62,758 bases of DNA from a virus, in IMG/VR virus record IMGVR_UViG_3300009551_000014, positions 1 through 62,758 of that record; one strand, given 5' to 3'. The position numbers and the translations under genes are program-made. This document shows positions 1 through 62,758 of this stretch, piece by piece (positions within the stretch are counted from its first letter, which is position 1; each line of letters starts with the position of its first letter). Under the pieces are notes generated by a model. That model saw nothing but the letters and a program-made list of their open reading frames with translations. It did not search any database and was not told where the DNA came from.

Positions 1-123
1 AAAGTTTCGAGTTGTGTAGTACATGGGAGAGTGCTTACGTACGCAGACGCACGGATGCACTCCCTTTCGCGGCGGGGTGTCCTGGTTTTCAGCCGGAGTA
101 GGGGGAACAGCGATACCGGTATC
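1..123. repeat. Terminal direct repeat, left copy
   Basis: Bases 1-123 are identical to 62636-62758. The reverse-strand reading frame of a gene crosses the joint without a break, so this is most simply the overlap of a circular assembly (circularly permuted or otherwise closed genome) and not a true fixed terminal repeat. Confidence 0.9.
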
Positions 124-159
124 AGGGTGGCGGCGCAGCCCGTTAACCATTTCGAACAT
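1..159 (-). CDS. 5' part of a junction-spanning hypothetical gene
   Basis: Reading the minus strand from ATG at 159 gives MFEMVNGLRRHPDTGIAVPP and continues in frame through the 123-base repeat into the gene that ends at 62411. A GGAGG ribosome site lies five bases upstream of this ATG, a much better start than the internal GTG at 62695. The joined protein has roughly 127 residues, is rich in Arg, Lys and Tyr, and has no recognised domain. It is the first gene of the minus-strand operon that contains terminase and the structural genes. The window edge is what splits it. Confidence 0.75.
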   Translation of the reverse strand, partial: MFEMVNGLRRHPDTGIAVPPTPAENQDTPPRKGVHPCVCVRKHSPMYYTTRNF

Positions 160-169
160 CCAACCTCCG

Positions 170-199
170 TTGACATCACGTCATGACTTGGGTTAATAT
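170..199 (+). promoter_or_regulatory. Sigma70-like promoter in the divergent control region
   Basis: TTGACA at 170-175, a 17-base spacer and TTAATA at 193-198 precede the GTG start at 239. The 79 bp between the divergent starts at 159 and 239 is the only place from which both arms can be launched. No equally clear minus-strand promoter is visible in it. Confidence 0.65.
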
Positions 200-238
200 C
201 AGTCTCTTAGATTTTTGGCAGGGAAGCGAGGACTTTAT

Positions 239-574
239 GTGAGAACGTGTTACGTAGTCATGGTCACTCCCGCTCAAGAGAACGCGGGGTCATACGAAGT
301 AAGTTGCGAAATAGCTGGTATACCTGATGACATCAGCTTCATGTCCTGGTATGAATGCGAGGATTTCGACCAGGCATCGGGGTACTTCGATGAGATCGTG
401 CGCCTGCTAGGGCCTGTGGTACGGGAAGACGCGGAATGGCTGGATGACTTCAACAGATGCCTGAGCGTAGGCTATCCGGCTAAGGTCACCCTCTATAAGT
501 TCTCTGCCAAACGTAAAGACATGTATAAGATGGCCAACACAGTGATTATGGTTGGCGGCGGGATTGCAAAGTAG
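239..574 (+). CDS. Hypothetical protein (111 aa)
   Basis: First gene of the plus arm. A longer frame opens with TTG at 215, but GTG at 239 has GAGG seven bases upstream and fits the promoter at 170-198 better. The protein starts MRTCYVVMVTPAQ, is acidic in the middle (several D/E around FDEIVRLLGPVVREDAEW) and has a basic patch with Lys/Tyr near the C-terminus. No family is recognised and no signal peptide or clear membrane segment is seen. Being the first early transcript next to the divergent promoter, it may act early on the host; that is inference from position only. Confidence 0.65.
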   Translation: MRTCYVVMVTPAQENAGSYEVSCEIAGIPDDISFMSWYECEDFDQASGYFDEIVRLLGPVVREDAEWLDDFNRCLSVGYPAKVTLYKFSAKRKDMYKMANTVIMVGGGIAK

Positions 575-619
575 TATCATGGGAGATAACAACCCACTTC
601 GATCACCAGGGCGGCGACA

Positions 620-862
620 ATGACCAACACAACTAAGGGATCTGTCAAGCCCTACGCACTACACACCACTCCCACAATAGCGGAATCGACTTCCACAAGC
701 GAGCTTCTAGATTCAGCGGTCTACCCTGAAAGTCGCGCATGGTTCATTCAGCATCTAGGTATTGATGTAGAACTGGTGAGAAACGATCCCGCGTTCTGGC
801 TTGGTATGAGCGTAGGGTCTCACTTAGAGAAGATGAGAGCTGATACCGGGACTGCCGTTTGA
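620..862 (+). CDS. Hypothetical small protein (80 aa)
   Basis: ATG start about 45 bases after the previous stop, with a weak upstream GGGCGG. The N-terminal third is rich in Thr and Ser; the rest includes YPESRAWFIQHLGIDVELV and FWLGMSVGSHLEKM, compatible with a short helical domain. No family is recognised. The stop overlaps a TTGACA promoter element, so the operon appears to end or be re-initiated here. Confidence 0.6.
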   Translation: MTNTTKGSVKPYALHTTPTIAESTSTSELLDSAVYPESRAWFIQHLGIDVELVRNDPAFWLGMSVGSHLEKMRADTGTAV

Positions 863-888
863 CAGCGTCACAGCGACTGTGGTACTCT
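859..888 (+). promoter_or_regulatory. Putative promoter
   Basis: TTGACA at 859-864 overlaps the preceding stop codon; a weak -10 (TACTCT, 883-888) lies 18 bases downstream. It would drive the glycan cassette starting at 1061, but a terminator hairpin lies between them, so it may instead give a short leader RNA. Confidence 0.35.
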
Positions 889-965
889 CGTTTCCAGAGC
901 CTAGAGGTGCATGTCCTGGCTTTCTCTCTCGCTTCGGCTGGGACATGGCGTGACACCCCGCTCCG

Positions 966-1006
966 AAATACCCCACACGCGGCCTTCTCTGTGTGTGGGG
1001 TATTTT
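966..1006 (+). terminator. Rho-independent terminator
   Basis: AAATACCCCACAC pairs with GTGTGGGGTATTT (13 bp, loop near 979-992) and is followed by TT. It separates the first two small genes from the glycan cassette. Confidence 0.75.
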
Positions 1007-1060
1007 GTGCAGTAAATCAGATAGACTTGTGTAAAATCAGTTTTAAACGAGAGAGTTAGC

Positions 1061-1777
1061 ATGCTGCGATCTTATTGGTGGAAAGACAAGCCAAATTTCG
1101 GTGATCTACTCACCCCGTACCTATTAAGACACTATGTTGAGCTTGAGACAGAGTGGGCGCCTGTTAATCAGGCGGACCTGATTTCCACAGGATCTATCCT
1201 CGGGCATGCCTCATCATGGTGGAGTGGCCACATCTTAGGATCAGGGAAGCTGTTCGCTCACGACGAGGTGCCTAAGGACGCGAAAGTATGGGCTCTGCGC
1301 GGTCCTATCACAGCCAAGGGTATACGTGGAGACTTCGCCCTAGGGGACCCTGGTCTACTGGCCGATGAGTTGGTGCCTCCGCAAACCAAGAAACATACTC
1401 TGGGCATTCTGCCTCACTGGTCTGATCAAGACTTGACTCAGCGTACTGAGTGGGATCAGTACAACCCTGTGAAGATCTATCCGCATTGGGATCCTTTGAA
1501 AGTTATCGCAGCCATCGGATCCTGCCACAAGATCATCACGTCGTCTCTCCATGGCCTGATCCTAGCCGATGCCTTCGGCATCCCTCGCCGGTTCGAGTGG
1601 GCTTCCCGGCTTGACAAGGAAGGCGGGGATCTCAAGCACAGAGATTATCACGCATCCATTGGACATAAGTTTGAAGTTGGTGTAACGTCCAAACCGAGTA
1701 GGTTCCGGGTTAACGACCGGAGAGACGAACTGATAGATGCGTTCGAAGCGTTCGCGTCCGAAGCAAGGAGTTACTAG
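1061..1777 (+). CDS. Polysaccharide pyruvyl transferase-like protein
   Basis: A 238-residue protein with the hallmarks of the polysaccharide pyruvyl transferase family, which adds pyruvyl groups to glycan sugars in the cytoplasm: NFGDLLTPYLL near residue 12, TGSILGH near 43, ALRGPITAKG near 78, GDPGLL near 93 and SSLHGLILADAFGIP near 161. Typical members run 300 residues or more, so this is a compact version. The ATG overlaps an AGCATGCT palindrome. The stop abuts the glycosyltransferase start at 1778, and together with the DUF4185 protein it forms a three-gene cassette. A likely role is modifying virion or host surface glycans; the acceptor is unknown. Confidence 0.8.
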   Translation: MLRSYWWKDKPNFGDLLTPYLLRHYVELETEWAPVNQADLISTGSILGHASSWWSGHILGSGKLFAHDEVPKDAKVWALRGPITAKGIRGDFALGDPGLLADELVPPQTKKHTLGILPHWSDQDLTQRTEWDQYNPVKIYPHWDPLKVIAAIGSCHKIITSSLHGLILADAFGIPRRFEWASRLDKEGGDLKHRDYHASIGHKFEVGVTSKPSRFRVNDRRDELIDAFEAFASEARSY

Positions 1778-2584
1778 ATGGGCAACCCGTTCGATAAGGG
1801 TCGCGGTATATCAGTCATCGTACCGTTCCGGTCAGATGGGACGGAACGACAGGAGATCTGGGACTGGCTACAAAGGTTCTATGAGTGGCGACTACCAGAG
1901 GCTCAGTTCCTGGTCGGGACAGACGACGGGACACCGTTCTCCAAGACTATGGCAGTGAACGAAGCTGCCAGACGAGCGTCAGGGGACATCTACGTCATCC
2001 TTGACGCTGACTGTTGGATCAACCCAGAGGTTATCACAGAAGCAGCGCACCGCATCCGGGTGGCGCGGGCTCGCCACAAGCGCCGTTGGTACATCCCCTA
2101 TCGCCACCTATACCGTTTAACCAAGTGCGCATCCGAGCGCATCCTGGATGAGAACCCGTTCTGGATTCACCCGCCGAATGGGTGGGCCGAGGAACTGTTC
2201 TTTGAGAATCAGGACATTGAGAACTGCGATGAGTCCGGAATCGGGCATAACTTCGGTGCTCTGATCCAGATCATGCCAGCTGAAGCGTTCTGGGAGGTCG
2301 GGGGGATGGAACCCCGATGCCGTGGTTGGGGCGTTGACGACGTGGCATTTGTCATGGCGTTGGACACGCTCTATACTCGCCACCGTACCTTGGATCGGAA
2401 CGTCTTCACGTTCTACCACAAGCCCAAAGGGCGCCGTCACCACAGGTTGTGGGATGGCCAGACAGACGAGGATCCGAACGGTCGTCTAGGCGAGCGGTAC
2501 AGCCGAGCGTGGGGCGATCCGCTCAAGATGCGTGCTCTCGTTGACGAGGGCCTAAAGATCATACGGGAGATTGAAGATCTATGA
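1778..2584 (+). CDS. Family 2-type glycosyltransferase
   Basis: 268 residues. The N-terminal GT-A fold shows SVIVPFRSDG near residue 10, an acceptor region with DDG, and the metal-binding DAD motif in YVILDADCWI near residue 72. The second half has GGMEPRCRGWGVDDVAF near residue 170, typical of the galactosyltransferase C-terminal (7C) domain. It probably transfers a nucleotide-activated sugar. It follows the pyruvyl-transferase-like gene with no gap and overlaps the next gene by four bases (ATGA), so the three are translationally coupled. Actinophages are known to glycosylate virion proteins and this is a candidate enzyme for that; cell-wall glycan editing is the alternative. Confidence 0.8.
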   Translation: MGNPFDKGRGISVIVPFRSDGTERQEIWDWLQRFYEWRLPEAQFLVGTDDGTPFSKTMAVNEAARRASGDIYVILDADCWINPEVITEAAHRIRVARARHKRRWYIPYRHLYRLTKCASERILDENPFWIHPPNGWAEELFFENQDIENCDESGIGHNFGALIQIMPAEAFWEVGGMEPRCRGWGVDDVAFVMALDTLYTRHRTLDRNVFTFYHKPKGRRHHRLWDGQTDEDPNGRLGERYSRAWGDPLKMRALVDEGLKIIREIEDL

Positions 2585-3600
2585 GCATTTCAAATGTCGT
2601 TCCTCAGCAAGCTGTCAAGGTTGCTCAGGTTACGGGACCCAACACCGCAAAGTGGAAGTTGGGAGGAGGTGACCTCGGGTGCATGTGGGCGAGCCGCAAT
2701 GGCCAGATATTCCATGTGTTCGGGGACAACTTCCAGACCGTCCAGGAACCGTCTCCGTTCTCCGGTCCGGTGGGCACAGACTATCGGCCCAACTGCCTCG
2801 GGCGTTCTACGTACGTAGATTTCCGGGGCGGAGTTACGTTCACCGGGTTCAACGTGGATTCCAACTCCGATCGTACGGCAATCCTGCCGATTCAGAGTGG
2901 GGTCGAGGATGGTGTGGTACCGACCGGCGGTATCTGGATGCCGACGTACCCCCCTAATCCATCGTGGGCCCCTAACGGCCTGGACGTGCTGTCTTATGTG
3001 TCGTTTGCTCTGCATCACACAGACCAGAACGTGACGCGACTCGGGGGCACTGCCTATTCTATCGACGGAGGCAAGACCTGGTTCAGGTCTAACGCGTCAT
3101 GGGATAACAATGCTCAGTACTCTGACAAGTTCCAGCAATCCACGTTCGGGCGTGTGCCGGGGGATCCATACATCTACCGGTTCATGACTGAATCAGCGAG
3201 GTCTGGGAACGTGCATCTGGCACGTACGCAAGACCCGATCACGAAATCAACTTATCAATACTGGACCGGTAGCACATGGTCAACCAACCCGGCAGATGTA
3301 GGGGTGCTGGTCCAAGGGCCAGTGGGCGAAATGTCGGTTCGCTACGATGATCTGCTCAATGTCTGGATGATGCTTTATCACGATGACCCGGGGCAGAACA
3401 CTGTATTCCGGTGGGCTAAGACTCCCACGGGGCCCTGGTCTAACAAGATGACTATCTGGCCGGACAGCGCGGAACAGCCGGATGGCGTTTACGCCCCGAT
3501 GATTCACCCGCTGTCCTCTGGCACTTCCCTGTGGTTCTGCGGGTCAGACTGGAATACCTATCAGACATACCTGTACTACGCTAACCTGAACGTCACGTAA
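2581..3600 (+). CDS. DUF4185-like beta-propeller protein
   Basis: 339 residues with repeated blade-like strands. Motifs include GGGDLGCMWASRNGQIFHVFGDNF near residue 28 split across strands, LGGTAYSIDGGKTWFRS near 158, and repeated W/Y/D-rich turns to the C-terminus. This matches DUF4185 proteins of actinobacteria and their phages, which resemble five-bladed glycosidase propellers. No signal peptide is visible. Coupling to the two glycan enzymes suggests it binds or trims a sugar; whether it is catalytic or a virion-associated binder cannot be told from sequence. Confidence 0.7.
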   Translation: MSISNVVPQQAVKVAQVTGPNTAKWKLGGGDLGCMWASRNGQIFHVFGDNFQTVQEPSPFSGPVGTDYRPNCLGRSTYVDFRGGVTFTGFNVDSNSDRTAILPIQSGVEDGVVPTGGIWMPTYPPNPSWAPNGLDVLSYVSFALHHTDQNVTRLGGTAYSIDGGKTWFRSNASWDNNAQYSDKFQQSTFGRVPGDPYIYRFMTESARSGNVHLARTQDPITKSTYQYWTGSTWSTNPADVGVLVQGPVGEMSVRYDDLLNVWMMLYHDDPGQNTVFRWAKTPTGPWSNKMTIWPDSAEQPDGVYAPMIHPLSSGTSLWFCGSDWNTYQTYLYYANLNVT

Positions 3601-3842
3601 TGGGCGACAAGTTTGAAGCTGCGTTCCATGGCGGCGAGTATGACCACCTGGTCAGGCAGCTTGCTAAGTCCATAGAACGCGATAAGCGGCGTAGCAGGAT
3701 GCGCATAGCAGCTCGAAACCTGCTGACGACAACGATAATCACTGTGTGGTTCACTGTTTGTTTAGGCTTTCTAAGTTGGTGGGGATACATCCCCGCGATA
3801 CTTGCAACAGCGGGGTACTTTACAGCAAGGGACCTGATGTAA
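3600..3842 (+). CDS. Small membrane protein (80 aa)
   Basis: The ATG shares one base with the previous stop (TAATG). A charged N-terminal half (HLVRQLAKSIERDKRRSRM) is followed by two hydrophobic stretches, around residues 43-58 and 60-75, separated by a short turn, so a helical hairpin in the membrane with the basic part inside is likely. It closes the glycan cassette and is followed by a terminator. It could anchor the cassette or be an unrelated membrane effector; no family is recognised. Confidence 0.65.
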   Translation: MGDKFEAAFHGGEYDHLVRQLAKSIERDKRRSRMRIAARNLLTTTIITVWFTVCLGFLSWWGYIPAILATAGYFTARDLM

Positions 3843-3865
3843 TAGGTGCTTCAGGATCTTCTTTT

Positions 3866-3900
3866 AGCGGCGCTCTAGCTCTCTGAGCTGGGGCGCCGCT
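3866..3900 (+). terminator. Terminator-like hairpin
   Basis: AGCGGCGC (3866-3873) pairs with GCGCCGCT (3893-3900), with further AGCTC/GAGCT pairing inside. Only a weak T-rich tail follows (GCTTTGCG). Confidence 0.6.
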
Positions 3901-3941
3901 GCTTTGCGTGCATCTATGTCCTGAAAATGGTTACCGACCGG

Positions 3942-3970
3942 TTGACAGCCATAGTAGCTGTGCGTACGTT
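3942..3970 (+). promoter_or_regulatory. Putative promoter
   Basis: TTGACA at 3942-3947 with a weak TACGTT -10 after a 17-base spacer, just after the terminator of the preceding cassette. Confidence 0.4.
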
Positions 3971-4053
3971 GGTTGTAACAGAGAGGCACCGACACTCTCT
4001 ACTGAACATCGGAGACAAAATGAACTCACACAGAAGATGGCAGCGAAGACCTG

Positions 4054-4338
4054 ATGCTCGTTCCGGAAGTGGACGATCTGGACGAGGTAGCAGAGTCGGC
4101 AGCTCGCAAAGTACTGCGAATCACAATGGAGTTTGAAGTAGGCGACAAAAAGACGCACTCGACGCGTCTTAAGGAAGCTTACCTAGCCGCTGTGACCGCC
4201 GCAGACGACGCGGTTCGCGCGATTCTGTTAAAGGACAGCGTACGAGGCTTGAAAACTCAAGTGGTGTACGGGTATCGCCACTTGGAAGGGAATGAGATCG
4301 CGTGGGGCCGGGTGATGAACAACAACCATGAGCAGTAA
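4054..4338 (+). CDS. Hypothetical protein (94 aa)
   Basis: Acidic N-terminus (LVPEVDDLDEVAESAARKVL), then a helical region LKEAYLAAVTAADDAVRAILLKD and a C-terminal YGYRHLEGNEIAWGRV. No family is recognised. The start is uncertain: ATG 4054 has only a weak ribosome site, whereas a strong GGAG followed by ATG at 4020 opens another frame that gives a low-complexity Arg/Ser peptide and stops at 4136. A short MAAKT reading that ends in TGATG at 4054 could couple translation to this start. Confidence 0.5.
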   Translation: MLVPEVDDLDEVAESAARKVLRITMEFEVGDKKTHSTRLKEAYLAAVTAADDAVRAILLKDSVRGLKTQVVYGYRHLEGNEIAWGRVMNNNHEQ

Positions 4339-4381
4339 CCTCAACCACCTCATACGAAACGGTGATATAAGAAGAGTGGAT

Positions 4382-4415
4382 GCCCCAGATCCCTAGACGG
4401 CCGAGGATCTGGGGC
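4382..4415 (+). terminator. Rho-independent terminator
   Basis: GCCCCAGATCC (4382-4392) pairs perfectly with GGATCTGGGGC (4405-4415), an 11-bp stem with a 12-base loop, followed by TAACTCTT. Confidence 0.75.
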
Positions 4416-4421
4416 TAACTC

Positions 4422-4450
4422 TTGACAGATCGAGGTCTGTGTGCAAGACT
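4422..4450 (+). promoter_or_regulatory. Putative promoter
   Basis: TTGACA at 4422-4427 directly after the terminator, with a weak -10 AAGACT at 4445-4450 (17-base spacer). It would transcribe the two small genes before the tRNA array. Confidence 0.5.
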
Positions 4451-4483
4451 AGGGCTATCGCGTTGGAGAGAGGAGGCGATGTA

Positions 4484-4555
4484 ATGGTGGAGATCATCGT
4501 TCTTGCACTGGTATTTTACGTAGTGTACCGTTTGGCAAAGAAGAAGAAGCGGTGA
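4484..4555 (+). CDS. Single-pass membrane micropeptide (23 aa)
   Basis: MVEIIVLALVFYVVYRLAKK: one transmembrane helix followed by a KKKKR tail that would stay in the cytoplasm. A strong GGAGG site precedes the ATG. The stop overlaps the GTG of the next gene (GTGA), as at most gene junctions in this arm. Function unknown. Confidence 0.6.
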   Translation: MVEIIVLALVFYVVYRLAKKKKR

Positions 4556-4821
4556 GAAAGCTGATGGCGCGTGTGGCGCAACGCAAGTATCTGACACGCC
4601 ACATCGTAGAGCAGGCGGAACGGTACGGTTACCGTTGTCCGGCGACACAGCAACAGTTGAATGCGTTTCGCAGTGTGCTGATCAAAGTACATGCCCCAGA
4701 TCCGTACTTTACGGTTGTGGACGGGTACGCGTACGATTGTGCCGCAGAGGATGGCACGATGAGAGCCATCCTCCGAGAGACGCCGTTCCGTGTCGAGGTA
4801 GTCGATGGACGGACCCTCTGA
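4552..4821 (+). CDS. Hypothetical protein (89 aa)
   Basis: GTG start in a four-base overlap with the micropeptide. The N-terminus is basic (RKLMARVAQRKYLTRHIVEQ); the middle has HAPDPYFTVVDGYAYDC and the C-terminus is acidic. No domain is recognised. It ends two bases before the strong tRNA-array promoter. Confidence 0.6.
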   Translation: MRKLMARVAQRKYLTRHIVEQAERYGYRCPATQQQLNAFRSVLIKVHAPDPYFTVVDGYAYDCAAEDGTMRAILRETPFRVEVVDGRTL

Positions 4822-4822
4822 C

Positions 4823-4851
4823 TTGACACTGCGTGGGGCGTAGGTTATGAT
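4823..4851 (+). promoter_or_regulatory. Strong promoter of the tRNA array
   Basis: TTGACA (4823-4828), an exact 17-base spacer and TATGAT (4846-4851): close to the sigma70 consensus and the best promoter in the window. Transcription would start about 4858, some 30 bases before the first tRNA. Confidence 0.8.
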
Positions 4852-4887
4852 CCCCTCAGAAGTGAGATCCTTGACAAAAGAAACCTA

Positions 4888-4978
4888 GGAAGGGCCAGCC
4901 GATAGTCGGCGGCGGCGCCTGTCTTGAAAACAGGTAGGGTTAAGACCCGTAGGAGTTCGACCCTCCTCCCTTCCGCCA
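4888..4978 (+). tRNA. tRNA-Ser (TGA)
   Basis: GGAAGGG/CCCTTCC acceptor stem, anticodon loop TTGAAAA centred on TGA, long variable arm as expected for serine, T-arm with GTTCGAC, and an encoded CCA at 4976-4978. It decodes TCA and related serine codons that are rare in high-GC hosts. Confidence 0.92.
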
Positions 4979-4979
4979 T

Positions 4980-5110
4980 GGATAGGCTAGTTCAAGGCTA
5001 GACAGTGACGGGGTTGCAACCCCTAGGAACAGTGGGGGTCTTGGATGAAGAAAACCCGGAGCGGGCACGCCGTACCCACAGCGTTAGCGAAATAGCCCCC
5101 GCGCCTATCC
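4980..5110 (+). ncRNA. Structured RNA candidate A (tRNA-like outline)
   Basis: GGATAGG (4980-4986) pairs perfectly with CCTATCC (5104-5110). Inside are a CTAG-TTCAAGG-CTAG hairpin, a GGGGT-TGCA-ACCCC hairpin whose loop contains GCA, and a GTGGGGG/CCCCCGC helix enclosing about 60 bases. The outline recalls a cloverleaf, but there is no T-arm motif and spacing is wrong for a tRNA. Function unknown. Confidence 0.35.
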
Positions 5111-5209
5111 AGTAGTACACCCGTTTAGCGGCGGGTTAGGTAGGTTCCCGGGTGGGATTTAGCTACCAGGAAGCGCACCCGATGCATGCAAGCGTGTGAT
5201 ACTGGATAG
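5105..5209 (+). ncRNA. Structured RNA candidate B
   Basis: CTATCCAGTA (5105-5114) pairs with TACTGGATAG (5200-5209), a 10-bp closing helix. Inside are CCCG/CGGG and GGTAG/CTACC hairpins. Its 5' strand is the same stretch that closes candidate A, so the two folds exclude each other. Confidence 0.35.
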
Positions 5210-5220
5210 CACTACCGCAT

Positions 5221-5293
5221 TGAGATATAGCTCAGTCGGCAGAGCGGGAGATTGTTAATCTCTAGGTCGCAGGTTCGATCCCTGCTATCTCAG
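5221..5293 (+). tRNA. tRNA-Asn (GTT)
   Basis: Perfect TGAGATA/TATCTCA acceptor stem, D-arm with AGCTCAGTCGG, anticodon loop with GTT, T-arm GCAGGTTCGATCCCTGC and discriminator G. Confidence 0.95.
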
Positions 5294-5395
5294 CGGCGCG
5301 GACTGACTCCTCGCGTCCAATCTGATTGGAGTCAGCAGATTGACGGTATGACCCACTATGCGCGGTCTACCGGATGGACCCCTCCGGGGGTTCTA

Positions 5396-5467
5396 TGGCC
5401 TTTGGTGTAATTGGTAGCACAAGGGATTTTGGTTCCCTCAGTCTAGGTTCGAGTCCTGGTAGGCCAG
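5396..5467 (+). tRNA. tRNA-Gln (TTG)
   Basis: TGGCCT/AGGCCA acceptor, anticodon stem AGGGA/TCCCT with loop TTTTGGT (anticodon TTG), T-arm with GGTTCGAGTCC. The seventh acceptor pair is a T-T mismatch. It reads CAA. Confidence 0.92.
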
Positions 5468-5629
5468 CGCTACAGATGGTAGCAACTTTGAGTATCTATG
5501 TTGTCGTTCTGAGGAGTGACCATGTAAGACACTTGAGTAAGCTATGGATACAACTGAATACCGCTCATCAGACGGTATATTCTGATCACAAGATGAGGTA
5601 TGAGGCTACTAGCATTGGTCTCATACCGC

Positions 5630-5703
5630 CTGGATATGGCCAAGCTTGGTAAGGCGCCGCGTTTGGGACGCGGAGAGCGCAAGTTCGAATCTTGCTATCC
5701 AGA
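5630..5703 (+). tRNA. tRNA-Pro (TGG)
   Basis: CTGGATA/TATCCAG acceptor, anticodon stem CCGCG/CGCGG around TTTGGGA (TGG), T-arm with AAGTTCGAATCTT, discriminator A. A strong GGTATGAG/CTCATACC hairpin lies immediately upstream (5597-5627) and may be a processing signal. Confidence 0.92.
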
Positions 5704-5818
5704 CAATGCGTTAGAGCGGGGATAGGATGTGGTAAAAGAACCGCGCGGTGATGCAGATGCAAGAGTCGGTCATCGGACGCAGGAGAGCCCGGGTTTACCA
5801 CAGGTAAGGGCTTTCATA

Positions 5819-5883
5819 GTGAGTGCCACCCAACCAACGCGCGGGACTAGGGGGCTGCCTGGATTACAAGACAGGCCACTCAC
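5819..5883 (+). ncRNA. Structured RNA candidate C (65 nt)
   Basis: GTGAGTG (5819-5825) closes with CACTCAC (5877-5883). A GCCTG/CAGGC hairpin with loop GATTACAAGA abuts the 3' strand. There is no T-arm, so this is not a standard tRNA. The surrounding 5704-6093 stretch has no convincing gene. Confidence 0.3.
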
Positions 5884-6093
5884 ACTTATTGCAGACAGAA
5901 AACCGATGTCGAGGCGAGCGGAGCTGTTTGACTGGGAAGTGCCGATGCAGGCGAACCAGGAGGCTGGGAAGCGTTGACCCTTATTCGGAAATGGCTGTCA
6001 CACCTTATAAAGTAGTGGTGCTACCCAGGTAACCCTACGGGTACAGGCTGGTATGGGCGCGCGGTCGTGCGGAAGTCAGCCCATCACACAAAA

Positions 6094-6156
6094 GACCGAT
6101 GCTCATTCCCCTAGCCAAGGGCATCAGAGACGGAATTTGGCATCCGTGCATCGGTC
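6094..6156 (+). ncRNA. Structured RNA candidate D (63 nt)
   Basis: A 9-bp closing helix GACCGATGC/GCATCGGTC encloses a CCC/GGG hairpin and an ACGGA-ATTTGGCA-TCCGT hairpin that abuts the 3' strand: a compact three-way junction ending five bases before tRNA-Val. Confidence 0.35.
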
Positions 6157-6160
6157 GTAA

Positions 6161-6234
6161 GGACGCTTAGCTCAGTCTGGCAGAGCATCGCCGTTACATG
6201 GCGAGTGTCACAGGTTCAAATCCTGTAGCGTTCA
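6161..6234 (+). tRNA. tRNA-Val (TAC)
   Basis: GGACGCT/AGCGTTC acceptor, anticodon stem TCGCC/GGCGA with loop GTTACAT (TAC), T-arm ACAGGTTCAAATCCTGT, discriminator A. It reads GTA. Confidence 0.93.
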
Positions 6235-6276
6235 CAAGGAGCACGGCCTACCGTGTTTAGTCTCAGTAGGTTGAGA

Positions 6277-6328
6277 CCAGGGCTTTTATAGAGGAAGTGA
6301 TTCGGGATTATTGCCCGGTCCGCCCTGG
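6277..6328 (+). ncRNA. Structured RNA candidate E (52 nt)
   Basis: CCAGGGC (6277-6283) closes with GCCCTGG (6322-6328); a CGGG-ATTATTG-CCCG hairpin lies near the 3' strand. A separate GTCTCA/TGAGAC hairpin directly precedes it. Confidence 0.3.
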
Positions 6329-6378
6329 GTCGGTGAAGCTAGGGGTAGCTGCCTAGTGTACCTGCCGACCTTCCGATT

Positions 6379-6450
6379 GCCACATTAGCTCAGGGGTAGA
6401 GCATCCGCCTTGTAAGCGGACGGTCGAGGGTTCAAATCCTTCATGTGGCT
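6379..6450 (+). tRNA. tRNA-Thr (TGT)
   Basis: Perfect GCCACAT/ATGTGGC acceptor, D-arm AGCTCAGGGGTAGAGC, anticodon stem TCCGC/GCGGA with CTTGTAA (TGT), T-arm with GGGTTCAAATCC, discriminator T. The 260 bases after it hold only hairpins (for example GCGGG/CCCGC) before the next gene. Confidence 0.95.
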
Positions 6451-6711
6451 CTAGTTCCGGTGACCTGTCCCCTCTGAACGATCTCAGGGGTCGGAAGGTA
6501 GCAGATCGTGCCGGGACTCGCAGTTGGCAGCGTACTGTGTGAAGCTGAACGCTGTAGTACGGTCGAGTCTCAGGTAAGATCGGGTCTAACGGCTGACAAC
6601 TTGCGTAGGTACCGAAAGGGCTTGACGAGGTTGACTCAGCGCGGGTTTCACAGCAGAGTGAGATTGGTCCCGCCCGGCGCCGCACTAAACTACTACCACA
6701 GGAGTCGAAGA

Positions 6712-7077
6712 TTGGGAACTAACTTCTACGTAGAGAAGACCTCGGATAGTTGTTGCGAGCATTGTACTGCTACAGAGCGCGTCCACATAGGGAAGTCCTC
6801 TATGGGATGGAAGTTCTCTTTTAAAGCTGACCCAGAGTGGGGCCGGGAGCATGCTCTCGTCAACTGGATGGAGTTGGTATATGGTGGTAAGATCGTTGAC
6901 GAGTACGGCGCGGAATGGTCTATGCTTTCTCTTCTGAAAAAGATCATGCTGAAGCAGAATGGCATGTCCCATCTAGTGAACCACGGTCCTAGCATAACTG
7001 GCCCATACTTCGATCCTGTAAAGTACGGTAATTTCGACTGTGGCGGATTCGATTTCTGCGACCAAGAGTTCAGCTAG
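6712..7077 (+). CDS. HIGKSS-type conserved phage protein (121 aa)
   Basis: The protein begins MGTNFYVEK with a C-x2-C pair (SCCEHC), then HIGKSSMGWKFSF and a helical tail with EYGAEWSMLSLLKKIM. The MGTNFY...CxxC...HIGKSSxGWxFSL signature is a widespread phage family of unknown function. TTG at 6712, seven bases after AGGAG, restores the MGTNFY start; the longer frame upstream reads through RNA hairpins. The C-terminus is longer than usual and Cys/Phe rich (FDCGGFDFCDQEF). It is the only protein gene inside the tRNA array, and its stop shares a base with the next tRNA. Confidence 0.8.
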   Translation: MGTNFYVEKTSDSCCEHCTATERVHIGKSSMGWKFSFKADPEWGREHALVNWMELVYGGKIVDEYGAEWSMLSLLKKIMLKQNGMSHLVNHGPSITGPYFDPVKYGNFDCGGFDFCDQEFS

Positions 7078-7149
7078 CCATCTTGCGCTAACGGCAAAGC
7101 GGCTGATCTCAAAAGTCAGTGAATAAGAGTTCGAATCTCTTAGGTGGCA
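7077..7149 (+). tRNA. tRNA-Leu-like (CAA), short variable loop
   Basis: GCCATCT/AGGTGGC acceptor, CGCT/AGCG D-stem, anticodon stem CTGAT/GTCAG with loop CTCAAAA (CAA, reads TTG), variable loop only TGAAT, T-arm AAGAG-TTCGAAT-CTCTT, discriminator A73. Bacterial tRNA-Leu normally has a long variable arm; this one has the class I shape. Its first base overlaps the preceding stop codon. Confidence 0.85.
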
Positions 7150-7151
7150 TC

Positions 7152-7224
7152 GCTGCGATGCGCTAACGGCAAAGCGAGTGGATTTAAACTCCGCTGAATG
7201 AGGGTTCGAATCCCTCTCGCAGCA
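7152..7224 (+). tRNA. tRNA-Leu-like (TAA), short variable loop
   Basis: GCTGCGA/TCGCAGC acceptor, D-arm nearly identical to the previous tRNA, anticodon stem GTGGA/TCCGC with TTTAAAC (TAA, reads TTA), variable loop TGAAT, A73 followed by genomic CCA. It reads TTA, the codon served by bldA in Streptomyces, but lacks the class II variable arm. Confidence 0.87.
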
Positions 7225-7235
7225 CCAAGGTTCTA

Positions 7236-7299
7236 GGTAGGGTACGCTGATAGCTCAAGCCGGTTAAGGCTATCAGTGTGGGCCTGGTAAAGCCCTACC
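7236..7299 (+). ncRNA. Structured RNA candidate F (64 nt)
   Basis: GGTAGGG (7236-7242) closes with CCCTACC (7293-7299); inside is a perfect 8-bp hairpin CTGATAGC/GCTATCAG. It sits between two tRNAs and has no T-arm. Confidence 0.35.
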
Positions 7300-7303
7300 G
7301 CGC

Positions 7304-7379
7304 GGCCCTATAGCCCAATTTTGGCAGAGGCGTCGGATTTAGGTTCCGAAGGTTGTCAGTTCGAGTCTGACTAGGGCTA
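7304..7379 (+). tRNA. tRNA-Leu-like (TAG), short variable loop
   Basis: GGCCCTA/TAGGGCT acceptor, anticodon stem TCGGA/TCCGA with loop TTTAGGT (TAG, reads CTA), variable loop AGGTT, T-arm GTCAG-TTCGAGT-CTGAC, A73. This is the third leucine anticodon in a class I body. Confidence 0.85.
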
Positions 7380-7380
7380 C

Positions 7381-7536
7381 ATGAAGGATGAAGACGGATA
7401 CAATCACGTGTGGGTACCCTGCGAAGAGGGGTGCCCACCCGATTTATATTGTGTAAGATGCTCTTGTGGGGACTACTCATGCGAGTACGCATGCGAGTGG
7501 CAAGAGGAGAACAACAATGTATCGATGGACGACTAA
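7381..7536 (+). CDS. Cys-rich acidic micropeptide (51 aa)
   Basis: Starts two bases after tRNA-Leu(TAG), so no independent ribosome site is visible. Six cysteines occur in a short span (VPCEEGC, CVRCSCGDYSCEYAC) in an otherwise acidic chain, suggesting a small zinc-binding fold. It overlaps the endolysin start in another frame. Its coding status is moderately uncertain. Confidence 0.4.
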   Translation: MKDEDGYNHVWVPCEEGCPPDLYCVRCSCGDYSCEYACEWQEENNNVSMDD

Positions 7537-8362
7537 CGTAGACACCCCCATCCCTGAGGATGGGATTTTAAGCTCAGCGACAATCAAGGCCTTGCAGTAC
7601 GGTCTAGGAGTACCCGACACAGGGCTCTTAGATGTTGGCACTGTCAAGGCCTTGCAATTTTATACTATGGGAGTCGTGCCTTCTCCAGCTGGCATCGTAG
7701 GGCCCGTGACGACAAAAGCTCTGGAGAGCAAGCTAGGCGCCCCCGTAACTGGACAGGTACCGTGGCTACATGCGACGGTCCTGGCACTTCAGCACGCGCT
7801 GAATCAGGGGCAGTGGGGCCTAGGCGTGCCGCCGCCTTCGAGCGGATGGATATCCTCGTCAGGCCTGAACAACAAAACAGGTCTGTCCTTTGCACGCTAC
7901 GTATCCGGGGGCACTATCACCTCTTGGTGTGCCGCAGCTTGCGCAGCGCGGGGTATCACAGACCCTACAGCGGTCAACTACTGGACTGTAGGATGCCACA
8001 CAGCCATCGGACGCGAATCCGGCGGAAACCCGAACGCGTGCAATACCAATGACTCCAATAACGTCACGCCATCGGGCTACTCGATGGTGAATGACTACGG
8101 AGACGGGTATGGTAGCCCCTCGGGCAACCTCGGCGGGCGCCTGGTGAACTATCAGTGCAGCCGAGGCCTACTACAGACCATTCCGCAGACCTTTGCGTCG
8201 AATCACTGCCCTGGAACCTCGAACATGATCTATGACCCTGTGGCCAACATCGCCGCAGCCATGGGTTACGTTGTATCTCGCTATGGGGTGTCCCACGACG
8301 GGCACGACCTAGCGGCCAAGGTCCAACAGTTCGACCCGAACCGTTCTCCTAGGGGTTACTGA
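7517..8362 (+). CDS. Endolysin: peptidoglycan-binding plus SLT-type lytic domain
   Basis: 281 residues from ATG 7517 (GAGGAG upstream); an in-frame GTG at 7466 would add a non-conserved leader. The N-terminal third carries two peptidoglycan-binding-like repeats (LQYGLGVPDTGLLDVGTVKAL, LQHALNQ). The C-terminal domain has the lytic transglycosylase signature: catalytic Glu in GRESGGNPNACN near residue 168, then RGLLQTIPQTFASNH and YDPVANIAAAMGYVVSRYG. No signal peptide is present, so a holin or the membrane protein at 8625 would release it. It resembles the muralytic domain inside the tape measure protein. Confidence 0.85.
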   Translation: MYRWTTNVDTPIPEDGILSSATIKALQYGLGVPDTGLLDVGTVKALQFYTMGVVPSPAGIVGPVTTKALESKLGAPVTGQVPWLHATVLALQHALNQGQWGLGVPPPSSGWISSSGLNNKTGLSFARYVSGGTITSWCAAACAARGITDPTAVNYWTVGCHTAIGRESGGNPNACNTNDSNNVTPSGYSMVNDYGDGYGSPSGNLGGRLVNYQCSRGLLQTIPQTFASNHCPGTSNMIYDPVANIAAAMGYVVSRYGVSHDGHDLAAKVQQFDPNRSPRGY

Positions 8363-8625
8363 TGGCTGACTGGATTGTTGTACTTGCTTGCGGGCACTGG
8401 TTCTCAGAAAGTACCTCGGATGGGCTGGATATCGATCCTAACCAGCGCCGCACGTGTGGACGCCCTGTGCACTTCCCGGGGCAGTACGAAGCAGTAACCC
8501 TACCCGCTGATCTCTTCGAGTGGCCGGATGGCGACACCTACGATATCGGCCGAGTGGACGCAGAACCACTAGCTGACGACGAGGCGTTCGAGGGGAAGCC
8601 GAAGATGCCCGGAGTAGATGACTGA
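8362..8625 (+). CDS. Hypothetical acidic protein (87 aa)
   Basis: Overlaps the endolysin stop by one base (TGATG). It starts MADWIVVLACGHWF, where the CGH pair could bind zinc, then a Pro/Asp/Glu-rich remainder (FEWPDGDTYDIG). No family is recognised. Its place between endolysin and membrane protein suggests a role near lysis, without direct evidence. Confidence 0.65.
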   Translation: MADWIVVLACGHWFSESTSDGLDIDPNQRRTCGRPVHFPGQYEAVTLPADLFEWPDGDTYDIGRVDAEPLADDEAFEGKPKMPGVDD

Positions 8626-8885
8626 TGTGGATAGCGCACCTGCTCGGCATAGACAACGTATCAGGATACTGGTACGGATTTTGGTCTGGCTTTGCCGGGT
8701 GCCTTCCCATGTTCGGGGCCTGGTATACCCTGGCCCGCAAACACAACTGCCATGCGAGAGGATGTATGCGCGTGGGGAGGCATGCTGTGGAAGGCACTAC
8801 ATACGTAGTGTGCAGGAAACACCACCCGGACGATCACAAGACAGCTGAAGAAATTGGTCAAGCTTACAGAGAGGCTAACCAGTGA
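8625..8885 (+). CDS. Membrane protein with C-terminal Cys/His motif, holin candidate
   Basis: 86 residues. Residues about 1-37 are hydrophobic (HLLGIDNVSGYWYGFWSGFAG then LPMFGAWYTLA) and form one or two membrane segments. The C-terminal part has HNCHARGCMRVGRH and VVCRKHHPDD, a C/H-rich zinc-like motif. This arrangement recurs in actinophages beside endolysins and is usually annotated as a membrane or holin-like protein. Start and stop overlap both neighbours (TGATG and GTGA). Confidence 0.7.
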   Translation: MWIAHLLGIDNVSGYWYGFWSGFAGCLPMFGAWYTLARKHNCHARGCMRVGRHAVEGTTYVVCRKHHPDDHKTAEEIGQAYREANQ

Positions 8886-9172
8886 GTGTTCCCGTAAACT
8901 GGGTCAAGATCACCGAGGTTGGAGAGTGGGACTACAGTTGGTCTATCTCAAGGGTGTATCAAGACACTACTTCAGGGTTCTTCTTTGTCCTGCACGACTC
9001 AGGATGCTCTTGTAGCGTCTTCGAAGAAGACGATGCCGAGCAGTCGGGGCCCTTTACCGGAGCGGTGGAGGTCATTCAAGGCATGACATCACATTACGGT
9101 TTGTCTGTAGACGAGGTAGTCTCAGTGCTAACCGCTGTAGACAAGGCTGCACAGGAGTACAAATGGCGCTAA
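8882..9172 (+). CDS. Hypothetical protein (96 aa)
   Basis: GTG start in a four-base overlap. An N-terminal beta-rich region (WVKITEVGEWDYSWSISRVY) has a Cys pair in GCSCSVFEEDD, and the C-terminal half is helical (VDEVVSVLTAVDKAAQEY). This resembles small phage proteins with a conserved SCSxxE-type motif; no function is assigned. Confidence 0.65.
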   Translation: MSVPVNWVKITEVGEWDYSWSISRVYQDTTSGFFFVLHDSGCSCSVFEEDDAEQSGPFTGAVEVIQGMTSHYGLSVDEVVSVLTAVDKAAQEYKWR

Positions 9173-9447
9173 GTGAACACCCCGGTTTCAGCGAACGAGT
9201 ATTCGTGCTCGCAGGTTCATACTCTGAGTATGTGTACTATAAGGCTAATCGGGCCGTCCCCCACAACTCAATCCACATCACCCATTGGTCGAAGCTGATG
9301 GGGATTGAACGGGGGACTGCGGACCTGGTTAAGGTGGGAACGTGGGACGAGCGCCCATACCGGGACATTGTGGAAATTCTAGATATCTGCCGGTCTAGGC
9401 AGATGAGGGAAGTTCCTCCTTTGAGGGAAGTCACTGCGTGGCATTGA
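9163..9447 (+). CDS. Hypothetical protein (94 aa)
   Basis: Overlaps the previous gene by ten bases. Features are VFVLAGSYSEYVYYKANR near the start and a basic C-terminal half with ILDICRSRQMREVPPL. Similar small proteins occur in actinophages, but no function is known. A promoter motif begins at its stop codon. Confidence 0.65.
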   Translation: MALSEHPGFSERVFVLAGSYSEYVYYKANRAVPHNSIHITHWSKLMGIERGTADLVKVGTWDERPYRDIVEILDICRSRQMREVPPLREVTAWH

Positions 9448-9472
9448 CAGATGCTGCCAGGTCAGCTAGGCT
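9444..9472 (+). promoter_or_regulatory. Putative promoter in a 118-bp gap
   Basis: TTGACA at 9444-9449, 17-base spacer, TAGGCT at 9467-9472, in one of the few gaps of this arm. It would restart transcription for 9566 onward. Confidence 0.5.
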
Positions 9473-9565
9473 CTAGCCATACAGAAGATATACGGCAGCC
9501 GGACAGGTACCGCGTAGAGGTGCTGGGAAGTGAAGCCTGTCCACCCCTTAATCGGAGGAGAGACG

Positions 9566-9718
9566 ATGGGGCAGACCTACACCGTGTGGTTTCGCAATGG
9601 CCTGGGTAACGAGTGTGTATTCGTGTCCTCCGTGCCTGGTGAGAGGCTGGCGGACAACATCGTAATGGCACTCATGCAAGAGGATTTCGTGCGAGATGCT
9701 TGGTATGAGGAGGACTGA
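9566..9718 (+). CDS. Hypothetical protein (50 aa)
   Basis: ATG 9566 follows GGAGGAG, the strongest ribosome site in the region, and is preferred over the in-frame GTG at 9530. The short beta-rich sequence includes MGQTYTVWFRNGLGNECVFV and ends in acidic WYEED. No family recognised. Confidence 0.6.
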   Translation: MGQTYTVWFRNGLGNECVFVSSVPGERLADNIVMALMQEDFVRDAWYEED

Positions 9719-9972
9719 TGACCGAGTGGCTTCACACAGTGGATGTATCAGAGTATTTTCACAATGCCTCCATGACCTTTCCGGAGAAGCGAGACGCGAT
9801 TGTTGCGACTCTGGCCAACTCTAGCTGGCTTGTCGCAACGGATCATTTCAGCGACTTGTACGAGCTTATCGTCGAACTCAGTGAAACCACCCATCCGACA
9901 GATTTTGACATGGTGTGGGACTCTGTATACGATCTGGCAGATTTCGAAAGAACATGGATCAACACTCGATGA
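9718..9972 (+). CDS. Hypothetical acidic protein (84 aa)
   Basis: TGATG overlap with the preceding gene. Predicted mostly helical with many Asp and aromatic residues (DFDMVWDSVYDLADFERTW). No family is recognised; the acidic character would suit a DNA mimic, but that is speculation. Confidence 0.6.
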   Translation: MTEWLHTVDVSEYFHNASMTFPEKRDAIVATLANSSWLVATDHFSDLYELIVELSETTHPTDFDMVWDSVYDLADFERTWINTR

Positions 9973-10259
9973 AGATCAAAAAGAAAGTTCGCGAGCGCAA
10001 ACCCATCGTCTCTTACACCCTCGCCCTGTCTCGGTATGAGGCGGAAGTACTTCACAACTTGCTAGAGGCGCACGTGGATTGCGAAAAGGCCCCGACACTT
10101 GAAAGCATGCGCGTCAACCTAAAGGACGCGCTGACTGAGAACACCAGCGAAAATCAGGTGTTCCCTCAACTCATCAGATTGATGAGCGACAATGGGCGGT
10201 ATGCCCTCGTTCGCGAACCGAAGTTCCACAAAAAAGGAGAGTTTAACTACGATGGCTGA
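9969..10259 (+). CDS. Hypothetical protein (96 aa)
   Basis: ATGA overlap fixes the start at 9969. The first 15 residues are strongly basic (MKIKKKVRERKP), then a helical region LSRYEAEVLHNLLEAHVDC. It could be a small nucleic-acid-binding protein; no family recognised. Confidence 0.6.
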   Translation: MKIKKKVRERKPIVSYTLALSRYEAEVLHNLLEAHVDCEKAPTLESMRVNLKDALTENTSENQVFPQLIRLMSDNGRYALVREPKFHKKGEFNYDG

Positions 10260-10587
10260 TGATCTCAAGGCGTATGTTATGAACGATGCTCTTTGGACTG
10301 ATCAAATGCTGAAAAGCGTCTATGGTAGGCGCTCCGCTAAGCTTGACGTAGACGCTGTGGTGACCCTAGACATTGCTGTGTCTAAGTTCGGCCCTGTCAC
10401 AGTCGCTCAGCTGACTTCTCCGCCGCCGCACAACAACGTGTACCGAGGATGGGCCAAGAAATCCAAGGAAGACAAGAACAACCCTTCGGCTGGCACCTCT
10501 CTAGCGGTAGCCAGAGCCCTGCAACACTACGTGAACGCTCTAGAATCCGAAGCGAACCGGCTGACCAATGAGCAACCGTCAGACTGA
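10252..10587 (+). CDS. Hypothetical protein (111 aa)
   Basis: ATG 10252 follows AAAGGAGAG and is chosen over an upstream in-frame start that overlaps the previous gene by more. It has a helix-rich N-terminal half (LKAYVMNDALWTDQMLKSVYG) and a central FGPVTVAQLTSPPPHNNVYRG. It is compatible with a small winged-helix or HTH-like fold, but no motif is decisive. Confidence 0.6.
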   Translation: MADDLKAYVMNDALWTDQMLKSVYGRRSAKLDVDAVVTLDIAVSKFGPVTVAQLTSPPPHNNVYRGWAKKSKEDKNNPSAGTSLAVARALQHYVNALESEANRLTNEQPSD

Positions 10588-10813
10588 AAGCGTTGAGTAT
10601 TTGGTGGAACGCGTAAAGAAGGCGCTCCACCTACTCGGTGACACGGACATCATGTATGAGGACAATGATGCCCATATCAGGGTGTACCACCGGCTAGGAC
10701 ATGCGAATGTGTACTCTATCAGGAGGAACGGCCGTCCCACATGGGCCATAGATCTTTACTCGGGAACCGATTACGTGCCTTTTCACACCGAATACGTAGA
10801 AAAGTCCCGCTAG
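10568..10813 (+). CDS. Hypothetical protein (81 aa)
   Basis: Overlaps the upstream gene by 20 bases. The N-terminal helix VEYLVERVKKALHLLG is followed by a beta-rich part (HIRVYHRLGHANVYSIRR). No family recognised. The next reading frame has no obvious start of its own, so a fusion by frameshift is possible. Confidence 0.6.
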   Translation: MSNRQTESVEYLVERVKKALHLLGDTDIMYEDNDAHIRVYHRLGHANVYSIRRNGRPTWAIDLYSGTDYVPFHTEYVEKSR

Positions 10814-11097
10814 AGAGACAAAAGCCTGACTACAGCCTGATAGAACGGCTGGAACACGAATTAGGGTACGATGACTGTGAGTTTTCGGACGCGCCATGTG
10901 CTAAAACCCTGCAAAAACCTCCTCCACACCTCCGCGAAATGCTCCCGGGCGGGTATTGGGTTCACTTATCGCAGTGTTGGTGTCAGGAGACGGTGCAAAT
11001 AGACGTCACAACCCTGTCAGACAGGTTTAGACGAGTAATTGAACATCGTTTTGACCCTGAGTACTACAAAAACCTACCAACTGAATGGGTTCCCTGA
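10741..11097 (+). CDS. Hypothetical protein, start unclear
   Basis: The frame is open to 11097. Its first ATG (10741) lies deep inside the preceding gene and lacks a ribosome site, and no ATG, GTG or TTG occurs in frame between 10800 and 10935. The convincing part begins near 10815 (DYSLIERLEHELGYDD) and contains CEFSDAPC and QCWCQETV, four cysteines that may bind zinc. Options are the deep-overlap ATG, a non-standard start, or a -1 frameshift from the gene at 10568. Confidence 0.45.
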   Translation: MGHRSLLGNRLRAFSHRIRRKVPLERQKPDYSLIERLEHELGYDDCEFSDAPCAKTLQKPPPHLREMLPGGYWVHLSQCWCQETVQIDVTTLSDRFRRVIEHRFDPEYYKNLPTEWVP

Positions 11098-11870
11098 TGT
11101 CAAAAACCGGTAAGAAGCTCGGAAAGCTGGCCCCTCACGTACCTTCGGGGCTTAAAACACTTACACACTACCTTACGGCACCGCTTCCTGCCCCTCCTTC
11201 GTGGATGCATTATGGCGGATTGGTCGCAAACTACCCATATTACGGGAACGACCGCTACGGGGACTGTGTAACGGCGGCAATCGGCCATCAAGAGCAGTTG
11301 TACGCCGCTCTGACCAAGGCCCTCGCGTCAGGTTGGGTCCCTGGCACGTTTTACGGTCCCAAGTACAGCATCACCTCGCCCACAAACACTCAAGTAGTGG
11401 CCGAGTACCTGAAATTGACCGGGGGCGCGGATTCAGGACTCGTCATCAGTGACACTATGTGGGTGTGGCAGCGTACAGGGCTCTGGGGAGACAAAATCAG
11501 TGCCTTCACTCACGTTAATTGGAAAAACCACACCCTCGTCAAGCAAGCCGTAGCCTTCTATGGCAGCGCACACATGGGTTTGCAGCTTCCCGCCAACGCC
11601 GAGACTCAATTCGACGCTAACCAGCCTTGGACTCTGGTGCCCGGATGGCAGAGTATCAAGAACTGGGGCGGGCATGCCGTACCGGTAGTCAGTTATGATG
11701 CCAATTGGCTGTACGTGGTCACCTGGGGGCGCATCCAGCGCATGTCCTGGGATTACATGGACGCCTACGCGGATGAGATGTGGGTAGTCATTGACGATAA
11801 GGTCTCGGCCCTAGGAGGGTTGGACAACATCAATATCTCACAGCTTCAAGCGGATTTGGTGACAGTATGA
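11097..11870 (+). CDS. Papain-fold (C1/C39-like) cysteine peptidase-like protein
   Basis: 257 residues from the ATG that overlaps the preceding TGA. YGDCVTAAIGHQ places a cysteine at residue 57 in a typical nucleophile helix start. GGHAVPVVSYD supplies a histidine near residue 192 and WLYVVTWG the strand after it, the order of a papain-like Cys-His dyad. Ala/Pro-rich segments flank the domain. No signal peptide. It could be a peptidase or an inactive relative; the acceptor is unknown, and cleavage of host or virion proteins or peptidoglycan stems are all possible. Confidence 0.6.
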   Translation: MSKTGKKLGKLAPHVPSGLKTLTHYLTAPLPAPPSWMHYGGLVANYPYYGNDRYGDCVTAAIGHQEQLYAALTKALASGWVPGTFYGPKYSITSPTNTQVVAEYLKLTGGADSGLVISDTMWVWQRTGLWGDKISAFTHVNWKNHTLVKQAVAFYGSAHMGLQLPANAETQFDANQPWTLVPGWQSIKNWGGHAVPVVSYDANWLYVVTWGRIQRMSWDYMDAYADEMWVVIDDKVSALGGLDNINISQLQADLVTV

Positions 11871-11983
11871 GCATATCAGGTATCGTAGCCCTCAGTATTC
11901 TGGCTGCTATCGCAGTGCCCGTGTTGATCGCACTGCTATGGCCACAAAAGCGCCAGGACGCAGAACCGCATCGCGATTGGTAA
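11867..11983 (+). CDS. Single-pass membrane micropeptide (38 aa)
   Basis: ATGA overlap with the peptidase-like gene. The sequence begins MSISGIVALSILAAIAVPVL, one transmembrane helix of about 22 residues, and ends with a charged QKRQDAEPHRDW tail. Tight coupling to the upstream gene suggests they may act together. Confidence 0.6.
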   Translation: MSISGIVALSILAAIAVPVLIALLWPQKRQDAEPHRDW

Positions 11984-11989
11984 TACCTC

Positions 11990-12196
11990 ATGCCCAACCT
12001 GCAAGCTTTTCAGCCCACTGAGACACACCACAAGGGCGACAAGTTCAAGGACGCTCTTGGCTGGCGGTACGAGATCGTAGGAGTGTCCACATGGCTAGGT
12101 GGTCGCCTCTGGTACCCGGTCAAGGTCTGGACAAAAGCGGGGGACGTATGGCAGGCTCTATCTGACTGGCACCTCGATCAATTGGAACCCCTCTGA
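11990..12196 (+). CDS. Hypothetical protein (68 aa)
   Basis: Short beta-rich sequence with many Trp (WRYEIVGVSTWLGGRLWYPV, DWHLDQLEPL), similar in feel to small SH3-like phage proteins. Overlaps the next ATG by one base (TGATG). No family recognised. Confidence 0.6.
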   Translation: MPNLQAFQPTETHHKGDKFKDALGWRYEIVGVSTWLGGRLWYPVKVWTKAGDVWQALSDWHLDQLEPL

Positions 12197-12648
12197 TGCA
12201 GCACCTCCCGCATGCCATCATCTACGACATGGACGGTACCCTCGTAGACGTGTCGGGCATCCGCCACTACGTTCTACAGCGCGAGAGGAATTTCGACGCC
12301 TTTCACACCGAGAGTGTAGACTGCCCTCCTAACCGCTGGGTGGTGGCTTCTGCGCGGGACAACCACATGAAGGGTTACAAGATCCTGATTGTGACGGCTC
12401 GCTCCGCCAAATACCGTCACCACACGGCGTGGTGGCTCGCCCTCAACGGCGTGCCCTCTGATGCGCTATACATGCGAGCCAACGGGGACAACCGACCGGA
12501 CGCGTACGTGAAGGAAGACATCCTGAAGAAAATCAGGTCTCAGTACAACGTGCGGGAAGCCTATGATGACAACCCTGTCATCATTTCGGTATGGTTGAGA
12601 GAGGGCATTCCCGTCATCGGGGTGCCTGGATGGAAGTATGGGCAGTGA
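12196..12648 (+). CDS. HAD-family phosphatase, polynucleotide kinase 3'-phosphatase-like
   Basis: 150 residues. Motif I DMDGTLVD gives the nucleophile Asp11 and Asp13; motif II is ILIVTARSAKYRH; MRANGDNRPDAYVKEDIL and EAYDDNPVIISVW match the later motifs of the phosphatase half of T4 polynucleotide kinase. The kinase P-loop half is absent. Known relatives remove 3'-phosphates from cleaved RNA or DNA ends. In a phage with a tRNA array, tRNA-end repair is a plausible job, but no RNA ligase is visible. Confidence 0.75.
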   Translation: MQHLPHAIIYDMDGTLVDVSGIRHYVLQRERNFDAFHTESVDCPPNRWVVASARDNHMKGYKILIVTARSAKYRHHTAWWLALNGVPSDALYMRANGDNRPDAYVKEDILKKIRSQYNVREAYDDNPVIISVWLREGIPVIGVPGWKYGQ

Positions 12649-12666
12649 TAAAGAAAGGATGCCCTC

Positions 12667-12732
12667 ATGACTATACCCACCCTCCTCATCATTGTTGTTA
12701 TCATCGCTATCGTTCTTCTCCTGGTCCGGTGA
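12667..12732 (+). CDS. Membrane micropeptide (21 aa)
   Basis: ATG after AAAGGA; the peptide is almost entirely one hydrophobic helix (MTIPTLLIIVVIIAIVLLLV) ending in Arg. It is one of at least five single-helix micropeptides in the plus arm. Function unknown. Confidence 0.5.
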   Translation: MTIPTLLIIVVIIAIVLLLVR

Positions 12733-12739
12733 TCAATAC

Positions 12740-12937
12740 ATGCAGCGCTACCGGATATACTCGGCAAAGACCGGGTGGCCCGGTGAAGAGAAAAGACAGT
12801 GGTTCGTGTTGCGGACCCATGAAGGACCCTGCTATCACCCGTACTGTAAAAGGCTGATGTTTACAGTATCAGCCTGGCGCAAAGCCATGGACATAGCAGA
12901 CGTCATGATCCGTCGAGACGTGTTGGAGAACATGTAG
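12740..12937 (+). CDS. Hypothetical protein (65 aa), paralogue of next gene
   Basis: The ATG at 12740 follows the previous stop by seven bases. RYRIYSAKTGWPGEEKRQWF near the start and TVSAWRKAMDIADVMIRRD near the end align with the next gene. The two are tandem duplicates of a small alpha/beta protein of unknown function. Confidence 0.6.
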   Translation: MQRYRIYSAKTGWPGEEKRQWFVLRTHEGPCYHPYCKRLMFTVSAWRKAMDIADVMIRRDVLENM

Positions 12938-12938
12938 C

Positions 12939-13145
12939 ATGAGTGCCAACCGCTACCATATCTACTCGGCCACAGAGAACTGGCCTAGCCATCGAGGGCG
13001 CCAATTCTGGTGTGTGGCACGCGAGCGCGCCGAAACCGAGTTCGCTACAGAGCACTTGCTACTGCTGACCGTACACACGTGGGAGCTTGCCATGAAGGCA
13101 GCCAACATCCTGATCAAGGCCGACATAACGGAGAGGCGAGTATGA
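12939..13145 (+). CDS. Hypothetical protein (68 aa), paralogue of previous gene
   Basis: RYHIYSATENWPSHRGRQFW and TVHTWELAMKAANILIKAD match the corresponding segments of the upstream gene, showing a tandem duplication that has diverged to roughly 40% identity by eye. Overlaps the next gene (ATGA). Confidence 0.62.
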   Translation: MSANRYHIYSATENWPSHRGRQFWCVARERAETEFATEHLLLLTVHTWELAMKAANILIKADITERRV

Positions 13146-13426
13146 GCATCCAATACGGCACTTACAAGCGCGAAGGCGTGTTCGTGTTCCTCGGCCCTTT
13201 CCGCGACACGGCAGAGGATGCCATAGCATTCTGCTGTGAGGAGAACCTCCGCCTCGGTCATGAGGCGTGGGACATCTACACCGTGGACGCTCCGTTCACC
13301 CCCAACACGGGTCAGTGGATCCATTCTCCGGCCCCGGTGGACTTCATCAGGCGCACTCCTAAGGGTTGGTCGGTACTGCCCGGTTCCGATGAGGCAGAGG
13401 ACTGTCTAGACGATTGTGCACCGTGA
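13142..13426 (+). CDS. Hypothetical protein (94 aa)
   Basis: ATGA overlap. Starts MSIQYGTYKREGVFVFLGPF, with FRDTAEDAIAFCCEENLRLG and an acidic end (DEAEDCLDDCAP). The first half looks like the two preceding paralogues (short beta strand, helix of AxDAIxF type) and may be a more distant member. No function assigned. Confidence 0.62.
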   Translation: MSIQYGTYKREGVFVFLGPFRDTAEDAIAFCCEENLRLGHEAWDIYTVDAPFTPNTGQWIHSPAPVDFIRRTPKGWSVLPGSDEAEDCLDDCAP

Positions 13427-13427
13427 C

Positions 13428-13694
13428 ATGACTGATACTGCTGTAGAGACAACCTCGGTCACCCTCCTGGATGAAATACTCGACAAAGAGTTCACGTGTG
13501 AGGCTCAGACCTATCTATGCAACCGTCCAGCCGAGTGGATGAGTACGACCATTGACTGCGGGTGCGAGTCAGCCCTGTGCGATCCTTGCAAGCAGAAGGA
13601 AGAGCGCGAAGAGGCTAGCAACTCGTATTCTTATGGCATATGCGTTGCCTGTTATAGCAGGTGCCGCAACAGGTACCTGCACAGGAGAATCTGA
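13428..13694 (+). CDS. Cys-rich zinc-binding protein (88 aa)
   Basis: ATG 13428 is preferred over GTG 13416. Nine cysteines occur as CEAQTYLC, CGCESALCDPC and CVACYSRC, consistent with two or three zinc sites in a treble-clef or RING-like arrangement. An acidic EEREEAS helix joins the two halves. Probably a protein- or nucleic-acid-binding module. Confidence 0.62.
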   Translation: MTDTAVETTSVTLLDEILDKEFTCEAQTYLCNRPAEWMSTTIDCGCESALCDPCKQKEEREEASNSYSYGICVACYSRCRNRYLHRRI

Positions 13695-13969
13695 TGGAAC
13701 TGATCCTGCACCACACCTTCATCACCGCTGACGGGCGTACGGATGTGGCCATAGCCGAGAGAGCCAAACTCGCGGCCCTCCTGCGCACCCATCGCGGTGA
13801 GTGGGCTATCATCCGCTACTGGAGCACGCGGCGCAAGGCTCAGCAATCGGCTGCCTCGATCAACCGCAATTGCTCAGCCTCGTTCCCTGCGATCGACTTC
13901 GAAGGCGACTACCGCCTCGTCAACGACCAGTGGGCCGTCCTGGTGCGCTACCTGGGGGATGGAGAATGA
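13694..13969 (+). CDS. Hypothetical protein (91 aa)
   Basis: ATG with AGGAG upstream; TGATG overlap. MELILHHTFITADGRTDVAI is followed by a basic helix LAALLRTHRGEWAIIRYWST and RKAQQSAASINRN. This resembles small phage proteins of the RYW-S/T-RKxAxxxAxxI type with no known function. Confidence 0.6.
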   Translation: MELILHHTFITADGRTDVAIAERAKLAALLRTHRGEWAIIRYWSTRRKAQQSAASINRNCSASFPAIDFEGDYRLVNDQWAVLVRYLGDGE

Positions 13970-14295
13970 ATCAATTCGCTGTCGGAGATATCATCGCAGT
14001 GCCCAAGGGTGCTCACAAGGACCTCGGAGAATGCCTTAAGCACGAGAGTGCCTACATAGGTGTGCTTACCAGGTTCACTGATCATGGAAAGTGCGCTTAT
14101 GTGCACCCTCTTGACGGATACATAGAGTACAACTCCGTGCGGCTCGCTGACGTCACCAAGGCCAAGCGTGGTCGCGGTCCGGGTTGGTACCGCCGCAAGG
14201 GTTCTTATACAGCTGGCGAGCCGTGGTGTATAGACCCGGGTAGGGATTGGGAAAAAATGTCCGTGCATCTCGAAAATGCTAGGTGGGAAGACTAA
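13966..14295 (+). CDS. Hypothetical protein (109 aa)
   Basis: Begins MNQFAVGDIIAVPKGAHKD and includes VLTRFTDHGKCAYVHPLDG, a beta-barrel-like pattern similar to small KOW or SH3 folds. The C-terminal part is basic with WYRRKGSYTAGEPW. No family recognised. Confidence 0.6.
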   Translation: MNQFAVGDIIAVPKGAHKDLGECLKHESAYIGVLTRFTDHGKCAYVHPLDGYIEYNSVRLADVTKAKRGRGPGWYRRKGSYTAGEPWCIDPGRDWEKMSVHLENARWED

Positions 14296-14471
14296 TGACT
14301 GAGACCTGCGTCATCTGCAAGCGCAAAGACGACCGCTCGAACGGATTCGCCCTGACACGCTGTTGCTGTGAGGAGGATTGGATCTGCGGCAAGTGCTGCC
14401 GAAACGAAACCCTCGACACCTACCTCAAGACAGTAGACTACTACACTACTCCGGAAGTGGAATACCAGTGA
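14295..14471 (+). CDS. Zinc-finger micropeptide (58 aa)
   Basis: TAATG overlap. Cysteines in CVICKRKDD, CCCEEDWICGKCC form C-x2-C pairs spaced like a treble-clef finger. Acidic/Tyr-rich C-terminus. No enzyme motif. Confidence 0.6.
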   Translation: MTETCVICKRKDDRSNGFALTRCCCEEDWICGKCCRNETLDTYLKTVDYYTTPEVEYQ

Positions 14472-14698
14472 CCTACCGGGTAAGTTACGAGATCCACAAG
14501 CGCTCGCGGGGGTGGGTCTATCAGGTGCACAACTTCGACGAGTACGGCCTGGGATGGGTTCCTGCCGGTAGCCCGCACCAGATACGTTCAAAAGCCGAAG
14601 CGCTGGTGGCGCTCGGGATGTTCTTGGAAAGAACAAATCAGGTCGGCGTCGGTCCCATCCGCCGTGTGCACGTCGAGAGGCAGGTGGACGATGCCTAG
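14468..14698 (+). CDS. Hypothetical protein (76 aa)
   Basis: GTGA overlap. Starts MTYRVSYEIHKRSRGWVYQV, a strand pattern reminiscent of the F-x-P-G-[WY]-Y family at 20.9-24.5 kb, but without that motif. The second half is helical (KAEALVALGMFLERTNQV) and resembles double-stranded RNA-binding or DUF1508-like folds only superficially. Confidence 0.58.
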   Translation: MTYRVSYEIHKRSRGWVYQVHNFDEYGLGWVPAGSPHQIRSKAEALVALGMFLERTNQVGVGPIRRVHVERQVDDA

Positions 14699-14798
14699 AA
14701 TCCTGGGGCCCGGTGCTTCCGGTCGCTGTCTGGAGTGCGACTCCAAGGGTCATCACGCGTGGTGGTGTAAGCGCCGCCCGGGAGGGGGTAAGAGCTGA
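14691..14798 (+). CDS. CCHC zinc-knuckle micropeptide (35 aa)
   Basis: CLECDSKGHHAWWC fits C-x2-C-x4-H-x4-C exactly, the retroviral-type zinc knuckle that binds single-stranded nucleic acid. The rest is basic (KRRPGGGKS). It overlaps the upstream gene by eight bases and the next gene by one (TGATG). Confidence 0.65.
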   Translation: MPRILGPGASGRCLECDSKGHHAWWCKRRPGGGKS

Positions 14799-14899
14799 TG
14801 AGACTACCCGATGGATTCAACGACTGGGTTATCGCCCTGGTCGGCGTAGGCATTATCGTCATGTGGGTGGGCTACTTCGCAGGAGCTTGGGGAAACTAA
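14798..14899 (+). CDS. Membrane micropeptide (33 aa)
   Basis: After MRLPDGFNDW comes a single transmembrane helix (VIALVGVGIIVMWVGYFAG). Last gene before the strand switch at terS. Confidence 0.55.
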   Translation: MRLPDGFNDWVIALVGVGIIVMWVGYFAGAWGN

Positions 14900-14908
14900 G
14901 TATAGGGT
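14891..14908 (+). promoter_or_regulatory. GGAAAC-TAAGTATAGGGT motif, copy 1
   Basis: Bases 14896-14905 read CTAAGTATAG. With flanking GGAAAC and GGT this matches 18341-18360 almost base for base; a third core lies at 17137-17146. All three fall at or beside intergenic control regions. Confidence 0.45.
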
Positions 14909-15005
14909 GTTTTCGAGAAATTTTTTCGATAGGTGGCTGTCAAAAAAATTTTCGGGGACCGGCAAAAGTAACTCACGGAACTTCGACATCCACGCGCGAG
15001 ACACC

Positions 15006-15122
15006 GACCGGTCATCAGTGCACTGATCTCAGTACCTTGCGCAGTACCTACGTAGTACCTTGTGGCACTCCGACCGGTCACTGATCGGTGTATCTAGTAG
15101 GTACTGAGACCGGTCACTGATC
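15006..15122. repeat. Dense repeat cluster at the 3' end of terS
   Basis: Three GACCGGTCA copies (15006, 15072, 15108; the last two extend to an identical 15-mer ending CTGATC). Three AGTACCT copies at 15031, 15043 and 15054 with helical spacing, an inverted AGGTACT near 15099, and a 14-bp palindrome ATCAGTGCACTGAT at 15014-15027. The third GACCGGTCA copy overlaps the terS stop codon. This arrangement suits a protein-binding site such as pac. Confidence 0.6.
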
Positions 15123-15935
15123 ATCAGTGGCATGGTCCTGATCGACCTCCACTGATTCCACCTCGATAACCTCGGCGCTCGCAGTAGGCGAGGGGAGCGC
15201 TCCAGCCTTGGCGAGGATTGAGGCAATGGCCATAAGGTCATTGGCATCAGTATGCTTAGACACATGCACATCCCCTTTGATAGTAGTGTCTATAGTAGTC
15301 TTACTAGTAGGGTTGTAGTCATCAGGGTTGCGTGCTACTAGGTACGCCTGTGCTGCACGCCAGTCCCTGTCCGCATGACCCAACCATCCAGTAACCACCC
15401 TTAGTTCTACCACTGCCTGACTGTGGTCTACTACGAATGCGAAGACATTGTATGGTGCCTGTGGTTGTGGTGTGGGTACAGCGTACGTATCTACCTCATG
15501 CTCGTACTCTGCATCATCTACGTTATCAGCATACACAATAGCGCTTGGCCTTGTGCCTACATCCTCGCCTGTACCACGTTCGTACCATGTATTCCATGTA
15601 TTGAGTGTGATGCCCAACGCACGACGTGCCGCTGTTGGAGACATCCCCTTTAACAAGAGATTCCCTACCGCTGCTACAGTACCTACGTCCAGGTGACCAT
15701 GCCGCAATCCGTAATCCCACTGCTCGCGCGTAGCCATCCGTCGTACTTCGGTGACAGTCCACTTAGTCTTGGGTTTGCCAGTTTCCGTAAAAGCATGCTT
15801 TACCAGCTTGTCACGCTTGGAATCTACGCGTCCTGTGGGTTCTGTGCCAGTGATTTCTAGCATGCGTTCGCCAGCTTGCTGAGATACTACGCCAGGCGGC
15901 AGTGTCTCATTATCCTTATCAGCGTCAAACGCCAT
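15114..15935 (-). CDS. terS: Terminase small subunit
   Basis: 273 residues; ATG with GGAGGA upstream. A central helix-turn-helix region (LLKGMSPTAARRALGITLN near residue 93) is followed by NTWNTWYERG and, near residue 185, DRDWRAAQAYLVARNPDDYN, the motif typical of terS proteins. A short coiled or disordered acidic tail follows. TerS recognises the packaging site and activates the large subunit. Here it stands alone on the minus strand within the plus arm, about 16 kb from terL across the joint, next to a repeat cluster. An AAGCATGCTT palindrome lies within its coding sequence. Confidence 0.72.
   Translation of the reverse strand: MAFDADKDNETLPPGVVSQQAGERMLEITGTEPTGRVDSKRDKLVKHAFTETGKPKTKWTVTEVRRMATREQWDYGLRHGHLDVGTVAAVGNLLLKGMSPTAARRALGITLNTWNTWYERGTGEDVGTRPSAIVYADNVDDAEYEHEVDTYAVPTPQPQAPYNVFAFVVDHSQAVVELRVVTGWLGHADRDWRAAQAYLVARNPDDYNPTSKTTIDTTIKGDVHVSKHTDANDLMAIASILAKAGALPSPTASAEVIEVESVEVDQDHATDDQ
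15791..15800. repeat. AAGCATGCTT palindrome, copy 1
   Basis: Perfect 10-bp palindrome inside terS; one of six in the genome. Confidence 0.6.
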
Positions 15936-16011
15936 AGAAATTCCTCCGTAACATGTGCAACAATACAGCCAAGTCTACCAGAAAAAACATTAAGTTACCG
16001 ACGAGTACCAC

Positions 16012-16039
16012 TTGCGAAGATCTGGCCAGGTGGTAGATT
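16012..16039 (+). promoter_or_regulatory. Weak putative promoter
   Basis: TTGCGA (16012-16017), 16-base spacer, TAGATT (16034-16039), upstream of the gene at 16066 and divergent from terS. Confidence 0.3.
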
Positions 16040-16065
16040 AGTCGGTAGAGAAGGAGATGGGCAGC

Positions 16066-16221
16066 ATGACCAGAAAGCAATCCGCAGAGTTCGACAGAAT
16101 GAACCACGCGGTTATGGCCGCGCTCATGATGCGCGAAGACGCCGAAGCGAAGCATTCCGAAGTCTTGATGATCTTGGCGAGAGAGCAGGAAGCCAGGACG
16201 AATCGCATGCTGGAGGTTTGA
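16066..16221 (+). CDS. Hypothetical helical protein (51 aa)
   Basis: ATG nine bases after GGAG. Wholly helical and Met-rich: MTRKQSAEFDRMNHAVMAAL then MMREDAEAKHSEVLMILARE. It is likely a small oligomerising helix or coiled coil. No family recognised. Confidence 0.55.
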   Translation: MTRKQSAEFDRMNHAVMAALMMREDAEAKHSEVLMILAREQEARTNRMLEV

Positions 16222-16223
16222 TC

Positions 16224-16379
16224 ATGTATCCGACCGAAGAACTGAGCGCGAGGAACCGCTGGCAAGACGAGTACGACACTGCTACTCGTGATCACATGTG
16301 GGAAAGTGAGATGTCCTACGCTTTGCCCGAGGATGACGACGAAATGCTGGACCCGAACTTTGACGGAGCGGAGTGGTGA
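16224..16379 (+). CDS. Hypothetical acidic protein (51 aa)
   Basis: ATG after GGAGG. Strongly acidic C-terminus (ALPEDDDEMLDPNFDGAEW) with a mixed helical N-terminus. No family recognised; short acidic phage proteins can mimic DNA, but nothing specific supports that here. Confidence 0.55.
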   Translation: MYPTEELSARNRWQDEYDTATRDHMWESEMSYALPEDDDEMLDPNFDGAEW

Positions 16380-16382
16380 GCC

Positions 16383-16601
16383 ATGCAGAACTACAAAGTC
16401 AGCGTCAAACACAACAAAGGCAAAGACGCTGTGCACGTGAGCGCGGTCAGCCGTGAATGGGCCGTCAGAACAGCGTTCGACGAGATGCACGACAGAGGTT
16501 ACAAGATCAAAAACATCGGTGACGTCGAAATGTTCGACGAATCCACCGAATTGTGGGTGCTGATTCCCCACCACAAGACTATCAGTCAAGCTTTCGGCTG
16601 A
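16383..16601 (+). CDS. Hypothetical protein (72 aa)
   Basis: Starts MQNYKVSVKHNKGKDAVHVS, with SREWAVRTAFDEMHDRGYKI and DESTELWVLIP: a beta-alpha-beta pattern typical of small dsRBD- or DUF-like phage proteins. No function assigned. Confidence 0.55.
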   Translation: MQNYKVSVKHNKGKDAVHVSAVSREWAVRTAFDEMHDRGYKIKNIGDVEMFDESTELWVLIPHHKTISQAFG

Positions 16602-16655
16602 TTTCCCACAGTCCACTACGTCTACAGCGCCGCAGAGGCGCATCGAGGTCATCAA

Positions 16656-16823
16656 ATGTCATTGCGCAGCGAGCAAAAAGAGCTCTGGGAAGGGCAAAAG
16701 CAGGTCAATCATGCCATTTTGGACTTGATCAACACCCTTGAAGAGCGTGTCAAGCTCTTGGAAGAGAAGTTGCAGGGTGCTGATGACCAGATCAGGGCAC
16801 GAATTAAGGGCCCACAAGCTTAG
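16656..16823 (+). CDS. Coiled-coil protein (55 aa)
   Basis: ATG eight bases after GAGG. A heptad-patterned helix runs through most of the protein (LINTLEERVKLLEEKLQGAD). No other domain. Last gene before the noncoding region. Confidence 0.55.
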   Translation: MSLRSEQKELWEGQKQVNHAILDLINTLEERVKLLEEKLQGADDQIRARIKGPQA

Positions 16824-16969
16824 ACATGGGGCTGATACACCAGCTGGCAAGCTCTGAGACGAAATTCAGCATGTGGTGCGGTGTTGTTACCTGAGTTGTG
16901 GACATTCTCAGGGTTGTTCTGACGTACCACAGGGTGTATCCGATTGGGCTCAAGGCCCTGATGTCTAAG

Positions 16970-17023
16970 ATTCCCCCGGTTGAGCTACCGTTTTAGGCGT
17001 GAACGGCAAGCTCCCGGGGGAAT
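16970..17023 (+). terminator. Long terminator-like hairpin
   Basis: ATTCCCCCGG pairs with CCGGGGGAAT. Inside, GAGCT/AGCTC and CCGTT/AACGG pair further. The tail is TTTCCTGTGTTT. Confidence 0.6.
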
Positions 17024-17136
17024 TTCCTGTGTTTGGTGTCTGTAAGCTATCGGGCGGCTAACACACACATCCCCAAAAGTACAAACTACCCCATTTTAAA
17101 TACCTCGCTAGCTATTATCTTGATATCGAGGTACAT

Positions 17137-17146
17137 CTAAGTATAG
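17137..17146 (+). promoter_or_regulatory. CTAAGTATAG motif, copy 2
   Basis: Core identical to copies at 14896 and 18348, inside the noncoding region. Confidence 0.35.
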
Positions 17147-17191
17147 TACTGGCCTTATAAACCTCCAGGTCAGGACCGGTCCTAAACAAAA

Positions 17192-17201
17192 AAGCATGCT
17201 T
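17192..17201. repeat. AAGCATGCTT palindrome, copy 2
   Basis: Perfect palindrome in the noncoding region, flanked by ACCGGTCC and GACCTG motifs. Confidence 0.6.
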
Positions 17202-17314
17202 TGACCTGCAACGTAGCATCCTGACGAAACCGGTCCAACGGTCAAATACGCCTCTGACCTGGTGTTTTAGGACTAAAGGACTGAATACGCGTTCTACCCC
17301 TCCTATAGAAGGGT

Positions 17315-17375
17315 ATGTAAGAATGTAAGACACCATCAACCACTCTCTAACACTCTAATTCTTACATTCTTACAT
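17315..17375. repeat. 16-bp perfect inverted repeat
   Basis: ATGTAAGAATGTAAGA (17315-17330) and its exact complement (17360-17375), separated by 29 bases. Each arm is itself a tandem of an ATGTAAGA unit. Confidence 0.75.
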
Positions 17376-17589
17376 TACTTTCTTCTTCATATTAGTTTTA
17401 GAGTAGTACAGTCCTTGTTTCAGTATCTTGCAGGTCAGACCCTACGTTTGCTACCAAAGAACGTCTAGGACCTATAGGACTGAATCAGCCTGACCACCCC
17501 AACCCTATGTAAGACCGCACGGTTGACGGCCCTACATACCCCCCTGTATCATTCCTACATACCCTACATACTATGAAAGGACCCACACG

Positions 17590-17817
17590 ATGACCCACAC
17601 GCCCCCGTACCTCTTCGAGGTGGCGGCCAAAGCTCCCGGCGGGTACGTGCGCACCACGCTGCTGATTCAAGCTGATACGGCAGCTGACGCGCTCGTACGT
17701 GCGCTGGATGACCAATTCTTTGCCGAGCAGGTGGCCAAGGGCGCTAACCGCTCGCCGGGCAAGGTGGTATGCACGGTGACACTGCTGGACCGGACCGGGA
17801 AGCCGAGGTATGTATGA
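17590..17817 (+). CDS. Hypothetical protein (75 aa)
   Basis: ATG after AAAGGA, first gene after the noncoding region. Beta-alpha pattern: PYLFEVAAKAPGGYVRTTLL then AADALVRALDDQFFAEQ and VVCTVTLLDRTGK. No family recognised. Confidence 0.6.
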   Translation: MTHTPPYLFEVAAKAPGGYVRTTLLIQADTAADALVRALDDQFFAEQVAKGANRSPGKVVCTVTLLDRTGKPRYV

Positions 17818-18311
17818 GCGCGTCACAGTATCAGCGTCAGCGCCGTGAGCAGGCCAAGGAGCGCGCACAGGGCTATCTGGGCGGGCAGTGCGCGGTATGC
17901 GGCAACCAAGACCGTGACGCCTTGCAGTTCGTGCACAAGGATCCTGATACGGCTGAGTTCAAGATCTCGCAGGGGTTGGCGCGCAAGTGGGATGTTTTGC
18001 GGGCTGAGCTGGACAAATGCGTGTTGCTGTGCAAGGTCTGCATCTCCCAAGGAGGGTACGCTCTCAAGCTGGCCAAGGATGCTAAGGCAGCTAAGGCGTC
18101 CAAGGACGTTTGGGCCGAGCAGTACACGCTAGCGGGGCAGGAATGGCACGCTGAACAGGCCGTGAGGGAGCATAACGAGCACATGGAGAAGTGGATCTCA
18201 GCTACCGGCTGCCTCTGTGACTTCTGCGAGGATGAGCGGCATGGAATCACACCGCCGCCCGCGTACAGGGCGCGCCTGGGACTGCTGAAAGACCGTGACC
18301 CGATCCACTGA
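17814..18311 (+). CDS. HNH-like zinc protein with incomplete motif
   Basis: 165 residues from the ATGA overlap. CAVCGNQDRDALQFVHKD near residue 27 and CVLLCKVC near residue 68 look like the two zinc half-sites of an HNH endonuclease. The usual histidine after the second pair is replaced (KVCISQGGYALK), so nuclease activity is doubtful. A long helical middle (AKDAKAAKASKDVWAEQ) and a second cluster CLCDFCEDERH follow. Best read as a zinc-binding protein of HNH ancestry. Confidence 0.55.
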   Translation: MSASQYQRQRREQAKERAQGYLGGQCAVCGNQDRDALQFVHKDPDTAEFKISQGLARKWDVLRAELDKCVLLCKVCISQGGYALKLAKDAKAAKASKDVWAEQYTLAGQEWHAEQAVREHNEHMEKWISATGCLCDFCEDERHGITPPPAYRARLGLLKDRDPIH

Positions 18312-18347
18312 GCAAAACATCGAGGAAATAAAGTTTTTGAGGAAACT

Positions 18348-18387
18348 CTAAGTATAGGGTTGACATGACGCCCCAAGGTGGTAACGT
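18348..18387 (+). promoter_or_regulatory. CTAAGTATAG motif copy 3 with overlapping promoter
   Basis: CTAAGTATAG at 18348-18357 runs directly into TTGACA (18360-18365), with TAACGT 16 bases later (18382-18387). The motif therefore overlaps the -35 box of the long small-gene operon and could be an operator. Confidence 0.55.
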
Positions 18388-18428
18388 AGTACTTGAGAGA
18401 GAACGACAACAGGCAAGAGGCGAAGATC

Positions 18429-18821
18429 ATGACCAGCACGCAGACCCAGAACACCCGCGAGACGTTCAAGGCCGTCGCTGACAAGTTCGGAGCTGAGAAG
18501 GCTAGGGAACTGTTTCAGACTCTCATGGCTGACCCGGTGAAGCTGGCCGACGCGTACAACCACTACATCTTCTCTGACCTGCGTCAGCGCTGGAGTGACG
18601 TCTACGCCCTGGGTGAGACTGTCAACCGGCGCGCGGGTGGCACTGAGGGCGGTTGGGTCTCTCGCACCACGCAGATGCGGGTAGGCGAGACCTGGTTCGA
18701 GGCGAGCGAGTACAGCTCAGAGGTCAAGACCGTGCGTATACTGCGCCAGTACCATGAGGCCGAAGGCGACTACGACGAGGGTTTTTGGGTCACCGTTTGG
18801 GATGAGGAGACGCAATCGTGA
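18429..18821 (+). CDS. Hypothetical protein (130 aa)
   Basis: First gene of the 18.4-25.1 kb operon. ATG 18429 is preferred over an upstream in-frame TTG. Helical first half (TFKAVADKFGAEKARELFQT), then a beta-rich second half (TWFEASEYSSEVKTVRILRQ, FWVTVWDEE). No family recognised. Confidence 0.62.
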   Translation: MTSTQTQNTRETFKAVADKFGAEKARELFQTLMADPVKLADAYNHYIFSDLRQRWSDVYALGETVNRRAGGTEGGWVSRTTQMRVGETWFEASEYSSEVKTVRILRQYHEAEGDYDEGFWVTVWDEETQS

Positions 18822-19033
18822 ACGTGACGGCGCATCCGACCATCCCCGGCCTGTATAACGCGTGGGAGAAAGATCGATTCTTCTCCACCATCAAGGCCCT
18901 GAACATGCCTGAGGGTCGCGTATGGAGAACCCACGCGTTTTGGTACGAATGGGAAGCAACGGACTATCTGGGGGATTTCCCCACTAAGGCAGAAGCCATC
19001 CAGGCAGTACAGAAGTGGAGTGAGAAGCGATGA
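18818..19033 (+). CDS. Hypothetical protein (71 aa)
   Basis: GTGA overlap. Includes HPTIPGLYNAWEKDRFF and HAFWYEWEATDYLGDFPTKA, ending in a helix AIQAVQKWSEKR. Aromatic-rich small alpha/beta protein of unknown function. Confidence 0.6.
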   Translation: MNVTAHPTIPGLYNAWEKDRFFSTIKALNMPEGRVWRTHAFWYEWEATDYLGDFPTKAEAIQAVQKWSEKR

Positions 19034-19338
19034 GAGCGCACATTATCTACACCCCGGAAGACCACTACGTAACGTTCGTCTGGGGCGGAGGGTACATAGA
19101 CGTCTACACCAACTTCGGTGTCGTCGAGGGCGAGATCGTAGGCGACTGCGTGGACTGTATCAACGTCTACGATTACAACAGCGGCGGGGATGAGCGCGGG
19201 AGTTCGCTGGACGGCCCGCATGCGAACGACACGCTGAGGGAGTTCGAGCACATATGCGACGAGTGGCTGAGGGATCGGCAGGCCGAGGAAGACGAACAGG
19301 ACACTGACGATTACGACGATTACGTAGCGTGCGTGTGA
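19030..19338 (+). CDS. Hypothetical acidic protein (102 aa)
   Basis: ATGA overlap. Beta-rich start (HIIYTPEDHYVTFVWGGGYI) with VGDCVDCINVYDY, then a very acidic tail (EEDEQDTDDYDDYVACV). No family recognised. Confidence 0.6.
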   Translation: MRAHIIYTPEDHYVTFVWGGGYIDVYTNFGVVEGEIVGDCVDCINVYDYNSGGDERGSSLDGPHANDTLREFEHICDEWLRDRQAEEDEQDTDDYDDYVACV

Positions 19339-19532
19339 TGAACAAAGACCTGGATGGTCTGGCTGTATGTCGCTACTGCGGCCAGATCATCCACAAGCCA
19401 GCCATGGGGCCGTGGGATTGCGAGAACCCTGACGGCAGCCGCTTCTACAGTGAATGGGTGAACCACTTCGGTTTCCCCTGGTGTCCCAAGACCGGAGAAC
19501 AGCAGGCTCACGAACCCAAGGAAGACGACTGA
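19338..19532 (+). CDS. Zinc-ribbon-like protein (64 aa)
   Basis: TGATG overlap. CRYCGQIIHKPAMGPWDCEN provides a C-x2-C pair plus a further Cys; FPWCPKTGEQQAH adds Cys and His. Probably a small zinc ribbon. Confidence 0.58.
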   Translation: MNKDLDGLAVCRYCGQIIHKPAMGPWDCENPDGSRFYSEWVNHFGFPWCPKTGEQQAHEPKEDD

Positions 19533-19723
19533 TGACTGAGTACCGCGTATGGTGTGAGAACGGTGACCTGATAGACGTCTGTGATGACGTGGACGAGGCG
19601 TTGTTCACCGTTGACTACTGGCGCAATACCTGTCCGTGTGACGGTGACCAAGACTGTGGAGTGATATACGCACACGGCATCTACATGCAGATTGTTGAGG
19701 ATGGGCAGGAGGTGTACTTATGA
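19532..19723 (+). CDS. Hypothetical Cys/Asp-rich protein (63 aa)
   Basis: TGATG overlap. MTEYRVWCENGDLIDVCDDV then a helix DEALFTVDYWRNT and CPCDGDQDCGVIYAHG. The beta-alpha start resembles other small proteins of the operon. No function assigned. Confidence 0.58.
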   Translation: MTEYRVWCENGDLIDVCDDVDEALFTVDYWRNTCPCDGDQDCGVIYAHGIYMQIVEDGQEVYL

Positions 19724-19878
19724 CCGATGTCAATCTCAGGAATTCGCATCAGGCAAAGCTCGTTTGGGGCTCTCAGGGATGGACCGTCAAGTGTGAGGTC
19801 TGCGGACAGCTTACGGATTGGTGGGCTCGTCCGGAGCTGGCTACGCAGAAGATCAAGGACCACAAGGTTAAGGGCTAA
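19720..19878 (+). CDS. Hypothetical zinc-finger-like protein (52 aa)
   Basis: ATGA overlap. VKCEVCGQLTDWW contains a C-x2-C pair; the C-terminus is a basic helix (ATQKIKDHKVKG). No His/Cys partner pair is clear. Confidence 0.55.
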   Translation: MTDVNLRNSHQAKLVWGSQGWTVKCEVCGQLTDWWARPELATQKIKDHKVKG

Positions 19879-19882
19879 AACT

Positions 19883-20146
19883 GTGACAGCCTACGATACG
19901 TATCTCATGATGATGCTGACTGACGAGCTGAAAACCGCTCATCAGAGTATCAAGGAGCTGACGGACGAGTTGGGGAGGGTCAAGGACGAGCTTGAGGAGG
20001 AAAAGAAGCTGCATGAGTTCGACCGTGAGACTATCCGGGTGATGCAGAGAACGTGGAAAGCCCCTGATTTTCGCGGTCCTGACGATGGTGAATACAATGA
20101 GAGGTATCGCAAGTACCTTCTCAAGGTGTTTAAGTTGGAAGACTGA
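19883..20146 (+). CDS. Coiled-coil protein (87 aa)
   Basis: GTG start. Long charged helix (ELKTAHQSIKELTDELGRVK then DELEEEKKLHEFDRETI) typical of a dimeric coiled coil, followed by a short basic end (NERYRKYLLKVF). No family recognised. Confidence 0.58.
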   Translation: MTAYDTYLMMMLTDELKTAHQSIKELTDELGRVKDELEEEKKLHEFDRETIRVMQRTWKAPDFRGPDDGEYNERYRKYLLKVFKLED

Positions 20147-20322
20147 TGAAGCTTGCTGATGCTTACGTGAGTCAGCAAGTTACCGTAAAGGGTGAGCTGA
20201 AGATACCTTACACCATCGAGATGTTCAATGGCAGTTTGGTGAGGATTCAGCCCGCTAACACTCGGGCGAACTACTCACGCTGGATTCACGTTACGATGTT
20301 GGAGTCGGTAGATGAGTACTGA
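20146..20322 (+). CDS. Hypothetical protein (58 aa)
   Basis: TGATG overlap. Strand-rich: SQQVTVKGELKIPYTIEMFN and SLVRIQPANTRANYSRWI. It overlaps the next gene by 11 bases. No family recognised. Confidence 0.55.
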   Translation: MKLADAYVSQQVTVKGELKIPYTIEMFNGSLVRIQPANTRANYSRWIHVTMLESVDEY

Positions 20323-20644
20323 TCTCTATAAGCATATTGACGCATTCCTCCGGCAAGAATACGTGAAGAATATGCAACTTGAGAACGAGGTAACGCGCAT
20401 GAGCAACTACCAGAAGTGCCCGCACTGCAACACTGATCTGAGTTACACCTACGACGGTAACACTTACTATCGCACCATGTCGGTTGAGGTGCGCGGCGTG
20501 TACGATGGTGGGCTGTTCTATCAGTGCCCTGACTGCGCTGGTCGCTGGCATCGTTGGATAGGTGATGACGTGTTCAGTAAGCGTATGAGGGCCAAGGCTG
20601 AAATGCTCTGGCACGAGTGGGACAGTCGGAATGAGGAGCTGTAA
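20312..20644 (+). CDS. Zinc-ribbon protein (110 aa)
   Basis: Helical N-terminus, then CPHCNTDLSYTYDG near residue 37 and CPDCAGRWHRW near residue 73: two C-x2-C knuckles of a classic zinc ribbon with about 33 residues between. C-terminal helix MRAKAEMLWHEWDSR. Probably binds nucleic acid or a protein partner. Confidence 0.62.
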   Translation: MSTDLYKHIDAFLRQEYVKNMQLENEVTRMSNYQKCPHCNTDLSYTYDGNTYYRTMSVEVRGVYDGGLFYQCPDCAGRWHRWIGDDVFSKRMRAKAEMLWHEWDSRNEEL

Positions 20645-20895
20645 TGAAACTCACCTCTAGGGAATCCAGAGAGGCCGCGTGGGAAAACATCCAGCGCATG
20701 CATGAGTCTGGTGTGCACACGCTGTGCCTGTTCCCATCACGTAAGACAGGGGGTGCGGTAGGGGTGCGTCCCGGGTACTATGACGGTGGACACTCGGGAT
20801 GGTGCATAAAGGCGGGCACAGTGGATGCCTATCACTCACACGACTTTGATGGTGCCCTTTGGGCCAGTTGCGGATGCAGGGAGTATGGATCATGA
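20644..20895 (+). CDS. Hypothetical protein (83 aa)
   Basis: TAATG overlap. Helix (REAAWENIQRMHESGVH), then a Gly/His-rich section (GYYDGGHSGWCIK) and SCGCREYGS at the C-terminus. No family recognised. Confidence 0.58.
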   Translation: MKLTSRESREAAWENIQRMHESGVHTLCLFPSRKTGGAVGVRPGYYDGGHSGWCIKAGTVDAYHSHDFDGALWASCGCREYGS

Positions 20896-21269
20896 CGGAT
20901 CAGACGGTCTTCAAAAAGAACGACGTAGTTTGGTATCACGGTAGCCTGACGGAACGGCATGGGCTGTACCGTGTCGCAGAAGACGGTAAAGAGTCGGCAT
21001 ACGATGCCCGTACTCGGTACACCCTCAATCAGGTTGTCCCTCCTGGCATAGATGATTTTGTCAAGGGAGGATGGCGAGGTGAGGGCAAGTTGACCGGAGT
21101 TGACCCGGCGGGCATGACGATGTTTCGGGATGTTGATCTAGACGCCCCATTCGTGCCTGGGTATTATCAGAACATTCACAACGGCGGAATTCTGAAGGTG
21201 ACCCGTCATGGTTCCCTGTTGGTTCCTAGGAACTGGAGGCGGGTCAACGTCACTCCAGTGGAGGACTGA
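20892..21269 (+). CDS. FxPG[WY]Y-family protein, member 1 (125 aa)
   Basis: ATGA overlap. The diagnostic APFVPGYYQNIHNGG segment lies near residue 82, followed by VPRNWRRVNVTPVED, the C-terminal W-x-x-V signature of the family. The N-terminal part (VFKKNDVVWYHGSLTERHG) is longer than in its relatives. First of eight related genes spread over 20.9-24.5 kb; function unknown. Confidence 0.6.
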   Translation: MTDQTVFKKNDVVWYHGSLTERHGLYRVAEDGKESAYDARTRYTLNQVVPPGIDDFVKGGWRGEGKLTGVDPAGMTMFRDVDLDAPFVPGYYQNIHNGGILKVTRHGSLLVPRNWRRVNVTPVED

Positions 21270-21454
21270 TGCCTCGGGCTAGCATCTACCCTACCGGTCC
21301 GTATGAAGAGATGTTTTTCGTACAGGACAAGGAAGGGTTCTACCACATCTCAGACAAGACGCTGAAGAGGTGGGCCAAGGCGCATCGCAAGTACGTCAGG
21401 TCTCAAGAGGAGATGCGCATGATCTACGAGCGAGGATACGGAGCAGGGTTCTGA
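21269..21454 (+). CDS. Hypothetical basic protein (61 aa)
   Basis: TGATG overlap. Tyr/Phe-rich start (YPTGPYEEMFFVQDKEG), then a basic helix TLKRWAKAHRKYVRSQEEM. It sits inside the paralogue array but is not a member. Confidence 0.55.
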   Translation: MPRASIYPTGPYEEMFFVQDKEGFYHISDKTLKRWAKAHRKYVRSQEEMRMIYERGYGAGF

Positions 21455-21455
21455 T

Positions 21456-21728
21456 ATGAGGACAGATAAGCCCAAGACGTATAAGGTCTCATACACCATT
21501 GTCGGTGAGTGGGACCCGGAGGATAGCAGCACTAGAAATGCTGAGGATGGACAGTGGTACTACCATCCTGATTTTGCCACGGTAGAAGAGGTTAAGCCTC
21601 CTTTCGAGCCTGGGTGGTATCAGCTCCAAGGGAGGGACCGCAGCGATAAGCGAGGGATTATAGCTTGGCTGAGCGCGGAGTCGTGCAATCCTGAGAACTG
21701 GCATCCGGTGGAGGTATCAGACCTGTGA
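21456..21728 (+). CDS. FxPG[WY]Y-family protein, member 2 (90 aa)
   Basis: TYKVSYTIVGEW near the start, VEEVKPPFEPGWYQLQG in the middle, and NPENWHPVEV at the end: all three blocks of the family. The end matches NPQHWEPVVV of the gene at 23902, showing shared descent. Confidence 0.65.
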   Translation: MRTDKPKTYKVSYTIVGEWDPEDSSTRNAEDGQWYYHPDFATVEEVKPPFEPGWYQLQGRDRSDKRGIIAWLSAESCNPENWHPVEVSDL

Positions 21729-22027
21729 GGTACAGGGTAGAGTACGAGGTCGAGGGCTCGGTGCAGGAAGTAGCAGGACCTTTAGAGGGTAAGTACGTGG
21801 CAGGGTATCGGGTGCCGAGCAGCGCCAAGGTAACTCCACTGGTCGAGGAAGGGTTTTACCTAAGCGAAGATGGCAAACTTTTCTATGTGATTCCCGGTGG
21901 TACATCCGCGAAGGCCTTCCCGTTGAGTGTAGAGCAGGGGTTTTACCCGTACTTCGAGCAAGCGCTGATAGTGGAAGACTCCTGGTTCGACAAGCACAAG
22001 CAAATCACAGATAAGGCAGAGAACTGA
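21725..22027 (+). CDS. FxPG[WY]Y-family protein, divergent member 3 (100 aa)
   Basis: GTGA overlap. MRYRVEYEVEGSVQEV is the family's first block. The central motif occurs twice in degraded form, LVEEGFYLSEDG and VEQGFYPYFEQ, and the C-terminal Trp block is reduced to VEDSWFDKHK. Likely a partially duplicated or decaying member. Confidence 0.58.
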   Translation: MRYRVEYEVEGSVQEVAGPLEGKYVAGYRVPSSAKVTPLVEEGFYLSEDGKLFYVIPGGTSAKAFPLSVEQGFYPYFEQALIVEDSWFDKHKQITDKAEN

Positions 22028-22028
22028 T

Positions 22029-22352
22029 ATGCCCAAGTTCAAGGTTGAATACGAGATCGAATACCCTTCTGAGGAGAGGCTGATCAACTGGCACATCTCT
22101 TCGCAAGCGGAGCATGTGAAGATCACGGAGGTAAAACCGAAGTTCAAGCCTGGATGGTACCGAGAGAGGTTCACCTGGGGTAGCAATAATCTGGGCCCTT
22201 GGATGTATTGGCTCACTGCTCTGACCGAGGATGGTCGTGCCACGTTCGTCCACTACGTCAGCATAGATGGCGGTGCTGTCTGTACTACGGATGATGAGAA
22301 GCCTTTCACCAGTGAGCCGGGCAAGTGGGAGAGGGTTGATTTCGGTGCCTAA
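22029..22352 (+). CDS. FxPG[WY]Y-family protein, member 4 (107 aa)
   Basis: Starts MPKFKVEYEIEYPSEERL. The centre is ITEVKPKFKPGWYRERF followed by LGPWMYWLTALTEDG, and the end is PGKWERVDF. Closest to the genes at 22345 and 22697; the three form a tandem core of the array. Confidence 0.65.
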   Translation: MPKFKVEYEIEYPSEERLINWHISSQAEHVKITEVKPKFKPGWYRERFTWGSNNLGPWMYWLTALTEDGRATFVHYVSIDGGAVCTTDDEKPFTSEPGKWERVDFGA

Positions 22353-22704
22353 GTACAAGATCGAGTATGAGGTCGAGGCTGCGGATGAGCAGGCCGCTCG
22401 CTATAGCCATATCTGGACTGTCATGAAGGATAAGGCTACGGTCACTGAGATAGAAGAGTCGTTCGAGCCAGGTTGGTACCTTGAGCGCCAGGCTGACGGG
22501 TATGTCAACGACTGGCGTTACTGGATGATCGCCAAGGACGAGGACAAACTCCGTTACACGTGGTATATCAACGTTGAGACGGGGCAGTGTCAGAAGGATG
22601 AGAAGCCGTACAACACTACAGCTTATAAGAGCTGGGACGGACGAGTGCGCTTCCATAAGGCGAACATGAATCACGAGTCGAATAAGGTGCACCAGGATGC
22701 CTAA
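22345..22704 (+). CDS. FxPG[WY]Y-family protein, member 5 (119 aa)
   Basis: GTG start. MPKYKIEYEVEAADEQAA, then ITEIEE-type text VTEIEESFEPGWYLERQ, DWRYWMIAKDEDKLRYTWY and KDEKPYNTTAYKSWDGRV, aligning with its two neighbours through the whole length. It has an added His/Asn-rich tail. Confidence 0.65.
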   Translation: MPKYKIEYEVEAADEQAARYSHIWTVMKDKATVTEIEESFEPGWYLERQADGYVNDWRYWMIAKDEDKLRYTWYINVETGQCQKDEKPYNTTAYKSWDGRVRFHKANMNHESNKVHQDA

Positions 22705-23071
22705 GTACAAGATCTCATATGAGGTTGAGGGAACGCTAGAGAAAGACCTCAACTTCGATGGCTATCGGGGTGTGCGGGTTGCCCACACGGATATTTACGC
22801 ACGGTTCCCTGTCAGTGCCGAGATAGAGGAGGTCAAGCCTGAGTTCGAACCAGGATGGTATCGGGAAAGGTTTAACGATGGCAGGCTGGGTCCGTGGATG
22901 TATTGGGTTACCCACATGGACGAGGTTTCGACTACTTATACGCAGTACGTGGGCATCCCGCATTCTGAGTATGAGTGGGTCGGCGGCAGTTATACCAAGC
23001 TGGATGAGCCGTATACCTCAACGAACCGCTTTAACCTTGAGTGGGTGAGGGTTGATTTCCCGAATGAGTAG
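22697..23071 (+). CDS. FxPG[WY]Y-family protein, member 6 (124 aa)
   Basis: MPKYKISYEVEGTLEKDL, IEEVKPEFEPGWYRERF, LGPWMYWVTHMDE and LEWVRVDFPNE match the member at 22029 block by block. Overlaps the previous member by eight bases. Confidence 0.65.
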   Translation: MPKYKISYEVEGTLEKDLNFDGYRGVRVAHTDIYARFPVSAEIEEVKPEFEPGWYRERFNDGRLGPWMYWVTHMDEVSTTYTQYVGIPHSEYEWVGGSYTKLDEPYTSTNRFNLEWVRVDFPNE

Positions 23072-23294
23072 CCTGCCGATGTCTGGCCGCACCCGGCATT
23101 CTCAGTACTTTGATGCTGATGGGAGCTGGGTGCGTGGGTACTGGAGAGTCATAAACGGCACTCCCTACAAGTTCGCGCGCATCCAGACCACAGACGATGA
23201 TGTTGTGATCATGGCAATGCCCATGGATGGCGAGTATGCACACTGTCTTGTCTATGAGAAGAGGGACGATGGCGCATCCGCTGATGCCGAATAG
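23064..23294 (+). CDS. Hypothetical protein (76 aa)
   Basis: Overlaps the previous gene by eight bases. Beta-rich (HSQYFDADGSWVRGYWRVIN, TTDDDVVIMAMPMDGEY). The WVRGYWRV segment faintly recalls the F-x-P-G-[WY]-Y motif, but membership is not claimed. Confidence 0.55.
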   Translation: MSSLPMSGRTRHSQYFDADGSWVRGYWRVINGTPYKFARIQTTDDDVVIMAMPMDGEYAHCLVYEKRDDGASADAE

Positions 23295-23550
23295 CCGGGA
23301 GTACTGCTATGAGGTAAGCGAATCAGGGCGCGGGGAATTCCACACCTATGACGTGATACGCAAGAAACAGTATTCGAACGGGCACGTCGTTGGATCGTAC
23401 CGCTGGCGTTTCGTCGCCGAACAGGTAGCGGCGTTCTTATCAGATGCCGATGACAGAGATGAGTTCATTGAGCAGACGTCTAAGGACTCTGTAGTAGCAG
23501 ATGTGGAGAGAGATGCCTCCGATACATCCGATCGTTACTTTGACAAGTGA
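23269..23550 (+). CDS. Hypothetical protein (93 aa)
   Basis: ATG 23269 five bases after GAGG. EYCYEVSESGRGEFHTYDVI then YRWRFVAEQVAAFLSDADDR, with an acidic C-terminus. Alpha/beta protein, no family recognised. Confidence 0.55.
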   Translation: MAHPLMPNSREYCYEVSESGRGEFHTYDVIRKKQYSNGHVVGSYRWRFVAEQVAAFLSDADDRDEFIEQTSKDSVVADVERDASDTSDRYFDK

Positions 23551-23752
23551 CACGGTGGAAGAAGTGAACTGCTACGTGTGTCGCAACAAACGCGACCCGG
23601 AAGAGATGATGAGAGTCAGACACATAGACTTCACATGGAAGAATGTGTGTCCCGGCTGCCTTGATCAGTACGTTGAGGATAATGACTTAGAAGGCAAGGG
23701 GCATGGCTACGGATCACAGCAGTTCATCACCGGAGACAGACCGCATCCCTAA
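23513..23752 (+). CDS. Zinc-finger-like protein (79 aa)
   Basis: CYVCRNKRDPEEM near residue 20 and CPGCLDQYVEDND near residue 46 form two C-x2-C knuckles. The start could also be ATG 23501. It overlaps both neighbours in other frames. Confidence 0.55.
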   Translation: MPPIHPIVTLTSDTVEEVNCYVCRNKRDPEEMMRVRHIDFTWKNVCPGCLDQYVEDNDLEGKGHGYGSQQFITGDRPHP

Positions 23753-23912
23753 GTGCTGGCAAGTATGGGCATTGATGTTCACTGAACAAGGACGAGAGAG
23801 GTGGATACCAGTAAGCATGCTTTTCAAGGACAAGCGCACGGCTGACAGGTTGGCCGAGGTTCTTTGGCTGATCACCGAGGTACAGGAAGTGGACGACGAG
23901 GATGACGCGTAA
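23703..23912 (+). CDS. Hypothetical protein (69 aa)
   Basis: CWQVWALMFTEQGRERWIPV, then a helix RTADRLAEVLWLITEVQEVD and an acidic end. It contains an AAGCATGCTT palindrome in its coding sequence. No family recognised. Confidence 0.55.
   Translation: MATDHSSSSPETDRIPKCWQVWALMFTEQGRERWIPVSMLFKDKRTADRLAEVLWLITEVQEVDDEDDA
23813..23822. repeat. AAGCATGCTT palindrome, copy 3
   Basis: Perfect palindrome in coding sequence, context GTAAGCATGCTTTT. Confidence 0.6.
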
Positions 23913-24204
23913 GTTCGAGGTCTCATTCACTGTTGAGACAGATGACGACGGATTCAAGTCCACAATCGATGGGATGTCCCTCATTGCCTTTCAGATGCCC
24001 GTAGGTAATGGGCCTTCAGTACGCGTGCCTAAGGATGCGAAGATAGTTTCGGTGGTCAGACACGGATACTGGCGCAATAAGGCTAGTGGGGCTGTGTACT
24101 ACATCAGTGACAAAACCCCTACGACAGAAGACATGATAGTCAGAAATCCCCAACATTGGGAACCGGTTGTAGTATTGCCCGAGGAAGGAGACAGTAATGA
24201 GTAA
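23902..24204 (+). CDS. FxPG[WY]Y-family protein, divergent member 7 (100 aa)
   Basis: MTRKFEVSFTVETDDDG matches the first block. The central block is altered to VVRHGYWRNKASGAVYYIS, and the end NPQHWEPVVVLPEE matches member 2. It is part of the array despite the lost Phe-Pro. Confidence 0.58.
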   Translation: MTRKFEVSFTVETDDDGFKSTIDGMSLIAFQMPVGNGPSVRVPKDAKIVSVVRHGYWRNKASGAVYYISDKTPTTEDMIVRNPQHWEPVVVLPEEGDSNE

Positions 24205-24496
24205 GACTCCTTACAAAGAAGGTGATGTGATCACACAATCGGTTTGGGGAGAGAAAGACCAGGTATGGACTGCCGTTGAGATCGTTCCTGCCCCTAAGGC
24301 CGGGCGGGTATGGGTGTGTTTCGAACAGAGTACCACGTTCGTACCAGGATACTATCGGGCTAAGAAGTGTGAGGCGGGGGCTGTAGCTGAGATTAAGGTA
24401 TTCACATCTCCGCCTCTGAGCTTCTTTGTTGGCTCGTTTGACGAGACCTATGAGAGAGTCAGCGTTAAGCCATGGAGTGAAGATGACGACGCGTAA
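24197..24496 (+). CDS. FxPG[WY]Y-family protein, member 8 (99 aa)
   Basis: Central TTFVPGYYRAKKCEAG is the clear family motif; YERVSVKPWSEDDD is the C-terminal block. The N-terminus (YKEGDVITQSVWGEKDQVW) resembles member 1 more than members 4-6. Confidence 0.6.
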   Translation: MSKTPYKEGDVITQSVWGEKDQVWTAVEIVPAPKAGRVWVCFEQSTTFVPGYYRAKKCEAGAVAEIKVFTSPPLSFFVGSFDETYERVSVKPWSEDDDA

Positions 24497-24716
24497 ACCG
24501 ATACGCATCACTCATCCACAGGGCCTCAATACTCGTACACAAGTCTTCATGGATGGCGAGGACATCGGGGGCAACATAACCGAGGTGGAGATCATTCTTC
24601 GGGCTGGTCGTCTGCCTGAAGTGAAACTGACGGTCATAGATGTATCACTGGAATTGACGACCACTGACTATCAGCTCGTCCAATGGGAATCAGAGGGCGG
24701 ACACGTTGAGGATTGA
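24483..24716 (+). CDS. Hypothetical beta-rich protein (77 aa)
   Basis: ATG six bases after GGAG. QVFMDGEDIGGNITEVEIIL then LPEVKLTVIDVSLELTT: regular alternating strands like phage proteins of the DxxxIxxxV type found near head genes. No function assigned. Confidence 0.55.
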   Translation: MTTRKPIRITHPQGLNTRTQVFMDGEDIGGNITEVEIILRAGRLPEVKLTVIDVSLELTTTDYQLVQWESEGGHVED

Positions 24717-25143
24717 AGATGCAGCGAGACAGCTCAGTGTCAGTGTTCTTGCCGTTCATGAATGGGCCGACTCCGGGTATCTTGAGCGAACGGGTGCCTT
24801 CGGTGACTACTTCATCAGTGATGAGAGCGTACGAAGATTCGCTAAGACGATTGCACGCTACGAACGCCGCAAAATGGAGCGTACCCGTCACAAACGCCTT
24901 GAGCGAGAGCTTCCGGATTATTTCATCAGACTTGACAAGGTCTCGGAGATCCTTGACATACCCATCCATCAAACTCGTCTGCTAGCTAAAGCAGGGGCTT
25001 TCGATGCTCGGAAGGTGGAGAACAGGTGGGTGATGGACGGCGGGCAGTGCTACCTGTTCAGGATGGAACACGACGATGACAGTAAAAGATACGACACAGC
25101 TACGAAAATTCTTGCGCAACTTAAGGAAAACAGAAGTGACTGA
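24706..25143 (+). CDS. DNA-binding protein with two helix-turn-helix segments (145 aa)
   Basis: TTG start overlapping the previous gene by 11 bases. Residues 1-50 (IEDAARQLSVSVLAVHEWAD then FISDESVRRFA) look like a MerR/excisionase-type winged helix. Residues 70-110 (RLDKVSEILDIPIHQTRLLA then VENRWVMDGG) repeat the pattern. A basic linker RRKMERTRHKRLERE joins them. It is a candidate transcription regulator of the phage, perhaps acting at the palindromes described elsewhere; that link is inference. Confidence 0.62.
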   Translation: MRIEDAARQLSVSVLAVHEWADSGYLERTGAFGDYFISDESVRRFAKTIARYERRKMERTRHKRLERELPDYFIRLDKVSEILDIPIHQTRLLAKAGAFDARKVENRWVMDGGQCYLFRMEHDDDSKRYDTATKILAQLKENRSD

Positions 25144-25321
25144 GGAAACCGCAGACAAGCCCATCAAGAGCATTGATGACCTGATCAGAGCCCTAGACGT
25201 GTTCCCGATCAATCAGACCCCCGTGCGCGGAGTGTCGCTGTTTAAGCACGCAGATGGATCTCCCCGCCGGTTGGTGGTATCATTTGGAGGGTACGAACCC
25301 CCTATCAGGCCCGAACTGTAA
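25076..25321 (+). CDS. Hypothetical protein (81 aa)
   Basis: Begins within the regulator gene in another frame. Basic N-terminus (TTQLRKFLRNLRKTEVTEE), IKSIDDLIRALDVFPINQT, and a strand-rich end. GTG at 25136 is an alternative start that would shorten the overlap. Confidence 0.5.
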   Translation: MTVKDTTQLRKFLRNLRKTEVTEETADKPIKSIDDLIRALDVFPINQTPVRGVSLFKHADGSPRRLVVSFGGYEPPIRPEL

Positions 25322-25325
25322 GAGG

Positions 25326-25354
25326 TTGCGGACACGACACCTACCTGGTAAGAT
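25326..25354 (+). promoter_or_regulatory. Putative promoter
   Basis: TTGCGG (25326-25331), 17-base spacer, TAAGAT (25349-25354), in a 48-base gap directly before the gene at 25370. Confidence 0.45.
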
Positions 25355-25369
25355 GCCCAAGGAGCGGAC

Positions 25370-25546
25370 ATGACGGAGATCACGGATAACAGGCCCTTAG
25401 AGACTCCAGTGGACGAGCTGGACATCATCGATCGATTGTTCGGCTGGGATCTAGAGCACATCCCTCAGTGGGCGAAACGCAGAACGCACGGTCGGATAAT
25501 CCGGCGCGGCAGCGGAGAGGCGAGAGATCATGAGTTTCAACAGTGA
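25370..25546 (+). CDS. Hypothetical protein (58 aa)
   Basis: ATG after AAGGAG. Acidic helical N-terminus (TPVDELDIIDRLFGWDLEHI), then a basic end (AKRRTHGRIIRRGSGEARD). No family recognised. Confidence 0.55.
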   Translation: MTEITDNRPLETPVDELDIIDRLFGWDLEHIPQWAKRRTHGRIIRRGSGEARDHEFQQ

Positions 25547-25754
25547 TGGCGAGTACGTAGGCCACACGTCTGAGGATGACGTCACAGAGTCCAGTCATGA
25601 ATACATTGAGAACCAGCGTGTTGTCGGCACCAAGGGGTTCCGAGAGGGCCAGCTAGGCAGAGTGGTGATTCCTCACTGCATGGTCAGAGTGAAGTGGGAT
25701 AACCCGCAGCTGGATGACAGTTGGGCCACTCCTGACGAGATCGAGGCCATCTGA
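25530..25754 (+). CDS. Hypothetical protein (74 aa)
   Basis: RVVGTKGFREGQLGRVVIPH and CMVRVKWDNPQLDDSWATPD suggest a small SH3-like barrel as seen in KOW or mind-bomb-type repeats. Acidic N-terminus. No function assigned. Confidence 0.55.
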   Translation: MSFNSDGEYVGHTSEDDVTESSHEYIENQRVVGTKGFREGQLGRVVIPHCMVRVKWDNPQLDDSWATPDEIEAI

Positions 25755-25849
25755 TGATGTTCTGGCGTGTGAGGTTTCTGCTATGGCGCTGGTTTGGGCG
25801 TGAGCGTGAAGACATGTACGACATAGATCTGGACGCGGATGATCTGTGA
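25754..25849 (+). CDS. Micropeptide (31 aa)
   Basis: TGATG overlap on one side and GTGA on the other. An amphipathic Trp/Arg-rich front (MMFWRVRFLLWRWFGRERED) and an acidic tail. Could be membrane-associated. Confidence 0.5.
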   Translation: MMFWRVRFLLWRWFGREREDMYDIDLDADDL

Positions 25850-26100
25850 GCTTCGGAGCGACATTCGGGGAACAGTGGGCAGGCTGGTATCTCACTGTTG
25901 TCCATGAGTCTGAGCATATCAGACCATGGAAAGTCGAATACACAGATGGGCATCGCAGGATACATATAGCTTCCTACATGACTCAGGTACCGGCCGTGAA
26001 GTTAGTTGATCTACTGAAGATGCTGGATGATCTCGACGAGACCCTATATGCGTCCGAGGTACAACGGAGGGCTTTGAATGAGTACTGCGATGAAGAGTAG
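25846..26100 (+). CDS. Hypothetical protein (84 aa)
   Basis: GTGA overlap. WAGWYLTVVHESEHIRPWKV then a C-terminal helix AVKLVDLLKMLDDLDETLYA. No family recognised. Confidence 0.55.
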   Translation: MSFGATFGEQWAGWYLTVVHESEHIRPWKVEYTDGHRRIHIASYMTQVPAVKLVDLLKMLDDLDETLYASEVQRRALNEYCDEE

Positions 26101-26563
26101 ATTCAAGTTCACCATAGAAGCTCACGACAGGTATACCGATTCCCGAGTCTTTACCGAGGTGAAGTCGGGGGCCGTGGTCGAGGTATACGAATACTACAAT
26201 AAGACGGATCGGGATGAGCACAAGTCGTACAACCTTGCGGATGTGTGGGTACCGCTTAACTCTCGTGGTTGCGGTGTCGGTAGTGCTTTACTGCGGGAGG
26301 TATTGGACTACTATGATGATCGAGGAAAGAACCTCCGCCTTGTTACGGCAGGATGCTGTGCACCAACCCGCTGTGATAAGCCGGTTGACGTGAAGATCAT
26401 GCACACAGGGCACGGGCACTATGATGACTGTGACATGGAAGGGCTATCCCACCATGGCTTGCAGCGCTGGTATCGGTCATTCGGGTTTGTAGACCACCCT
26501 GAGGGCCGTAACGACGATGGTGAGCTATGCTGCGACTATCTTCTCTGGCGCCCACATGGCTAG
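26078..26563 (+). CDS. GNAT-type acetyltransferase-like protein
   Basis: 161 residues. DVWVPLNSRGCGVGSALLRE near residue 55 carries the acetyl-CoA-binding R/Q-x-x-G-x-G/A pattern (RGCGVG), the helix LLREVLDYYDDRG follows, and LQRWYRSFGFVDHP is the typical last strand-helix of the fold. A Cys/His-rich insert lies between (GCCAPTRCDKP, HTGHGHYDDCD). Probably acetylates a small molecule or protein; phage examples include host-directed effectors. Substrate unknown. Confidence 0.65.
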   Translation: MSTAMKSRFKFTIEAHDRYTDSRVFTEVKSGAVVEVYEYYNKTDRDEHKSYNLADVWVPLNSRGCGVGSALLREVLDYYDDRGKNLRLVTAGCCAPTRCDKPVDVKIMHTGHGHYDDCDMEGLSHHGLQRWYRSFGFVDHPEGRNDDGELCCDYLLWRPHG

Positions 26564-27191
26564 GCAACCCGGGCGTTTCGCCTGGAAGCGGGATTGGCCA
26601 TACGAGGATCGCAAGCCATGCAGCCGTTGTGAGATAGTAAAGCCCTTAGAAGAATATGGCAAGTACAAGACAGGGTTCTTAGGGCGCAACGCCATGTGCC
26701 GAGCGTGCTCACGCGAAGAGTGGGCCGTACAGTTTCGGCGCAAACGAAAGCCGAAGAACCCTACAGCTCACGCCGTCACAGCGGAAAAGATGCACGATCT
26801 TTATGGTAAGATGGTTCTTCTGCCTGATGACGAGGGTCCGGTATGCCGCAATGGTGACGAGGACCACAAGAGCAAGTGGTTCGCTCCCCACAACACGTGG
26901 GAGCATCTAGTAGCCAAAGGCTATTGCCATAACTGCCCTGTGTTAGAGACCTGCTTAGATCTAACGGTGATGCTCAAGCCTCAAGCTGGCATATGGGCCG
27001 GGCTCAACCTGACTGACCGCAAGGTCATAGGGCAGAGCAATAAGCATGCTTTACGGGAAGAGTTCGAATACCAGAAACATAACGGTGCTCACATGCCGAG
27101 CTACCGCAAGAACCACAAGTCCTACCACAGGTGGGATAAGAATAAGGATGATGACTATGAAGACGACAGTACTTCGGAAGATGCTGGGTAG
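26556..27191 (+). CDS. WhiB-like protein with N-terminal zinc finger
   Basis: 211 residues from ATG 26556. The N-terminus has CSRCEIVKPLEEYGKYKTG and CRAC, a C-x2-C...C-x2-C finger of the kind found in phage HNH-associated proteins. The second part is WhiB-like: a first Cys in VCRNGDED, then CHNCPVLETC, and GIWAGLNLTDRK in place of the usual G-[IV]-W-G-G turn. WhiB proteins hold a 4Fe-4S cluster and bind sigma factor in actinobacteria. A long charged tail ends the protein. Confidence 0.65.
   Translation: MARQPGRFAWKRDWPYEDRKPCSRCEIVKPLEEYGKYKTGFLGRNAMCRACSREEWAVQFRRKRKPKNPTAHAVTAEKMHDLYGKMVLLPDDEGPVCRNGDEDHKSKWFAPHNTWEHLVAKGYCHNCPVLETCLDLTVMLKPQAGIWAGLNLTDRKVIGQSNKHALREEFEYQKHNGAHMPSYRKNHKSYHRWDKNKDDDYEDDSTSEDAG
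27042..27051. repeat. AAGCATGCTT palindrome, copy 4
   Basis: Perfect palindrome inside the WhiB-like gene, context ATAAGCATGCTTTA. Confidence 0.6.
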
Positions 27192-27339
27192 GAAGGTGTA
27201 TTGGACATGGTTTTGCGCGGAGTGCGGTCAAGAGGGAACGATGTTCAAGTACGAAAGCTACGCTCGGGCAGTGCTGGACGCTCATACGGAAAATCATCGG
27301 GACATGGACGCCTTAGCTCGTATCTATTCCATGATCTGA
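27157..27339 (+). CDS. Small C2H2-type zinc-finger-like protein (60 aa)
   Basis: WTWFCAECGQEGTMFKYESY followed by a helix with AHTENHRD: C-x2-C plus two histidines, spaced like a single zinc finger. Basic N-terminus. Several nearby ATGs could serve as start. Confidence 0.55.
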   Translation: MKTTVLRKMLGRKVYWTWFCAECGQEGTMFKYESYARAVLDAHTENHRDMDALARIYSMI

Positions 27340-27542
27340 CCAAGGGGCAGAGATGGTTAGTATTGTCAGGTGGACTAACTGGCGCCACGCTGGCGGGAAT
27401 GTGCGTGTCATTGTTACTTCCGCTTCATGGGTATCTGATCGACACGAATATCGGACTCTCGTCCCTCTCCGTATGGGCATGGTTGAAGTGGGATGCCAAA
27501 CGGAAGAAGACTCGCCGCCGAACAGGGCTATGGGATCGCTAG
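27336..27542 (+). CDS. Small membrane protein (68 aa), probable CTG start
   Basis: WLVLSGGLTGATLAGMCVSL and LLPLHGYLIDTN form one or two membrane segments; a basic tail (KWDAKRKKTRRRTGLWDR) follows. No ATG, GTG or TTG is well placed, but CTG at 27336 would create the usual four-base NTGA overlap with the preceding stop. The alternative is TTG near 27363. Confidence 0.45.
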   Translation: MTKGQRWLVLSGGLTGATLAGMCVSLLLPLHGYLIDTNIGLSSLSVWAWLKWDAKRKKTRRRTGLWDR

Positions 27543-29969
27543 ATGAATGATGTGCAACAGTTCCTTGAAGCAGTATTCGAATCCACAGGTGACGGTTTCT
27601 TAGCTGTCGTCAAAGTATCCCTGAACGACGAGGGCAAGCCTGATTGGGACAACACCCGTACTATGTACTTTGAGGTACAGGCGGGTGTTCCTAATGTTCC
27701 GGACTATGGCATCTTCACAAGTGACTGCGAGTGGTATTTCTCGCCGAGCTTGTTCTCTTCCCGCAGCCGTAGGAAGGAGTACGTTCTAGAGGCTGGCGTT
27801 CTATGGGTGGACTTCGACCGTGAGGTTGACATTGAGTCCTTGAATCCTCGTCCGTCCATCGTAGTGAATACGAGCCCTAACAGGTGCCATGTATACTGTG
27901 TCCTTGATGAAGCACTGCCAGTTGATAGTCTTGAGTCCTTTAATCGAAAACTGGCTTACTCATACGATGGTGACCATTCCGGATGGGACGCGAATCAGCT
28001 TCTCCGTCTCCCAGCTGGAGTCAACGCTAAGCGGGATACCCCCTATCATGTGTCCCTCGAACATATCGATCCATTCCAATACCGGTTGACAGACTTCGAT
28101 CATCTAGAAGAGGTGGGGGCTACCTACGCAGGTGACTATCAGGTTACTGTCATGCCTGATAACATCTCCGAGGACCGAGAGGCTGTCGTCGCCGAGTATG
28201 GCGAGCGGCTGTCTCGGCGTACGTGGGACATCTTGGAGAACCGGCAGGAAGCTGGCTCTAAGCGCTCTGGTGCTCTCTGGTCCATCTACGAAGAGCTGTT
28301 CACGCTGGGGATGTCTCTTGAGCAGGCGTACGTTCTGATCAAGGGCACCCCCAATGACAAGTTCTCGCACCTCGGCGGCGAGAAACTGTGGAACGATATT
28401 GATCGAGGCTTCAGCAATCAGCGGTTTAAAAAGGGCCAGGACATCCGGGATCAGCTTGCTGAGATAGACCACCGCAAGGGCATGCTGGCCAAGGAGAAGG
28501 CTAATAAGCAGGGCGTGCTCATCGCTGATGACATGGAGATACGCGGAAAGCTCTTCATGACTGAAGCAGGGGATTGCTTCTACCTGGAATACGGGGTGGA
28601 CGGAAATATCCTGTATACGGTGGACCGGCAGAACTCTGACTTTGGCATGCTCATGTTCTCGCGGTACGACGTGAACCCTGCGAGCAACGATGCAGCCATG
28701 GTGATCGAGGTTATCCGCATTCGTTGCCGGACTCACGAACCCCAGCCTGTCTACTCTGTAGCCCATTACGACAGCACAGAGAACGTGTGCTACGTCAACA
28801 GGTTTGATAACAACTACTACCGGATAGCCGTGGATGGCGTCTTTCTACACCACAATGGTGACGATGGCGTATTCTTCCTGAACCCTCCCAGCGCTAAGCC
28901 ATGGGAGTATCAGGAGGATGGTACGTCTGGCGTATGGGAGTCCACAGTCTTCTCATCGCTGAACGTTGAGCACGGACAGCCCAAGGACGTGATCAACCAT
29001 ATCCTGAAGACCTGGGTCATGTCAGTGTTCTTCGGTAGCATTGTGCCGGTGAAGCCCATCCTGCTGTTCTACGGTGACCCGGGCTCGGGTAAGACGGTGA
29101 CGGTGAACGCTATCGCTCAGACCATTCTAGGGCTTACACAGTGGGCGCAGTGCTTCCCGGACAAGGTAGAGGACTTCTACCTACAGACCTCTCAATACGA
29201 CTTCATGTTCTATGACAATGTGGAGTCACTGAAGACCTGGATGCGTGATGGACTCGATGTCGCTTCGACCGGTGGGATGGTATCCACTCGACGACTATAT
29301 AAGAACACAGAGCTGGTGTCTTTCAACGTCTCTTGCTCTCTTGCCATCACGACAGTCAATCCAAAGTTCCTCAAGTACTCAGACGTCCTTGAGCGCATTA
29401 TACCTATTCATGTTGTACGCTGGAATGGAAACAGGGGTCTACGACAAATCGTTGAAGCCATTTCTGCGGCCCGCAACGAATTGATGTCAGAGCTCTTAGA
29501 CGAGGTGCGCAAGTGCCTGCACGTGATCGCCTCGCCTAGGTATAAGGAAATTCTAGGATACTCGTATCAGGATCTGTTGTCTGACTTCCATGCTTTTATG
29601 CGCGTGACGTGTGAGAGTGCTGGTCGAGAGTTCGATGATCACTTCGACTTTGTAATCAGCTCTCGTACACAGGATATGCGTGAGCACAATGTCATCGTGC
29701 GCTGTGTAGAGTCCTGGCTTGAGGATCCGTCGAGGTTCGATAAGGGGTTTACCTCAAAGTTCTTGTATGACCGTTGGTCTCAGGGTCCTGATGGGCCCGC
29801 GTTCCGTCGTCAGTTCAAGTCCCCTCGGGCGTTGGGGTTGCTGTTGAGCCACAAGACGTTCGAGTTGGACATGGCAAAGTTGGGACTGAAGTGCAGCGTG
29901 GTGCAGAAGGCTACTGGGAATGAATATGTTTTTAGCGGCAGTCTAGACAGATCCAGGGCTATGGCGTAG
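27543..29969 (+). CDS. Primase-helicase (PrimPol-type domain plus helicase ATPase)
   Basis: 808 residues. The first 200 look like a primase-polymerase: metal-binding VDFDREVD in LWVDFD near residue 84, a strand with SPNRCHVYCVLDEALP near 112, and DANQLLRLPAGVNAKRDT near 149. The C-terminal half is a P-loop ATPase with FYGDPGSGKTVTVNAIAQT near residue 508 and FMFYDNVESL near 556, similar to phage and plasmid superfamily 3 helicases. It should open and prime the replication fork. It is the first large replication gene, adjoining a WhiB-HTH regulator. Confidence 0.72.
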   Translation: MNDVQQFLEAVFESTGDGFLAVVKVSLNDEGKPDWDNTRTMYFEVQAGVPNVPDYGIFTSDCEWYFSPSLFSSRSRRKEYVLEAGVLWVDFDREVDIESLNPRPSIVVNTSPNRCHVYCVLDEALPVDSLESFNRKLAYSYDGDHSGWDANQLLRLPAGVNAKRDTPYHVSLEHIDPFQYRLTDFDHLEEVGATYAGDYQVTVMPDNISEDREAVVAEYGERLSRRTWDILENRQEAGSKRSGALWSIYEELFTLGMSLEQAYVLIKGTPNDKFSHLGGEKLWNDIDRGFSNQRFKKGQDIRDQLAEIDHRKGMLAKEKANKQGVLIADDMEIRGKLFMTEAGDCFYLEYGVDGNILYTVDRQNSDFGMLMFSRYDVNPASNDAAMVIEVIRIRCRTHEPQPVYSVAHYDSTENVCYVNRFDNNYYRIAVDGVFLHHNGDDGVFFLNPPSAKPWEYQEDGTSGVWESTVFSSLNVEHGQPKDVINHILKTWVMSVFFGSIVPVKPILLFYGDPGSGKTVTVNAIAQTILGLTQWAQCFPDKVEDFYLQTSQYDFMFYDNVESLKTWMRDGLDVASTGGMVSTRRLYKNTELVSFNVSCSLAITTVNPKFLKYSDVLERIIPIHVVRWNGNRGLRQIVEAISAARNELMSELLDEVRKCLHVIASPRYKEILGYSYQDLLSDFHAFMRVTCESAGREFDDHFDFVISSRTQDMREHNVIVRCVESWLEDPSRFDKGFTSKFLYDRWSQGPDGPAFRRQFKSPRALGLLLSHKTFELDMAKLGLKCSVVQKATGNEYVFSGSLDRSRAMA

Positions 29970-29978
29970 GGTGGATAT

Positions 29979-30434
29979 ATGACTAGTAACGGAAGCGCAC
30001 AGCGAGGGCGAGCCGACTGGGGTACGACTCTGTCCCGGGATTGGTACGACAAGGCAGCATGTAGGGAGAATGCAGAAGCTGAATACGCGTTCTTCTACGC
30101 TCCCGCTAAGTACCGCAACCAGGCCATCAAAACTTTCTGTCATGAAGCATGCCCTGTGAAGGCTGAGTGTGGGCAGTTTGGCGAGGAAAGCATGTCAGAA
30201 GGCGTATGGGGAGGTGTCCACAGAACCATGGCTGAAGCCCAGCAGCTCAACAATCGGGGGTCCTCTATCCGGTACCATGAGAGAGACCAGGCGCGGGAGA
30301 GCATCGCCAAGATGTATACGAACGGCAGGAGTCTGCGGCACATCGCACAAGAGATGCGATGCAGCGACCGTACCGTGAGGGACTTCCTGGTTGAGTCCGG
30401 CGTCCCGATCAGGAGTTCGGCTAGTGGGCGCTAG
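29979..30434 (+). CDS. WhiB-like protein with C-terminal helix-turn-helix
   Basis: 151 residues. The WhiB core has WYDKAACRENAEAEYAFFYA, then CHEACPVKAEC and EGVWGGVHRTMAEAQ. The middle pair is C-x3-C instead of the usual C-x2-C. Residues 108-148 (IAKMYTNGRSLRHIAQEMRC then SDRTVRDFLVESG) form a helix-turn-helix resembling sigma-region 4 or resolvase C-termini, so this protein can probably bind DNA by itself. Likely a phage transcription regulator acting with the host sigma factor. Confidence 0.75.
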   Translation: MTSNGSAQRGRADWGTTLSRDWYDKAACRENAEAEYAFFYAPAKYRNQAIKTFCHEACPVKAECGQFGEESMSEGVWGGVHRTMAEAQQLNNRGSSIRYHERDQARESIAKMYTNGRSLRHIAQEMRCSDRTVRDFLVESGVPIRSSASGR

Positions 30435-30759
30435 GCCTTGGACCCCAGAACAGAGGCGTGAGCATGCCGAGCGCATGAAAGAGTATTGGCGTACTCATGA
30501 GCATCCGCGTAAGGGACAGCCCACACGGCCCGAGACTAAGGCCCTCATGAGGGAAGCTATGAGTCGGGAAAGGCTAGAGCAGAAGGGCTACTGCAAGAGC
30601 TGTGGTGGCCCTCTGTTCTCCAATAAGAGCGCGGACCTAGGGTATGGCCCTGACTGCCTGGTGAAGGCGGTAGAAGCAGGTGAGATCACATATGATCAAT
30701 ATGCTGACATGGTATTGGAGATTGGTCTAGATGCCCAGAGCGGCGAAGAGAGCGCATGA
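30424..30759 (+). CDS. NUMOD3-like and DUF6011-like protein (111 aa)
   Basis: GTG start overlapping the previous gene. The N-terminal PWTPEQRREHAERMKEYW and RPETKALMREAMSRERLEQK resemble nuclease-associated modular repeats. CKSCGGPLFSNKSADLGYGP then DCLVKAVE is the DUF6011 zinc motif common in actinophages. Probably nucleic-acid binding. Confidence 0.6.
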   Translation: MGARPWTPEQRREHAERMKEYWRTHEHPRKGQPTRPETKALMREAMSRERLEQKGYCKSCGGPLFSNKSADLGYGPDCLVKAVEAGEITYDQYADMVLEIGLDAQSGEESA

Positions 30760-30967
30760 CATCGTCGTAGTGCGCACGCGTCGAGGAACTGTGTTCGCGT
30801 ATGTGACCAAGAGCCATCAAACGGTGCGCATGCATTGTAAGGCCTTTGACTTCATGGAGTCGTTCAACATGGCAGAGCGCCGTATACTCCAAATGTTCCC
30901 TAAGTCTGTGATAGAGTGGGATAACGTGCAAGTTGAGCGCGGCGTAGCCTTTGGATGGTTGGATTGA
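30731..30967 (+). CDS. Hypothetical basic protein (78 aa)
   Basis: VVVRTRRGTVFAYVTKSHQT then CKAFDFMESFNMAERRILQM. Beta-alpha protein without recognised family. It overlaps the helicase start by four bases if that start is TTG 30964. Confidence 0.55.
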   Translation: MPRAAKRAHDIVVVRTRRGTVFAYVTKSHQTVRMHCKAFDFMESFNMAERRILQMFPKSVIEWDNVQVERGVAFGWLD

Positions 30968-32313
30968 TCAAGCTAGATCCCTACCAAGTAGAGTCGTCAG
31001 ACTTCCTAGCAGAGCGCACCAGAGCGCTTCTCCTAGACGAGCAAGGGGTAGGGAAGACCTATCCAACCATCCGAGCAGCCAAGGACACGGACAACGGCTA
31101 TCCATGGCTTGTTACGGCCCCAGCCTACCTACTGCCAACCTGGCGCAAGTGCATACGCGAGATGCACACCTATAACGATGTAGCCATTGCCAACGGCACA
31201 CCTAAGCAGCGACTAGACGCACTGACGTCCGGCCGCTCTTTTGTGTTGACATCGTATAACAACTGGACGAGCGAGCAATACTCGTCCATGTGGACAGGCA
31301 AGTGGAACTATGCCTTTGACGAGATCCATCGTATCAGAGGCCGTAATTCCAAGTGGACCAAGCAAATACTCAAGGCGGGTTCATCAAGGAACGTATTCTC
31401 TAAATTCTGGGGCTTGACCGGTACCCCCATGGTTAGGGATCCTGGCGACCTGTTCCCTCTGCTCAAGCTCATGGATCCACAGAGCTTCACGTCTTACTGG
31501 AAGTTCGTCGGGCAGTGGTGCGACCTGCGCACTACGCCATGGGCTACCGAGGTGGGACAGCTTAAGGAAGGGGTCGAGGGTGAGTTCTGGGAAATGGTCA
31601 GGCGGTACTCTCTGCGCCGGTCCACACAGGATGTGCCCGAGCTGCGGGATCTCACCCACACATACAACGAAGTCCTTGTGGATCTGCCCGCGAGCGTTGT
31701 CAAGACGTGCAAGGATGCGGTCAAGAACTATGTTATTGAGCATCCTGATATCGATACACCTGAAGCAGTATCCTCAGGCGGTGCTCTTGTCCAGAAGCTC
31801 CGGCAGATGACCACAGTCCCCCCGACCAAGACCAACCCTAAGCTTGATGCTCTGATGGATCTGTTAGAGGATCATCAAGAGCCTGTGATCGTATGGTGCT
31901 GGTATAGAGCTACGGCTAATGCCATTATGGATCGGCTGGAGTCAAACAGTCGTCCAGCGGCGATGTTCACCGGGGATACCTCGGCCAAGGGCAAAGAGAT
32001 AAATCTACAGTGGTTCTACACTAGTGTGAGCGATAACGAGAACCCCATCATGGTAGCAACTATCAGTGCCATGAAGGAGGGTGTAAACATGCAGGCAGCA
32101 CGGACACAGATATTCATGGAAGAATCATATCTGCCTGCTGATAATGCTCAGGCTATAGCCAGATCGAAGCGACGGGGGCAGACTAAGCCAGTGAACGTAT
32201 ATCATATTCATGCTAGCGACTCTATCGACATAAAGGTGCACAGCCTACAGGAGAACCGGGAGTCTGGAATTCTCCGCGCAATGCTTGAACACATTCGAAA
32301 GGATTTCTCATGA
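30964..32313 (+). CDS. SNF2/DEAD-like superfamily 2 helicase
   Basis: 449 residues. Motif I LLLDEQGVGKTYPTI near residue 25, Ia TAPAYLLPTW near 47, II FDEIHRI near 118, III LTGTPM near 153, IV-like VIVWCWYRATANAIMD near 310, V TISAMKEGVNMQAA near 365 and VI QAIARSKRRGQ near 396. It translocates on DNA and may remodel complexes or assist recombination. TTG 30964 gives an NTGA overlap; ATG 30955 would add three residues. Confidence 0.82.
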   Translation: MIKLDPYQVESSDFLAERTRALLLDEQGVGKTYPTIRAAKDTDNGYPWLVTAPAYLLPTWRKCIREMHTYNDVAIANGTPKQRLDALTSGRSFVLTSYNNWTSEQYSSMWTGKWNYAFDEIHRIRGRNSKWTKQILKAGSSRNVFSKFWGLTGTPMVRDPGDLFPLLKLMDPQSFTSYWKFVGQWCDLRTTPWATEVGQLKEGVEGEFWEMVRRYSLRRSTQDVPELRDLTHTYNEVLVDLPASVVKTCKDAVKNYVIEHPDIDTPEAVSSGGALVQKLRQMTTVPPTKTNPKLDALMDLLEDHQEPVIVWCWYRATANAIMDRLESNSRPAAMFTGDTSAKGKEINLQWFYTSVSDNENPIMVATISAMKEGVNMQAARTQIFMEESYLPADNAQAIARSKRRGQTKPVNVYHIHASDSIDIKVHSLQENRESGILRAMLEHIRKDFS

Positions 32314-32963
32314 GTGGATTCTTCAATGATGATTGGATTTCCAATCTATACAAAAGTGCTGGAGTAGGCGTGTACGGTGGAGTTCCTGTGTATCAGGTGA
32401 CAGCAGACAAAAAGGTATACATATCAGGGCCCATGCGAGGGTATGCTGATTATAACTATCCTGCGTTCCATGCGGCTGCTAAGTCGCTGGAAGCTGAAGG
32501 ATATAAGGTCCTTAATCCGGCGGAGAATTTCAACGGTGCAACTGACCTTGAATTCGAGACGTATATGCGTGAAGATATAAGCATGCTTTTGAAGGCTACT
32601 CATATCTACATGCTCAAGGGATGGCAGAACTCTGATGGTGCGCGTCTTGAGTTGGCTATCGCTAAGGCTCTGGGACTTGAGGTCTCGTATCAGACAGACA
32701 ACGCTGAGCCTGTGGAGCTTGAGGCCGCTCGCATCGTACGTAACGGCGCGCGAGAGCAGATCTACGGGCATCCCAGCAAGGATCTCGGACGTACGGGAAC
32801 ATTCTGGGGTGTCGAGGGGCGAGAGGTCGCGCTGCGCATGATTCAGATGAAGATCAGTCGCCTGATGTCTACACCGGACCACAGGGACAGCATCGTGGAT
32901 ATCATCGGCTACGCCATCGTATACGCGCGTATGGTGCTGGAGGAGCAGCCGGATGCACATTGA
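32310..32963 (+). CDS. DUF4406 plus DUF6378 fusion, nucleotide-metabolism-like
   Basis: 217 residues in two parts. Residues 35-130: KVYISGPMRGYADYNYPAFH, NPAENF and GWQNSDGARLELAIAKALG match DUF4406, a relative of nucleoside deoxyribosyltransferases. Residues 140-215: AREQIYGHPSKDLGRTGTFW and ISRLMSTPDHRDSIVDIIGY match DUF6378, a MazG-like helical domain. The fusion points to clean-up or salvage of modified nucleotides. Confidence 0.7.
   Translation: MSGFFNDDWISNLYKSAGVGVYGGVPVYQVTADKKVYISGPMRGYADYNYPAFHAAAKSLEAEGYKVLNPAENFNGATDLEFETYMREDISMLLKATHIYMLKGWQNSDGARLELAIAKALGLEVSYQTDNAEPVELEAARIVRNGAREQIYGHPSKDLGRTGTFWGVEGREVALRMIQMKISRLMSTPDHRDSIVDIIGYAIVYARMVLEEQPDAH
32579..32588. repeat. AAGCATGCTT palindrome, copy 5
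   Basis: Perfect palindrome within the DUF4406 gene, context ATAAGCATGCTTTT. Confidence 0.6.
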
Positions 32964-33138
32964 GGTAGAGCATGTCATGGCTGGTGGTGCGGAGGTGTTT
33001 CTAGTGTGCCCTGACTGTCCAGACTGGATAGGTCACGAGGTAGGCAACGGCTGCACAATATCGGAACTTTTGTTTTTTGAGTACGATCACCTAAACAGTG
33101 ACGAGCATTGCTTAGGCGAGAGGCCGCGCGTTGACTAG
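32953..33138 (+). CDS. Hypothetical zinc-binding protein (61 aa)
   Basis: FLVCPDCPDWIGHEV has a C-x2-C pair; NGCTISELL and SDEHCLG add Cys and His, suggesting a small zinc site. ATG 32953 overlaps the previous gene by 11 bases. Confidence 0.55.
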   Translation: MHIEVEHVMAGGAEVFLVCPDCPDWIGHEVGNGCTISELLFFEYDHLNSDEHCLGERPRVD

Positions 33139-34279
33139 AGAAATGAACATAAGCATCACGGAGCTTGGAAGATTCCTGAGATGCAGGCGCCAGTGGTGGA
33201 TTTCTTCCCCTAACGGAATGTCGCTCAAGAAAAAGGGCGCACCACAACAGAAGTTCTATATCGGTACGGCCTTCCACAAGGCCTGCGAACTAAATGCTCT
33301 GCACCCTAAGGAAGACATCTATGAGCTGACATATGATTGGCTCAATAAGGAAGCTGACAAGATAGCTGCTAAGTACCATGAACAAGTAGGTACCCCGCTG
33401 TCTGATCAGGAAAAGGACTTGCTTCTAGAGTCCCGGTCCATGGTTCTCGGCATGGTGCAACGATACTTTGCAAAGTACGGCACTGATAACCCCATTGCTC
33501 CGTTCAAGTACGTAGCGCCAGAGGTCAGCTTCAAGATTCCGCTTCTCTCCGACCGCCCTGTGTACCTCGTCGGTACTATCGATGGCGTGGGCATAGACGA
33601 GTTTGGCGCCCTCGGCGTGGTAGAGCACAAGACGTTCTCGCCGGGGCGAGCCAAGAAAGAGGTTGATTACGAGATGGACGCTCAGACCATGGGGTATCAG
33701 TATGCCCTGTGGCGTCTCACTGGGGTGATGCCTAGCTGGTCCATGTATGACGGAGTGGCCAAGGCTATTCCCGTAGCACCGAGGGTGCTACGGAATGGGA
33801 AGCTGAGCGTTGACAAGTCCACTCCTACGACTTATGCGCTGTACCTGCAAGCCATCTTGGACAACGATGAGGATCCTGATGGTCCTAGGTTTGCTGACAT
33901 CCTTGAAAAGCTAGCCTTCCAGGACAGTGCAGCGGGCGCGGATCCCTTCTTCACACGGTACTACGTGAGCACGAAGCGCAAGGCCCTTGAGACGTTTGAG
34001 CAGAACCTGCTCTCGCAAGCTCGGGACATGTGGGTAGCACGTGATGACTCTGAGAAACGATATCCTCACCGTCCGTGGACAGGCTGTAGCGATTGCGACT
34101 TTCGAGACGTCTGCGATGCTATCCAGTATCAGGAAGACGTTGACAAGGTGGCGGAAGCTTCTTACACTATAGGAACATATGGCACTGCTGAAGCTCTTAA
34201 GGACCTGACTCCACAGACTGTCACGGACGTAGAGTCGTTGAAGGCTGCCATAGCAAACAAGAGAGGTGCTAGTGTCTAG
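33131..34279 (+). CDS. Cas4/RecB-like PD-(D/E)XK exonuclease
   Basis: 382 residues. ITELGRFLRCRRQWWIS near residue 9, a core with GTIDGVGIDEFGALGVVEHK (D and E-x-K metal site) near 145-165, MDAQTMGYQYALWRLTG near 180 and C-terminal WTGCSDCDFRDVCDAI. The Cys in FLRCRR plus three at the end form the Cas4-type iron-sulfur cluster set. It likely resects DNA ends with the neighbouring ATPase. TTG 33131 has GAGG eight bases upstream; ATG 33143 is the alternative. Confidence 0.8.
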   Translation: MTREMNISITELGRFLRCRRQWWISSPNGMSLKKKGAPQQKFYIGTAFHKACELNALHPKEDIYELTYDWLNKEADKIAAKYHEQVGTPLSDQEKDLLLESRSMVLGMVQRYFAKYGTDNPIAPFKYVAPEVSFKIPLLSDRPVYLVGTIDGVGIDEFGALGVVEHKTFSPGRAKKEVDYEMDAQTMGYQYALWRLTGVMPSWSMYDGVAKAIPVAPRVLRNGKLSVDKSTPTTYALYLQAILDNDEDPDGPRFADILEKLAFQDSAAGADPFFTRYYVSTKRKALETFEQNLLSQARDMWVARDDSEKRYPHRPWTGCSDCDFRDVCDAIQYQEDVDKVAEASYTIGTYGTAEALKDLTPQTVTDVESLKAAIANKRGASV

Positions 34280-35018
34280 TTCTCTACTGACTACAGCTCT
34301 GCCTCCTGGCGTCAAGATGGCGTCGGAGTATACGGATGCTGATGGAGTCAACTTGCTCGTCTTCGGGTATCCGGGGGTGGGCAAGACAACGTTCATTACC
34401 AAAGCTCAGGACCATGAGTATGGGCGTGATGTGATCCTTCTGGACTTTGAGAAGGGCATCCGCTCGGTCAGTGATCGTGATGATGTGGCTGTGTATCGGC
34501 CTCCTAACAACAACTGGAACGACGTTGAGAACATCAAGCGTTGGTTGCTTTCTGCGGATCATGGTTATAAGACCATTGGCGTGGATACGCTTACGTCTCT
34601 ACAGCAGTTGGCTGTCGAGTCGGTAACCTCGGGCCAGCCCTCACAACCTGAGTGGGGCAAGGCTAATGAGAAGGTTCTCAAGCTAGTCCGTGACTTCAAA
34701 GAGTTGTCTGTAACCAAGGGCATCAATGTCCTGTTTACAGCGCACGCTAAGGAGATCAAGGACAAGGATGGGGACGTTTACATTCGCTTGGACCTAACTC
34801 CTCAGGTAGAGAACGGGGTCCAGAGAATCGTGGATGCTCTCGGGTACCTTGAGGTTGACCCTACGGGCAAGACAGGCACTCGCAACATGCTGTTTAAAAA
34901 GACTCGCAAGGTCCTGGCAAAGTACCGCCAGCCTGAGAGCGGCCCACAACTACCGCTAGAGATCAAGGACCCGTCTCTCGGTATGATCCTAGACCATATA
35001 CACAAGGGTAAGGAGTGA
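34272..35018 (+). CDS. Sak4-like RecA-fold ATPase
   Basis: 248 residues. LLVFGYPGVGKTTFITKAQ (Walker A) near residue 28, VILLDFEKGIRSV, and TIGVDTLTSLQQLAVE (Walker B region) near 97. Such single-domain RecA-like proteins beside a Cas4-like nuclease and an ssDNA-binding protein form a phage recombination module. GTG 34272 is six bases after AGAGG and is preferred over the GTG at 34266. Confidence 0.78.
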   Translation: MSSSLLTTALPPGVKMASEYTDADGVNLLVFGYPGVGKTTFITKAQDHEYGRDVILLDFEKGIRSVSDRDDVAVYRPPNNNWNDVENIKRWLLSADHGYKTIGVDTLTSLQQLAVESVTSGQPSQPEWGKANEKVLKLVRDFKELSVTKGINVLFTAHAKEIKDKDGDVYIRLDLTPQVENGVQRIVDALGYLEVDPTGKTGTRNMLFKKTRKVLAKYRQPESGPQLPLEIKDPSLGMILDHIHKGKE

Positions 35019-35494
35019 ACGTGCCACCTCGCACGCGCACAACAAAGAAGAAAGCGGAAGCAGAGCAGACCTCTGCGGTCGCGGTAGTAGAATCTCCGAA
35101 GGGAAAGAATCCAATGGTTATCAGCGTAGACTTTACTGGTGCTGACTCGGCTGTCAAGCCCCTAGAGGCTGGTCCGTATCAGGCCAAGGTTCTGGACGTC
35201 TCCCTATCGGAGAAGGCTGGACCGTCAGGTTACCACTCGGTCATCATTGACTGGCAGGTACTTGAGCCGAAGCGCAAGGTACGATTCGATCGGTATTCGC
35301 TCTCTCCGGCAGCCCTGTGGCGCCTCAAGCAGGTGATGACTACTCTGGGTCTTGATGTACCCGAGGGTGAATTCGAGATCGACCCCGCCGAGCTGAAGGG
35401 CCTTGAGGCCACCATCGTTCTTAAGGTTGAGGAGTACAACGGCCGAGAGAACAACCGGGTGGAAGAGGTCAAGCCAGCGGATCCGTTCGCGTAA
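35015..35494 (+). CDS. Probable single-stranded DNA-binding protein, DUF669-like
   Basis: 159 residues; GTGA overlap. Basic, Lys-rich N-terminal 30 residues, then a beta-barrel-like core (AGPYQAKVLDVSLSEKAGPS, VIIDWQVLEPKRKVRF) and TLGLDVPEGEFEIDPAELKG, as in DUF669 and SSB-like phage proteins. Position next to Sak4 and RuvC fits recombination and replication. Confidence 0.65.
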   Translation: MNVPPRTRTTKKKAEAEQTSAVAVVESPKGKNPMVISVDFTGADSAVKPLEAGPYQAKVLDVSLSEKAGPSGYHSVIIDWQVLEPKRKVRFDRYSLSPAALWRLKQVMTTLGLDVPEGEFEIDPAELKGLEATIVLKVEEYNGRENNRVEEVKPADPFA

Positions 35495-35497
35495 AAT

Positions 35498-35935
35498 ATG
35501 TATTGGGTCATAGGTGTTGACCCTGGCCTGACTTCCGGGGTGGCACTCATCAGTGTCACCCCGGAGTCTTGTAAGATAGAACTCATGGGTCAGCGAACAC
35601 CAGAAGAGGTCTCCTATACGCTGCACACGTGCAAGCAACACAGGACAGGGCAACTCGGATACATGTATCTGGCCTATGAGATGTTCAACAGCGCAGGGTA
35701 CAGGACCAAGGAATCTACCACCACTACAGAGCTTGTGGGGTATTTGAAGTACTCTGCCATAGACTACGGGTTCGTCCCTGTTCCACAGACCAACCAGAAC
35801 AGGCTAGCGTTCCTCGGTCCGGCCAAAGTCCTTGCAGCGTCCTGCTACCCCGACACGAAGTTCCGAGTCCATGAGTTGGATGCTTTGGCGCACGCGTTGA
35901 GATGTAAGGACTCTGTGGAGAGAGGCATGATATGA
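35498..35935 (+). CDS. RuvC-like Holliday junction resolvase
   Basis: 145 residues. VIGVDPGLTSGVALIS gives the first catalytic Asp at residue 8; YLAYEMFN supplies Glu near residue 64; HELDALAHALRC supplies the last Asp near residue 130. This is the RNase H-fold resolvase pattern. It would cut branched DNA before packaging. Confidence 0.75.
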   Translation: MYWVIGVDPGLTSGVALISVTPESCKIELMGQRTPEEVSYTLHTCKQHRTGQLGYMYLAYEMFNSAGYRTKESTTTTELVGYLKYSAIDYGFVPVPQTNQNRLAFLGPAKVLAASCYPDTKFRVHELDALAHALRCKDSVERGMI

Positions 35936-36129
35936 AATTCTCCCTAGAGTTTCCGCAATGCTTCGTTTGTCGAACTGCTATTTCCTCTGCGCCAGATACT
36001 TGTGATATATGTCTAGAGCGCGTACACGAGTGGTGTATGGGTCCTGATCATTACCGTGATCTTTTTAATAAGGACACGGGCGATATATTCCGCTATTGTA
36101 TGGAATGTGAAAGGTATTATTACCAGTGA
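35932..36129 (+). CDS. RING/PHD-like zinc protein (65 aa)
   Basis: CFVCRTAISSAPDTCDICLE, then HEWC and CMECERYYYQ: eight metal-binding Cys/His in the cross-brace order of RING or PHD fingers. ATGA overlap. It may mediate protein contacts; nothing else is visible. Confidence 0.6.
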   Translation: MKFSLEFPQCFVCRTAISSAPDTCDICLERVHEWCMGPDHYRDLFNKDTGDIFRYCMECERYYYQ

Positions 36130-36671
36130 CCGATGACACTAAGTTGATTCAGTACATTGAGGTCATTCTGGTGCACCTCGGGTACGACACAGATTCGCCA
36201 TTGTTTAAAGACACTGCTTTGCGGTTCGCCAGCCGTATGAGGCCGTTCTTTGCGAATGCAGAGCAACCGGCTGGATCTATTATCGGCGCGTCCGTAGACG
36301 AGCACGAAGAAATGCCGCAAGTGTCATTCCAGATGTCTCCAATTCCATTTACCGCTATGTGCGCCAGGCATTTCATGCCTATTTTCGGGTCGGTAGGATT
36401 GCAATACATTCCTACCACAAAGAAAGCACATGTCCGCGCTTTACACCACGCGGTAGAATATTACACTGAGCAATTCATTGATCAGGAAACTGTCACACTA
36501 AAGCTTTTTGAAGAGCTGGCGGTAGGACTTGATCCCGCGTGCGCTTACGTGGTAGTCTCAGCTCGGCACACCTGCGAGGGCAACGCTGTGATCACCACAG
36601 ACTACGGTGCCAGGCTCACCCCGGCAGCTGCGCAATCCCTCATCGAGCGAGTAGAGAGTAGTCTCGGATGA
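36126..36671 (+). CDS. GTP cyclohydrolase I-like protein with altered active site
   Basis: 181 residues with full-length homology to the FolE catalytic domain. The zinc ligands are kept (Cys79 and His82 in MCARHFMPIFG, Cys150 in ARHTCEGN) along with the Gln120-Glu121 guanine clamp in DQETVTLKLF. However, the catalytic His of the FolE C-E-H-H motif is Arg81 here, and the Ser/Lys/Arg that bind the triphosphate are replaced in KKAHVRALHH and EGNAV. FolE normally turns GTP into dihydroneopterin triphosphate, the first step to preQ0 and folate. It overlaps both neighbours and is close to a DpdA-like gene. Either a changed substrate or a non-catalytic role is likely. Confidence 0.75.
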   Translation: MTDDTKLIQYIEVILVHLGYDTDSPLFKDTALRFASRMRPFFANAEQPAGSIIGASVDEHEEMPQVSFQMSPIPFTAMCARHFMPIFGSVGLQYIPTTKKAHVRALHHAVEYYTEQFIDQETVTLKLFEELAVGLDPACAYVVVSARHTCEGNAVITTDYGARLTPAAAQSLIERVESSLG

Positions 36672-36964
36672 AGCTGAATCAACTCACTGGCAAGGCAGCA
36701 CAGGACAGGCCCTGGGTAAACTACCTGATGCCACAGAGAGCGCTTGTGCACAAAACTAGGGGCGCGAACCGTGCTGATAGGCGTGCGAAGCAGCGGGAGG
36801 TGCGGCTAGAGCTGAAGGCCATTGCAAAGACACTTCCTCGTCTACCGGAGGGCACAAAGGAATGGTTCAAAATGGATCTGCGGAAGAGCGAGCTAGAGCT
36901 GTGGCAGAGCGGGCCGCAGCACTCCGTGAACGTTCCTTTCGCAAACCCGAGGTCGGCAAAGTGA
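36668..36964 (+). CDS. Hypothetical basic protein (98 aa)
   Basis: ATGA overlap. Highly basic (RGANRADRRAKQREVRLELK) with a helical centre and FKMDLRKSELELW. It may bind nucleic acid. No family recognised. Confidence 0.55.
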   Translation: MKLNQLTGKAAQDRPWVNYLMPQRALVHKTRGANRADRRAKQREVRLELKAIAKTLPRLPEGTKEWFKMDLRKSELELWQSGPQHSVNVPFANPRSAK

Positions 36965-37062
36965 CCAAGATTCTGGCTTGGATCGTTATCATAGCGGTCA
37001 TAGCTTTCTCAATGTTCTTCATGTTCGAGCTTCTGCGTCTGCTATGGGAGGTGTCCGCATGA
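36961..37062 (+). CDS. Membrane micropeptide (33 aa)
   Basis: GTGA overlap at the start and ATGA at the end. MTKILAWIVIIAVIAFSMFF then MFELLRLLWEV: one long transmembrane helix. It sits between the FolE-like and DpdA-like genes. Confidence 0.55.
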   Translation: MTKILAWIVIIAVIAFSMFFMFELLRLLWEVSA

Positions 37063-37814
37063 GGCTTGTTCATGATGTGCCTGTAGCGCTTGTGGATCAG
37101 GTAGGCACTGATCGCCCCATGTACGTGGCGTATGCGGAGGAAGTGAATGCGCATCCTGACTACCTTGCGTTCTTCCGTGAGGCTCGTCAGGACAATAAGT
37201 TCGTCATCCTTTCATCTGTGGCCCAGACGGGGCAAGTGGTGATCGAGGATCTAGTCGAGGCAGCCGTAGCTCTGCGTCCTAGTGAAATCATCTTGCCGAA
37301 TCTGCCGGGCTCACCGGTGAAGTCTTCACGTCTCACGGCCGAGGTATCAAGTCTGCTTCAGTCAGCGGGCATGGATCGCACACCCTTCATGGCTGTGCCA
37401 CACGGCGCTGACTTTCATGAGTACCTTGAGAACGTGTCCATGCTGTCTAACTACTCGCAGGTGCGCACCATCGGCGTGACATCGGACGTGTTCGACAAGT
37501 TCCACACCACCCGCAAGACTTTCTTTCAGGCGATGCGCAAGGCCTGCCCTCGCACCATGCATCTTCTGGGTCTGACGGATGATCTCGCAGACCTGAACGA
37601 CCCGCAGTCAACCTCTCTGTTCCGCAGTGCACAGACACCCAAGGCTGTCGTGTGGGGACTGTCCGGAACAACGGTGAGGCGCAACGTGAAGAAGGTTCCA
37701 GAGTACGGAGGCCGCGACCTGTTCGGCGGGGATGTGGGGTTCCTGGCCTACACTACCGACGAGGATGCTAAGATAGACGCAGCCAATAAGAACATAGCTG
37801 ACTGGGACGGGTAG
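37059..37814 (+). CDS. DpdA-like (tRNA-guanine transglycosylase fold) protein
   Basis: 251 residues. Block order matches actinophage proteins annotated as queuine tRNA-ribosyltransferase or DpdA, which exchange guanine for a 7-deazaguanine in DNA: ILSSVAQTGQ (residues 50-59), SEIILPNLPG (75-84), FMAVPHGADFHEYL (110-123), TIGVTSDVF, MHLLGL (167-172) and FRSAQTPKAV (188-197). At positions where relatives carry catalytic Asp (D-N-G-A-F-E, P-D and S-x-D-T-S) this protein has Ser, Asn and Gln, so base exchange is doubtful. No QueC, QueD or QueE homologue is in the window. Confidence 0.55.
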   Translation: MRLVHDVPVALVDQVGTDRPMYVAYAEEVNAHPDYLAFFREARQDNKFVILSSVAQTGQVVIEDLVEAAVALRPSEIILPNLPGSPVKSSRLTAEVSSLLQSAGMDRTPFMAVPHGADFHEYLENVSMLSNYSQVRTIGVTSDVFDKFHTTRKTFFQAMRKACPRTMHLLGLTDDLADLNDPQSTSLFRSAQTPKAVVWGLSGTTVRRNVKKVPEYGGRDLFGGDVGFLAYTTDEDAKIDAANKNIADWDG

Positions 37815-37816
37815 GC

Positions 37817-38143
37817 ATGAAGGAAGTTCGCGAGGGCGATCAGCAGCACCCTGTGAAGAATTTCAATGTGTTCATTCAAGATCTGGTTATGGCTGATCTG
37901 GACGAGCGCATGGAAGAGGGAAAGCGTCGATATGGTACTCTGCTTCAAGGCCACAACGGGCGTGACATGCTGCAAGACGCATACGATGAGGCTATGGACC
38001 TGTGTGTCTATCTTCGTGGCGTGATTTGGGAACGGGACAATCCTACAGACGAATTCATGGATGATATGCGCGAGCGTTTTCCTCTGATCAACGTAGAACC
38101 TGACTGCGGAGGCAACGGCCCTCAAAGCTGTAACTGCGGGTAG
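37817..38143 (+). CDS. MazG-like nucleotide pyrophosphohydrolase-type protein (108 aa)
   Basis: A single helical domain: FIQDLVMADLDERMEEGKRR then YGTLLQGHNGRDMLQDAYDE and AMDLCVYLRGVIWERD. The E-x2-E...D/E-x2-D pattern of MazG-type metal sites is present in DAYDEAMD. Relatives hydrolyse nucleoside triphosphates to monophosphates. C-terminal Cys-rich tail (CGGNGPQSCNCG). Confidence 0.65.
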   Translation: MKEVREGDQQHPVKNFNVFIQDLVMADLDERMEEGKRRYGTLLQGHNGRDMLQDAYDEAMDLCVYLRGVIWERDNPTDEFMDDMRERFPLINVEPDCGGNGPQSCNCG

Positions 38144-38152
38144 GGCTTACGC

Positions 38153-38434
38153 ATGCGTCAGTTTCCTCCGGGTACCTGGATTGAAGACGTCAACCTAGAC
38201 GTTCTGTATAAGCGCGACGAGGGTATATGCCAACTCTGCTATAAACCTTGTCCCCGGAAGCACGCTAGTCGAGACCACATAGTTCCCATCGATCGAGGCG
38301 GGCTGCACTGTTACGATAATGTGCAGCTCGCTCACAAGCTTTGTAACGCTCGCAAGGGGAACAACTTAGAGGAAGAGCTTATGCTTCCCAAGCCTAGGAG
38401 AGGTCGTAAGGGTAGGAATGCTCTCACAGAGTGA
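38153..38434 (+). CDS. HNH endonuclease
   Basis: 93 residues with a complete motif: CQLCYKPCPRKHASRDHIVP then GGLHCYDNVQLAHKLCNARK. The central D-H, the N and the terminal H/N residues are in place with two zinc pairs. Basic C-terminus. Such small HNH proteins aid packaging or act as homing nucleases; distance from terminase argues against an obligate packaging role. An ACGCATGCGT palindrome overlaps the start. Confidence 0.78.
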   Translation: MRQFPPGTWIEDVNLDVLYKRDEGICQLCYKPCPRKHASRDHIVPIDRGGLHCYDNVQLAHKLCNARKGNNLEEELMLPKPRRGRKGRNALTE

Positions 38435-40916
38435 TATCGTCATCCTAGGGGACTGCCCTAACGGAGAGGATGGCATGCGCCTGTTGTTCGGCGCAACAGT
38501 TGAGGATGTGGGCGGTTCGGTTGATGATGTCTACTACGCTAAGTCCGTAGATGACATCCGAGACCACAACCCAAAGATCGTGATAGCTGCCGGAGTGCAC
38601 TCCGTCAAGGCTCTGTGTGCAACCACACGGCCCCTGTCCAAGATCCAGGGCGCCATGCACTACAACAAGAGCATTGAATCCTTTGTCATCCCGACCTACA
38701 GCGCGGGAGCTGTCCTGTCAGGCCAGAAGGACAGTATCAATGTCTTTGACGATATTTATAAGACCATTGATAGAGCCGTACTCATCTGCAAAGGAGAGCT
38801 AGCACTCCCGGACAAGAACGGCATGCAGGTCAAATGGGAGTTCATCGGGCACGACGGTGAGCGAACGGACCGTGCTGAGTGGCACACTTGGTCAGGGTAC
38901 TGGGAACCCCCTACGCCTACTGAGAAGGTGCGCGCTCTTGAGGTGATCCACGGATGGCTATGCGACCTCAAACAAGGCGCCCTAACCCTCGCAGTGGACA
39001 CGGAGTCTAGGGACCTAGATTTCTTCAACCCAATGACGATGCTCCAGATCTATGATGGGGCTGTGGCGTACGCCTTTACGTGGGGCGTTCTGGCAGACGA
39101 GGAAATCTCACGGGCTCTCCGTAGCGTGCTTATGAACCCTCGCACTAGGATCATCTTCCACAACCTGTCTCATGATCGCAAGGTACTGAAGTACCACATG
39201 GATCTTGAGTTTGGGGAGAGGGACGACGATACCCTGTGCTGGGGTCTAGGGCTGACTGAGAAGTACAAAGAGGTGGGACTTAAGTACCTGTCTCGTCAGT
39301 ACCTCAATGCTCCGTACTATGAAGAGGAGTTGTCAAAGTACTTCGACCCGGAGCGAGACCCGTGGGACATGTGTCCTCCGCGCGTTCTGGCCGAGTATGG
39401 CTGCTACGACGTCTACAACACGTACAAGCTGAGTCTTATCCTGCCCAAGCTTGTGGAACGCGAAGGCACAGCAGATGTGGTAAAGAACATCCTGATCCCG
39501 TCAGCTCGTACGTTCGCAGACTGCGAGTATCGCGGTATTGACGTAGACACGGCCTACGCTAAGGAGTTAGAAGAACAATGGGTTCCCATGGTGGACGAGG
39601 CCGAACAGAAGATCAAGGACTATGCGAAGAGTGTGGGGTTTCCCTGGGATTCCACTATCACGGCTTCACAAAAACTACCAGTCCTGTGTCCTGCATGTAC
39701 GCCAAGGGTGTTCGAGAAATGTGGGATAGATTCCTCAACACCCCGCGCGTCATGGCGCGCCCAATTTCAGGAAGCGATGAACCAGGATCCGTCGTGTTCG
39801 AAGTGTTCTCGCCGACGCTACCTGATGATTCAGAACAATGAGATCAATGTGCGGTCACCCAAGCAACTATCTCATCTAGCCTACGATATTCTAGGTTTCT
39901 CAGAGGGTAGATGGGGGCGCACGACAGATAAGAAGTTCTGCCAGCGTAACGCGGGGCACGACTTTATCAAGCTTCTGGTTTCGTTTAGGCGCATGGACAA
40001 GCTTCTAAATAGCTTTGTACGGGCTATTTCTAAGTTCGTGCGTCAGGATGGGCGCATTCATCCCAGCTTCCTGTTCGCTGCGGTCACAGGGCGCCTGTCC
40101 ATCAAGGATCCTGCGATGCAGACGGTTCCGAAGATGGGCACGGACCCAGTGTTGGCCAAGATGATTCGCCGGTTGTTCCCTGCTCGTTCTGGGTATCTGA
40201 TCGTGGACGTAGACTATGCCAACCTGGAAATGTTTACCTTGTGGCACTATTCAGAGGATCCTGCTCTTGGCAAGGCTCTGATGGAGCAAGATTTCCACAC
40301 GGCTATGGCAAGTGCCATCTTCAATGTGCCGTACGACGAGGTAACCCCTGAGCTGAGGAACAGCGGCAAGCCTGTGACCTTCGGCGTGGGCTACGGCCGT
40401 ACAGCGTGGGCCCTGGCGCAAGGCGAGATGAAGGAGATCACCAACGGCTCTGAGGAGGTATGCCAACAGTTCATTGATAACATTTGGGACCGGTTCCCGA
40501 AGTGGCGGGAGATCTTCTTTAAATGGCAGGAAGACGCCGTTACTAATGGCTACCTCACGAGTACTCTTGGTCGTAAACGTCGCTGGCGTTTAATCAACAA
40601 ACAGAACATCAGGCACGTACAGAATCAGGCCTCTAACTTTCCGTCGCAGTCTCTTGCCTCTGACTTGTGTCTCATGTCCATGAACATCCTCAACCGGGAG
40701 TTGTCAGAGCGAGGATGGGGAGATATGCTGTTCCCTGTGCACGATGCCCTCGTTATGGAAATCCGTAAGGACAAGATACATGAGGCTGTAGAGCTTATAG
40801 AGCGCGTCATGACGACTCCCTCGTTCGAGACTGTGGCACAGTTCCGCGTGAAGGTAGAGGTCGGTCCCACACTGGGTGACGTAGAGAAGTATGATCCTGA
40901 GAGGGTGTATGTGTGA
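38418..40916 (+). CDS. Family A DNA polymerase with UDG-like N-terminus
   Basis: 832 residues. Residues 1-120 (IVILGDCPN, KIVIAAGVHSVKALC, VIPTYSAGAVLSG) resemble the uracil-DNA glycosylase superfamily. Residues 190-330 form a DnaQ-like 3'-5' exonuclease: LAVDTESRDLDFF (D-x-E), IIFHNLSHDRKVL and YGCYDVYNTYKL. A zinc-ribbon-like insert (LCPACTPRVFEKCG, CSKCSRRRY) follows near 425-475. Polymerase motif A is VDVDYANLEMF near 595, B is RNSGKPVTFGVGYG near 645, and C is PVHDALVMEI near 772, with Ala in place of the Glu after the catalytic Asp. No 5'-3' nuclease domain. This is the phage replicase. Confidence 0.85.
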   Translation: MLSQSDIVILGDCPNGEDGMRLLFGATVEDVGGSVDDVYYAKSVDDIRDHNPKIVIAAGVHSVKALCATTRPLSKIQGAMHYNKSIESFVIPTYSAGAVLSGQKDSINVFDDIYKTIDRAVLICKGELALPDKNGMQVKWEFIGHDGERTDRAEWHTWSGYWEPPTPTEKVRALEVIHGWLCDLKQGALTLAVDTESRDLDFFNPMTMLQIYDGAVAYAFTWGVLADEEISRALRSVLMNPRTRIIFHNLSHDRKVLKYHMDLEFGERDDDTLCWGLGLTEKYKEVGLKYLSRQYLNAPYYEEELSKYFDPERDPWDMCPPRVLAEYGCYDVYNTYKLSLILPKLVEREGTADVVKNILIPSARTFADCEYRGIDVDTAYAKELEEQWVPMVDEAEQKIKDYAKSVGFPWDSTITASQKLPVLCPACTPRVFEKCGIDSSTPRASWRAQFQEAMNQDPSCSKCSRRRYLMIQNNEINVRSPKQLSHLAYDILGFSEGRWGRTTDKKFCQRNAGHDFIKLLVSFRRMDKLLNSFVRAISKFVRQDGRIHPSFLFAAVTGRLSIKDPAMQTVPKMGTDPVLAKMIRRLFPARSGYLIVDVDYANLEMFTLWHYSEDPALGKALMEQDFHTAMASAIFNVPYDEVTPELRNSGKPVTFGVGYGRTAWALAQGEMKEITNGSEEVCQQFIDNIWDRFPKWREIFFKWQEDAVTNGYLTSTLGRKRRWRLINKQNIRHVQNQASNFPSQSLASDLCLMSMNILNRELSERGWGDMLFPVHDALVMEIRKDKIHEAVELIERVMTTPSFETVAQFRVKVEVGPTLGDVEKYDPERVYV

Positions 40917-41209
40917 TTTGCAAGCCTTGCACGAAGCGAACCCATTTTGCGTGCGCAGCTCCCGCGTCGTGCTCATGCGCCCACAAGGTGACTGTGTATT
41001 ACGATGGAAAGCCAGAGACGGATCAATGGTCTTATACCCCTATTCCTGTGGTATTCGACAGCGGACAGCATGGGTGGGTCTGGCGCGCTACGCACCCTGA
41101 CGACGAGGATGTGTTGTTTGACCGTGAGGGCCGGAAGTGTGAACTCAAGTGGGGTAAGCGTGGAGCAATTTTAAAGTACAAGGCAGTTGACTTCTACTCT
41201 CGCACCTGA
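40913..41209 (+). CDS. Zinc-binding protein (98 aa)
   Basis: GTGA overlap with the polymerase. CKPCTKRTHFACAAPASCSC then AHKV: a compact Cys/His cluster common in actinophages next to replication genes. The rest is beta-rich with W/Y (YTPIPVVFDSGQHGWVWRAT). No enzyme motif. Confidence 0.62.
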   Translation: MICKPCTKRTHFACAAPASCSCAHKVTVYYDGKPETDQWSYTPIPVVFDSGQHGWVWRATHPDDEDVLFDREGRKCELKWGKRGAILKYKAVDFYSRT

Positions 41210-41299
41210 TACAGTTCTCGTATTGGTTCTCAACTCACGGAGGTAGCCTATGATCTGTTTACGCAAGCTTGTATCAGGATCCGAAACCTGCCTTGTGAG

Positions 41300-41440
41300 G
41301 TGATCCGCATCTCGTGCGGCGACTGCGCGTTAGTGGCTAATAGAATCTCACGACATGACCACAAGTCGCATGAACGGCTCTGGTATAAAAAGCCCAACGG
41401 GTTTAGCTTGCATAAGCTGGACGATTATATCAGAGGCTGA
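41300..41440 (+). CDS. Possible micropeptide (46 aa)
   Basis: GTG overlapping the stop of a 17-codon reading (41250-41303) that has a strong GGAGG site. The longer frame reads IRISCGDCALVANRISRHDH with C-x2-C and His residues, then basic YKKPNGFSLHK. Translation could be coupled to the leader; or neither is a gene. Confidence 0.35.
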   Translation: MIRISCGDCALVANRISRHDHKSHERLWYKKPNGFSLHKLDDYIRG

Positions 41441-41520
41441 CTCGGTACGATGGAACGCGGAGTCAGGGGCGCGCTAGTCGTCCGGAACTAGGTAAGCGGA
41501 AGCCTCTAGAACTAGCACGA

Positions 41521-41593
41521 TGCGGGGTAGTGAAACTAGGTATCACGCAGGTTTCATACACCTGTTTTACGGGTTCAAATCCCGTCCCCGCTA
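41521..41593 (+). tRNA. tRNA-Met (CAT)
   Basis: GCGGGG/CCCCGC acceptor with a T-T mismatch at the first pair, D-stem GTGA/TCAC, anticodon stem CAGGT/ACCTG around TTCATAC (CAT), T-arm ACGGG-TTCAAAT-CCCGT. Separate from the main array. The unpaired 1-72 position recalls initiators, but the GGG/CCC anticodon-stem pairs of initiators are absent. A tRNA-Ile lysidine substrate is another possibility. Confidence 0.88.
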
Positions 41594-41605
41594 CTCGAAT
41601 CCAGG

Positions 41606-41642
41606 GTATACCCCTACGTGTTTTGATCACGTAGGGGTATAC
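41606..41642 (+). terminator. Strong hairpin after tRNA-Met
   Basis: A perfect 15-bp stem GTATACCCCTACGTG/CACGTAGGGGTATAC with loop TTTTGAT, without a T tract after it. It could stop transcription or stabilise the tRNA 3' end. Confidence 0.6.
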
Positions 41643-41682
41643 TGCTGTGTAAACGTCTACATATAGGGAGGAGGATTCCTTT

Positions 41683-42153
41683 ATGAAGAACCTCAAATAC
41701 TTCAAGCATGGCTGGGGATTTTTCTCAGAACCCTTCGAACTTTTCTTGGCCCTGGCTGCGATACTCTCAGGAGTCGTATACTTTCTAGGAAAGTCTCAAC
41801 CTAATGCCTTAGAGGCCAGGCTTCCACACTGGGAACTTATTCTTTGGATCTTGACCTTCACTCTAAGTGGAGTGATCATCATGGCGTCCCGAGGCATGAT
41901 TGCTGTAGCAAGAACTGAACGAGCCCTAGAACTGGGGTGTAGAGTTGAGGCAGTGGGCATGACCTTATTCGGTACCGCAGCGCTGCTATACAGTATGGTG
42001 ATCTTCTCTTTCGGATTGCAGGCGTTCGTCTCAGGGGTCATCATTGCCGCTTGGGGTGGTGCATCCTTTGTCCGTCTCTACATCATCATGATGGAGTGGA
42101 AACCATACCGGGATGCCCGGAAGAAATACGCTAGGGAGGATAGATCGTGCTAG
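41683..42153 (+). CDS. Multi-span membrane protein (156 aa)
   Basis: ATG after GGAGGA. At least three hydrophobic spans: FELFLALAAILSGVVYFLG, LILWILTFTLSGVIIMA, and LFGTAALLYSMVIFSFG, with a fourth around FVSGVIIAAWGGASFV. C-terminal basic tail. It is coupled to the next gene. Candidate holin or anti-holin by topology and location near the lysis side of the genome, though on the opposite strand. Confidence 0.65.
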   Translation: MKNLKYFKHGWGFFSEPFELFLALAAILSGVVYFLGKSQPNALEARLPHWELILWILTFTLSGVIIMASRGMIAVARTERALELGCRVEAVGMTLFGTAALLYSMVIFSFGLQAFVSGVIIAAWGGASFVRLYIIMMEWKPYRDARKKYAREDRSC

Positions 42154-42539
42154 ATCTACAGACTCCCCTACTTACAGGCCTTGTGGTCGCTGTCGTAGGC
42201 GCCCTAGTGCAAGTGTATAGCATCGTGCAGGATCGGAAGCACACCAGGCACAAGGATCAGCAGGAAGACGCCAAAGAGCCTTTGGTGAAGCGGTCCATGG
42301 AATTGGGTATGCTAGATCAGGCTACGATCATCCAACAGAGGATGATCGATGCTCAAGGCGAAGAGATAGAGAAACTGACTCTCAAGGTAGCAACCCTAAC
42401 TAGGGAAAACAAGATGCTGAGAGATCAGATGATGGACATGTTCCTTCAGATACGCGAAATGGAGCGCCGCTCCGGAATATCTGGAACGGCGCCCTATACG
42501 ACTCCTCCGCCTACTACTACAAACGATGCCCCTACCTGA
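42147..42539 (+). CDS. Membrane-anchored coiled-coil protein (130 aa)
   Basis: GTG start. One N-terminal transmembrane segment (LLTGLVVAVVGALVQVYSIV), a charged stretch, a long coiled coil (AQGEEIEKLTLKVATLTREN then KMLRDQMMDMFLQIREMER) and a Pro/Thr-rich end. The layout recalls spanin-like or holin-associated proteins. Ends eight bases inside the convergent gene. Confidence 0.62.
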   Translation: MLDLQTPLLTGLVVAVVGALVQVYSIVQDRKHTRHKDQQEDAKEPLVKRSMELGMLDQATIIQQRMIDAQGEEIEKLTLKVATLTRENKMLRDQMMDMFLQIREMERRSGISGTAPYTTPPPTTTNDAPT

Positions 42540-43269
42540 CATCAGTAGAGGTAGCGCCCATAATACGGACGTTACCTCGGCGCCACTTGCCACAGTCCTT
42601 GCAGCGCATGCGCTTGAAGACACCCATGGAAGTGTACGCATTCCCCTCAAGAGTATATTTGAAGCTACCGCAGTTCTTACACCCGGATGTGTTGCCCTCA
42701 TGGAGCGATACATTCGGGTGACTCATGATCCAGGGAAGCAGCTTCTTATAGAGCTTGCTGGTGATACGGACGTCCTGACAGTTGTATCGCTTCATCAGGG
42801 CCCACGCTGACGGTAAGCCAGCCATGCAGTCCAACCACAGTTGGAAGCCAGGGTGCGAAGTCTTGGCCCCGAGGCCGAGCCGTTGCACAACCCAATCAAG
42901 CTTATTGGAAGCGTTCTTAAACTGTCTTCGCACGGTCTTGATAAGGTCGATAGAAGCATACGGGGCAGGGGGCAACAGGCCAGCTTCTAGAAATTCCCGA
43001 TTGAGGTGGGGGATATCGAACTTGTCCCCGTTGTAAGTTACCAGAGCATCGGCTTCATCAAGCAAGGCCCACGCGGATTGCACCATTGCGTCTCGGCCGT
43101 CATGATGAGTAGACCAGAACATAACCTCGCGCTCGCCGTACCATTGGGCTGCGAAGCACAGCATGCGCCCGGGTTCCTCGATCTGGGTTATACCAATGTT
43201 CTGATTAAACAGGCCCCACGTATATGTTTTGTGGGGCTCTGTTTCGATGTCCAGTATAAGGATTTTCAC
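42532..43269 (-). CDS. DEDD (RNase H-fold) exonuclease with zinc ribbon
   Basis: 245 residues. ILILDIETEPH (D-x-E), VTYNGDKFDIPHLNREF and YNCQDVRITSKLY are the three exonuclease motifs. A C-terminal zinc ribbon follows: CKNCGSFKYTLEG and CKDCGKWRR. Similar phage and archaeal proteins are predicted 3'-5' exonucleases. Last gene of the minus operon; its end overlaps the plus-strand gene end. Confidence 0.75.
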   Translation of the reverse strand: MKILILDIETEPHKTYTWGLFNQNIGITQIEEPGRMLCFAAQWYGEREVMFWSTHHDGRDAMVQSAWALLDEADALVTYNGDKFDIPHLNREFLEAGLLPPAPYASIDLIKTVRRQFKNASNKLDWVVQRLGLGAKTSHPGFQLWLDCMAGLPSAWALMKRYNCQDVRITSKLYKKLLPWIMSHPNVSLHEGNTSGCKNCGSFKYTLEGNAYTSMGVFKRMRCKDCGKWRRGNVRIMGATSTDVR

Positions 43270-43517
43270 GAAGTAGGCTTCTTAAGAAGTAGTAGACGCT
43301 CAGCCCATGGAGCGTGCTTAGCCAGGTAGCGGACACCAGTGTAGTACGCTGTGCTGAACACTGCTGTGAGCACCGTAGCGAGCGTAGTTTGATCGATGTG
43401 TACTCCTAGACGCACAAGCTGTGTGACGCCGAATCCGGCAGCCGCAGCCGCAGCCACGCGCACCGCGCTTACTAGTTCCTCGTTGAGGTCCGTTCCGGTC
43501 GTGCCAGTGTCAGACAT
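43266..43517 (-). CDS. Holin-like protein (83 aa)
   Basis: Acidic Thr-rich N-terminus, then one or two amphipathic to hydrophobic segments (VRVAAAAAAGFGVTQLVRLG; TLATVLTAVFSTAYYTGV) and a basic tail ending KHAPWAERLLLLKKPTS. Size and topology fit class II or III holins in actinophages. GAGGG lies upstream of the ATG, and a palindrome site is just ahead of it. Partner of the endolysins. Confidence 0.65.
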   Translation of the reverse strand: MSDTGTTGTDLNEELVSAVRVAAAAAAGFGVTQLVRLGVHIDQTTLATVLTAVFSTAYYTGVRYLAKHAPWAERLLLLKKPTS

Positions 43518-43534
43518 GAGAAAACCCTCTCGAT

Positions 43535-43544
43535 AAGCATGCTT
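43535..43544. repeat. AAGCATGCTT palindrome, copy 6
   Basis: Perfect palindrome in the 73-bp gap, 18 bases upstream of the holin-like start: the only copy between structural genes, well placed to affect holin expression. Confidence 0.62.
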
Positions 43545-43590
43545 TTACGGTTTCATACTAGCCGTTCTGTGACGACTACGCATCAGGTTC

Positions 43591-44151
43591 TTACGACGTT
43601 TCGTAGATAAAGGTCATGCGCATACTGCCGCCGCTAACCCATGTAGCTGGGATGATGCTGGTAAGTTGGTTGATACCGGCATATGTTCCCGCCGCAGCGC
43701 CTACCTGTAGCCAACAAGAGCCCAAGCTAGCGCCAAAAGATGTGTTGACATCAGTGATTCCTCCGAACACAGCACCCGCCGTAGGGGCGCCAATCCACGT
43801 TCCCTGCATCTCCGGGACGTTGTTGGTGTTGTGGGAGACGGTGGGCAGTGTCCACGTGTACGTGCCAGAGCCATAGGTGGAGCTGGAACCAAGGACCATG
43901 CTAACCCAGGCTATAGCGAACTTTCCTATGACGATGTATTTCCCAGCGATGCTACCGTTACCGATGTTAGGGGCAGTCCCGGAACTACCCCACACGGGTG
44001 TGTAGGATCGTATGGCCCCCAGGCCTGCAAGGCTGCTGTTGATAGTACTTATCTGGGAGTCGTAAGGTCCTGCTGTTTCCAGGATGTGAACTCGGTTGTA
44101 TAGATCAGACAACTCATCTTCGAAGCTAGTGCTATATTGACGGCCGCTCAT
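43591..44151 (-). CDS. Minor tail protein, receptor-binding candidate (186 aa)
   Basis: N-terminal helix (SFEDELSDLYNRVHILETAG), then a beta domain YTPVWGSSG near residue 55, YTWTLP near 102 and SMRMTFIYETS at the end. This C-terminal domain is duplicated in the gene at 45250 (TYSPVWGSSG, YTWTLP, SLRMLFVYES), so the two are paralogous tips or fibres. Likely at the distal tail. Confidence 0.62.
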   Translation of the reverse strand: MSGRQYSTSFEDELSDLYNRVHILETAGPYDSQISTINSSLAGLGAIRSYTPVWGSSGTAPNIGNGSIAGKYIVIGKFAIAWVSMVLGSSSTYGSGTYTWTLPTVSHNTNNVPEMQGTWIGAPTAGAVFGGITDVNTSFGASLGSCWLQVGAAAGTYAGINQLTSIIPATWVSGGSMRMTFIYETS

Positions 44152-45248
44152 GATGGGGCCACCATTAGAGTCAGAGTAACGTGCTCCACGCCTTGATCAT
44201 CCACAGCTATAGAGACGTTGCGAATCTGATAGGCTGCTGATATACCGTACGGCAGTCCTGGGATAGCTGGGAATCTGTAGTCTGATATCTGAAGCATAAC
44301 GTAGTCACCTAGGTTGTAGCTGCCGATGATAGGGTCAAGATCACCTCGTACTAGAGCTGTAACTTGCTGCGGGGGGTTCGTGTATAGGTACATGTCCGCA
44401 TTGGCAAAGTTCTGGAGCTGTGTGGGGTCGGTGATGTCCTTGTACGACGTCCCGCCCTCTAATACGGGGTAGCCATTTGTAAGCGAGGAAGTGTTCAATG
44501 CCGTTGCCACAAGGGCGGTAGCTCCCGAGCCCGCCCCGAAAGCTAGATTGGTGTTAGCGACGCTGGCACCATCTTCTGATAGCGTATAGCTGATGATATT
44601 ACCGGGGTATTGAAACAGAAGCTGGTTCGTGCTCTGGATACGCCCCAAGTTGGGGTATCCAAATACCATGGTCTGCGACGTAGTCAAGTTGCTGGTCCAA
44701 GCAACCTGCACGGCGTAGTCGAACCCTGTGGCCGAGTTTGTCAGATCCTTGATGGCATCAATAACTCGCTTACGATCTGTGGTGAGCCACTGAGCATTGA
44801 TGGTGACGCCACTGGGGGTTGTCACTACAGCAGGGCAGTTTATATTGCCGTGCGCTTTGGTCTGCATGGTGTTCCACAAGTTAGCCGCGACGGTCAGCTG
44901 TTCAGTAGACGTAACCACATTATCGTAATCGATGTATCGACGCTGTCCATACGAATCGAATGTGGATCCTGATATAGCTATCTGGTACTTTGTGGAGTCG
45001 TACGTCCGGCCCCATATGATGCCGCCCCATACCAGGACTCCGTTACGGTCGATCCACAGGGCTGTCTTACCCGGGGCTGTCCAAGTGATAGGGTCCATGT
45101 TGGCCACCCCAGGGTCGGACACATTCAAGGACGCAGAGAAAGACCCAGGGGTGTTCAATTGTTGTGTGTAAGTCACGTCCTTGCAGGGCAAAGCAGCGGA
45201 GATAGTCCCCGCTACTAAATTCCCGAAGTAATACGTGTACTTAGCCAT
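44148..45248 (-). CDS. Gp37-like minor tail protein
   Basis: 366 residues from ATG 45248; the longer open frame overlaps the upstream gene. CKDVTYTQQLNTPGSFSASL, TALWIDRNGVLVWGGIIWGR and DRKRVIDAIKDLTNSATGFD match the siphovirus Gp37-like baseplate hub family found in actinophages. The C-terminal LGDYVMLQISD and HVTLTLMV are typical. Probably the tail hub beneath the tape measure. Confidence 0.72.
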   Translation of the reverse strand: MAKYTYYFGNLVAGTISAALPCKDVTYTQQLNTPGSFSASLNVSDPGVANMDPITWTAPGKTALWIDRNGVLVWGGIIWGRTYDSTKYQIAISGSTFDSYGQRRYIDYDNVVTSTEQLTVAANLWNTMQTKAHGNINCPAVVTTPSGVTINAQWLTTDRKRVIDAIKDLTNSATGFDYAVQVAWTSNLTTSQTMVFGYPNLGRIQSTNQLLFQYPGNIISYTLSEDGASVANTNLAFGAGSGATALVATALNTSSLTNGYPVLEGGTSYKDITDPTQLQNFANADMYLYTNPPQQVTALVRGDLDPIIGSYNLGDYVMLQISDYRFPAIPGLPYGISAAYQIRNVSIAVDDQGVEHVTLTLMVAPS

Positions 45249-45249
45249 A

Positions 45250-46347
45250 TTAAGCCGCTGATTCGTAGACGAAAAGCATACGGAGGCTGTCACCGTTCAC
45301 GAATGTGTGCGGGTTAGTCGCCCCTACCTGAGTGTTGGAGTTGGCGTTTGCTGTGGCGTTGGTGTTGATTGCCCACGCGAAACCCTTGGTGTTGGGGTTT
45401 ACGATGTCTGTTACACCGATGACAATGTTGTTGGCGCACGTGCCGATCAAGGATCCTGACGAGCACTCGAACGTGTTGGCAGAGGCGAAAGGCAGAGTCC
45501 AGGTATAGTTACCCGTGCCAAAGGCGGTAGTAGACCCCGCTACCCAGTTGATCTGGGCGACAACCTTCCGGCCGAGCTTGTGGTATCGCCCTTGCAGAGT
45601 ACCGTTGCCCAGGCTCGGTGCTGTGCCCGAGGATCCCCAAACAGGCGAATAGGTCTGCCAGGCACCAGGCTGCATGAAATCTTCCCATGTGAACCCTGAT
45701 CCGAACACCTTCATGGCGCCTGTGTCGGGTTGGTACAGAACCTGACCGTTGGGAGCATACAACGGCATGAACCCTGACGGGGCCTGCACCAATCCGCCAG
45801 CCGCGCCGAGCTGCAAGCGCACGTCTGTGATGTTCGCTGTGACAACCGAAGAGGCGTTGGCAGCTACCGCTACGCGTGCCAGAGGGATCGAGTTAGCAGG
45901 AAGAGCCGGGGTAACCGGTGAACCTGCTGGGGTACCTGTCACGACGGCTAGGACAGCCTGGTTATTGGACCCCGAGTATGCGGCATCCTGTAGCTGTAGA
46001 TACACCAGGTCGATACGAGGGTTGGTGGGGTTGGACGTAGCAATAGCCAGGTTGACTGTAGCATCGGATACTGCGGTATACATACCCTGAGTCGTAGTGG
46101 ACTGACCGGGAACAGTCGCGAAACCAGGCCACACGTCAACGGACATGTTGGCACCTGCACCGCGCTGGTTAACCTTGAATGAAGTACCTGAGTAGTCTAG
46201 GCCTACTCCGCCATCCCAGCCGTTGGACACAACGAATTGAGAGACAGTGCTTGAGCCCACGTTGTTGACGAAAGGCAGCATATTTAGACGGTCGTTCTCC
46301 GCGCTGTAGTTGCCAGCTTGAAGCCATCCAGGGGGACGCATAGTCAT
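45250..46347 (-). CDS. Minor tail protein or fibre (365 aa)
   Basis: N-terminal 150 residues include FVVSNGWDGGVGLDYSGTSF and TNPRIDLVYLQLQDAAYSG, a pattern of tail-spike N-domains. A middle linker (LYAPNGQVLYQPDTG) precedes a C-terminal domain shared with the gene at 43591. Likely a host-contact protein. Confidence 0.65.
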   Translation of the reverse strand: MTMRPPGWLQAGNYSAENDRLNMLPFVNNVGSSTVSQFVVSNGWDGGVGLDYSGTSFKVNQRGAGANMSVDVWPGFATVPGQSTTTQGMYTAVSDATVNLAIATSNPTNPRIDLVYLQLQDAAYSGSNNQAVLAVVTGTPAGSPVTPALPANSIPLARVAVAANASSVVTANITDVRLQLGAAGGLVQAPSGFMPLYAPNGQVLYQPDTGAMKVFGSGFTWEDFMQPGAWQTYSPVWGSSGTAPSLGNGTLQGRYHKLGRKVVAQINWVAGSTTAFGTGNYTWTLPFASANTFECSSGSLIGTCANNIVIGVTDIVNPNTKGFAWAINTNATANANSNTQVGATNPHTFVNGDSLRMLFVYESAA

Positions 46348-46360
46348 GATTTATCTCCTC

Positions 46361-47902
46361 TCACAGCCAAGCTGAGCGGAAAGCGACTTGGCACTGTCCC
46401 GCGCCTGACCCCGGCGTGAATTGTAGGTTATTGAGCCCAGGCTGTAGAACCATCCAGGTAGATCCTTGAATCAGGTTGCCTCGAACAGAGCTTCCGTTAA
46501 GAAGCGCTGTTTGGTTACGAGTATCCACTACGAATGTATCTCCTTGGTTCATGGTGATGTTGAACCACAGGTAGGACCCTGTGGTGTTGTTAATTATATA
46601 AGGATTCTGCGATGGGCCGGTGAAGATAATGGACGGGTACGTATCTACGTTGCCCGAGTTGACTGCATTGATGGTGCTGGAGTTTACACCAGAGCCGTAT
46701 GAGAATGGGAACACCCTATTGTACGTACGACCCGCGAAGGCTGTCGACGGGGACAATGTAGCATTCGTATCGAACACGTCGTATGTGAGCGGATCGGAAC
46801 AATAAAATTGTATCGCACATTGGGCAGCATGAAACTGATAGTTGAAGTCCACCACTGCTGACCTGCGACGCAGACGACCGAATGCTCTACGCTGATACCC
46901 GTTAGGAAGTTGCCAGTATATAGGTAGCTCAGCTGTAGAGCCTGTGTTAGGGACGAAAGCATTCTCGAAGGTCTGAACCTTGGTTGCCAGGTCCGCATCC
47001 GAGGTACCCACAATGGTGACTGTAGCTGCGATTGTACGCCCTGTCATGAAGTCGGGCGCTAGGAAGGTGCCATCTTGCAGCGAACGGTCATCGTCAGTAG
47101 TACGCATGTCTGGAATCTCTCGTATACCCGAGACTTCAGCGATACCGTAGGATGTGCCTGCCCCGATAGACATGCCGTTCCACAGAAGTTGCCAAGAGCT
47201 ATTGAGGCCTGATGGACCGCTCCCGACAGACTGTGTGGCAGTCTGAGTGGAGAGAGCTACACAAATCCCCGCCATGTGTGTGGCGGAGGCTGTGGAGAAT
47301 TGCGCCGTGGGAGACACAAGAGCAGCACCAGAAGCAAACTGACCCGTAAGGATCATGTTAGACGCCTTGGTATCTGTGCCTGCTGTATACCGGTACCCAG
47401 CCGCTGCTAGCTGTGATGTAGACGTGTCTGTGTGCGACATGGGCAACGCGCTGTTGCCAGTCGCGGCGCAGAACAAGAATACGTCTCCGAATTTACCCGG
47501 GGAGACGGACTCTGTTAGGACAGATGTAGTAGTAGTGAAGGTCCCTGATACATCTACACCGAGAACGCCTGATACCTCACAGAACATCATCGAGGTAGAG
47601 GATTCAGAGACAGCCCATGTTGCGGTAACGCGGGTTACAGAACCTGCGTTAGTAGCCTGCCACACCTCAAGCGAGACGTCCCCAGGGCTGGCGGATGCTG
47701 CTGTTTGCACTCGGGTGACTAGTGTCCAAGTGTTTCCAGCTGTGTCCGTCACACCTGTAGCATAGTTTGCGTTGTTGGTCTCGTTCGTGGCGATGAAGCA
47801 AATCAACTGGCTTCCGACCTGTGTGGGAGATACTACACAGGCCAGAGAGGCACAGTCGTCATCGGAAGCTGTTACAGTCTGAAGCAGAGTTGCGATAGCC
47901 AT
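46361..47902 (-). CDS. Distal tail protein with extra N-terminal domain
   Basis: 513 residues. The first 200 form a Thr/Ser/Ala-rich beta domain (CFIATNETNNANYATGVTDT, LEVWQATNAGSVTRVTATWA) like concanavalin-type or carbohydrate-binding modules. From about 220 on, WNGMSIGAGTSYGIAEVSGI and TATVTIVGTS-type strands with AQCAIQFYCSDPLTYDVFD match the distal tail (Dit) family that joins tube and baseplate. The N-terminal module may bind host glycans. Confidence 0.7.
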   Translation of the reverse strand: MAIATLLQTVTASDDDCASLACVVSPTQVGSQLICFIATNETNNANYATGVTDTAGNTWTLVTRVQTAASASPGDVSLEVWQATNAGSVTRVTATWAVSESSTSMMFCEVSGVLGVDVSGTFTTTTSVLTESVSPGKFGDVFLFCAATGNSALPMSHTDTSTSQLAAAGYRYTAGTDTKASNMILTGQFASGAALVSPTAQFSTASATHMAGICVALSTQTATQSVGSGPSGLNSSWQLLWNGMSIGAGTSYGIAEVSGIREIPDMRTTDDDRSLQDGTFLAPDFMTGRTIAATVTIVGTSDADLATKVQTFENAFVPNTGSTAELPIYWQLPNGYQRRAFGRLRRRSAVVDFNYQFHAAQCAIQFYCSDPLTYDVFDTNATLSPSTAFAGRTYNRVFPFSYGSGVNSSTINAVNSGNVDTYPSIIFTGPSQNPYIINNTTGSYLWFNITMNQGDTFVVDTRNQTALLNGSSVRGNLIQGSTWMVLQPGLNNLQFTPGSGAGQCQVAFRSAWL

Positions 47903-47905
47903 GAC

Positions 47906-50900
47906 TTACTTCCTTCCGAGACGCGACGTACGCATGTGCCAGTTGAACTCGTCCACAATGTCAGACGGATCAGCATCTGACTTGGTCACGTTGATACTTC
48001 CGATCTTTACTCCAGCGTGCTTGTGCATAGCGTGAGCCATGCGGTCATAGTCGAAGTCCCCACCACGCGGGCCGTCACCGTGGCGGTACACGTATCCGTG
48101 ACGGTCGCCTAGGTCGATCATCTCAGGGCCGTTCTCACCCACCTTGATAAGACCACTGGCCATACCGCCTACAGAGTAGCCAACGTAAGCGCCACCGTGA
48201 GCAACGGACACGACGCCAGGAACGTTGTTGACCCCGCCATATCGAGCGATAGCATACCGGACACCAGCAACGATGTTAGCTACCGGGTCTAGAATGTTGG
48301 CAGACAGCTTCGGATCCCTGTACGCATTGAAGGTACTCGGAATGGTCTGCATCAGACCCTGCGATGGGTGACCCGCCGCAGCGTTGGAGTCTGTCAGGTT
48401 AATGGCATTGGGGTTACCGCCCGATTCGTGAGCGATGATGACGCCGATAGCGCCGCCCCATGAAGCAGGCCAGCCCTCTGCGGCTAGCGCAGCTGCGATC
48501 CATTGAGCAACGCTACCGCCGCCTGTATAGGGTTGTCCAGGAACGCCCCCACCCGAAGCAGCAGGGTCGACTCCGTGCTTTGAGTCCTGCTGTGTAAGGA
48601 AGTTGAACGCACCATCTACCATCTTCAGGCCTGTTCCACGAGCCATGCCCGCGAACAGAGGAGCAGATGGTAGAGCACTGACAGCAGCCTTCATAGGGTC
48701 GAGAACGACGTGAGCTGCGGCAATCATGGCACCCTTAACGAAGACCTTTGCCAGGCCCGCTAGAGCTGATGCTGCGCTCCCAGCCAAGTGGACAACGTCA
48801 GAGACACCGCTACTGCTGTTGTGGGGGCCTCCGCCGAGAGAAGAGAGGCTGTTGTTAGTGGTGTCAGTTCCGCCTGAACCACTGCCAGATCCAACACCAG
48901 GAAGACCGTTGCCGCTGCCAGCAGTACCGCCGCTAGCGAAGTACTGAACATTCGGAACAGCGCCACCCGAAGCAAGACCGAGTATCTTATCAATACCCAT
49001 ATGACCGCCTAGTGCGTCAACCTGGGATAGAGACAGAACCCTTTCACCCGGGGTTAGCATAGCAGGGACCGTATCCCCGCCGCCCCAGCCACCGGGAACC
49101 TTACCACCGGAGGCAAACTTAATGGTGGGGATAGGACGACCCAGACCAACAGCGTTCATCACGTCGTCAGCTCCGCCAATGAATACATTGATAACGCTCA
49201 CGGCGGCGCTAATAGGTGCCTTGACGATGCCAGACAGCTTATTCCACGCAGCTTGCACGGCCGAGATGATGCCGTTCCAGGCAGCTGTGGTAGCGCTCTG
49301 GATGCTATTCCAAACACCCTGAATCACAGTTTGGATACCGGTGAACACAGCTTGAGCAGTGTTCTTCAGTGCATTCCAGATCCCTGATAGAACAGCATTG
49401 AGAGAGTTCCAAGCGCCAACGGCTACAGCTGTGATACTGGCCCAAGCTCCTTGAAGGATGGCCTCGATGGCTGCGACCACAGCTTGAATAACCGCCTGGA
49501 TTCCCGCCCAAATTGTACGAGCGATATTTTCCAGGTCGGTCCACAGCGCCGACCACTTGCCGGTCACCAGATCGGCGAACCCTTGTATGATTCCTGATAT
49601 AACGCCTAGCACGGTATTGATAATCGCGGTGATTACATTCCAGGCAGCTTGAAGTATTGCAGTGATCACATTCCAGGCCGCTGACAAAATACCCTGAATT
49701 ACTCCCAGGGCAGCTTGGAAGATGCCTTCGATGATTCCCCATATAGCGGAGAAGAAGGCTGCTATGGCATTCCAAATTGTGACGCTTGTTGTATAAATAA
49801 GCTGCCATGCAGTCTGGATACCCTGCCACTCAATTTGACCGGCAATAGTAAAGATCTGTGATATGAAATCCCAGATAGTCTTGAAATACTGAGCAAGTTG
49901 ACTGAACCATGCAACAGCAGCCTGATATATCTTGCCCCATACTTGACCTAAGAACCCTGAGATATTGGTCCACACCGTCTCGGTGGGCCCTTGTATAAGA
50001 TTCCAGGATTCTTTGATGGTAGTAACCAGCTTGCCGCCGGTTGCGTTCCAAATGACGGTCAGGTTGGACCAAATCTTGGACAGATCCGCAGAGATCTTAT
50101 CCCATTCCCCTGACACATTTTTGGTGACGCTTGTCCAAGCATCCTTAATCGCAGTAACGAGCTTACCGCCCGTGTCGTTCCACAGCTTTGTCAGACCATT
50201 CCATATCCCTGTCAGGAATGTGGTAATGTCCTTCCACACCTTCTGGATGATGGCCCATATCTGGTCATGCCACTTGACGACGGCACCCACGATTAAGGAA
50301 ATTCCGCCAGTGAAAATAGCCAGTAGTAGAGGCCACCACTTCTTAAAGAAGTTCCAGATATCGTTGGCGCCCTCCTTGATGGCGTTCCATACGGTACTCC
50401 AGTGTGTTACAAGTTCGTACACTGCGACACCCAGAAGTACGACCGCTGCGATGATCGCAGCAATAAGAGCAACGATGGGGTCTGCTTCAAGGATGAACAT
50501 AGCAGCGCGCACGTTAAGGATAGCGATACGTACGAATTCAAGTGCCTTAGATAGCAGCATGAACGTACCTACGACACCACCGATTACCGCTGCGATCTTC
50601 AAAGTCGTCTGGACCAAGGCTTCATGGGCCGTCACCCATTGCATGATGGGCGTGACAATCTTAAGGACTATGCTCATCAAGGTTTGTATGACGGGGATAA
50701 GGGCTTGCCCGATAGTAATCGCAGCATCCTTAAAGGCAGCTATGAGCTTCTTTTGCTCGCCTTCCAAAGTATTAGAAGCTCGTTGGGCAGCTGTCTGTAC
50801 ATCACCTGACTTCTCAACCTGATTCGCGTACCCGTCCAGAGCTGCTGAACCGCCCTGGATGATGGGGATCATGTCTTGGGCGCTCTTGCCGAAGATCGCT

Positions 50901-52057
50901 TGAAGAACAGCAGCACGACCTTGTGAAGTTCCGTTAGAGTCGATGCTGTCGTTGTAATGCATAATGACCTTATCAGCATCCTTAGCACTTTTGCCGAAGG
51001 TGTCTGTAAGGATTTGCATATACTGAGTGTGAGACGTTGCCTTGCCTAGCGAGTCTGCCAGAGAATTGAACTTAGAGTCTGCTTCGGAGCCGCTTGAACC
51101 GAACAGAGCCATGAGCACAGCGCTCTTCTGAGCAGCCTGACCCGCAGCTGAGGATGCTCCAGCTGTGCCGTTCAAGTAACCCTTTAGAAGATCTAGCGTA
51201 GCCCCTACGCCGATAAACTGTCCGTTGGCATCCCTGAAACTCAGACCAGCTCCAGCCATGGCCTTTTGTGCACTACTAGATGGCTCTATCATGGATTGTA
51301 GAGATGTGCCAAGAGCACCAATGGCCTTACGTCCGTCTCCGAACTTACTGGTCATGTCTAGGAGTAGTGCATCAGTATCCTTCATCGTAACGCCAGTACC
51401 GGCAAGGGAAGGTGCTAGACGATTGACAGCAGATGTGATCTGGTCAAGACCCAGACCACTGAGACGTGAAGTATTGTAAAGATCGTTCGCAGCCGAACCA
51501 GCATCCATGGCGTTAACATGGAAGATCTTCATGTTGGCCGCAAGATCGGTAGTCGAAGTAGACAGGCTATTGCCGGAAGCCTCGGCTAGATCCATGGCCC
51601 CTGACATAACGGACATAGCTTCTTTGTTGCTCAGAGCGTGCCCCTGCACCTCTCCCAGCATTCCGGAGACGGGGGCATAGGCGGACATGATCTGCTGAGC
51701 TGAGAACGTGCTCTTGCCCGCTGTTTCCAGGAAGGCTGTACCAATGGATTGAGCAGCCTTACTGGATATGTTCGCGTTGTTCTGTAGTGAAACAGTGGTG
51801 GTGTTGTACGTCGAGGCCGCTTCCACAGCCTTAGCAGCACCGTAAACCACAGCTGCGGCTAGCGTGGCAGTCGCAGCCGTGGCAACGGGGTGGGCCGCCG
51901 CGAACTTCCCGAGAGAGCTATCCATGTTTCCCATGGATGCAATGTAGTTCTTGGCAGAAGCACCGACCTTAGCATCCAGAGCGCCAATAGCAGCGAGAGC
52001 ATTGGACGTATCTCCAGTAAACTTAAGTACAAGCTCTGATACAACAGAACCACTCAT
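47906..52057 (-). CDS. Tape measure protein with lytic transglycosylase domain
   Basis: 1383 residues from ATG 52057 (AAGGGGG upstream). The N-terminal half has the TP901-type tail protein pattern (YNTTTVSLQNNANISSKAAQ; LLDMTSKFGDGRKAIGALG). Hydrophobic segments near residues 430-545 are followed by long Trp-rich helical repeats with WN-x-I and WQ-x-I units. Near residue 1190, IGVIIAHESGGNPNAINLTD and QGLMQTIPSTFNAYRDP form an SLT muralytic domain. It sets tail length (about 200 nm by the usual 1.5 angstrom per residue) and can help DNA cross the cell wall. Confidence 0.92.
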   Translation of the reverse strand: MSGSVVSELVLKFTGDTSNALAAIGALDAKVGASAKNYIASMGNMDSSLGKFAAAHPVATAATATLAAAVVYGAAKAVEAASTYNTTTVSLQNNANISSKAAQSIGTAFLETAGKSTFSAQQIMSAYAPVSGMLGEVQGHALSNKEAMSVMSGAMDLAEASGNSLSTSTTDLAANMKIFHVNAMDAGSAANDLYNTSRLSGLGLDQITSAVNRLAPSLAGTGVTMKDTDALLLDMTSKFGDGRKAIGALGTSLQSMIEPSSSAQKAMAGAGLSFRDANGQFIGVGATLDLLKGYLNGTAGASSAAGQAAQKSAVLMALFGSSGSEADSKFNSLADSLGKATSHTQYMQILTDTFGKSAKDADKVIMHYNDSIDSNGTSQGRAAVLQAIFGKSAQDMIPIIQGGSAALDGYANQVEKSGDVQTAAQRASNTLEGEQKKLIAAFKDAAITIGQALIPVIQTLMSIVLKIVTPIMQWVTAHEALVQTTLKIAAVIGGVVGTFMLLSKALEFVRIAILNVRAAMFILEADPIVALIAAIIAAVVLLGVAVYELVTHWSTVWNAIKEGANDIWNFFKKWWPLLLAIFTGGISLIVGAVVKWHDQIWAIIQKVWKDITTFLTGIWNGLTKLWNDTGGKLVTAIKDAWTSVTKNVSGEWDKISADLSKIWSNLTVIWNATGGKLVTTIKESWNLIQGPTETVWTNISGFLGQVWGKIYQAAVAWFSQLAQYFKTIWDFISQIFTIAGQIEWQGIQTAWQLIYTTSVTIWNAIAAFFSAIWGIIEGIFQAALGVIQGILSAAWNVITAILQAAWNVITAIINTVLGVISGIIQGFADLVTGKWSALWTDLENIARTIWAGIQAVIQAVVAAIEAILQGAWASITAVAVGAWNSLNAVLSGIWNALKNTAQAVFTGIQTVIQGVWNSIQSATTAAWNGIISAVQAAWNKLSGIVKAPISAAVSVINVFIGGADDVMNAVGLGRPIPTIKFASGGKVPGGWGGGDTVPAMLTPGERVLSLSQVDALGGHMGIDKILGLASGGAVPNVQYFASGGTAGSGNGLPGVGSGSGSGGTDTTNNSLSSLGGGPHNSSSGVSDVVHLAGSAASALAGLAKVFVKGAMIAAAHVVLDPMKAAVSALPSAPLFAGMARGTGLKMVDGAFNFLTQQDSKHGVDPAASGGGVPGQPYTGGGSVAQWIAAALAAEGWPASWGGAIGVIIAHESGGNPNAINLTDSNAAAGHPSQGLMQTIPSTFNAYRDPKLSANILDPVANIVAGVRYAIARYGGVNNVPGVVSVAHGGAYVGYSVGGMASGLIKVGENGPEMIDLGDRHGYVYRHGDGPRGGDFDYDRMAHAMHKHAGVKIGSINVTKSDADPSDIVDEFNWHMRTSRLGRK

Positions 52058-52099
52058 GCGGCCCACCCCCTTTCATAGGATAAGGGCTGAAACTATAAA

Positions 52100-53017
52100 T
52101 CAGGACACTACTGTGAACACTCCAGACTGCTGACCCAGCTTAGTTAGCGAAGTCAGACCCGGGATACCGTCTGCGTTAGAGCCGGTGAACCCTAGGTGTT
52201 GCTGCCACTTGGAGTACGCAGCCACAGTCATCGAACCGAACTGACCGCGTGTCCACACCTTGCTAGCGGCATCCAGAGAACCGAACTTCTCTAGAGCGAC
52301 CTGTACCGGGTAGATCTCCGCGTAGTCGGTAGACGCGCCCGTAGCCACGTTGGTGGGGTCTTCCTTGGCGTGCATGACGATGTGCGCCAGGGAGATAGCA
52401 GGAATGCCCGGAACAGGCGGAGGAGGCGGAGGCGTGTTGGGAGGAGTAACGCCTACACGCCACTGACCGAAATCAGTAGTGATAGCCGCATCGCGGTCAT
52501 AGGTGCTATTGAAGTACCCTGTTTGCTCCACATTGAAGTCACTGACCGCGCCAGCACCTCCGCGCCACCCTGTAGACATCGTCCGCCATGTCCATGTAAC
52601 GAGGCCGAGGGACTTCAGCGTATTGCAGATTGCTGTGGAACCGTACACACCCACTTGCTTGGCGGTCAGTACAGAACATGCGCCTTGAAAGTAAGAGTGT
52701 AGAAGAGAGTTGCTAGGGTCGAGGTCTGTGTCTACTGAGAAGTAGATCGGACGCCCGTCCGGTCCGCCACACTTCTTATGGACAGCCCAAGCTGTCTTAG
52801 CGTTCGTGACACCCTGGTTGTACCCGCCTGCGTAGTCAGTGGTGTAGTGCTCATAGTTCGAGACAATGTCGATACTGGCATTGCTCAGCGTCTTAGCCTC
52901 TGACGGAGTAAGAGCCCATGATTGTTCTGATGTATAACGACTGATGAAGGTAGCGCCGAGCGACTTCAGCGCGGAAACGTTGGAACCGGTACCATCGGCC
53001 CCTAAACGGACTACCAT
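52100..53017 (-). CDS. DUF1906-type endolysin with C-terminal binding domain
   Basis: 305 residues. Residues 1-195: VVRLGADGTG, SLGATFISRYTSEQSW, SNYEHYTTDYAGGYNQGV, PIYFSVDTDLDP and TWRTMSTGWRGGAGAVSDFN match DUF1906 (Rv2525c-like glycosidase fold). A Pro-rich hinge (PNTPPPPPPVPG) leads to a C-terminal peptidoglycan-binding-like domain (FGSMTVAAYSKWQQHLGFTG). It lies between the tail chaperones and the tape measure, an unusual place for a lysin, so it may be virion-associated or a late lysin. Confidence 0.75.
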   Translation of the reverse strand: MVVRLGADGTGSNVSALKSLGATFISRYTSEQSWALTPSEAKTLSNASIDIVSNYEHYTTDYAGGYNQGVTNAKTAWAVHKKCGGPDGRPIYFSVDTDLDPSNSLLHSYFQGACSVLTAKQVGVYGSTAICNTLKSLGLVTWTWRTMSTGWRGGAGAVSDFNVEQTGYFNSTYDRDAAITTDFGQWRVGVTPPNTPPPPPPVPGIPAISLAHIVMHAKEDPTNVATGASTDYAEIYPVQVALEKFGSLDAASKVWTRGQFGSMTVAAYSKWQQHLGFTGSNADGIPGLTSLTKLGQQSGVFTVVS

Positions 53018-53037
53018 AACGGTTGCCTTTCGATTGT

Positions 53038-53569
53038 TTACGACTTAGCTTGCCGTGCTTTCTCAGCATCTTCATTCTCTAGATGGTAAAAAGCCAACCA
53101 CAGAACGAACTCGTCTGCTGACAGGGGAGCTTTCTTCCCTGTCAGCAGCTCCTGTCGAGTCATGCCTAGATCAAGCGCTAGCCTCATCAGGTTCCGGTCG
53201 CTCGGGTACCTCTTGAAACCCAAGCACCGCATCCTCTACAGCCTCTGGAGTACTTCCCATACCCGAGAGCTCTGTGATCTCCTTGTTTACCCGGTCAATA
53301 GCACCTGAGGACTTCTCCATCAGTGCTGCGAAGTGCTGTGGCTGGAACTGCGGTTCCACAACGCCAGCCATGAAGAGGTGTAGCTCCACCTGACTCTCGT
53401 CAGTTTGCCCGTTCTTCAGTTGAGACTGCTTACGCACCTCAAGCTGCTGACGCTTTGTCAGACCACGAACAAGAACTGAAACACCCCACTCCGGAACATC
53501 GATCTCCTTTTCACGGACGTCTGTTGCCGCTAGGATGTCCTCGATGGTACCGCGCTCGAACTTCGACAT
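53038..53569 (-). CDS. Frameshifted tail-assembly chaperone (G-T product)
   Basis: Extension of the chaperone at 53171-53569 into a second frame that ends at 53038. The downstream part has LGMTRQELLTGKKAPLSADE and FVLWLAFYHLENEDAEKARQ, the conserved T-type chaperone segment. The two frames overlap between 53171 and 53232. The frame relation is +1 (or -2). The codon pair CCC-GAG at 53201-53206 permits tRNA-Pro to slip +1 from CCC to CCG, giving ...QEVP joined to SDRNLM...; a -2 slip at GGG-TTT is the alternative. Confidence 0.7.
53171..53569 (-). CDS. Tail-assembly chaperone (G product)
   Basis: 132 residues; AGGAG precedes the ATG. MSKFERGTIEDILAATDVRE, then VSVLVRGLTKRQQLEVRKQS and GVVEPQFQPQHFAALMEKSS are typical of actinophage G-type chaperones. 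Its normal stop is at 53171. It binds the tape measure with its frameshifted form during tail assembly. Confidence 0.78.
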   Translation of the reverse strand: MSKFERGTIEDILAATDVREKEIDVPEWGVSVLVRGLTKRQQLEVRKQSQLKNGQTDESQVELHLFMAGVVEPQFQPQHFAALMEKSSGAIDRVNKEITELSGMGSTPEAVEDAVLGFQEVPERPEPDEASA

Positions 53570-53627
53570 TCTATTTAACTCCTAAGGTTTGCTTGCGTTG
53601 CTTGCTGTTTGCTTGCTATCAGGAGGC

Positions 53628-54020
53628 TTAGTAAACGCTACGCGTCCAGCCACCGGAGATTTGGAAGTCCGCCTCAAAGGTACCGGCGCCAGAAACACCA
53701 GTCTTTAGGCTGTACTTAGATAGGATAGCGTTACAGGTGTACTTGGGTAGACCTGTGGTCGAACCCTGAGGACCATAGATAACCGGTAGGCTTGCTACCT
53801 GGTTCATGGCTACTAGTAGAGCGTCAGCAGCCGGGTCAAACTTACCCGTCAGCTTGAACGAACCGTCTTGCAGGCCCGGGATGTAGGACTTACCGGTAAG
53901 GCCTAGGACGGTTGTCTCCGCAGTCTCAACGCTTCCGTCGAATGAGACATCATCGATGTAGGCTGTCAGAGCATTGCCATTGACGGTAATAACCGCCTTG
54001 GAACCGTGTACGAAACTCAT
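53628..54020 (-). CDS. Major tail (tube) protein paralogue 2 (130 aa)
   Basis: MSFVHGSKAVITVNGNALTA, VSFDGSVETAETTVLGLTGK and SYIPGLQDGSFKLTGKFDP align with the first half of the upstream gene at 54037. It contains the core tube fold only, without the C-terminal extension. Which of the two is the main tube subunit is unknown. Confidence 0.75.
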   Translation of the reverse strand: MSFVHGSKAVITVNGNALTAYIDDVSFDGSVETAETTVLGLTGKSYIPGLQDGSFKLTGKFDPAADALLVAMNQVASLPVIYGPQGSTTGLPKYTCNAILSKYSLKTGVSGAGTFEADFQISGGWTRSVY

Positions 54021-54036
54021 AGTGTTTCCCTTTCTT

Positions 54037-54783
54037 TTACTTACGGCTCACTAGAGAGCTGAAAGTGAACGATGGCGTTGTGCCGGATATAGCCCATGAA
54101 CCGCGAATGTAACGGTTAATGGTCGTGCCGGGTGCAACAGAAACACGTTGGTCTCCGGCGGCGGTTTGTGCCGTGAAGGCAACTAGCGGAACATATGTAA
54201 CGTTGTCCGCACTGTGCTGGATTGTGAATGTGAGGGTTGGGCTAGCTGTACCCGCTACCGCCGTACAAACTAAGAATGCTGACAGGCCGTTGCTGGATGA
54301 TGCTAGATTGTCAATTACAGCGGTCGTACCGCTCACCGCTGAACGAGCTGTGAGAGGGGCTGTAACGTAACCGCCCTCCCAGCCTGTTGACGACTGTAGA
54401 TCCACTTCCACAGTACCGGCAGCATTGACAGCAGTTTTCACAGTGTCCTTATTGACTTGGCCTTGAAAGCCGTAGCCGTTGACATTGTTTCCGTCACCTT
54501 GTGGAAGATAGATGACGCTAGCTAGTGGTTGGCTTGGTCCTCGGCTATACGCATCTACAGTATAGCTGAATGTGTTTGTGTCGATTAGATTGTTACCGTC
54601 AAAGAATCCTGACAGCTTCATGGAAGCATCTTGCAAGCCTGGAATATAGCTCTTGCCGGTATTTCCCAGGACAGTGACCTCGGCCGTTTCCACGCTGCCG
54701 TCCATAGAGATATCGTTTAGATACCCTGTGGCGTTCAGGCCCATCATGTATAGAGTAGCCTTACTACCGTGTCCGAATGCCAT
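54037..54783 (-). CDS. Major tail (tube) protein paralogue 1 with extra domain (248 aa)
   Basis: N-terminal 125 residues (GHGSKATLYMMGLNATGYLN; DISMDGSVETAEVTVLGNTG; SYIPGLQDASMKLSGFFD) are the tube fold shared with the next gene. The C-terminal 110 residues (TFTIQHSADNVTYVPLVAFT) look like an Ig-like or similar beta domain that would decorate the tube. Mixed tubes of long and short forms are possible. Confidence 0.75.
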   Translation of the reverse strand: MAFGHGSKATLYMMGLNATGYLNDISMDGSVETAEVTVLGNTGKSYIPGLQDASMKLSGFFDGNNLIDTNTFSYTVDAYSRGPSQPLASVIYLPQGDGNNVNGYGFQGQVNKDTVKTAVNAAGTVEVDLQSSTGWEGGYVTAPLTARSAVSGTTAVIDNLASSSNGLSAFLVCTAVAGTASPTLTFTIQHSADNVTYVPLVAFTAQTAAGDQRVSVAPGTTINRYIRGSWAISGTTPSFTFSSLVSRK

Positions 54784-54784
54784 C

Positions 54785-55030
54785 TCAGGTCACCTCCTTC
54801 TTTGCGATAAACTTCTGCTCAAGTAGCCATTTTACAGAGTTCTTCGGTACAGTGTTAGTGTCTTCTCCAGCCTTGATGAACTTATCGCCATACTGAAGAT
54901 CCACGAGAGCTGTGTATGTCTCTGGAGTCTCTTCTACAGGCTTAGGTTCTTGCGCGGGCTCTGGCTTAGGGGCTGGGGCCTGTGCAGGGGCTGGAGCTGC
55001 GGGGGTATTGGGTGTCTCCGCGTCAGCCAT
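54785..55030 (-). CDS. Pro/Ala-rich structural-region protein (81 aa)
   Basis: First 38 residues are Pro/Ala/Glu/Lys repeats (PAPAPAQAPAPKPEPAQEPK), then a small folded part (ALVDLQYGDKFIKAGEDTNT; SVKWLLEQKFIAKKE). Such proteins occur between tail terminator and tube genes in actinophages. Function unknown, perhaps a connector. Confidence 0.6.
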   Translation of the reverse strand: MADAETPNTPAAPAPAQAPAPKPEPAQEPKPVEETPETYTALVDLQYGDKFIKAGEDTNTVPKNSVKWLLEQKFIAKKEVT

Positions 55031-55051
55031 AGGTGTAACCTCTCTTCTGCG

Positions 55052-55483
55052 CTATGGCGCTACTTCTATCTGATATGTTCCGCCCACATGGCTGAAACGC
55101 GTATTGTCTACCTCTTCAGGATAGCTGAAATCACCACTCCGACGACAGTAGAAAGTCGATCCTTGAGGCAGCGGGAGGTTTGCATTTTCCAGAATCTCGT
55201 GCACTCTCTTAGAGATCCGTCCTGCTACGCCTCCTGAGTCAGTTCCCCCAGCGATAGCTTTTACGTCAACTTTGTAGATCGTGACGTACGATCCTGTCAT
55301 GACTTGCTTGTCCGTACTCGTCAAAGGGTATGGTTGACCAAAGACAACCACAGGGTACGCCGCGCCATCGGGAGCGAGCCCATCGTAGATGGACGTGACA
55401 CTTCCTAGCATGGAAGTAAGGGTGCTGTCAGCGGCTAGGATCGTGTATACCGCTACATTCACGTCATCGATATCCACAACCAT
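55052..55483 (-). CDS. Tail terminator / DUF3168-like protein (143 aa)
   Basis: VAVYTILAADSTLTSMLGSV, APDGAAYPVVVFGQPYP and VDVKAIAGGTDSGGVAGRIS with HEILENANL are the DUF3168 tail-completion pattern. It would cap the tail tube at the head end. Order (connector, gp10-like, terminator, tube) is standard. Confidence 0.72.
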   Translation of the reverse strand: MVVDIDDVNVAVYTILAADSTLTSMLGSVTSIYDGLAPDGAAYPVVVFGQPYPLTSTDKQVMTGSYVTIYKVDVKAIAGGTDSGGVAGRISKRVHEILENANLPLPQGSTFYCRRSGDFSYPEEVDNTRFSHVGGTYQIEVAP

Positions 55484-55824
55484 CAGGAACCGCCTACCTG
55501 GGACTCAAAGGTGTTCTTTATGTGGTCCGCTACGACCACCTGTTCGGCTGCGTCCATTGCCGGACGCATGAAAGGGAACGCACGCATGTGCACAGTCCCG
55601 TATTCGAGGAATAGGGACGCTCCCGCAGCAATCAGATCTATAGAGCTAGAACTATTGATCTCGGTATGGATAGAGGCTTGGGTTTGCCCTGTCAGAACTT
55701 GCACATGGTCTCGGGCGTACTCTTCAGCTACTTTCGCAGCGGTATCAAGCTCTGATTCCTCTACGTTTTGTAGCACGCCCTTCAATGCCCCTAGTTTATT
55801 TATGGAAAAGTTCGCGCTAGACAT
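55483..55824 (-). CDS. HK97 gp10-like head-tail protein (113 aa)
   Basis: Helical start, then VQVLTGQTQASIHTEINSSS and ASLFLEYGTVHMRAFPFMRP AMDAA-type text: the L-x-x-G-T...P-F-x-R-P-A signature of HK97 gp10-like proteins that help attach the tail. Confidence 0.78.
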   Translation of the reverse strand: MSSANFSINKLGALKGVLQNVEESELDTAAKVAEEYARDHVQVLTGQTQASIHTEINSSSSIDLIAAGASLFLEYGTVHMRAFPFMRPAMDAAEQVVVADHIKNTFESQVGGS

Positions 55825-56204
55825 TATGCAGACACCTGCTTTCCATACACGAGTAGAGAGAATGTGGATGTGCCTCGCTGGGTTATATCTGTTATCTCAA
55901 TGGTCTTACCGTTATACAGAAGCACATCTTTTGGCTGTAGATTCCAGTGAGCGTTTATTACGAATTCCCAGGAATAAGTGGTTTCCCCAGGGGCCTTGGA
56001 GTAGCTAGAAGGCTTTGACCCTGGGTTTCGCACCCACACGGGTATTGTCGTATCAGAGAACGTACGTGTAGACCCTCCGCGTCCATCTGGGACGTAGGAT
56101 ACGGATCTCCACACTGCTGAGTCATCGAGGGTTGAATCGACGTACGCCTGTGCTTCGGCCACATCAGCCGGAGACGGGTCAAAGTTGTAGTCTGGCATGA
56201 TCAT
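55824..56204 (-). CDS. Head-closure-like protein (126 aa)
   Basis: VWRSVSYVPDGRGGSTRTFS, TTIPVWVRNPGSKPS and LQPKDVLLYNGKTIEITDIT with a small-barrel pattern fit head-tail stopper proteins. ATG at 56204 or 56198. Overlaps both neighbours. Confidence 0.62.
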   Translation of the reverse strand: MIMPDYNFDPSPADVAEAQAYVDSTLDDSAVWRSVSYVPDGRGGSTRTFSDTTIPVWVRNPGSKPSSYSKAPGETTYSWEFVINAHWNLQPKDVLLYNGKTIEITDITQRGTSTFSLLVYGKQVSA

Positions 56205-56770
56205 CCCCGACCACGAGACAGACGATTGACGCGCTGGTCATACTTGCGCACCTGGCGGATAGTGCCTGGCTTCATACGCGATCGGTAGTCTTTGATCAGA
56301 CCATCGATAGACTTCATACGCTGCATACGCTGGTAGGTTCGGCCTGAGTCCACAAAGTCGATCTGTAGCTTAAGCTTGGACTTCCACCACTGGAGCAAGT
56401 CCACAGCTGTGGCGTATATGTTGTAGTGCCGTCCGGTAGCGTAGACCGGGATGATTTGAGACTGTGCGAACTGCCAGTGGCCGATTAAGGGCTCTACCTC
56501 AGAGTCCGCTGTTACATAGTGAAAATTGTGGTCCTGAAGCTGCACGCCATCTTCCCACCAATTGATGTTGGCGTAGAAGTCACGCCAGAAGATCGTGCCG
56601 TTGGGTTGAACGTCGTTGGCCTCTTGCAAGCGTAGCTGAAACTCGTCTATGCGATGAGTGTCGTAGGCATCTTGGATCTGCTGATCGGTGAACACTACAG
56701 AGTCAGGATCATCTAGGAATTGTGTACGCATCAGAGTAATGAGACTAGCCATAGTGGGACGTACTGACAT
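56201..56770 (-). CDS. Head-tail connector (adaptor) protein (189 aa)
   Basis: Helical: SLITLMRTQFLDDPDSVVFT, DQQIQDAYDTHRIDEFQLRL and YATAVDLLQWWKSKLKLQID. Position after capsid genes and helical content match gp6/gp15-like adaptors that sit under the portal. The C-terminus is strongly basic (RSRMKPGTIRQVRKYDQRVN). Confidence 0.65.
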   Translation of the reverse strand: MSVRPTMASLITLMRTQFLDDPDSVVFTDQQIQDAYDTHRIDEFQLRLQEANDVQPNGTIFWRDFYANINWWEDGVQLQDHNFHYVTADSEVEPLIGHWQFAQSQIIPVYATGRHYNIYATAVDLLQWWKSKLKLQIDFVDSGRTYQRMQRMKSIDGLIKDYRSRMKPGTIRQVRKYDQRVNRLSRGRG

Positions 56771-56797
56771 GATCTAAACTCCTCTCACATAAACAGG

Positions 56798-56836
56798 CCC
56801 CATGGGCCCTAGGCAAGCAAACTAGGGCCCATGGGG
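56798..56836. terminator. Perfect 15-bp inverted repeat between capsid and connector genes
   Basis: CCCCATGGGCCCTAG (56798-56812) and CTAGGGCCCATGGGG (56822-56836) with a 9-base loop. Symmetric, so active on either strand; probably attenuates transcription after the capsid genes. Confidence 0.7.
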
Positions 56837-56848
56837 AGACTAGGGAGT

Positions 56849-57424
56849 TCACGAAGAACGACGGTCTACGCGAACAGCTAGTAGGAACCCTGTCGGGCTG
56901 GTGCCTGTAACGGCGAACTGGAAGGTCCCATCCACCTGAGAAAGCTCAGATGAGTTGAACGGGCCCAGTAGGCCTAGCTTGCCGAGAGGCACCACAGTAG
57001 CAGTGTCCTTAGCCACGTTGGTGGCCTTGTAGGCGGGCGGGTTGTTGCCAGCCTTCGGAGTAATAGTCATAGCATTCGCCCCTGATGTGTTCGACACCAG
57101 TAGGAGGATGCCCTCGGCCGAGGCCTTAACCATCGAGGTGAGGTTAGGCGCGATGGCCGCTGTCTCCGGGCCGTTACCGAAAGTACCGGAGAACCCAGCG
57201 GGCTGAGTCGGTACTAGATCGGCGTTAGGGGTCACGCCGTTCGGGTCGTAGTGGGAGGTACCTGTACCGCCAGTGCTGGAGTAGGTGCCGTGAGGCGCTA
57301 CCCAGAACGTAGATGTCGCAGCCGCGACACCGTTGGCTGCTACGTAGGCGACTAGGTCTAGTACACCACCGGAGCGAGCCAGCTCTAGAGTCAGGTCCTT
57401 TACAGGAACGTTAGTAAAGGTCAT
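56849..57424 (-). CDS. Capsid decoration protein candidate (191 aa)
   Basis: Beta-rich, Gly/Thr/Ala-rich: LTLELARSGGVLDLVAYVAA, VSNTSGANAMTITPKAGNNP and VPLGKLGLLGPFNSSELSQV, like phage proteins that stud capsids. It immediately follows the capsid gene and precedes a terminator, which implies high expression equal to the capsid. Function by position and composition only. Confidence 0.55.
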   Translation of the reverse strand: MTFTNVPVKDLTLELARSGGVLDLVAYVAANGVAAATSTFWVAPHGTYSSTGGTGTSHYDPNGVTPNADLVPTQPAGFSGTFGNGPETAAIAPNLTSMVKASAEGILLLVSNTSGANAMTITPKAGNNPPAYKATNVAKDTATVVPLGKLGLLGPFNSSELSQVDGTFQFAVTGTSPTGFLLAVRVDRRSS

Positions 57425-57430
57425 GATAGA

Positions 57431-58363
57431 TCACGCTCCGCCCTTACGGCATACAGCTAGCACAGCGCCAGCGTTCGGACGAACAACCTTGGCACCGTAA
57501 AGGTGAAGGCCCTTCATCGCGTCGCCGAAGCGCTTCTCCGGACGGTAGGCCTCTACCTCGCGCACTTGCTCGGCGAAGGACCACATCATGGAGTGGCCAG
57601 CGATTACGTGGTAGATGTGCGTACCATCGCCGTTCACTGTTACAGGAACGTTGTTGGACTCCATCACCGTGAAGCCAGCAACCCGAGTCTTGGCACCGTT
57701 GGTGCTGGTAACGCCAGTCTCTAGGTCGTTCCGGTTGGCCGCAGTACCGAACGAAACGAATCGCTGGTCCTTCTCCAGTTGCCCGCCGTACCACGGAGGT
57801 ACGATGATGAACCGGCCATCCTCCGGAATGTCGTTCTCGTCGAGGACTACGGACGCATCCACAAGGGTCTCGTAAGCAAGACCGTGGCCTGAGATGTTGG
57901 CCACTGTAGCGTCGTTGTTCGCGTCGATCTCGAACGGGTTCGTGTCAGAGGCGCCGTTCACCCAGTTCGCAGCCGCAATATCTGTGTACTGAGAAGCAAC
58001 GAACTGGTCAGCCGCGTTGCGCAGAGCATACGCCGCCTCGACCATGGCCTGAGACATGACCTTCGGGTTTTGCTGAGCCTTGTCAACGTCGTCAATCTGG
58101 AAGTTGAACGCCTTTTGCTGCGAAATGGTCAGCACAGACTGAGCGTCCGTCAGGGTCTGAGGAGACCCCATGTCCGTGTTCTTGTTGTAGTCAGACACGG
58201 TCACACGGCCGATGGAGTTGATCCGTACGGTGTCGCCCGCAGCCTGGATCTCACCCTCATAGTCCCGGTTTACGACGCCATCCTGCGCGTATACAAGGGT
58301 CTTGTAAAGGTTGACCAGCAGCTGGTTCGACCAAATTTCTGGAATAAAGTTATCGAGAGCCAT
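57431..58363 (-). CDS. Major capsid protein (310 aa)
   Basis: MALDNFIPEIWSNQLLVNLY, DTVRINSIGRVTVSDYNKNT, LTISQQKAFNFQIDDVDKAQ and VPPWYGGQLEKDQRFVSF are typical of P22-coat-like/HK97-fold capsid proteins of actinophages. AAAGGA upstream. It sits in the portal, scaffold, capsid order. No protease gene is seen; a separate scaffold is present. Confidence 0.87.
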   Translation of the reverse strand: MALDNFIPEIWSNQLLVNLYKTLVYAQDGVVNRDYEGEIQAAGDTVRINSIGRVTVSDYNKNTDMGSPQTLTDAQSVLTISQQKAFNFQIDDVDKAQQNPKVMSQAMVEAAYALRNAADQFVASQYTDIAAANWVNGASDTNPFEIDANNDATVANISGHGLAYETLVDASVVLDENDIPEDGRFIIVPPWYGGQLEKDQRFVSFGTAANRNDLETGVTSTNGAKTRVAGFTVMESNNVPVTVNGDGTHIYHVIAGHSMMWSFAEQVREVEAYRPEKRFGDAMKGLHLYGAKVVRPNAGAVLAVCRKGGA

Positions 58364-58502
58364 AGCGACTCACAATCCTTTCGAGAGTAGCGGCCGAGTC
58401 CGGCCATTGAGTTGCGTAACTTGAATGTTATTATGCATTTTTTGTCGCGCCGAACTCGGAACCGCCTGGATTCTCTCGCGGGTTGGACAAAACTATTCAG
58501 TT

Positions 58503-59186
58503 TTACTTCTTACGGTAGTTCTTGAGGAATGCTGCTACCTCGGGCCACCTCTTAGCCTGCTCAGCAGGACTCATACTTGTGACCTCTTCTAGGGTCAGGG
58601 CAGCACCCTTAGAATCCGTACGTCCAGAGGTCCTTGCTGAATTACTAGCACCCAGATCTGGGACCTCTTGCTTTGTCTTGCCCTTTAGATAAGGCTTCTT
58701 ATCGATGAGGGCTTCCATCAAAGTCTGTAGGTTCGTCGGATTACCTGCTTCATCCCATTCGATGTCGCTGCGGTCTAGAAGCCGCACGGCAGCATCGGGA
58801 TCTACGATGTTCAGCCTGTTGGCCAATACCACAGCCTCATAATCAAGGGAGCGCCGAGAGGCTGCCTCGTTCGCCGCCTTTAGCTGCTTGGCCAGGGCAT
58901 CGCGCTCCTTAACGATCTTTTGCTGATCGCTGAGTTCTGCGTCTTCCCTAGCCTTGAGCGAAGCTGTGAGAGCATCGATCTGTGCTTGCATGTCCTTGTT
59001 CTTAGTACGGCTACTAGCTGCCTCTTTCCGCAGCTTCTCAACGTACGCAAGATCAAAGTTCTTCTGTCCTTGGTCTGTAGCATCCGACGCTTGGGTTTGC
59101 GTCTCTGCTTCTGTACCTGTACCTGTGTCTGTACTTGTTCCTGACGTAGCGTCCTGCGTTGCGTCAGTAGTGGATACCTGATCCAT
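58503..59186 (-). CDS. Scaffolding protein (227 aa)
   Basis: Thr/Asp/Gln-rich disordered N-terminus, then a charged coiled coil (YVEKLRKEAASSRTKNKDMQ; LKAREDAELSDQQKIVKERD) and a C-terminal LTLEEVTSMSPAEQAKRWPE. The composition and location between portal and capsid match DUF4355-like scaffolds. The 139-base gap to the capsid gene contains a GGCCG/CGGCC hairpin and AT-rich bases. Confidence 0.78.
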   Translation of the reverse strand: MDQVSTTDATQDATSGTSTDTGTGTEAETQTQASDATDQGQKNFDLAYVEKLRKEAASSRTKNKDMQAQIDALTASLKAREDAELSDQQKIVKERDALAKQLKAANEAASRRSLDYEAVVLANRLNIVDPDAAVRLLDRSDIEWDEAGNPTNLQTLMEALIDKKPYLKGKTKQEVPDLGASNSARTSGRTDSKGAALTLEEVTSMSPAEQAKRWPEVAAFLKNYRKK

Positions 59187-59256
59187 TTATACATCACACT
59201 CCTTTGGTACAAAAATAGTAGTTGTTTCGCAAATTACCTAGTCCTTTTTCAGTGTT

Positions 59257-60864
59257 TTATTTGGGGGCTGCGTTTGCGGCATTGGTAATGGCGTTTCCGC
59301 CCTGTTGTCCCGGCCCTTGGCCTTGCTGCTTTCCAGACCCCTTAGCCACACCTGCTGATTTGGCCCCTCCCATACTGCCTGTGGGTGCGACACCTGACAT
59401 ACGAGCCTGTGGAAGGGGTGGAGTCGGAACGGGCATCATGTTGGTTGCCAGAGTCTTGGTATCCACAAGCTCGGGGACCTCCTTGATGACCTCCTTCAGC
59501 CACGCGATGATGTTGGTCTTCTCCACCTCTGGGTCGTAACCCAGCTTTGTAAGGACCGTGTCCATCGAGGCGCCGAGTTGCTGGTCCACAGTCAACGTCT
59601 GGCGCTCAAGGAAGGCAGCACCAGGCATAACCTCAGGCCACTGAATATACATATCCATGATCTCCCAAGGATCATCCACACCCTTAGGCAGGTCGGTATC
59701 CATGAGGACCATAGAGCGACGCAGGAGTTCCAGGATCAGATCTCCGTAGCTCAATTGTTTGGATTCTGTCTTGACAACGATGGGGGCGAACATCATGGAC
59801 ATTTGGATGCCAGACGACGCCCGGGTTGCGTGTTCAGTTTGCCCTGTGGCGATCTCCGGTACCTGTGTCATCTCCCGTAGACCCTCATAGGTCATCTTCA
59901 GGGTGTTGAGTGACGCGGTCAGATCGGGAGTGAAGGTTAGGACCTTCATGGTGGCGTCAGGGTTTGGGAGAGTTACGATGTTCTCTTCTGAGACGTCGAT
60001 CTCATCGGCTTCATCAGAGGTCATGCCCTCAACGACTACGCGTGGAGAACCGTAGATTCGCACGATCTTCGCGCAGTGCGAGGCAATGCGCTGAATCGTC
60101 CGGCAGATGTCGATTACATCCTTCTCCAGATCTGGGAGTCCCCAGAAGTCATTGGGGACCACAAGGTTCTGACAGTCCACAATAGGCGCCCATGCGAACG
60201 GCCATTCGGCTGTGCTGATAGTACGCCACGCGTTCTCATCGTCGTACCTTTCCCGGATGACGATATCCCAGTGGTTAGTTACCTCGTTATAGTCGTACGA
60301 CTCCTGGTGCACGATGACGCGCGCCAGGGATCCGTCAGCATAGGGCTTGTCCACAGTCTCATACGTAATGGTGTAGTTGAGGACTGTTTCTAGATCGTGA
60401 TCATCGGTTTCTACTGTAACCGTGCCAGGGTCTAGCACAATCCAACGGGGCATATCCTTCTTAGGGCCCCCGCCCTTAGCAAGAATCTTGACGAACGCGT
60501 GGCCAGTCACTCCGCCATTGATGGCGAGCTTTTGGAAAAAGCGCATCTGCTTATTGACAAGCAAGAGCTTGTCAACATCCTTTTTCCACTGGGGTTGCTT
60601 TTTATCGTCGAAGTCCCCCTCGATCTCGAACTTCTGGCCGAACAGATAGTGCACTCCAGTATTGACTAAGAAGCGAGCCGGGTTCAGCTTCACATTGTCG
60701 TCTACTCCGGGATCAGCGCTATGTGTCACATCTTCCCAGGTACCGCGATAAGCGTCCCAAGCGTTTCGGATGCGCTGAGCGCGATTCCGGTCCTCGATTT
60801 CTATCTGCTGAATCAGACTCATCCCGTAGCCATTGATGTCTGTTGTGCTGGTCGAACGTGCCAT
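59257..60864 (-). CDS. Portal protein (535 aa)
   Basis: MARSTSTTDINGYGMSLIQQ start chosen at ATG 60864, nine bases after AGGAGGTG; GTG 60876 lies in that ribosome site. SPP1-type portal features: NPARFLVNTGVHYLFGQKFE near residue 65, WPFAWAPIVDCQNLVVPNDF W-G-L-P-D near 230 and PEIATGQTEHATRASSGIQM near 340. Pro/Gly/Gln-rich C-terminus. It forms the DNA gate at the capsid vertex. Confidence 0.88.
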   Translation of the reverse strand: MARSTSTTDINGYGMSLIQQIEIEDRNRAQRIRNAWDAYRGTWEDVTHSADPGVDDNVKLNPARFLVNTGVHYLFGQKFEIEGDFDDKKQPQWKKDVDKLLLVNKQMRFFQKLAINGGVTGHAFVKILAKGGGPKKDMPRWIVLDPGTVTVETDDHDLETVLNYTITYETVDKPYADGSLARVIVHQESYDYNEVTNHWDIVIRERYDDENAWRTISTAEWPFAWAPIVDCQNLVVPNDFWGLPDLEKDVIDICRTIQRIASHCAKIVRIYGSPRVVVEGMTSDEADEIDVSEENIVTLPNPDATMKVLTFTPDLTASLNTLKMTYEGLREMTQVPEIATGQTEHATRASSGIQMSMMFAPIVVKTESKQLSYGDLILELLRRSMVLMDTDLPKGVDDPWEIMDMYIQWPEVMPGAAFLERQTLTVDQQLGASMDTVLTKLGYDPEVEKTNIIAWLKEVIKEVPELVDTKTLATNMMPVPTPPLPQARMSGVAPTGSMGGAKSAGVAKGSGKQQGQGPGQQGGNAITNAANAAPK

Positions 60865-60879
60865 AAGTCGATTCACCTC

Positions 60880-62229
60880 CTAAAAAATTGAAACCCGCTT
60901 GCGCCGCTTGCGCTTGATAGGTTTGCCGTCTTCATCAAACTTCTGTGGTCCAATTCTCTTGGACAGTTGAGCGTGCGCTCCGGATAGGGCGTCCACCTGG
61001 TCATCGTGCATGGATAGAGGGAAGGCAGTTATTTCGTCGAGGAAAGTGTGATTCCAGTTTGCGCGAATCATCACATAATCTTCATCTTCTGCTGTGGAGC
61101 TAACCGGGCGCGCCCTTTCTACCTTAGAACCGGTAGTCTTAATGCCTCGGAAGACATATCCTCTCAAGACTCTGCGTCGGTAGTGATGAATAGTGTTGAC
61201 ACCAGACGAACCAGGCTCTTGTTCCATGTAGATCTCTACGCTGCGCCCATCAATAAGGGCCTGCTTTGCAATACGGGTCTCCACCTCACCGGGAGATCCC
61301 CGGAATCGGGCAATGTCTAATATGTAATACCGCCCATCATCTCCGATCCCGAGCAAACATCCGACCGTAAAGTCCGGGTCTGCTCCTGGCTTTTCTTCTG
61401 TAGCGGCGAGATCCCAGTAGCGCACCTTCTTACGCAGCTCCACACCCTCAGGAACCTGATCTATGATCTTGAACCAATCCCTGTTGAACAGCGTGCCCTC
61501 TAGCTGCGCTTCCCAGTCCCCATACATAAGCTGTTGGCGAGTAAGATGGTCCAGCTCCATCAGGGACTCTTCATACTCTTCCCTGTTGAGGTATGGGTTA
61601 TCTACTAGGCCAGCAGGGATGAAAATTCGGCTGCCAGGATTGACGATAAATTTATTTCGCACCCACTCATGACCGGGTCCGCCCGGGTTGGCTGCCGCTC
61701 TGACTCGTAGTGGAATTCCATTGTCGGTTTGTGTAGTATTGCGTCGCAGGCGAGAGAATAGGAACGAGTATTGCGTCTCAGCAAACTGTGTAAGCTCGTC
61801 CCAACCGATGAATTGAAACTCAGAGGAGGCATACCGGTACTTCTGTCCCTCGTTCTCAAGATATCCGAAACTCAAAGTAGCTCCGGAGGGAAACGACCAC
61901 TTCTTATCTAGATCAGACCACTTAGCATCTGTCGGTGCTAGCCAATCCTGGGAGCGGTCCATAAGAGCGCCTGGCAGAGAAAGGTCGGAATAGGTACGAC
62001 GGAAAATGATGGCATTGTATCCTGGCACATCCACATATTGCAGAGCGGCCATTAAAAGAGCATCGCTCTTGCCGCCTCCGGCAGCCCCGCCGTAGAACGC
62101 TTCTTTGCAGTCCAAGCAAAGGAACGCAGCCTGCTTAGGGTGTGGATAGTGGTCCGCTGGAATGTACTTTGTGAGACGCGGAGTCAGATTCCTTCTAAGT
62201 ACCTCTAATTCAGCTGGTGTGAGATCCAT
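60880..62229 (-). CDS. terL: Terminase large subunit
   Basis: 449 residues. ATPase: FYGGAAGGGKSDALLMA (Walker A) near residue 45, FIGWDELTQF (Walker B) near 138, and AAANPGGPGHEWV coupling motif near 178. Nuclease: VRYWDLAATEEKPGADPDFT near 270, YMEQEPGSSGVN near 335 and HDDQVDALSGAHAQL near 412. Basic tail KRKRRKRVSIF. It packages DNA into the prohead and cuts it. Confidence 0.93.
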   Translation of the reverse strand: MDLTPAELEVLRRNLTPRLTKYIPADHYPHPKQAAFLCLDCKEAFYGGAAGGGKSDALLMAALQYVDVPGYNAIIFRRTYSDLSLPGALMDRSQDWLAPTDAKWSDLDKKWSFPSGATLSFGYLENEGQKYRYASSEFQFIGWDELTQFAETQYSFLFSRLRRNTTQTDNGIPLRVRAAANPGGPGHEWVRNKFIVNPGSRIFIPAGLVDNPYLNREEYEESLMELDHLTRQQLMYGDWEAQLEGTLFNRDWFKIIDQVPEGVELRKKVRYWDLAATEEKPGADPDFTVGCLLGIGDDGRYYILDIARFRGSPGEVETRIAKQALIDGRSVEIYMEQEPGSSGVNTIHHYRRRVLRGYVFRGIKTTGSKVERARPVSSTAEDEDYVMIRANWNHTFLDEITAFPLSMHDDQVDALSGAHAQLSKRIGPQKFDEDGKPIKRKRRKRVSIF

Positions 62230-62240
62230 AAGTCGCCGTT

Positions 62241-62414
62241 CTAGGATGAGTGAATCATAGGTCGCCTGCGCTGGCGCCCTTGAATATAGAAAATATCGTT
62301 ATAGGGTTTTGCTCTCTTGGCTGCCTTACGGCACTCTGCACAGCAATATTTATGGTTTACGTTCCGGGGCTGGAAGAGTCCATGACAGTATACGCAATCT
62401 TTAACCATCATCAT
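62241..62414 (-). CDS. Zinc-finger protein (57 aa) upstream of terL
   Basis: ATGA overlap with the upstream gene fixes the start at 62414. CVYCHGLFQPRNVNHKYCCA then ECRKAAKRAK: C-x2-C...C-x3-C, as in small zinc-ribbon proteins that resemble the start of HNH nucleases. No HNH core is present. Its place right before terL is where many phages carry an HNH packaging nuclease. Confidence 0.6.
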   Translation of the reverse strand: MMMVKDCVYCHGLFQPRNVNHKYCCAECRKAAKRAKPYNDIFYIQGRQRRRPMIHSS

Positions 62415-62758
62415 CTTATCCTGTCTCGGCGTACCTCTAAAGCTAATTTGACATGTTTCCTTGTAACTTTGTCCAGAAACCACGATCGATTTGCCAGATG
62501 ACGAATGTACTTATTGAAATATGATTGTACATCCGGGTCAGGCTCTCCCCCGGCTATGGCATATTCGTTTAACAGGGCCTTGACAGCTGCGAGAGACGTA
62601 GGGCATAGCCAGTAGGTTTCCCCGCGTTGTACGAAAAAGTTTCGAGTTGTGTAGTACATGGGAGAGTGCTTACGTACGCAGACGCACGGATGCACTCCCT
62701 TTCGCGGCGGGGTGTCCTGGTTTTCAGCCGGAGTAGGGGGAACAGCGATACCGGTATC
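62411..62758 (-). CDS. 3' part of the junction-spanning hypothetical gene
   Basis: Open reading frame entering from the window edge and ending at 62411. The body includes YYTTRNFFVQRGETYWLCPT, SLAAVKALLNEYAIAGGEPD and VTRKHVKLALEVRRDRIR. With the 159-1 segment it makes one protein starting MFEMVNGLRR. No family recognised. First gene of the late operon. Confidence 0.75.
   Translation of the reverse strand, partial: DTGIAVPPTPAENQDTPPRKGVHPCVCVRKHSPMYYTTRNFFVQRGETYWLCPTSLAAVKALLNEYAIAGGEPDPDVQSYFNKYIRHLANRSWFLDKVTRKHVKLALEVRRDRIR
62636..62758. repeat. Terminal direct repeat, right copy
   Basis: Identical to bases 1-123. Removing one copy gives a circular unit of 62,635 bp with intact genes across the joint. 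Confidence 0.9.

Follow-up and report, generated by a model that had tools for sequence, protein, structure and literature searches.

The genes of actinophages are mostly small and nameless, and a series of small same-strand genes upstream of the replication genes is a layout typical of siphophage early regions. In single rudiviral genomes the paralogs of the anti-CRISPR protein AcrID1 are heavily duplicated (PMC11065993). MotB, an early protein of T4 that is predicted to contain an SH3-like (KOW) domain, changes the interaction of the host H-NS with DNA (PMC7827196). In mycobacteriophage Waterfoul, 32 gene products block host growth on overexpression (PMC9339283). The protein family described here is real and undescribed, and families of its kind are common in the early regions of phages. 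It is smaller and less uniform than the original prediction, made from the DNA sequence, had held.

The window, that is, the whole stretch of DNA analysed, is an entire virus record of 62,758 bases from IMG/VR. An exact 123-base repeat is common to both ends of the record (1-123 and 62636-62758) and is suggestive of a complete or almost complete genome. The minus strand carries the late genes (for terminase, portal and major head protein, and for tape measure and tail) between 44 and 62 kb, and the plus strand carries the replication genes between 27.5 and 41 kb. The array of small genes that carries the family has the orientation of the replication genes, opposite to that of the late genes, and is located upstream of the following genes:

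27543, plus strand, primase
30955, plus strand, helicase
33131, plus strand, exonuclease
34266, plus strand, Sak4-like annealing protein
38418, plus strand, DNA polymerase

Two other genes are found near the array:

24706, HTH protein
26517, WhiB-like protein

Judged by its position, the array region is a probable early region; promoter-like sites in the sequence are no commoner than in shuffled controls. The WhiB-like gene indicates that the host of the virus is probably an actinobacterium. The product of this gene (26517-27191) is an unusual fusion, in which residues 109-169 are WhiB-like and residues 29-91 match the endonuclease VII and Lar-like families.

Elsewhere in the window, nine tRNA genes, three of them for tRNA-Leu, are clustered at 4888-7380. 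A stand-alone gene near this cluster (7466-8359) encodes ~130 residues that are 38% identical to part of the tape measure protein (47906-52066). Two neighboring genes of the tail region, 53628-54020 and 54037-54783, are paralogs (47% across 135 amino acids), as are 43591-44151 and 45250-46347 (39% across 145 amino acids), the products of which are probable virion proteins. A further duplication of small genes is represented by a pair of adjacent ORFs at 12671-13142 (32% across 62 amino acids, E 4e-9). The product of 32310-32963 resembles nucleoside 2-deoxyribosyltransferase PHROGs in its N-terminal part and PHROGs annotated as phosphofructokinase in its C-terminal part.

The eight genes assigned to the array in the original prediction all exist, and their coordinates, strand and frames agree with the ORF list. 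They form one unbroken, operon-like run on the plus strand, with overlapping or nearly abutting genes, and five other small genes (21269, 23052, 23227, 23501 and 23703) are interspersed among them. They are not, however, eight copies of one gene. The array is composed of a six-gene group A and a two-gene group B that share a motif, and a probable ninth member, assigned to group B, is situated 7 kb away. The members are as follows (genes labeled L006 belong to a second phage described below):

20892..21269, plus strand, group B member, 125 amino acids, with a FVPGYY...NWRRVNV C-terminal module and no YKVxYEVE strand (B profile, match to L006:3842)
21456..21728, plus strand, group A member, 90 amino acids, short form of the module (BLAST 4e-7 to 22697; leave-one-out E 1.4e-6)
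21725..22027, plus strand, group A member, 100 amino acids, GTG start, degenerate motif VEEGFY (profile E 2e-4 with the L006 relatives)
22029..22352, plus strand, group A core member, 107 amino acids (BLAST, leave-one-out profile)
22345..22704, plus strand, group A core member, 119 amino acids, GTG start, overlaps the preceding gene (BLAST, leave-one-out profile)
22697..23071, plus strand, group A core member, 124 amino acids, residues ~41-120 modeled as a beta module (BLAST, profile, AlphaFold)
23902..24204, plus strand, probable group A member, 100 amino acids, degenerate motif VRHGYW (E 0.01 to L006:2005; BLAST E 0.004 to 21725)
24197..24496, plus strand, group B member, 99 amino acids (B profile)
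13966..14292, plus strand, probable ninth member, group B, ~108 amino acids, outside the array (motif and layout)

The start of gene 22345 is an internal GTG within an ORF listed from 22267. The motif F-x-P-G-[WY]-Y, which had been attributed to all eight genes, is strict in six of them (20892, 21456, 22029, 22345, 22697 and 24197) but degenerate in 21725 and 23902. The clustering of the strict motif is real, because its six occurrences compare with a mean of 0.03 and a maximum of 1 in 300 shuffles of every six-frame ORF of the window. The N-terminal YKVxYEVE strand was likewise thought to be universal; it is present in 21456, 21725, 22029, 22345, 22697 and 23902, but 20892 and 24197 lack it. 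The C-terminal block, when written as [WY]xx(x)V, is found in seven of the eight, the exception being 21725. Two ORFs with look-alike motifs, 20644 (RPGYY) and 23052 (VRGYW), fail to join the profiles and were rejected as members.

Three adjacent genes, 22029, 22345 and 22697, were expected to align over their full length, and they do so with 36-39% identity and BLAST E-values of 4e-16 to 3e-19; 21456 joins this core trio at 4e-7. A profile search had been proposed as a means of linking the members, and it succeeds in part. When one gene at a time was left out of the profile and sought among 1983 six-frame ORFs, drawn from the window and from fetched relatives, 21456, 22029, 22345 and 22697 were each recovered (1e-6 to 6e-21). 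Gene 21725 was recovered at 2e-4 after two relatives from the other phage had been added to the profile. The same enlarged profile did not recover 23902 (0.61), for which the profile link to group A consists solely of a match of its own single-sequence profile to L006:2005 at 0.01. Membership of group A is certain for 21456, 22029, 22345 and 22697 and good for 21725, and 23902 is a member by way of its relative in the other phage.

A two-sequence profile of group B (20892 and 24197) finds L006:3842 at 1e-4 and, once the latter has been added, L006:4416 at 3e-5. The two genes are thus connected with each other by way of a relative in the second phage, and it is chiefly the motif that connects them with the other six. 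Group B profiles built without the tested member give E-values of 1e-7 for L006:3842, 0.005 for 24197, 0.008 for L006:4416 and 0.03 for 20892. The ninth gene, 13966-14292, is a recurrent weak next match of the group A profiles. Its product has a GDII N-terminus, a GPGWYR motif and a DWEKMSV C-terminus, which is the layout of group B. A group B profile built without 13966 does not find it, and its score of 6e-24, obtained only after its own inclusion in the profile, is circular; the gene is thus placed in group B by its motif and layout.

Groups A and B likely have a common C-terminal module. The group A genes are the chief non-member matches of the group B profiles, and profile-profile comparison of the two groups gave probabilities of 28% for the modules and 48% for the full-length proteins, compared to at most 6% in 40 controls with column-shuffled module alignments. 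In both groups the FxPG[WY]Y strand is followed by a terminal [W]xRV strand in identical order. Furthermore, A and B genes are neighbors in two phages (23902-24197 in the window; L006:2005 ... 3842-4416). All this argues against convergence, in which the two groups would be unrelated and would have acquired the FxPG[WY]Y strand independently. We regard convergence as somewhat unlikely, although the connection between the groups vanishes when the motif is masked: the A profiles then find no B genes, and the B profiles reach A genes at chance level only. Convergence would also agree with the lack of the N-terminal strand in group B, several members of which begin like a GDV/GDI domain. The question concerns ancestry, and convergence would be compatible with any functional reading.

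The family was not recognized in the original prediction, and the databases agree, as Pfam, PHROGs, NCBIfam and PADLOC gave no match above a curated cut-off or with an E-value below 1e-3. No member matches the defence, counter-defence or host-takeover families in the databases searched, and a sequence search of solved structures returned nothing meaningful. DUF2510 (PF10708), an actinobacterial GWYPDP...YWDG...W domain, has a superficially similar GWY ... YW ... W spacing. It was rejected as an identity for the family because PF10708 finds nothing in the window and the proteins have no Pfam match to it.

A scan of viral contigs with the group A profile identified one other phage, G001 (66 kb, IMG/VR), which is present in two assemblies. 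It contains two A genes, L006:8001 and L006:2005, separated by 6 kb, and two adjacent B genes, L006:3842 and L006:4416. Gene 21725 is nearest to L006:8001, and 23902 is nearest to L006:2005. These two genes of the window and the other non-core members may represent older lineages that have counterparts in the second phage. In G001 a gene in direct overlap with a group A gene (L006 8315-9082) is a homolog of 11085-11870 of the window; the match in a named record is annotated as a cysteine protease. An adjacent pair of similar small genes (L006 6572-7380, MANQE...CGTV.CIAGWT) also lies near a group A gene of G001.

Scanning of DNA with FEPGWY and FVPGYY as the patterns yielded 65 stretches, mostly due to chance, and G001 and one more contig, L015, alone survived profile filtering. 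L015 has three adjacent A-type ORFs with group A profile E-values of 6e-4, 0.13 and 0.22 among 10,065 ORFs, and a large ORF that resembles a family A DNA polymerase lies just downstream of them. Because the pattern had selected only one of the three, the other two provide independent support. In L015:1999 and L015:2331 the A-type N-terminus is fused to a different module, SxxxDxDGDxW...W, which is present in Microbacterium, Arthrobacter and perhaps Mycobacterium phages, in every case in hypothetical proteins. We considered whether the FxPG[WY]Y module could be a variant of this DGDxW module and rejected the idea because the profile link between them stems only from the shared N-terminus.

Group A is absent from records that share the terminase at 39-57% identity, and both groups are absent from three long terminase relatives (52-74 kb, terminase 39-46% identity). 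Searches of named phages with the array DNA and with the protein sequences of three members gave no real match, the group B alignment found nothing in the viral contigs, and the group A profile found nothing in 84,980 bacterial and archaeal genomes. The scattered, multi-copy occurrence of the family and its absence from near-complete terminase relatives indicate that it is accessory and mosaic.

The original prediction pictured a run of diverging paralogs in an early region. An undescribed multi-copy family in a probable early region is indeed present, but the picture fits loosely, the core copies being old. Among 22029, 22345 and 22697, pS is 0.73-0.81, i.e. saturated, and pN is 0.34-0.51, and in codon-position GC content the array is the same as the replication and late genes. 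The copies are therefore old, coding and constrained on average, and the three core genes look like old tandem duplicates. With synonymous sites saturated and pN below pS, the proposed dN/dS comparison within the array revealed neither recent expansion nor positive selection. The group A tree has no supported branch, and the order of duplication is unreadable from it.

The early regions of actinophages may gain and lose small orphan genes with little effect, and the family could consist of such low-consequence duplicates. Its absence from the terminase relatives, the eroded motifs of 21725 and 23902, and the many unknown proteins of similar size in named actinophages would all fit. Nevertheless, every copy has an open reading frame, pN in the core is well below pS, and codon-position GC is like that of the replication and late genes, which together argue that the array copies are under coding constraint and make an origin by neutral turnover quite improbable.

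The C-terminal module of 22697, modeled by AlphaFold with eight sequences, is all-beta with a pLDDT of ~90 over most of its length. The model has strands at residues 42-46, 53-58, 64-74, 78-86, 99-109 and 115-119, in the order of a short strand, the FxPGWY strand, three longer strands and one short strand. The variable loop between the lead strand and the module (residues 17-37) has a pLDDT below 50. The model of group B, with a pLDDT of 38, was discarded. An SH3-like or LSm barrel was taken to require five bent antiparallel strands that close a barrel. The best Foldseek matches of the 22697 model are Edc3 LSm domains (E 0.18, probability 0.99, TM 0.60 by target length), and KOW, Tudor and other small barrels appear lower in the list. 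No match passed 1e-3 in either library, and the viral fold library gave weak matches to unnamed proteins only. As the best E-value is poor, the SH3/LSm-like fold is a lead and not a result, and the group A module appears to be weakly nearest to LSm/SH3-like barrels.

Because the weak fold neighbors are LSm, KOW and Tudor barrels, and because the module is rich in aromatic residues, the members might be nucleic-acid-binding early proteins, by which transcription in the host or phage, the structure of the nucleoid, or mRNA would be tuned. T4 MotB, the precedent for such a role, may act in this way (PMC7827196). The HTH (24706) and WhiB-like (26517) genes close by would agree with nucleic-acid binding. 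Such a role is unlikely, however, as Glu and Asp are abundant in the proteins, which are not basic (e.g. EVKPxFEPGWY), and neither the KOW nor the Sm family of Pfam is matched. The LSm neighbors could also point to a hetero-oligomer, a mixed ring or fiber like those of eukaryotic LSm proteins, in which the paralogs would be subunits. The presence of several copies per genome in three contigs is consistent with it, and 21725 and 23902 have possible counterparts in G001, which suggests that distinct positions have been maintained. On the other hand, the copy number varies (six A and three B genes in the window, two and two in G001, three A genes in L015), and members are scattered, as seen for 13966 and for L006:2005 and L006:8001, so that a single assembly of this type is rather improbable.

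The best explanation, which we favor tentatively, is that the members are accessory, non-virion, early proteins that act as host-directed binders. Each protein, ~90-125 amino acids long, would in group A begin with a lead strand, continue with a variable loop and end in a small C-terminal SH3/LSm-like beta module, the first strand of which would bear the FxPG[WY]Y signature and the last one W-x-[RP]-V. The signature residues would pack in the core, and insertions in the module, together with the variable loop that follows the first strand, would form the binding surface. Each copy might then simply occlude a partner of its own, from the host or in counter-defence, and duplication followed by loop divergence would widen the set of targets. 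The operonic packing upstream of the replication genes, the multi-copy presence in three viral contigs, the absence from terminase relatives, the confidently modeled all-beta module of one group A member and the long-term purifying constraint speak for an early host-directed role. Against it, earliness is judged by position only, the saturated sites carry no sign of positive selection, and the Foldseek E-values are poor. A very improbable elaboration would have paralogous LSm/SH3-like barrels target host factors, either as mixed oligomers or as a panel of binders used in combination; they would share one signature strand, encode their specificity in the loops, and swap N-termini with other actinophage modules.

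If the members are host- or defence-directed binders, the array is a ready panel of related proteins with different targets; if they are not, the array illustrates the usual turnover of early genes. In either case, a profile and a domain layout are now available for the family, together with a confident model of part of it and relatives from other viruses, one of which joins the group A N-terminus to a module of cultured, genetically tractable actinophages. What makes the family interesting is that its profile is clean, that it is multi-copy in three contigs, and that modules are exchanged with cultured actinophages.

The Edc3 LSm domain (PDB 6am0, 5lop) is the closest neighbor of the 22697 model in structure, but with an E-value of only 0.18 and 13% identity, and it belongs to a eukaryotic decapping factor. 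Rudiviral AcrID1 resembles the family in having many diverged paralogs of a small early protein per viral genome (PMC11065993); the viruses are different, and the comparison is one of copy pattern, not of sequence. T4 MotB (KOW plus OB) likewise comes from a phage early region and is predicted to contain an SH3-like domain (PMC7827196). No sequence link to it was seen, and DNA binding has been shown for MotB, whereas for the family any such activity is hypothetical. The actinophage proteins of the form LPxxSVxxDxDGDxWxxxxGxW ... YGPVTVL, all annotated as 'hypothetical protein', include gp63 of the Microbacterium phages Antuna and Phonegingi and gp62 of the Arthrobacter phage AbbyDaisy. The genes of the window differ from them in bearing FxPG[WY]Y modules, and the members tested have no direct match to those phages. 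Like the genes of the window, those for the LPxxSVxxDxDGDxW-module proteins occur in runs of small actinophage genes, and in L015:1999 and L015:2331 the DGDxW module carries the group A N-terminus, Antuna gp63 matching L015:1999 at 3e-5.
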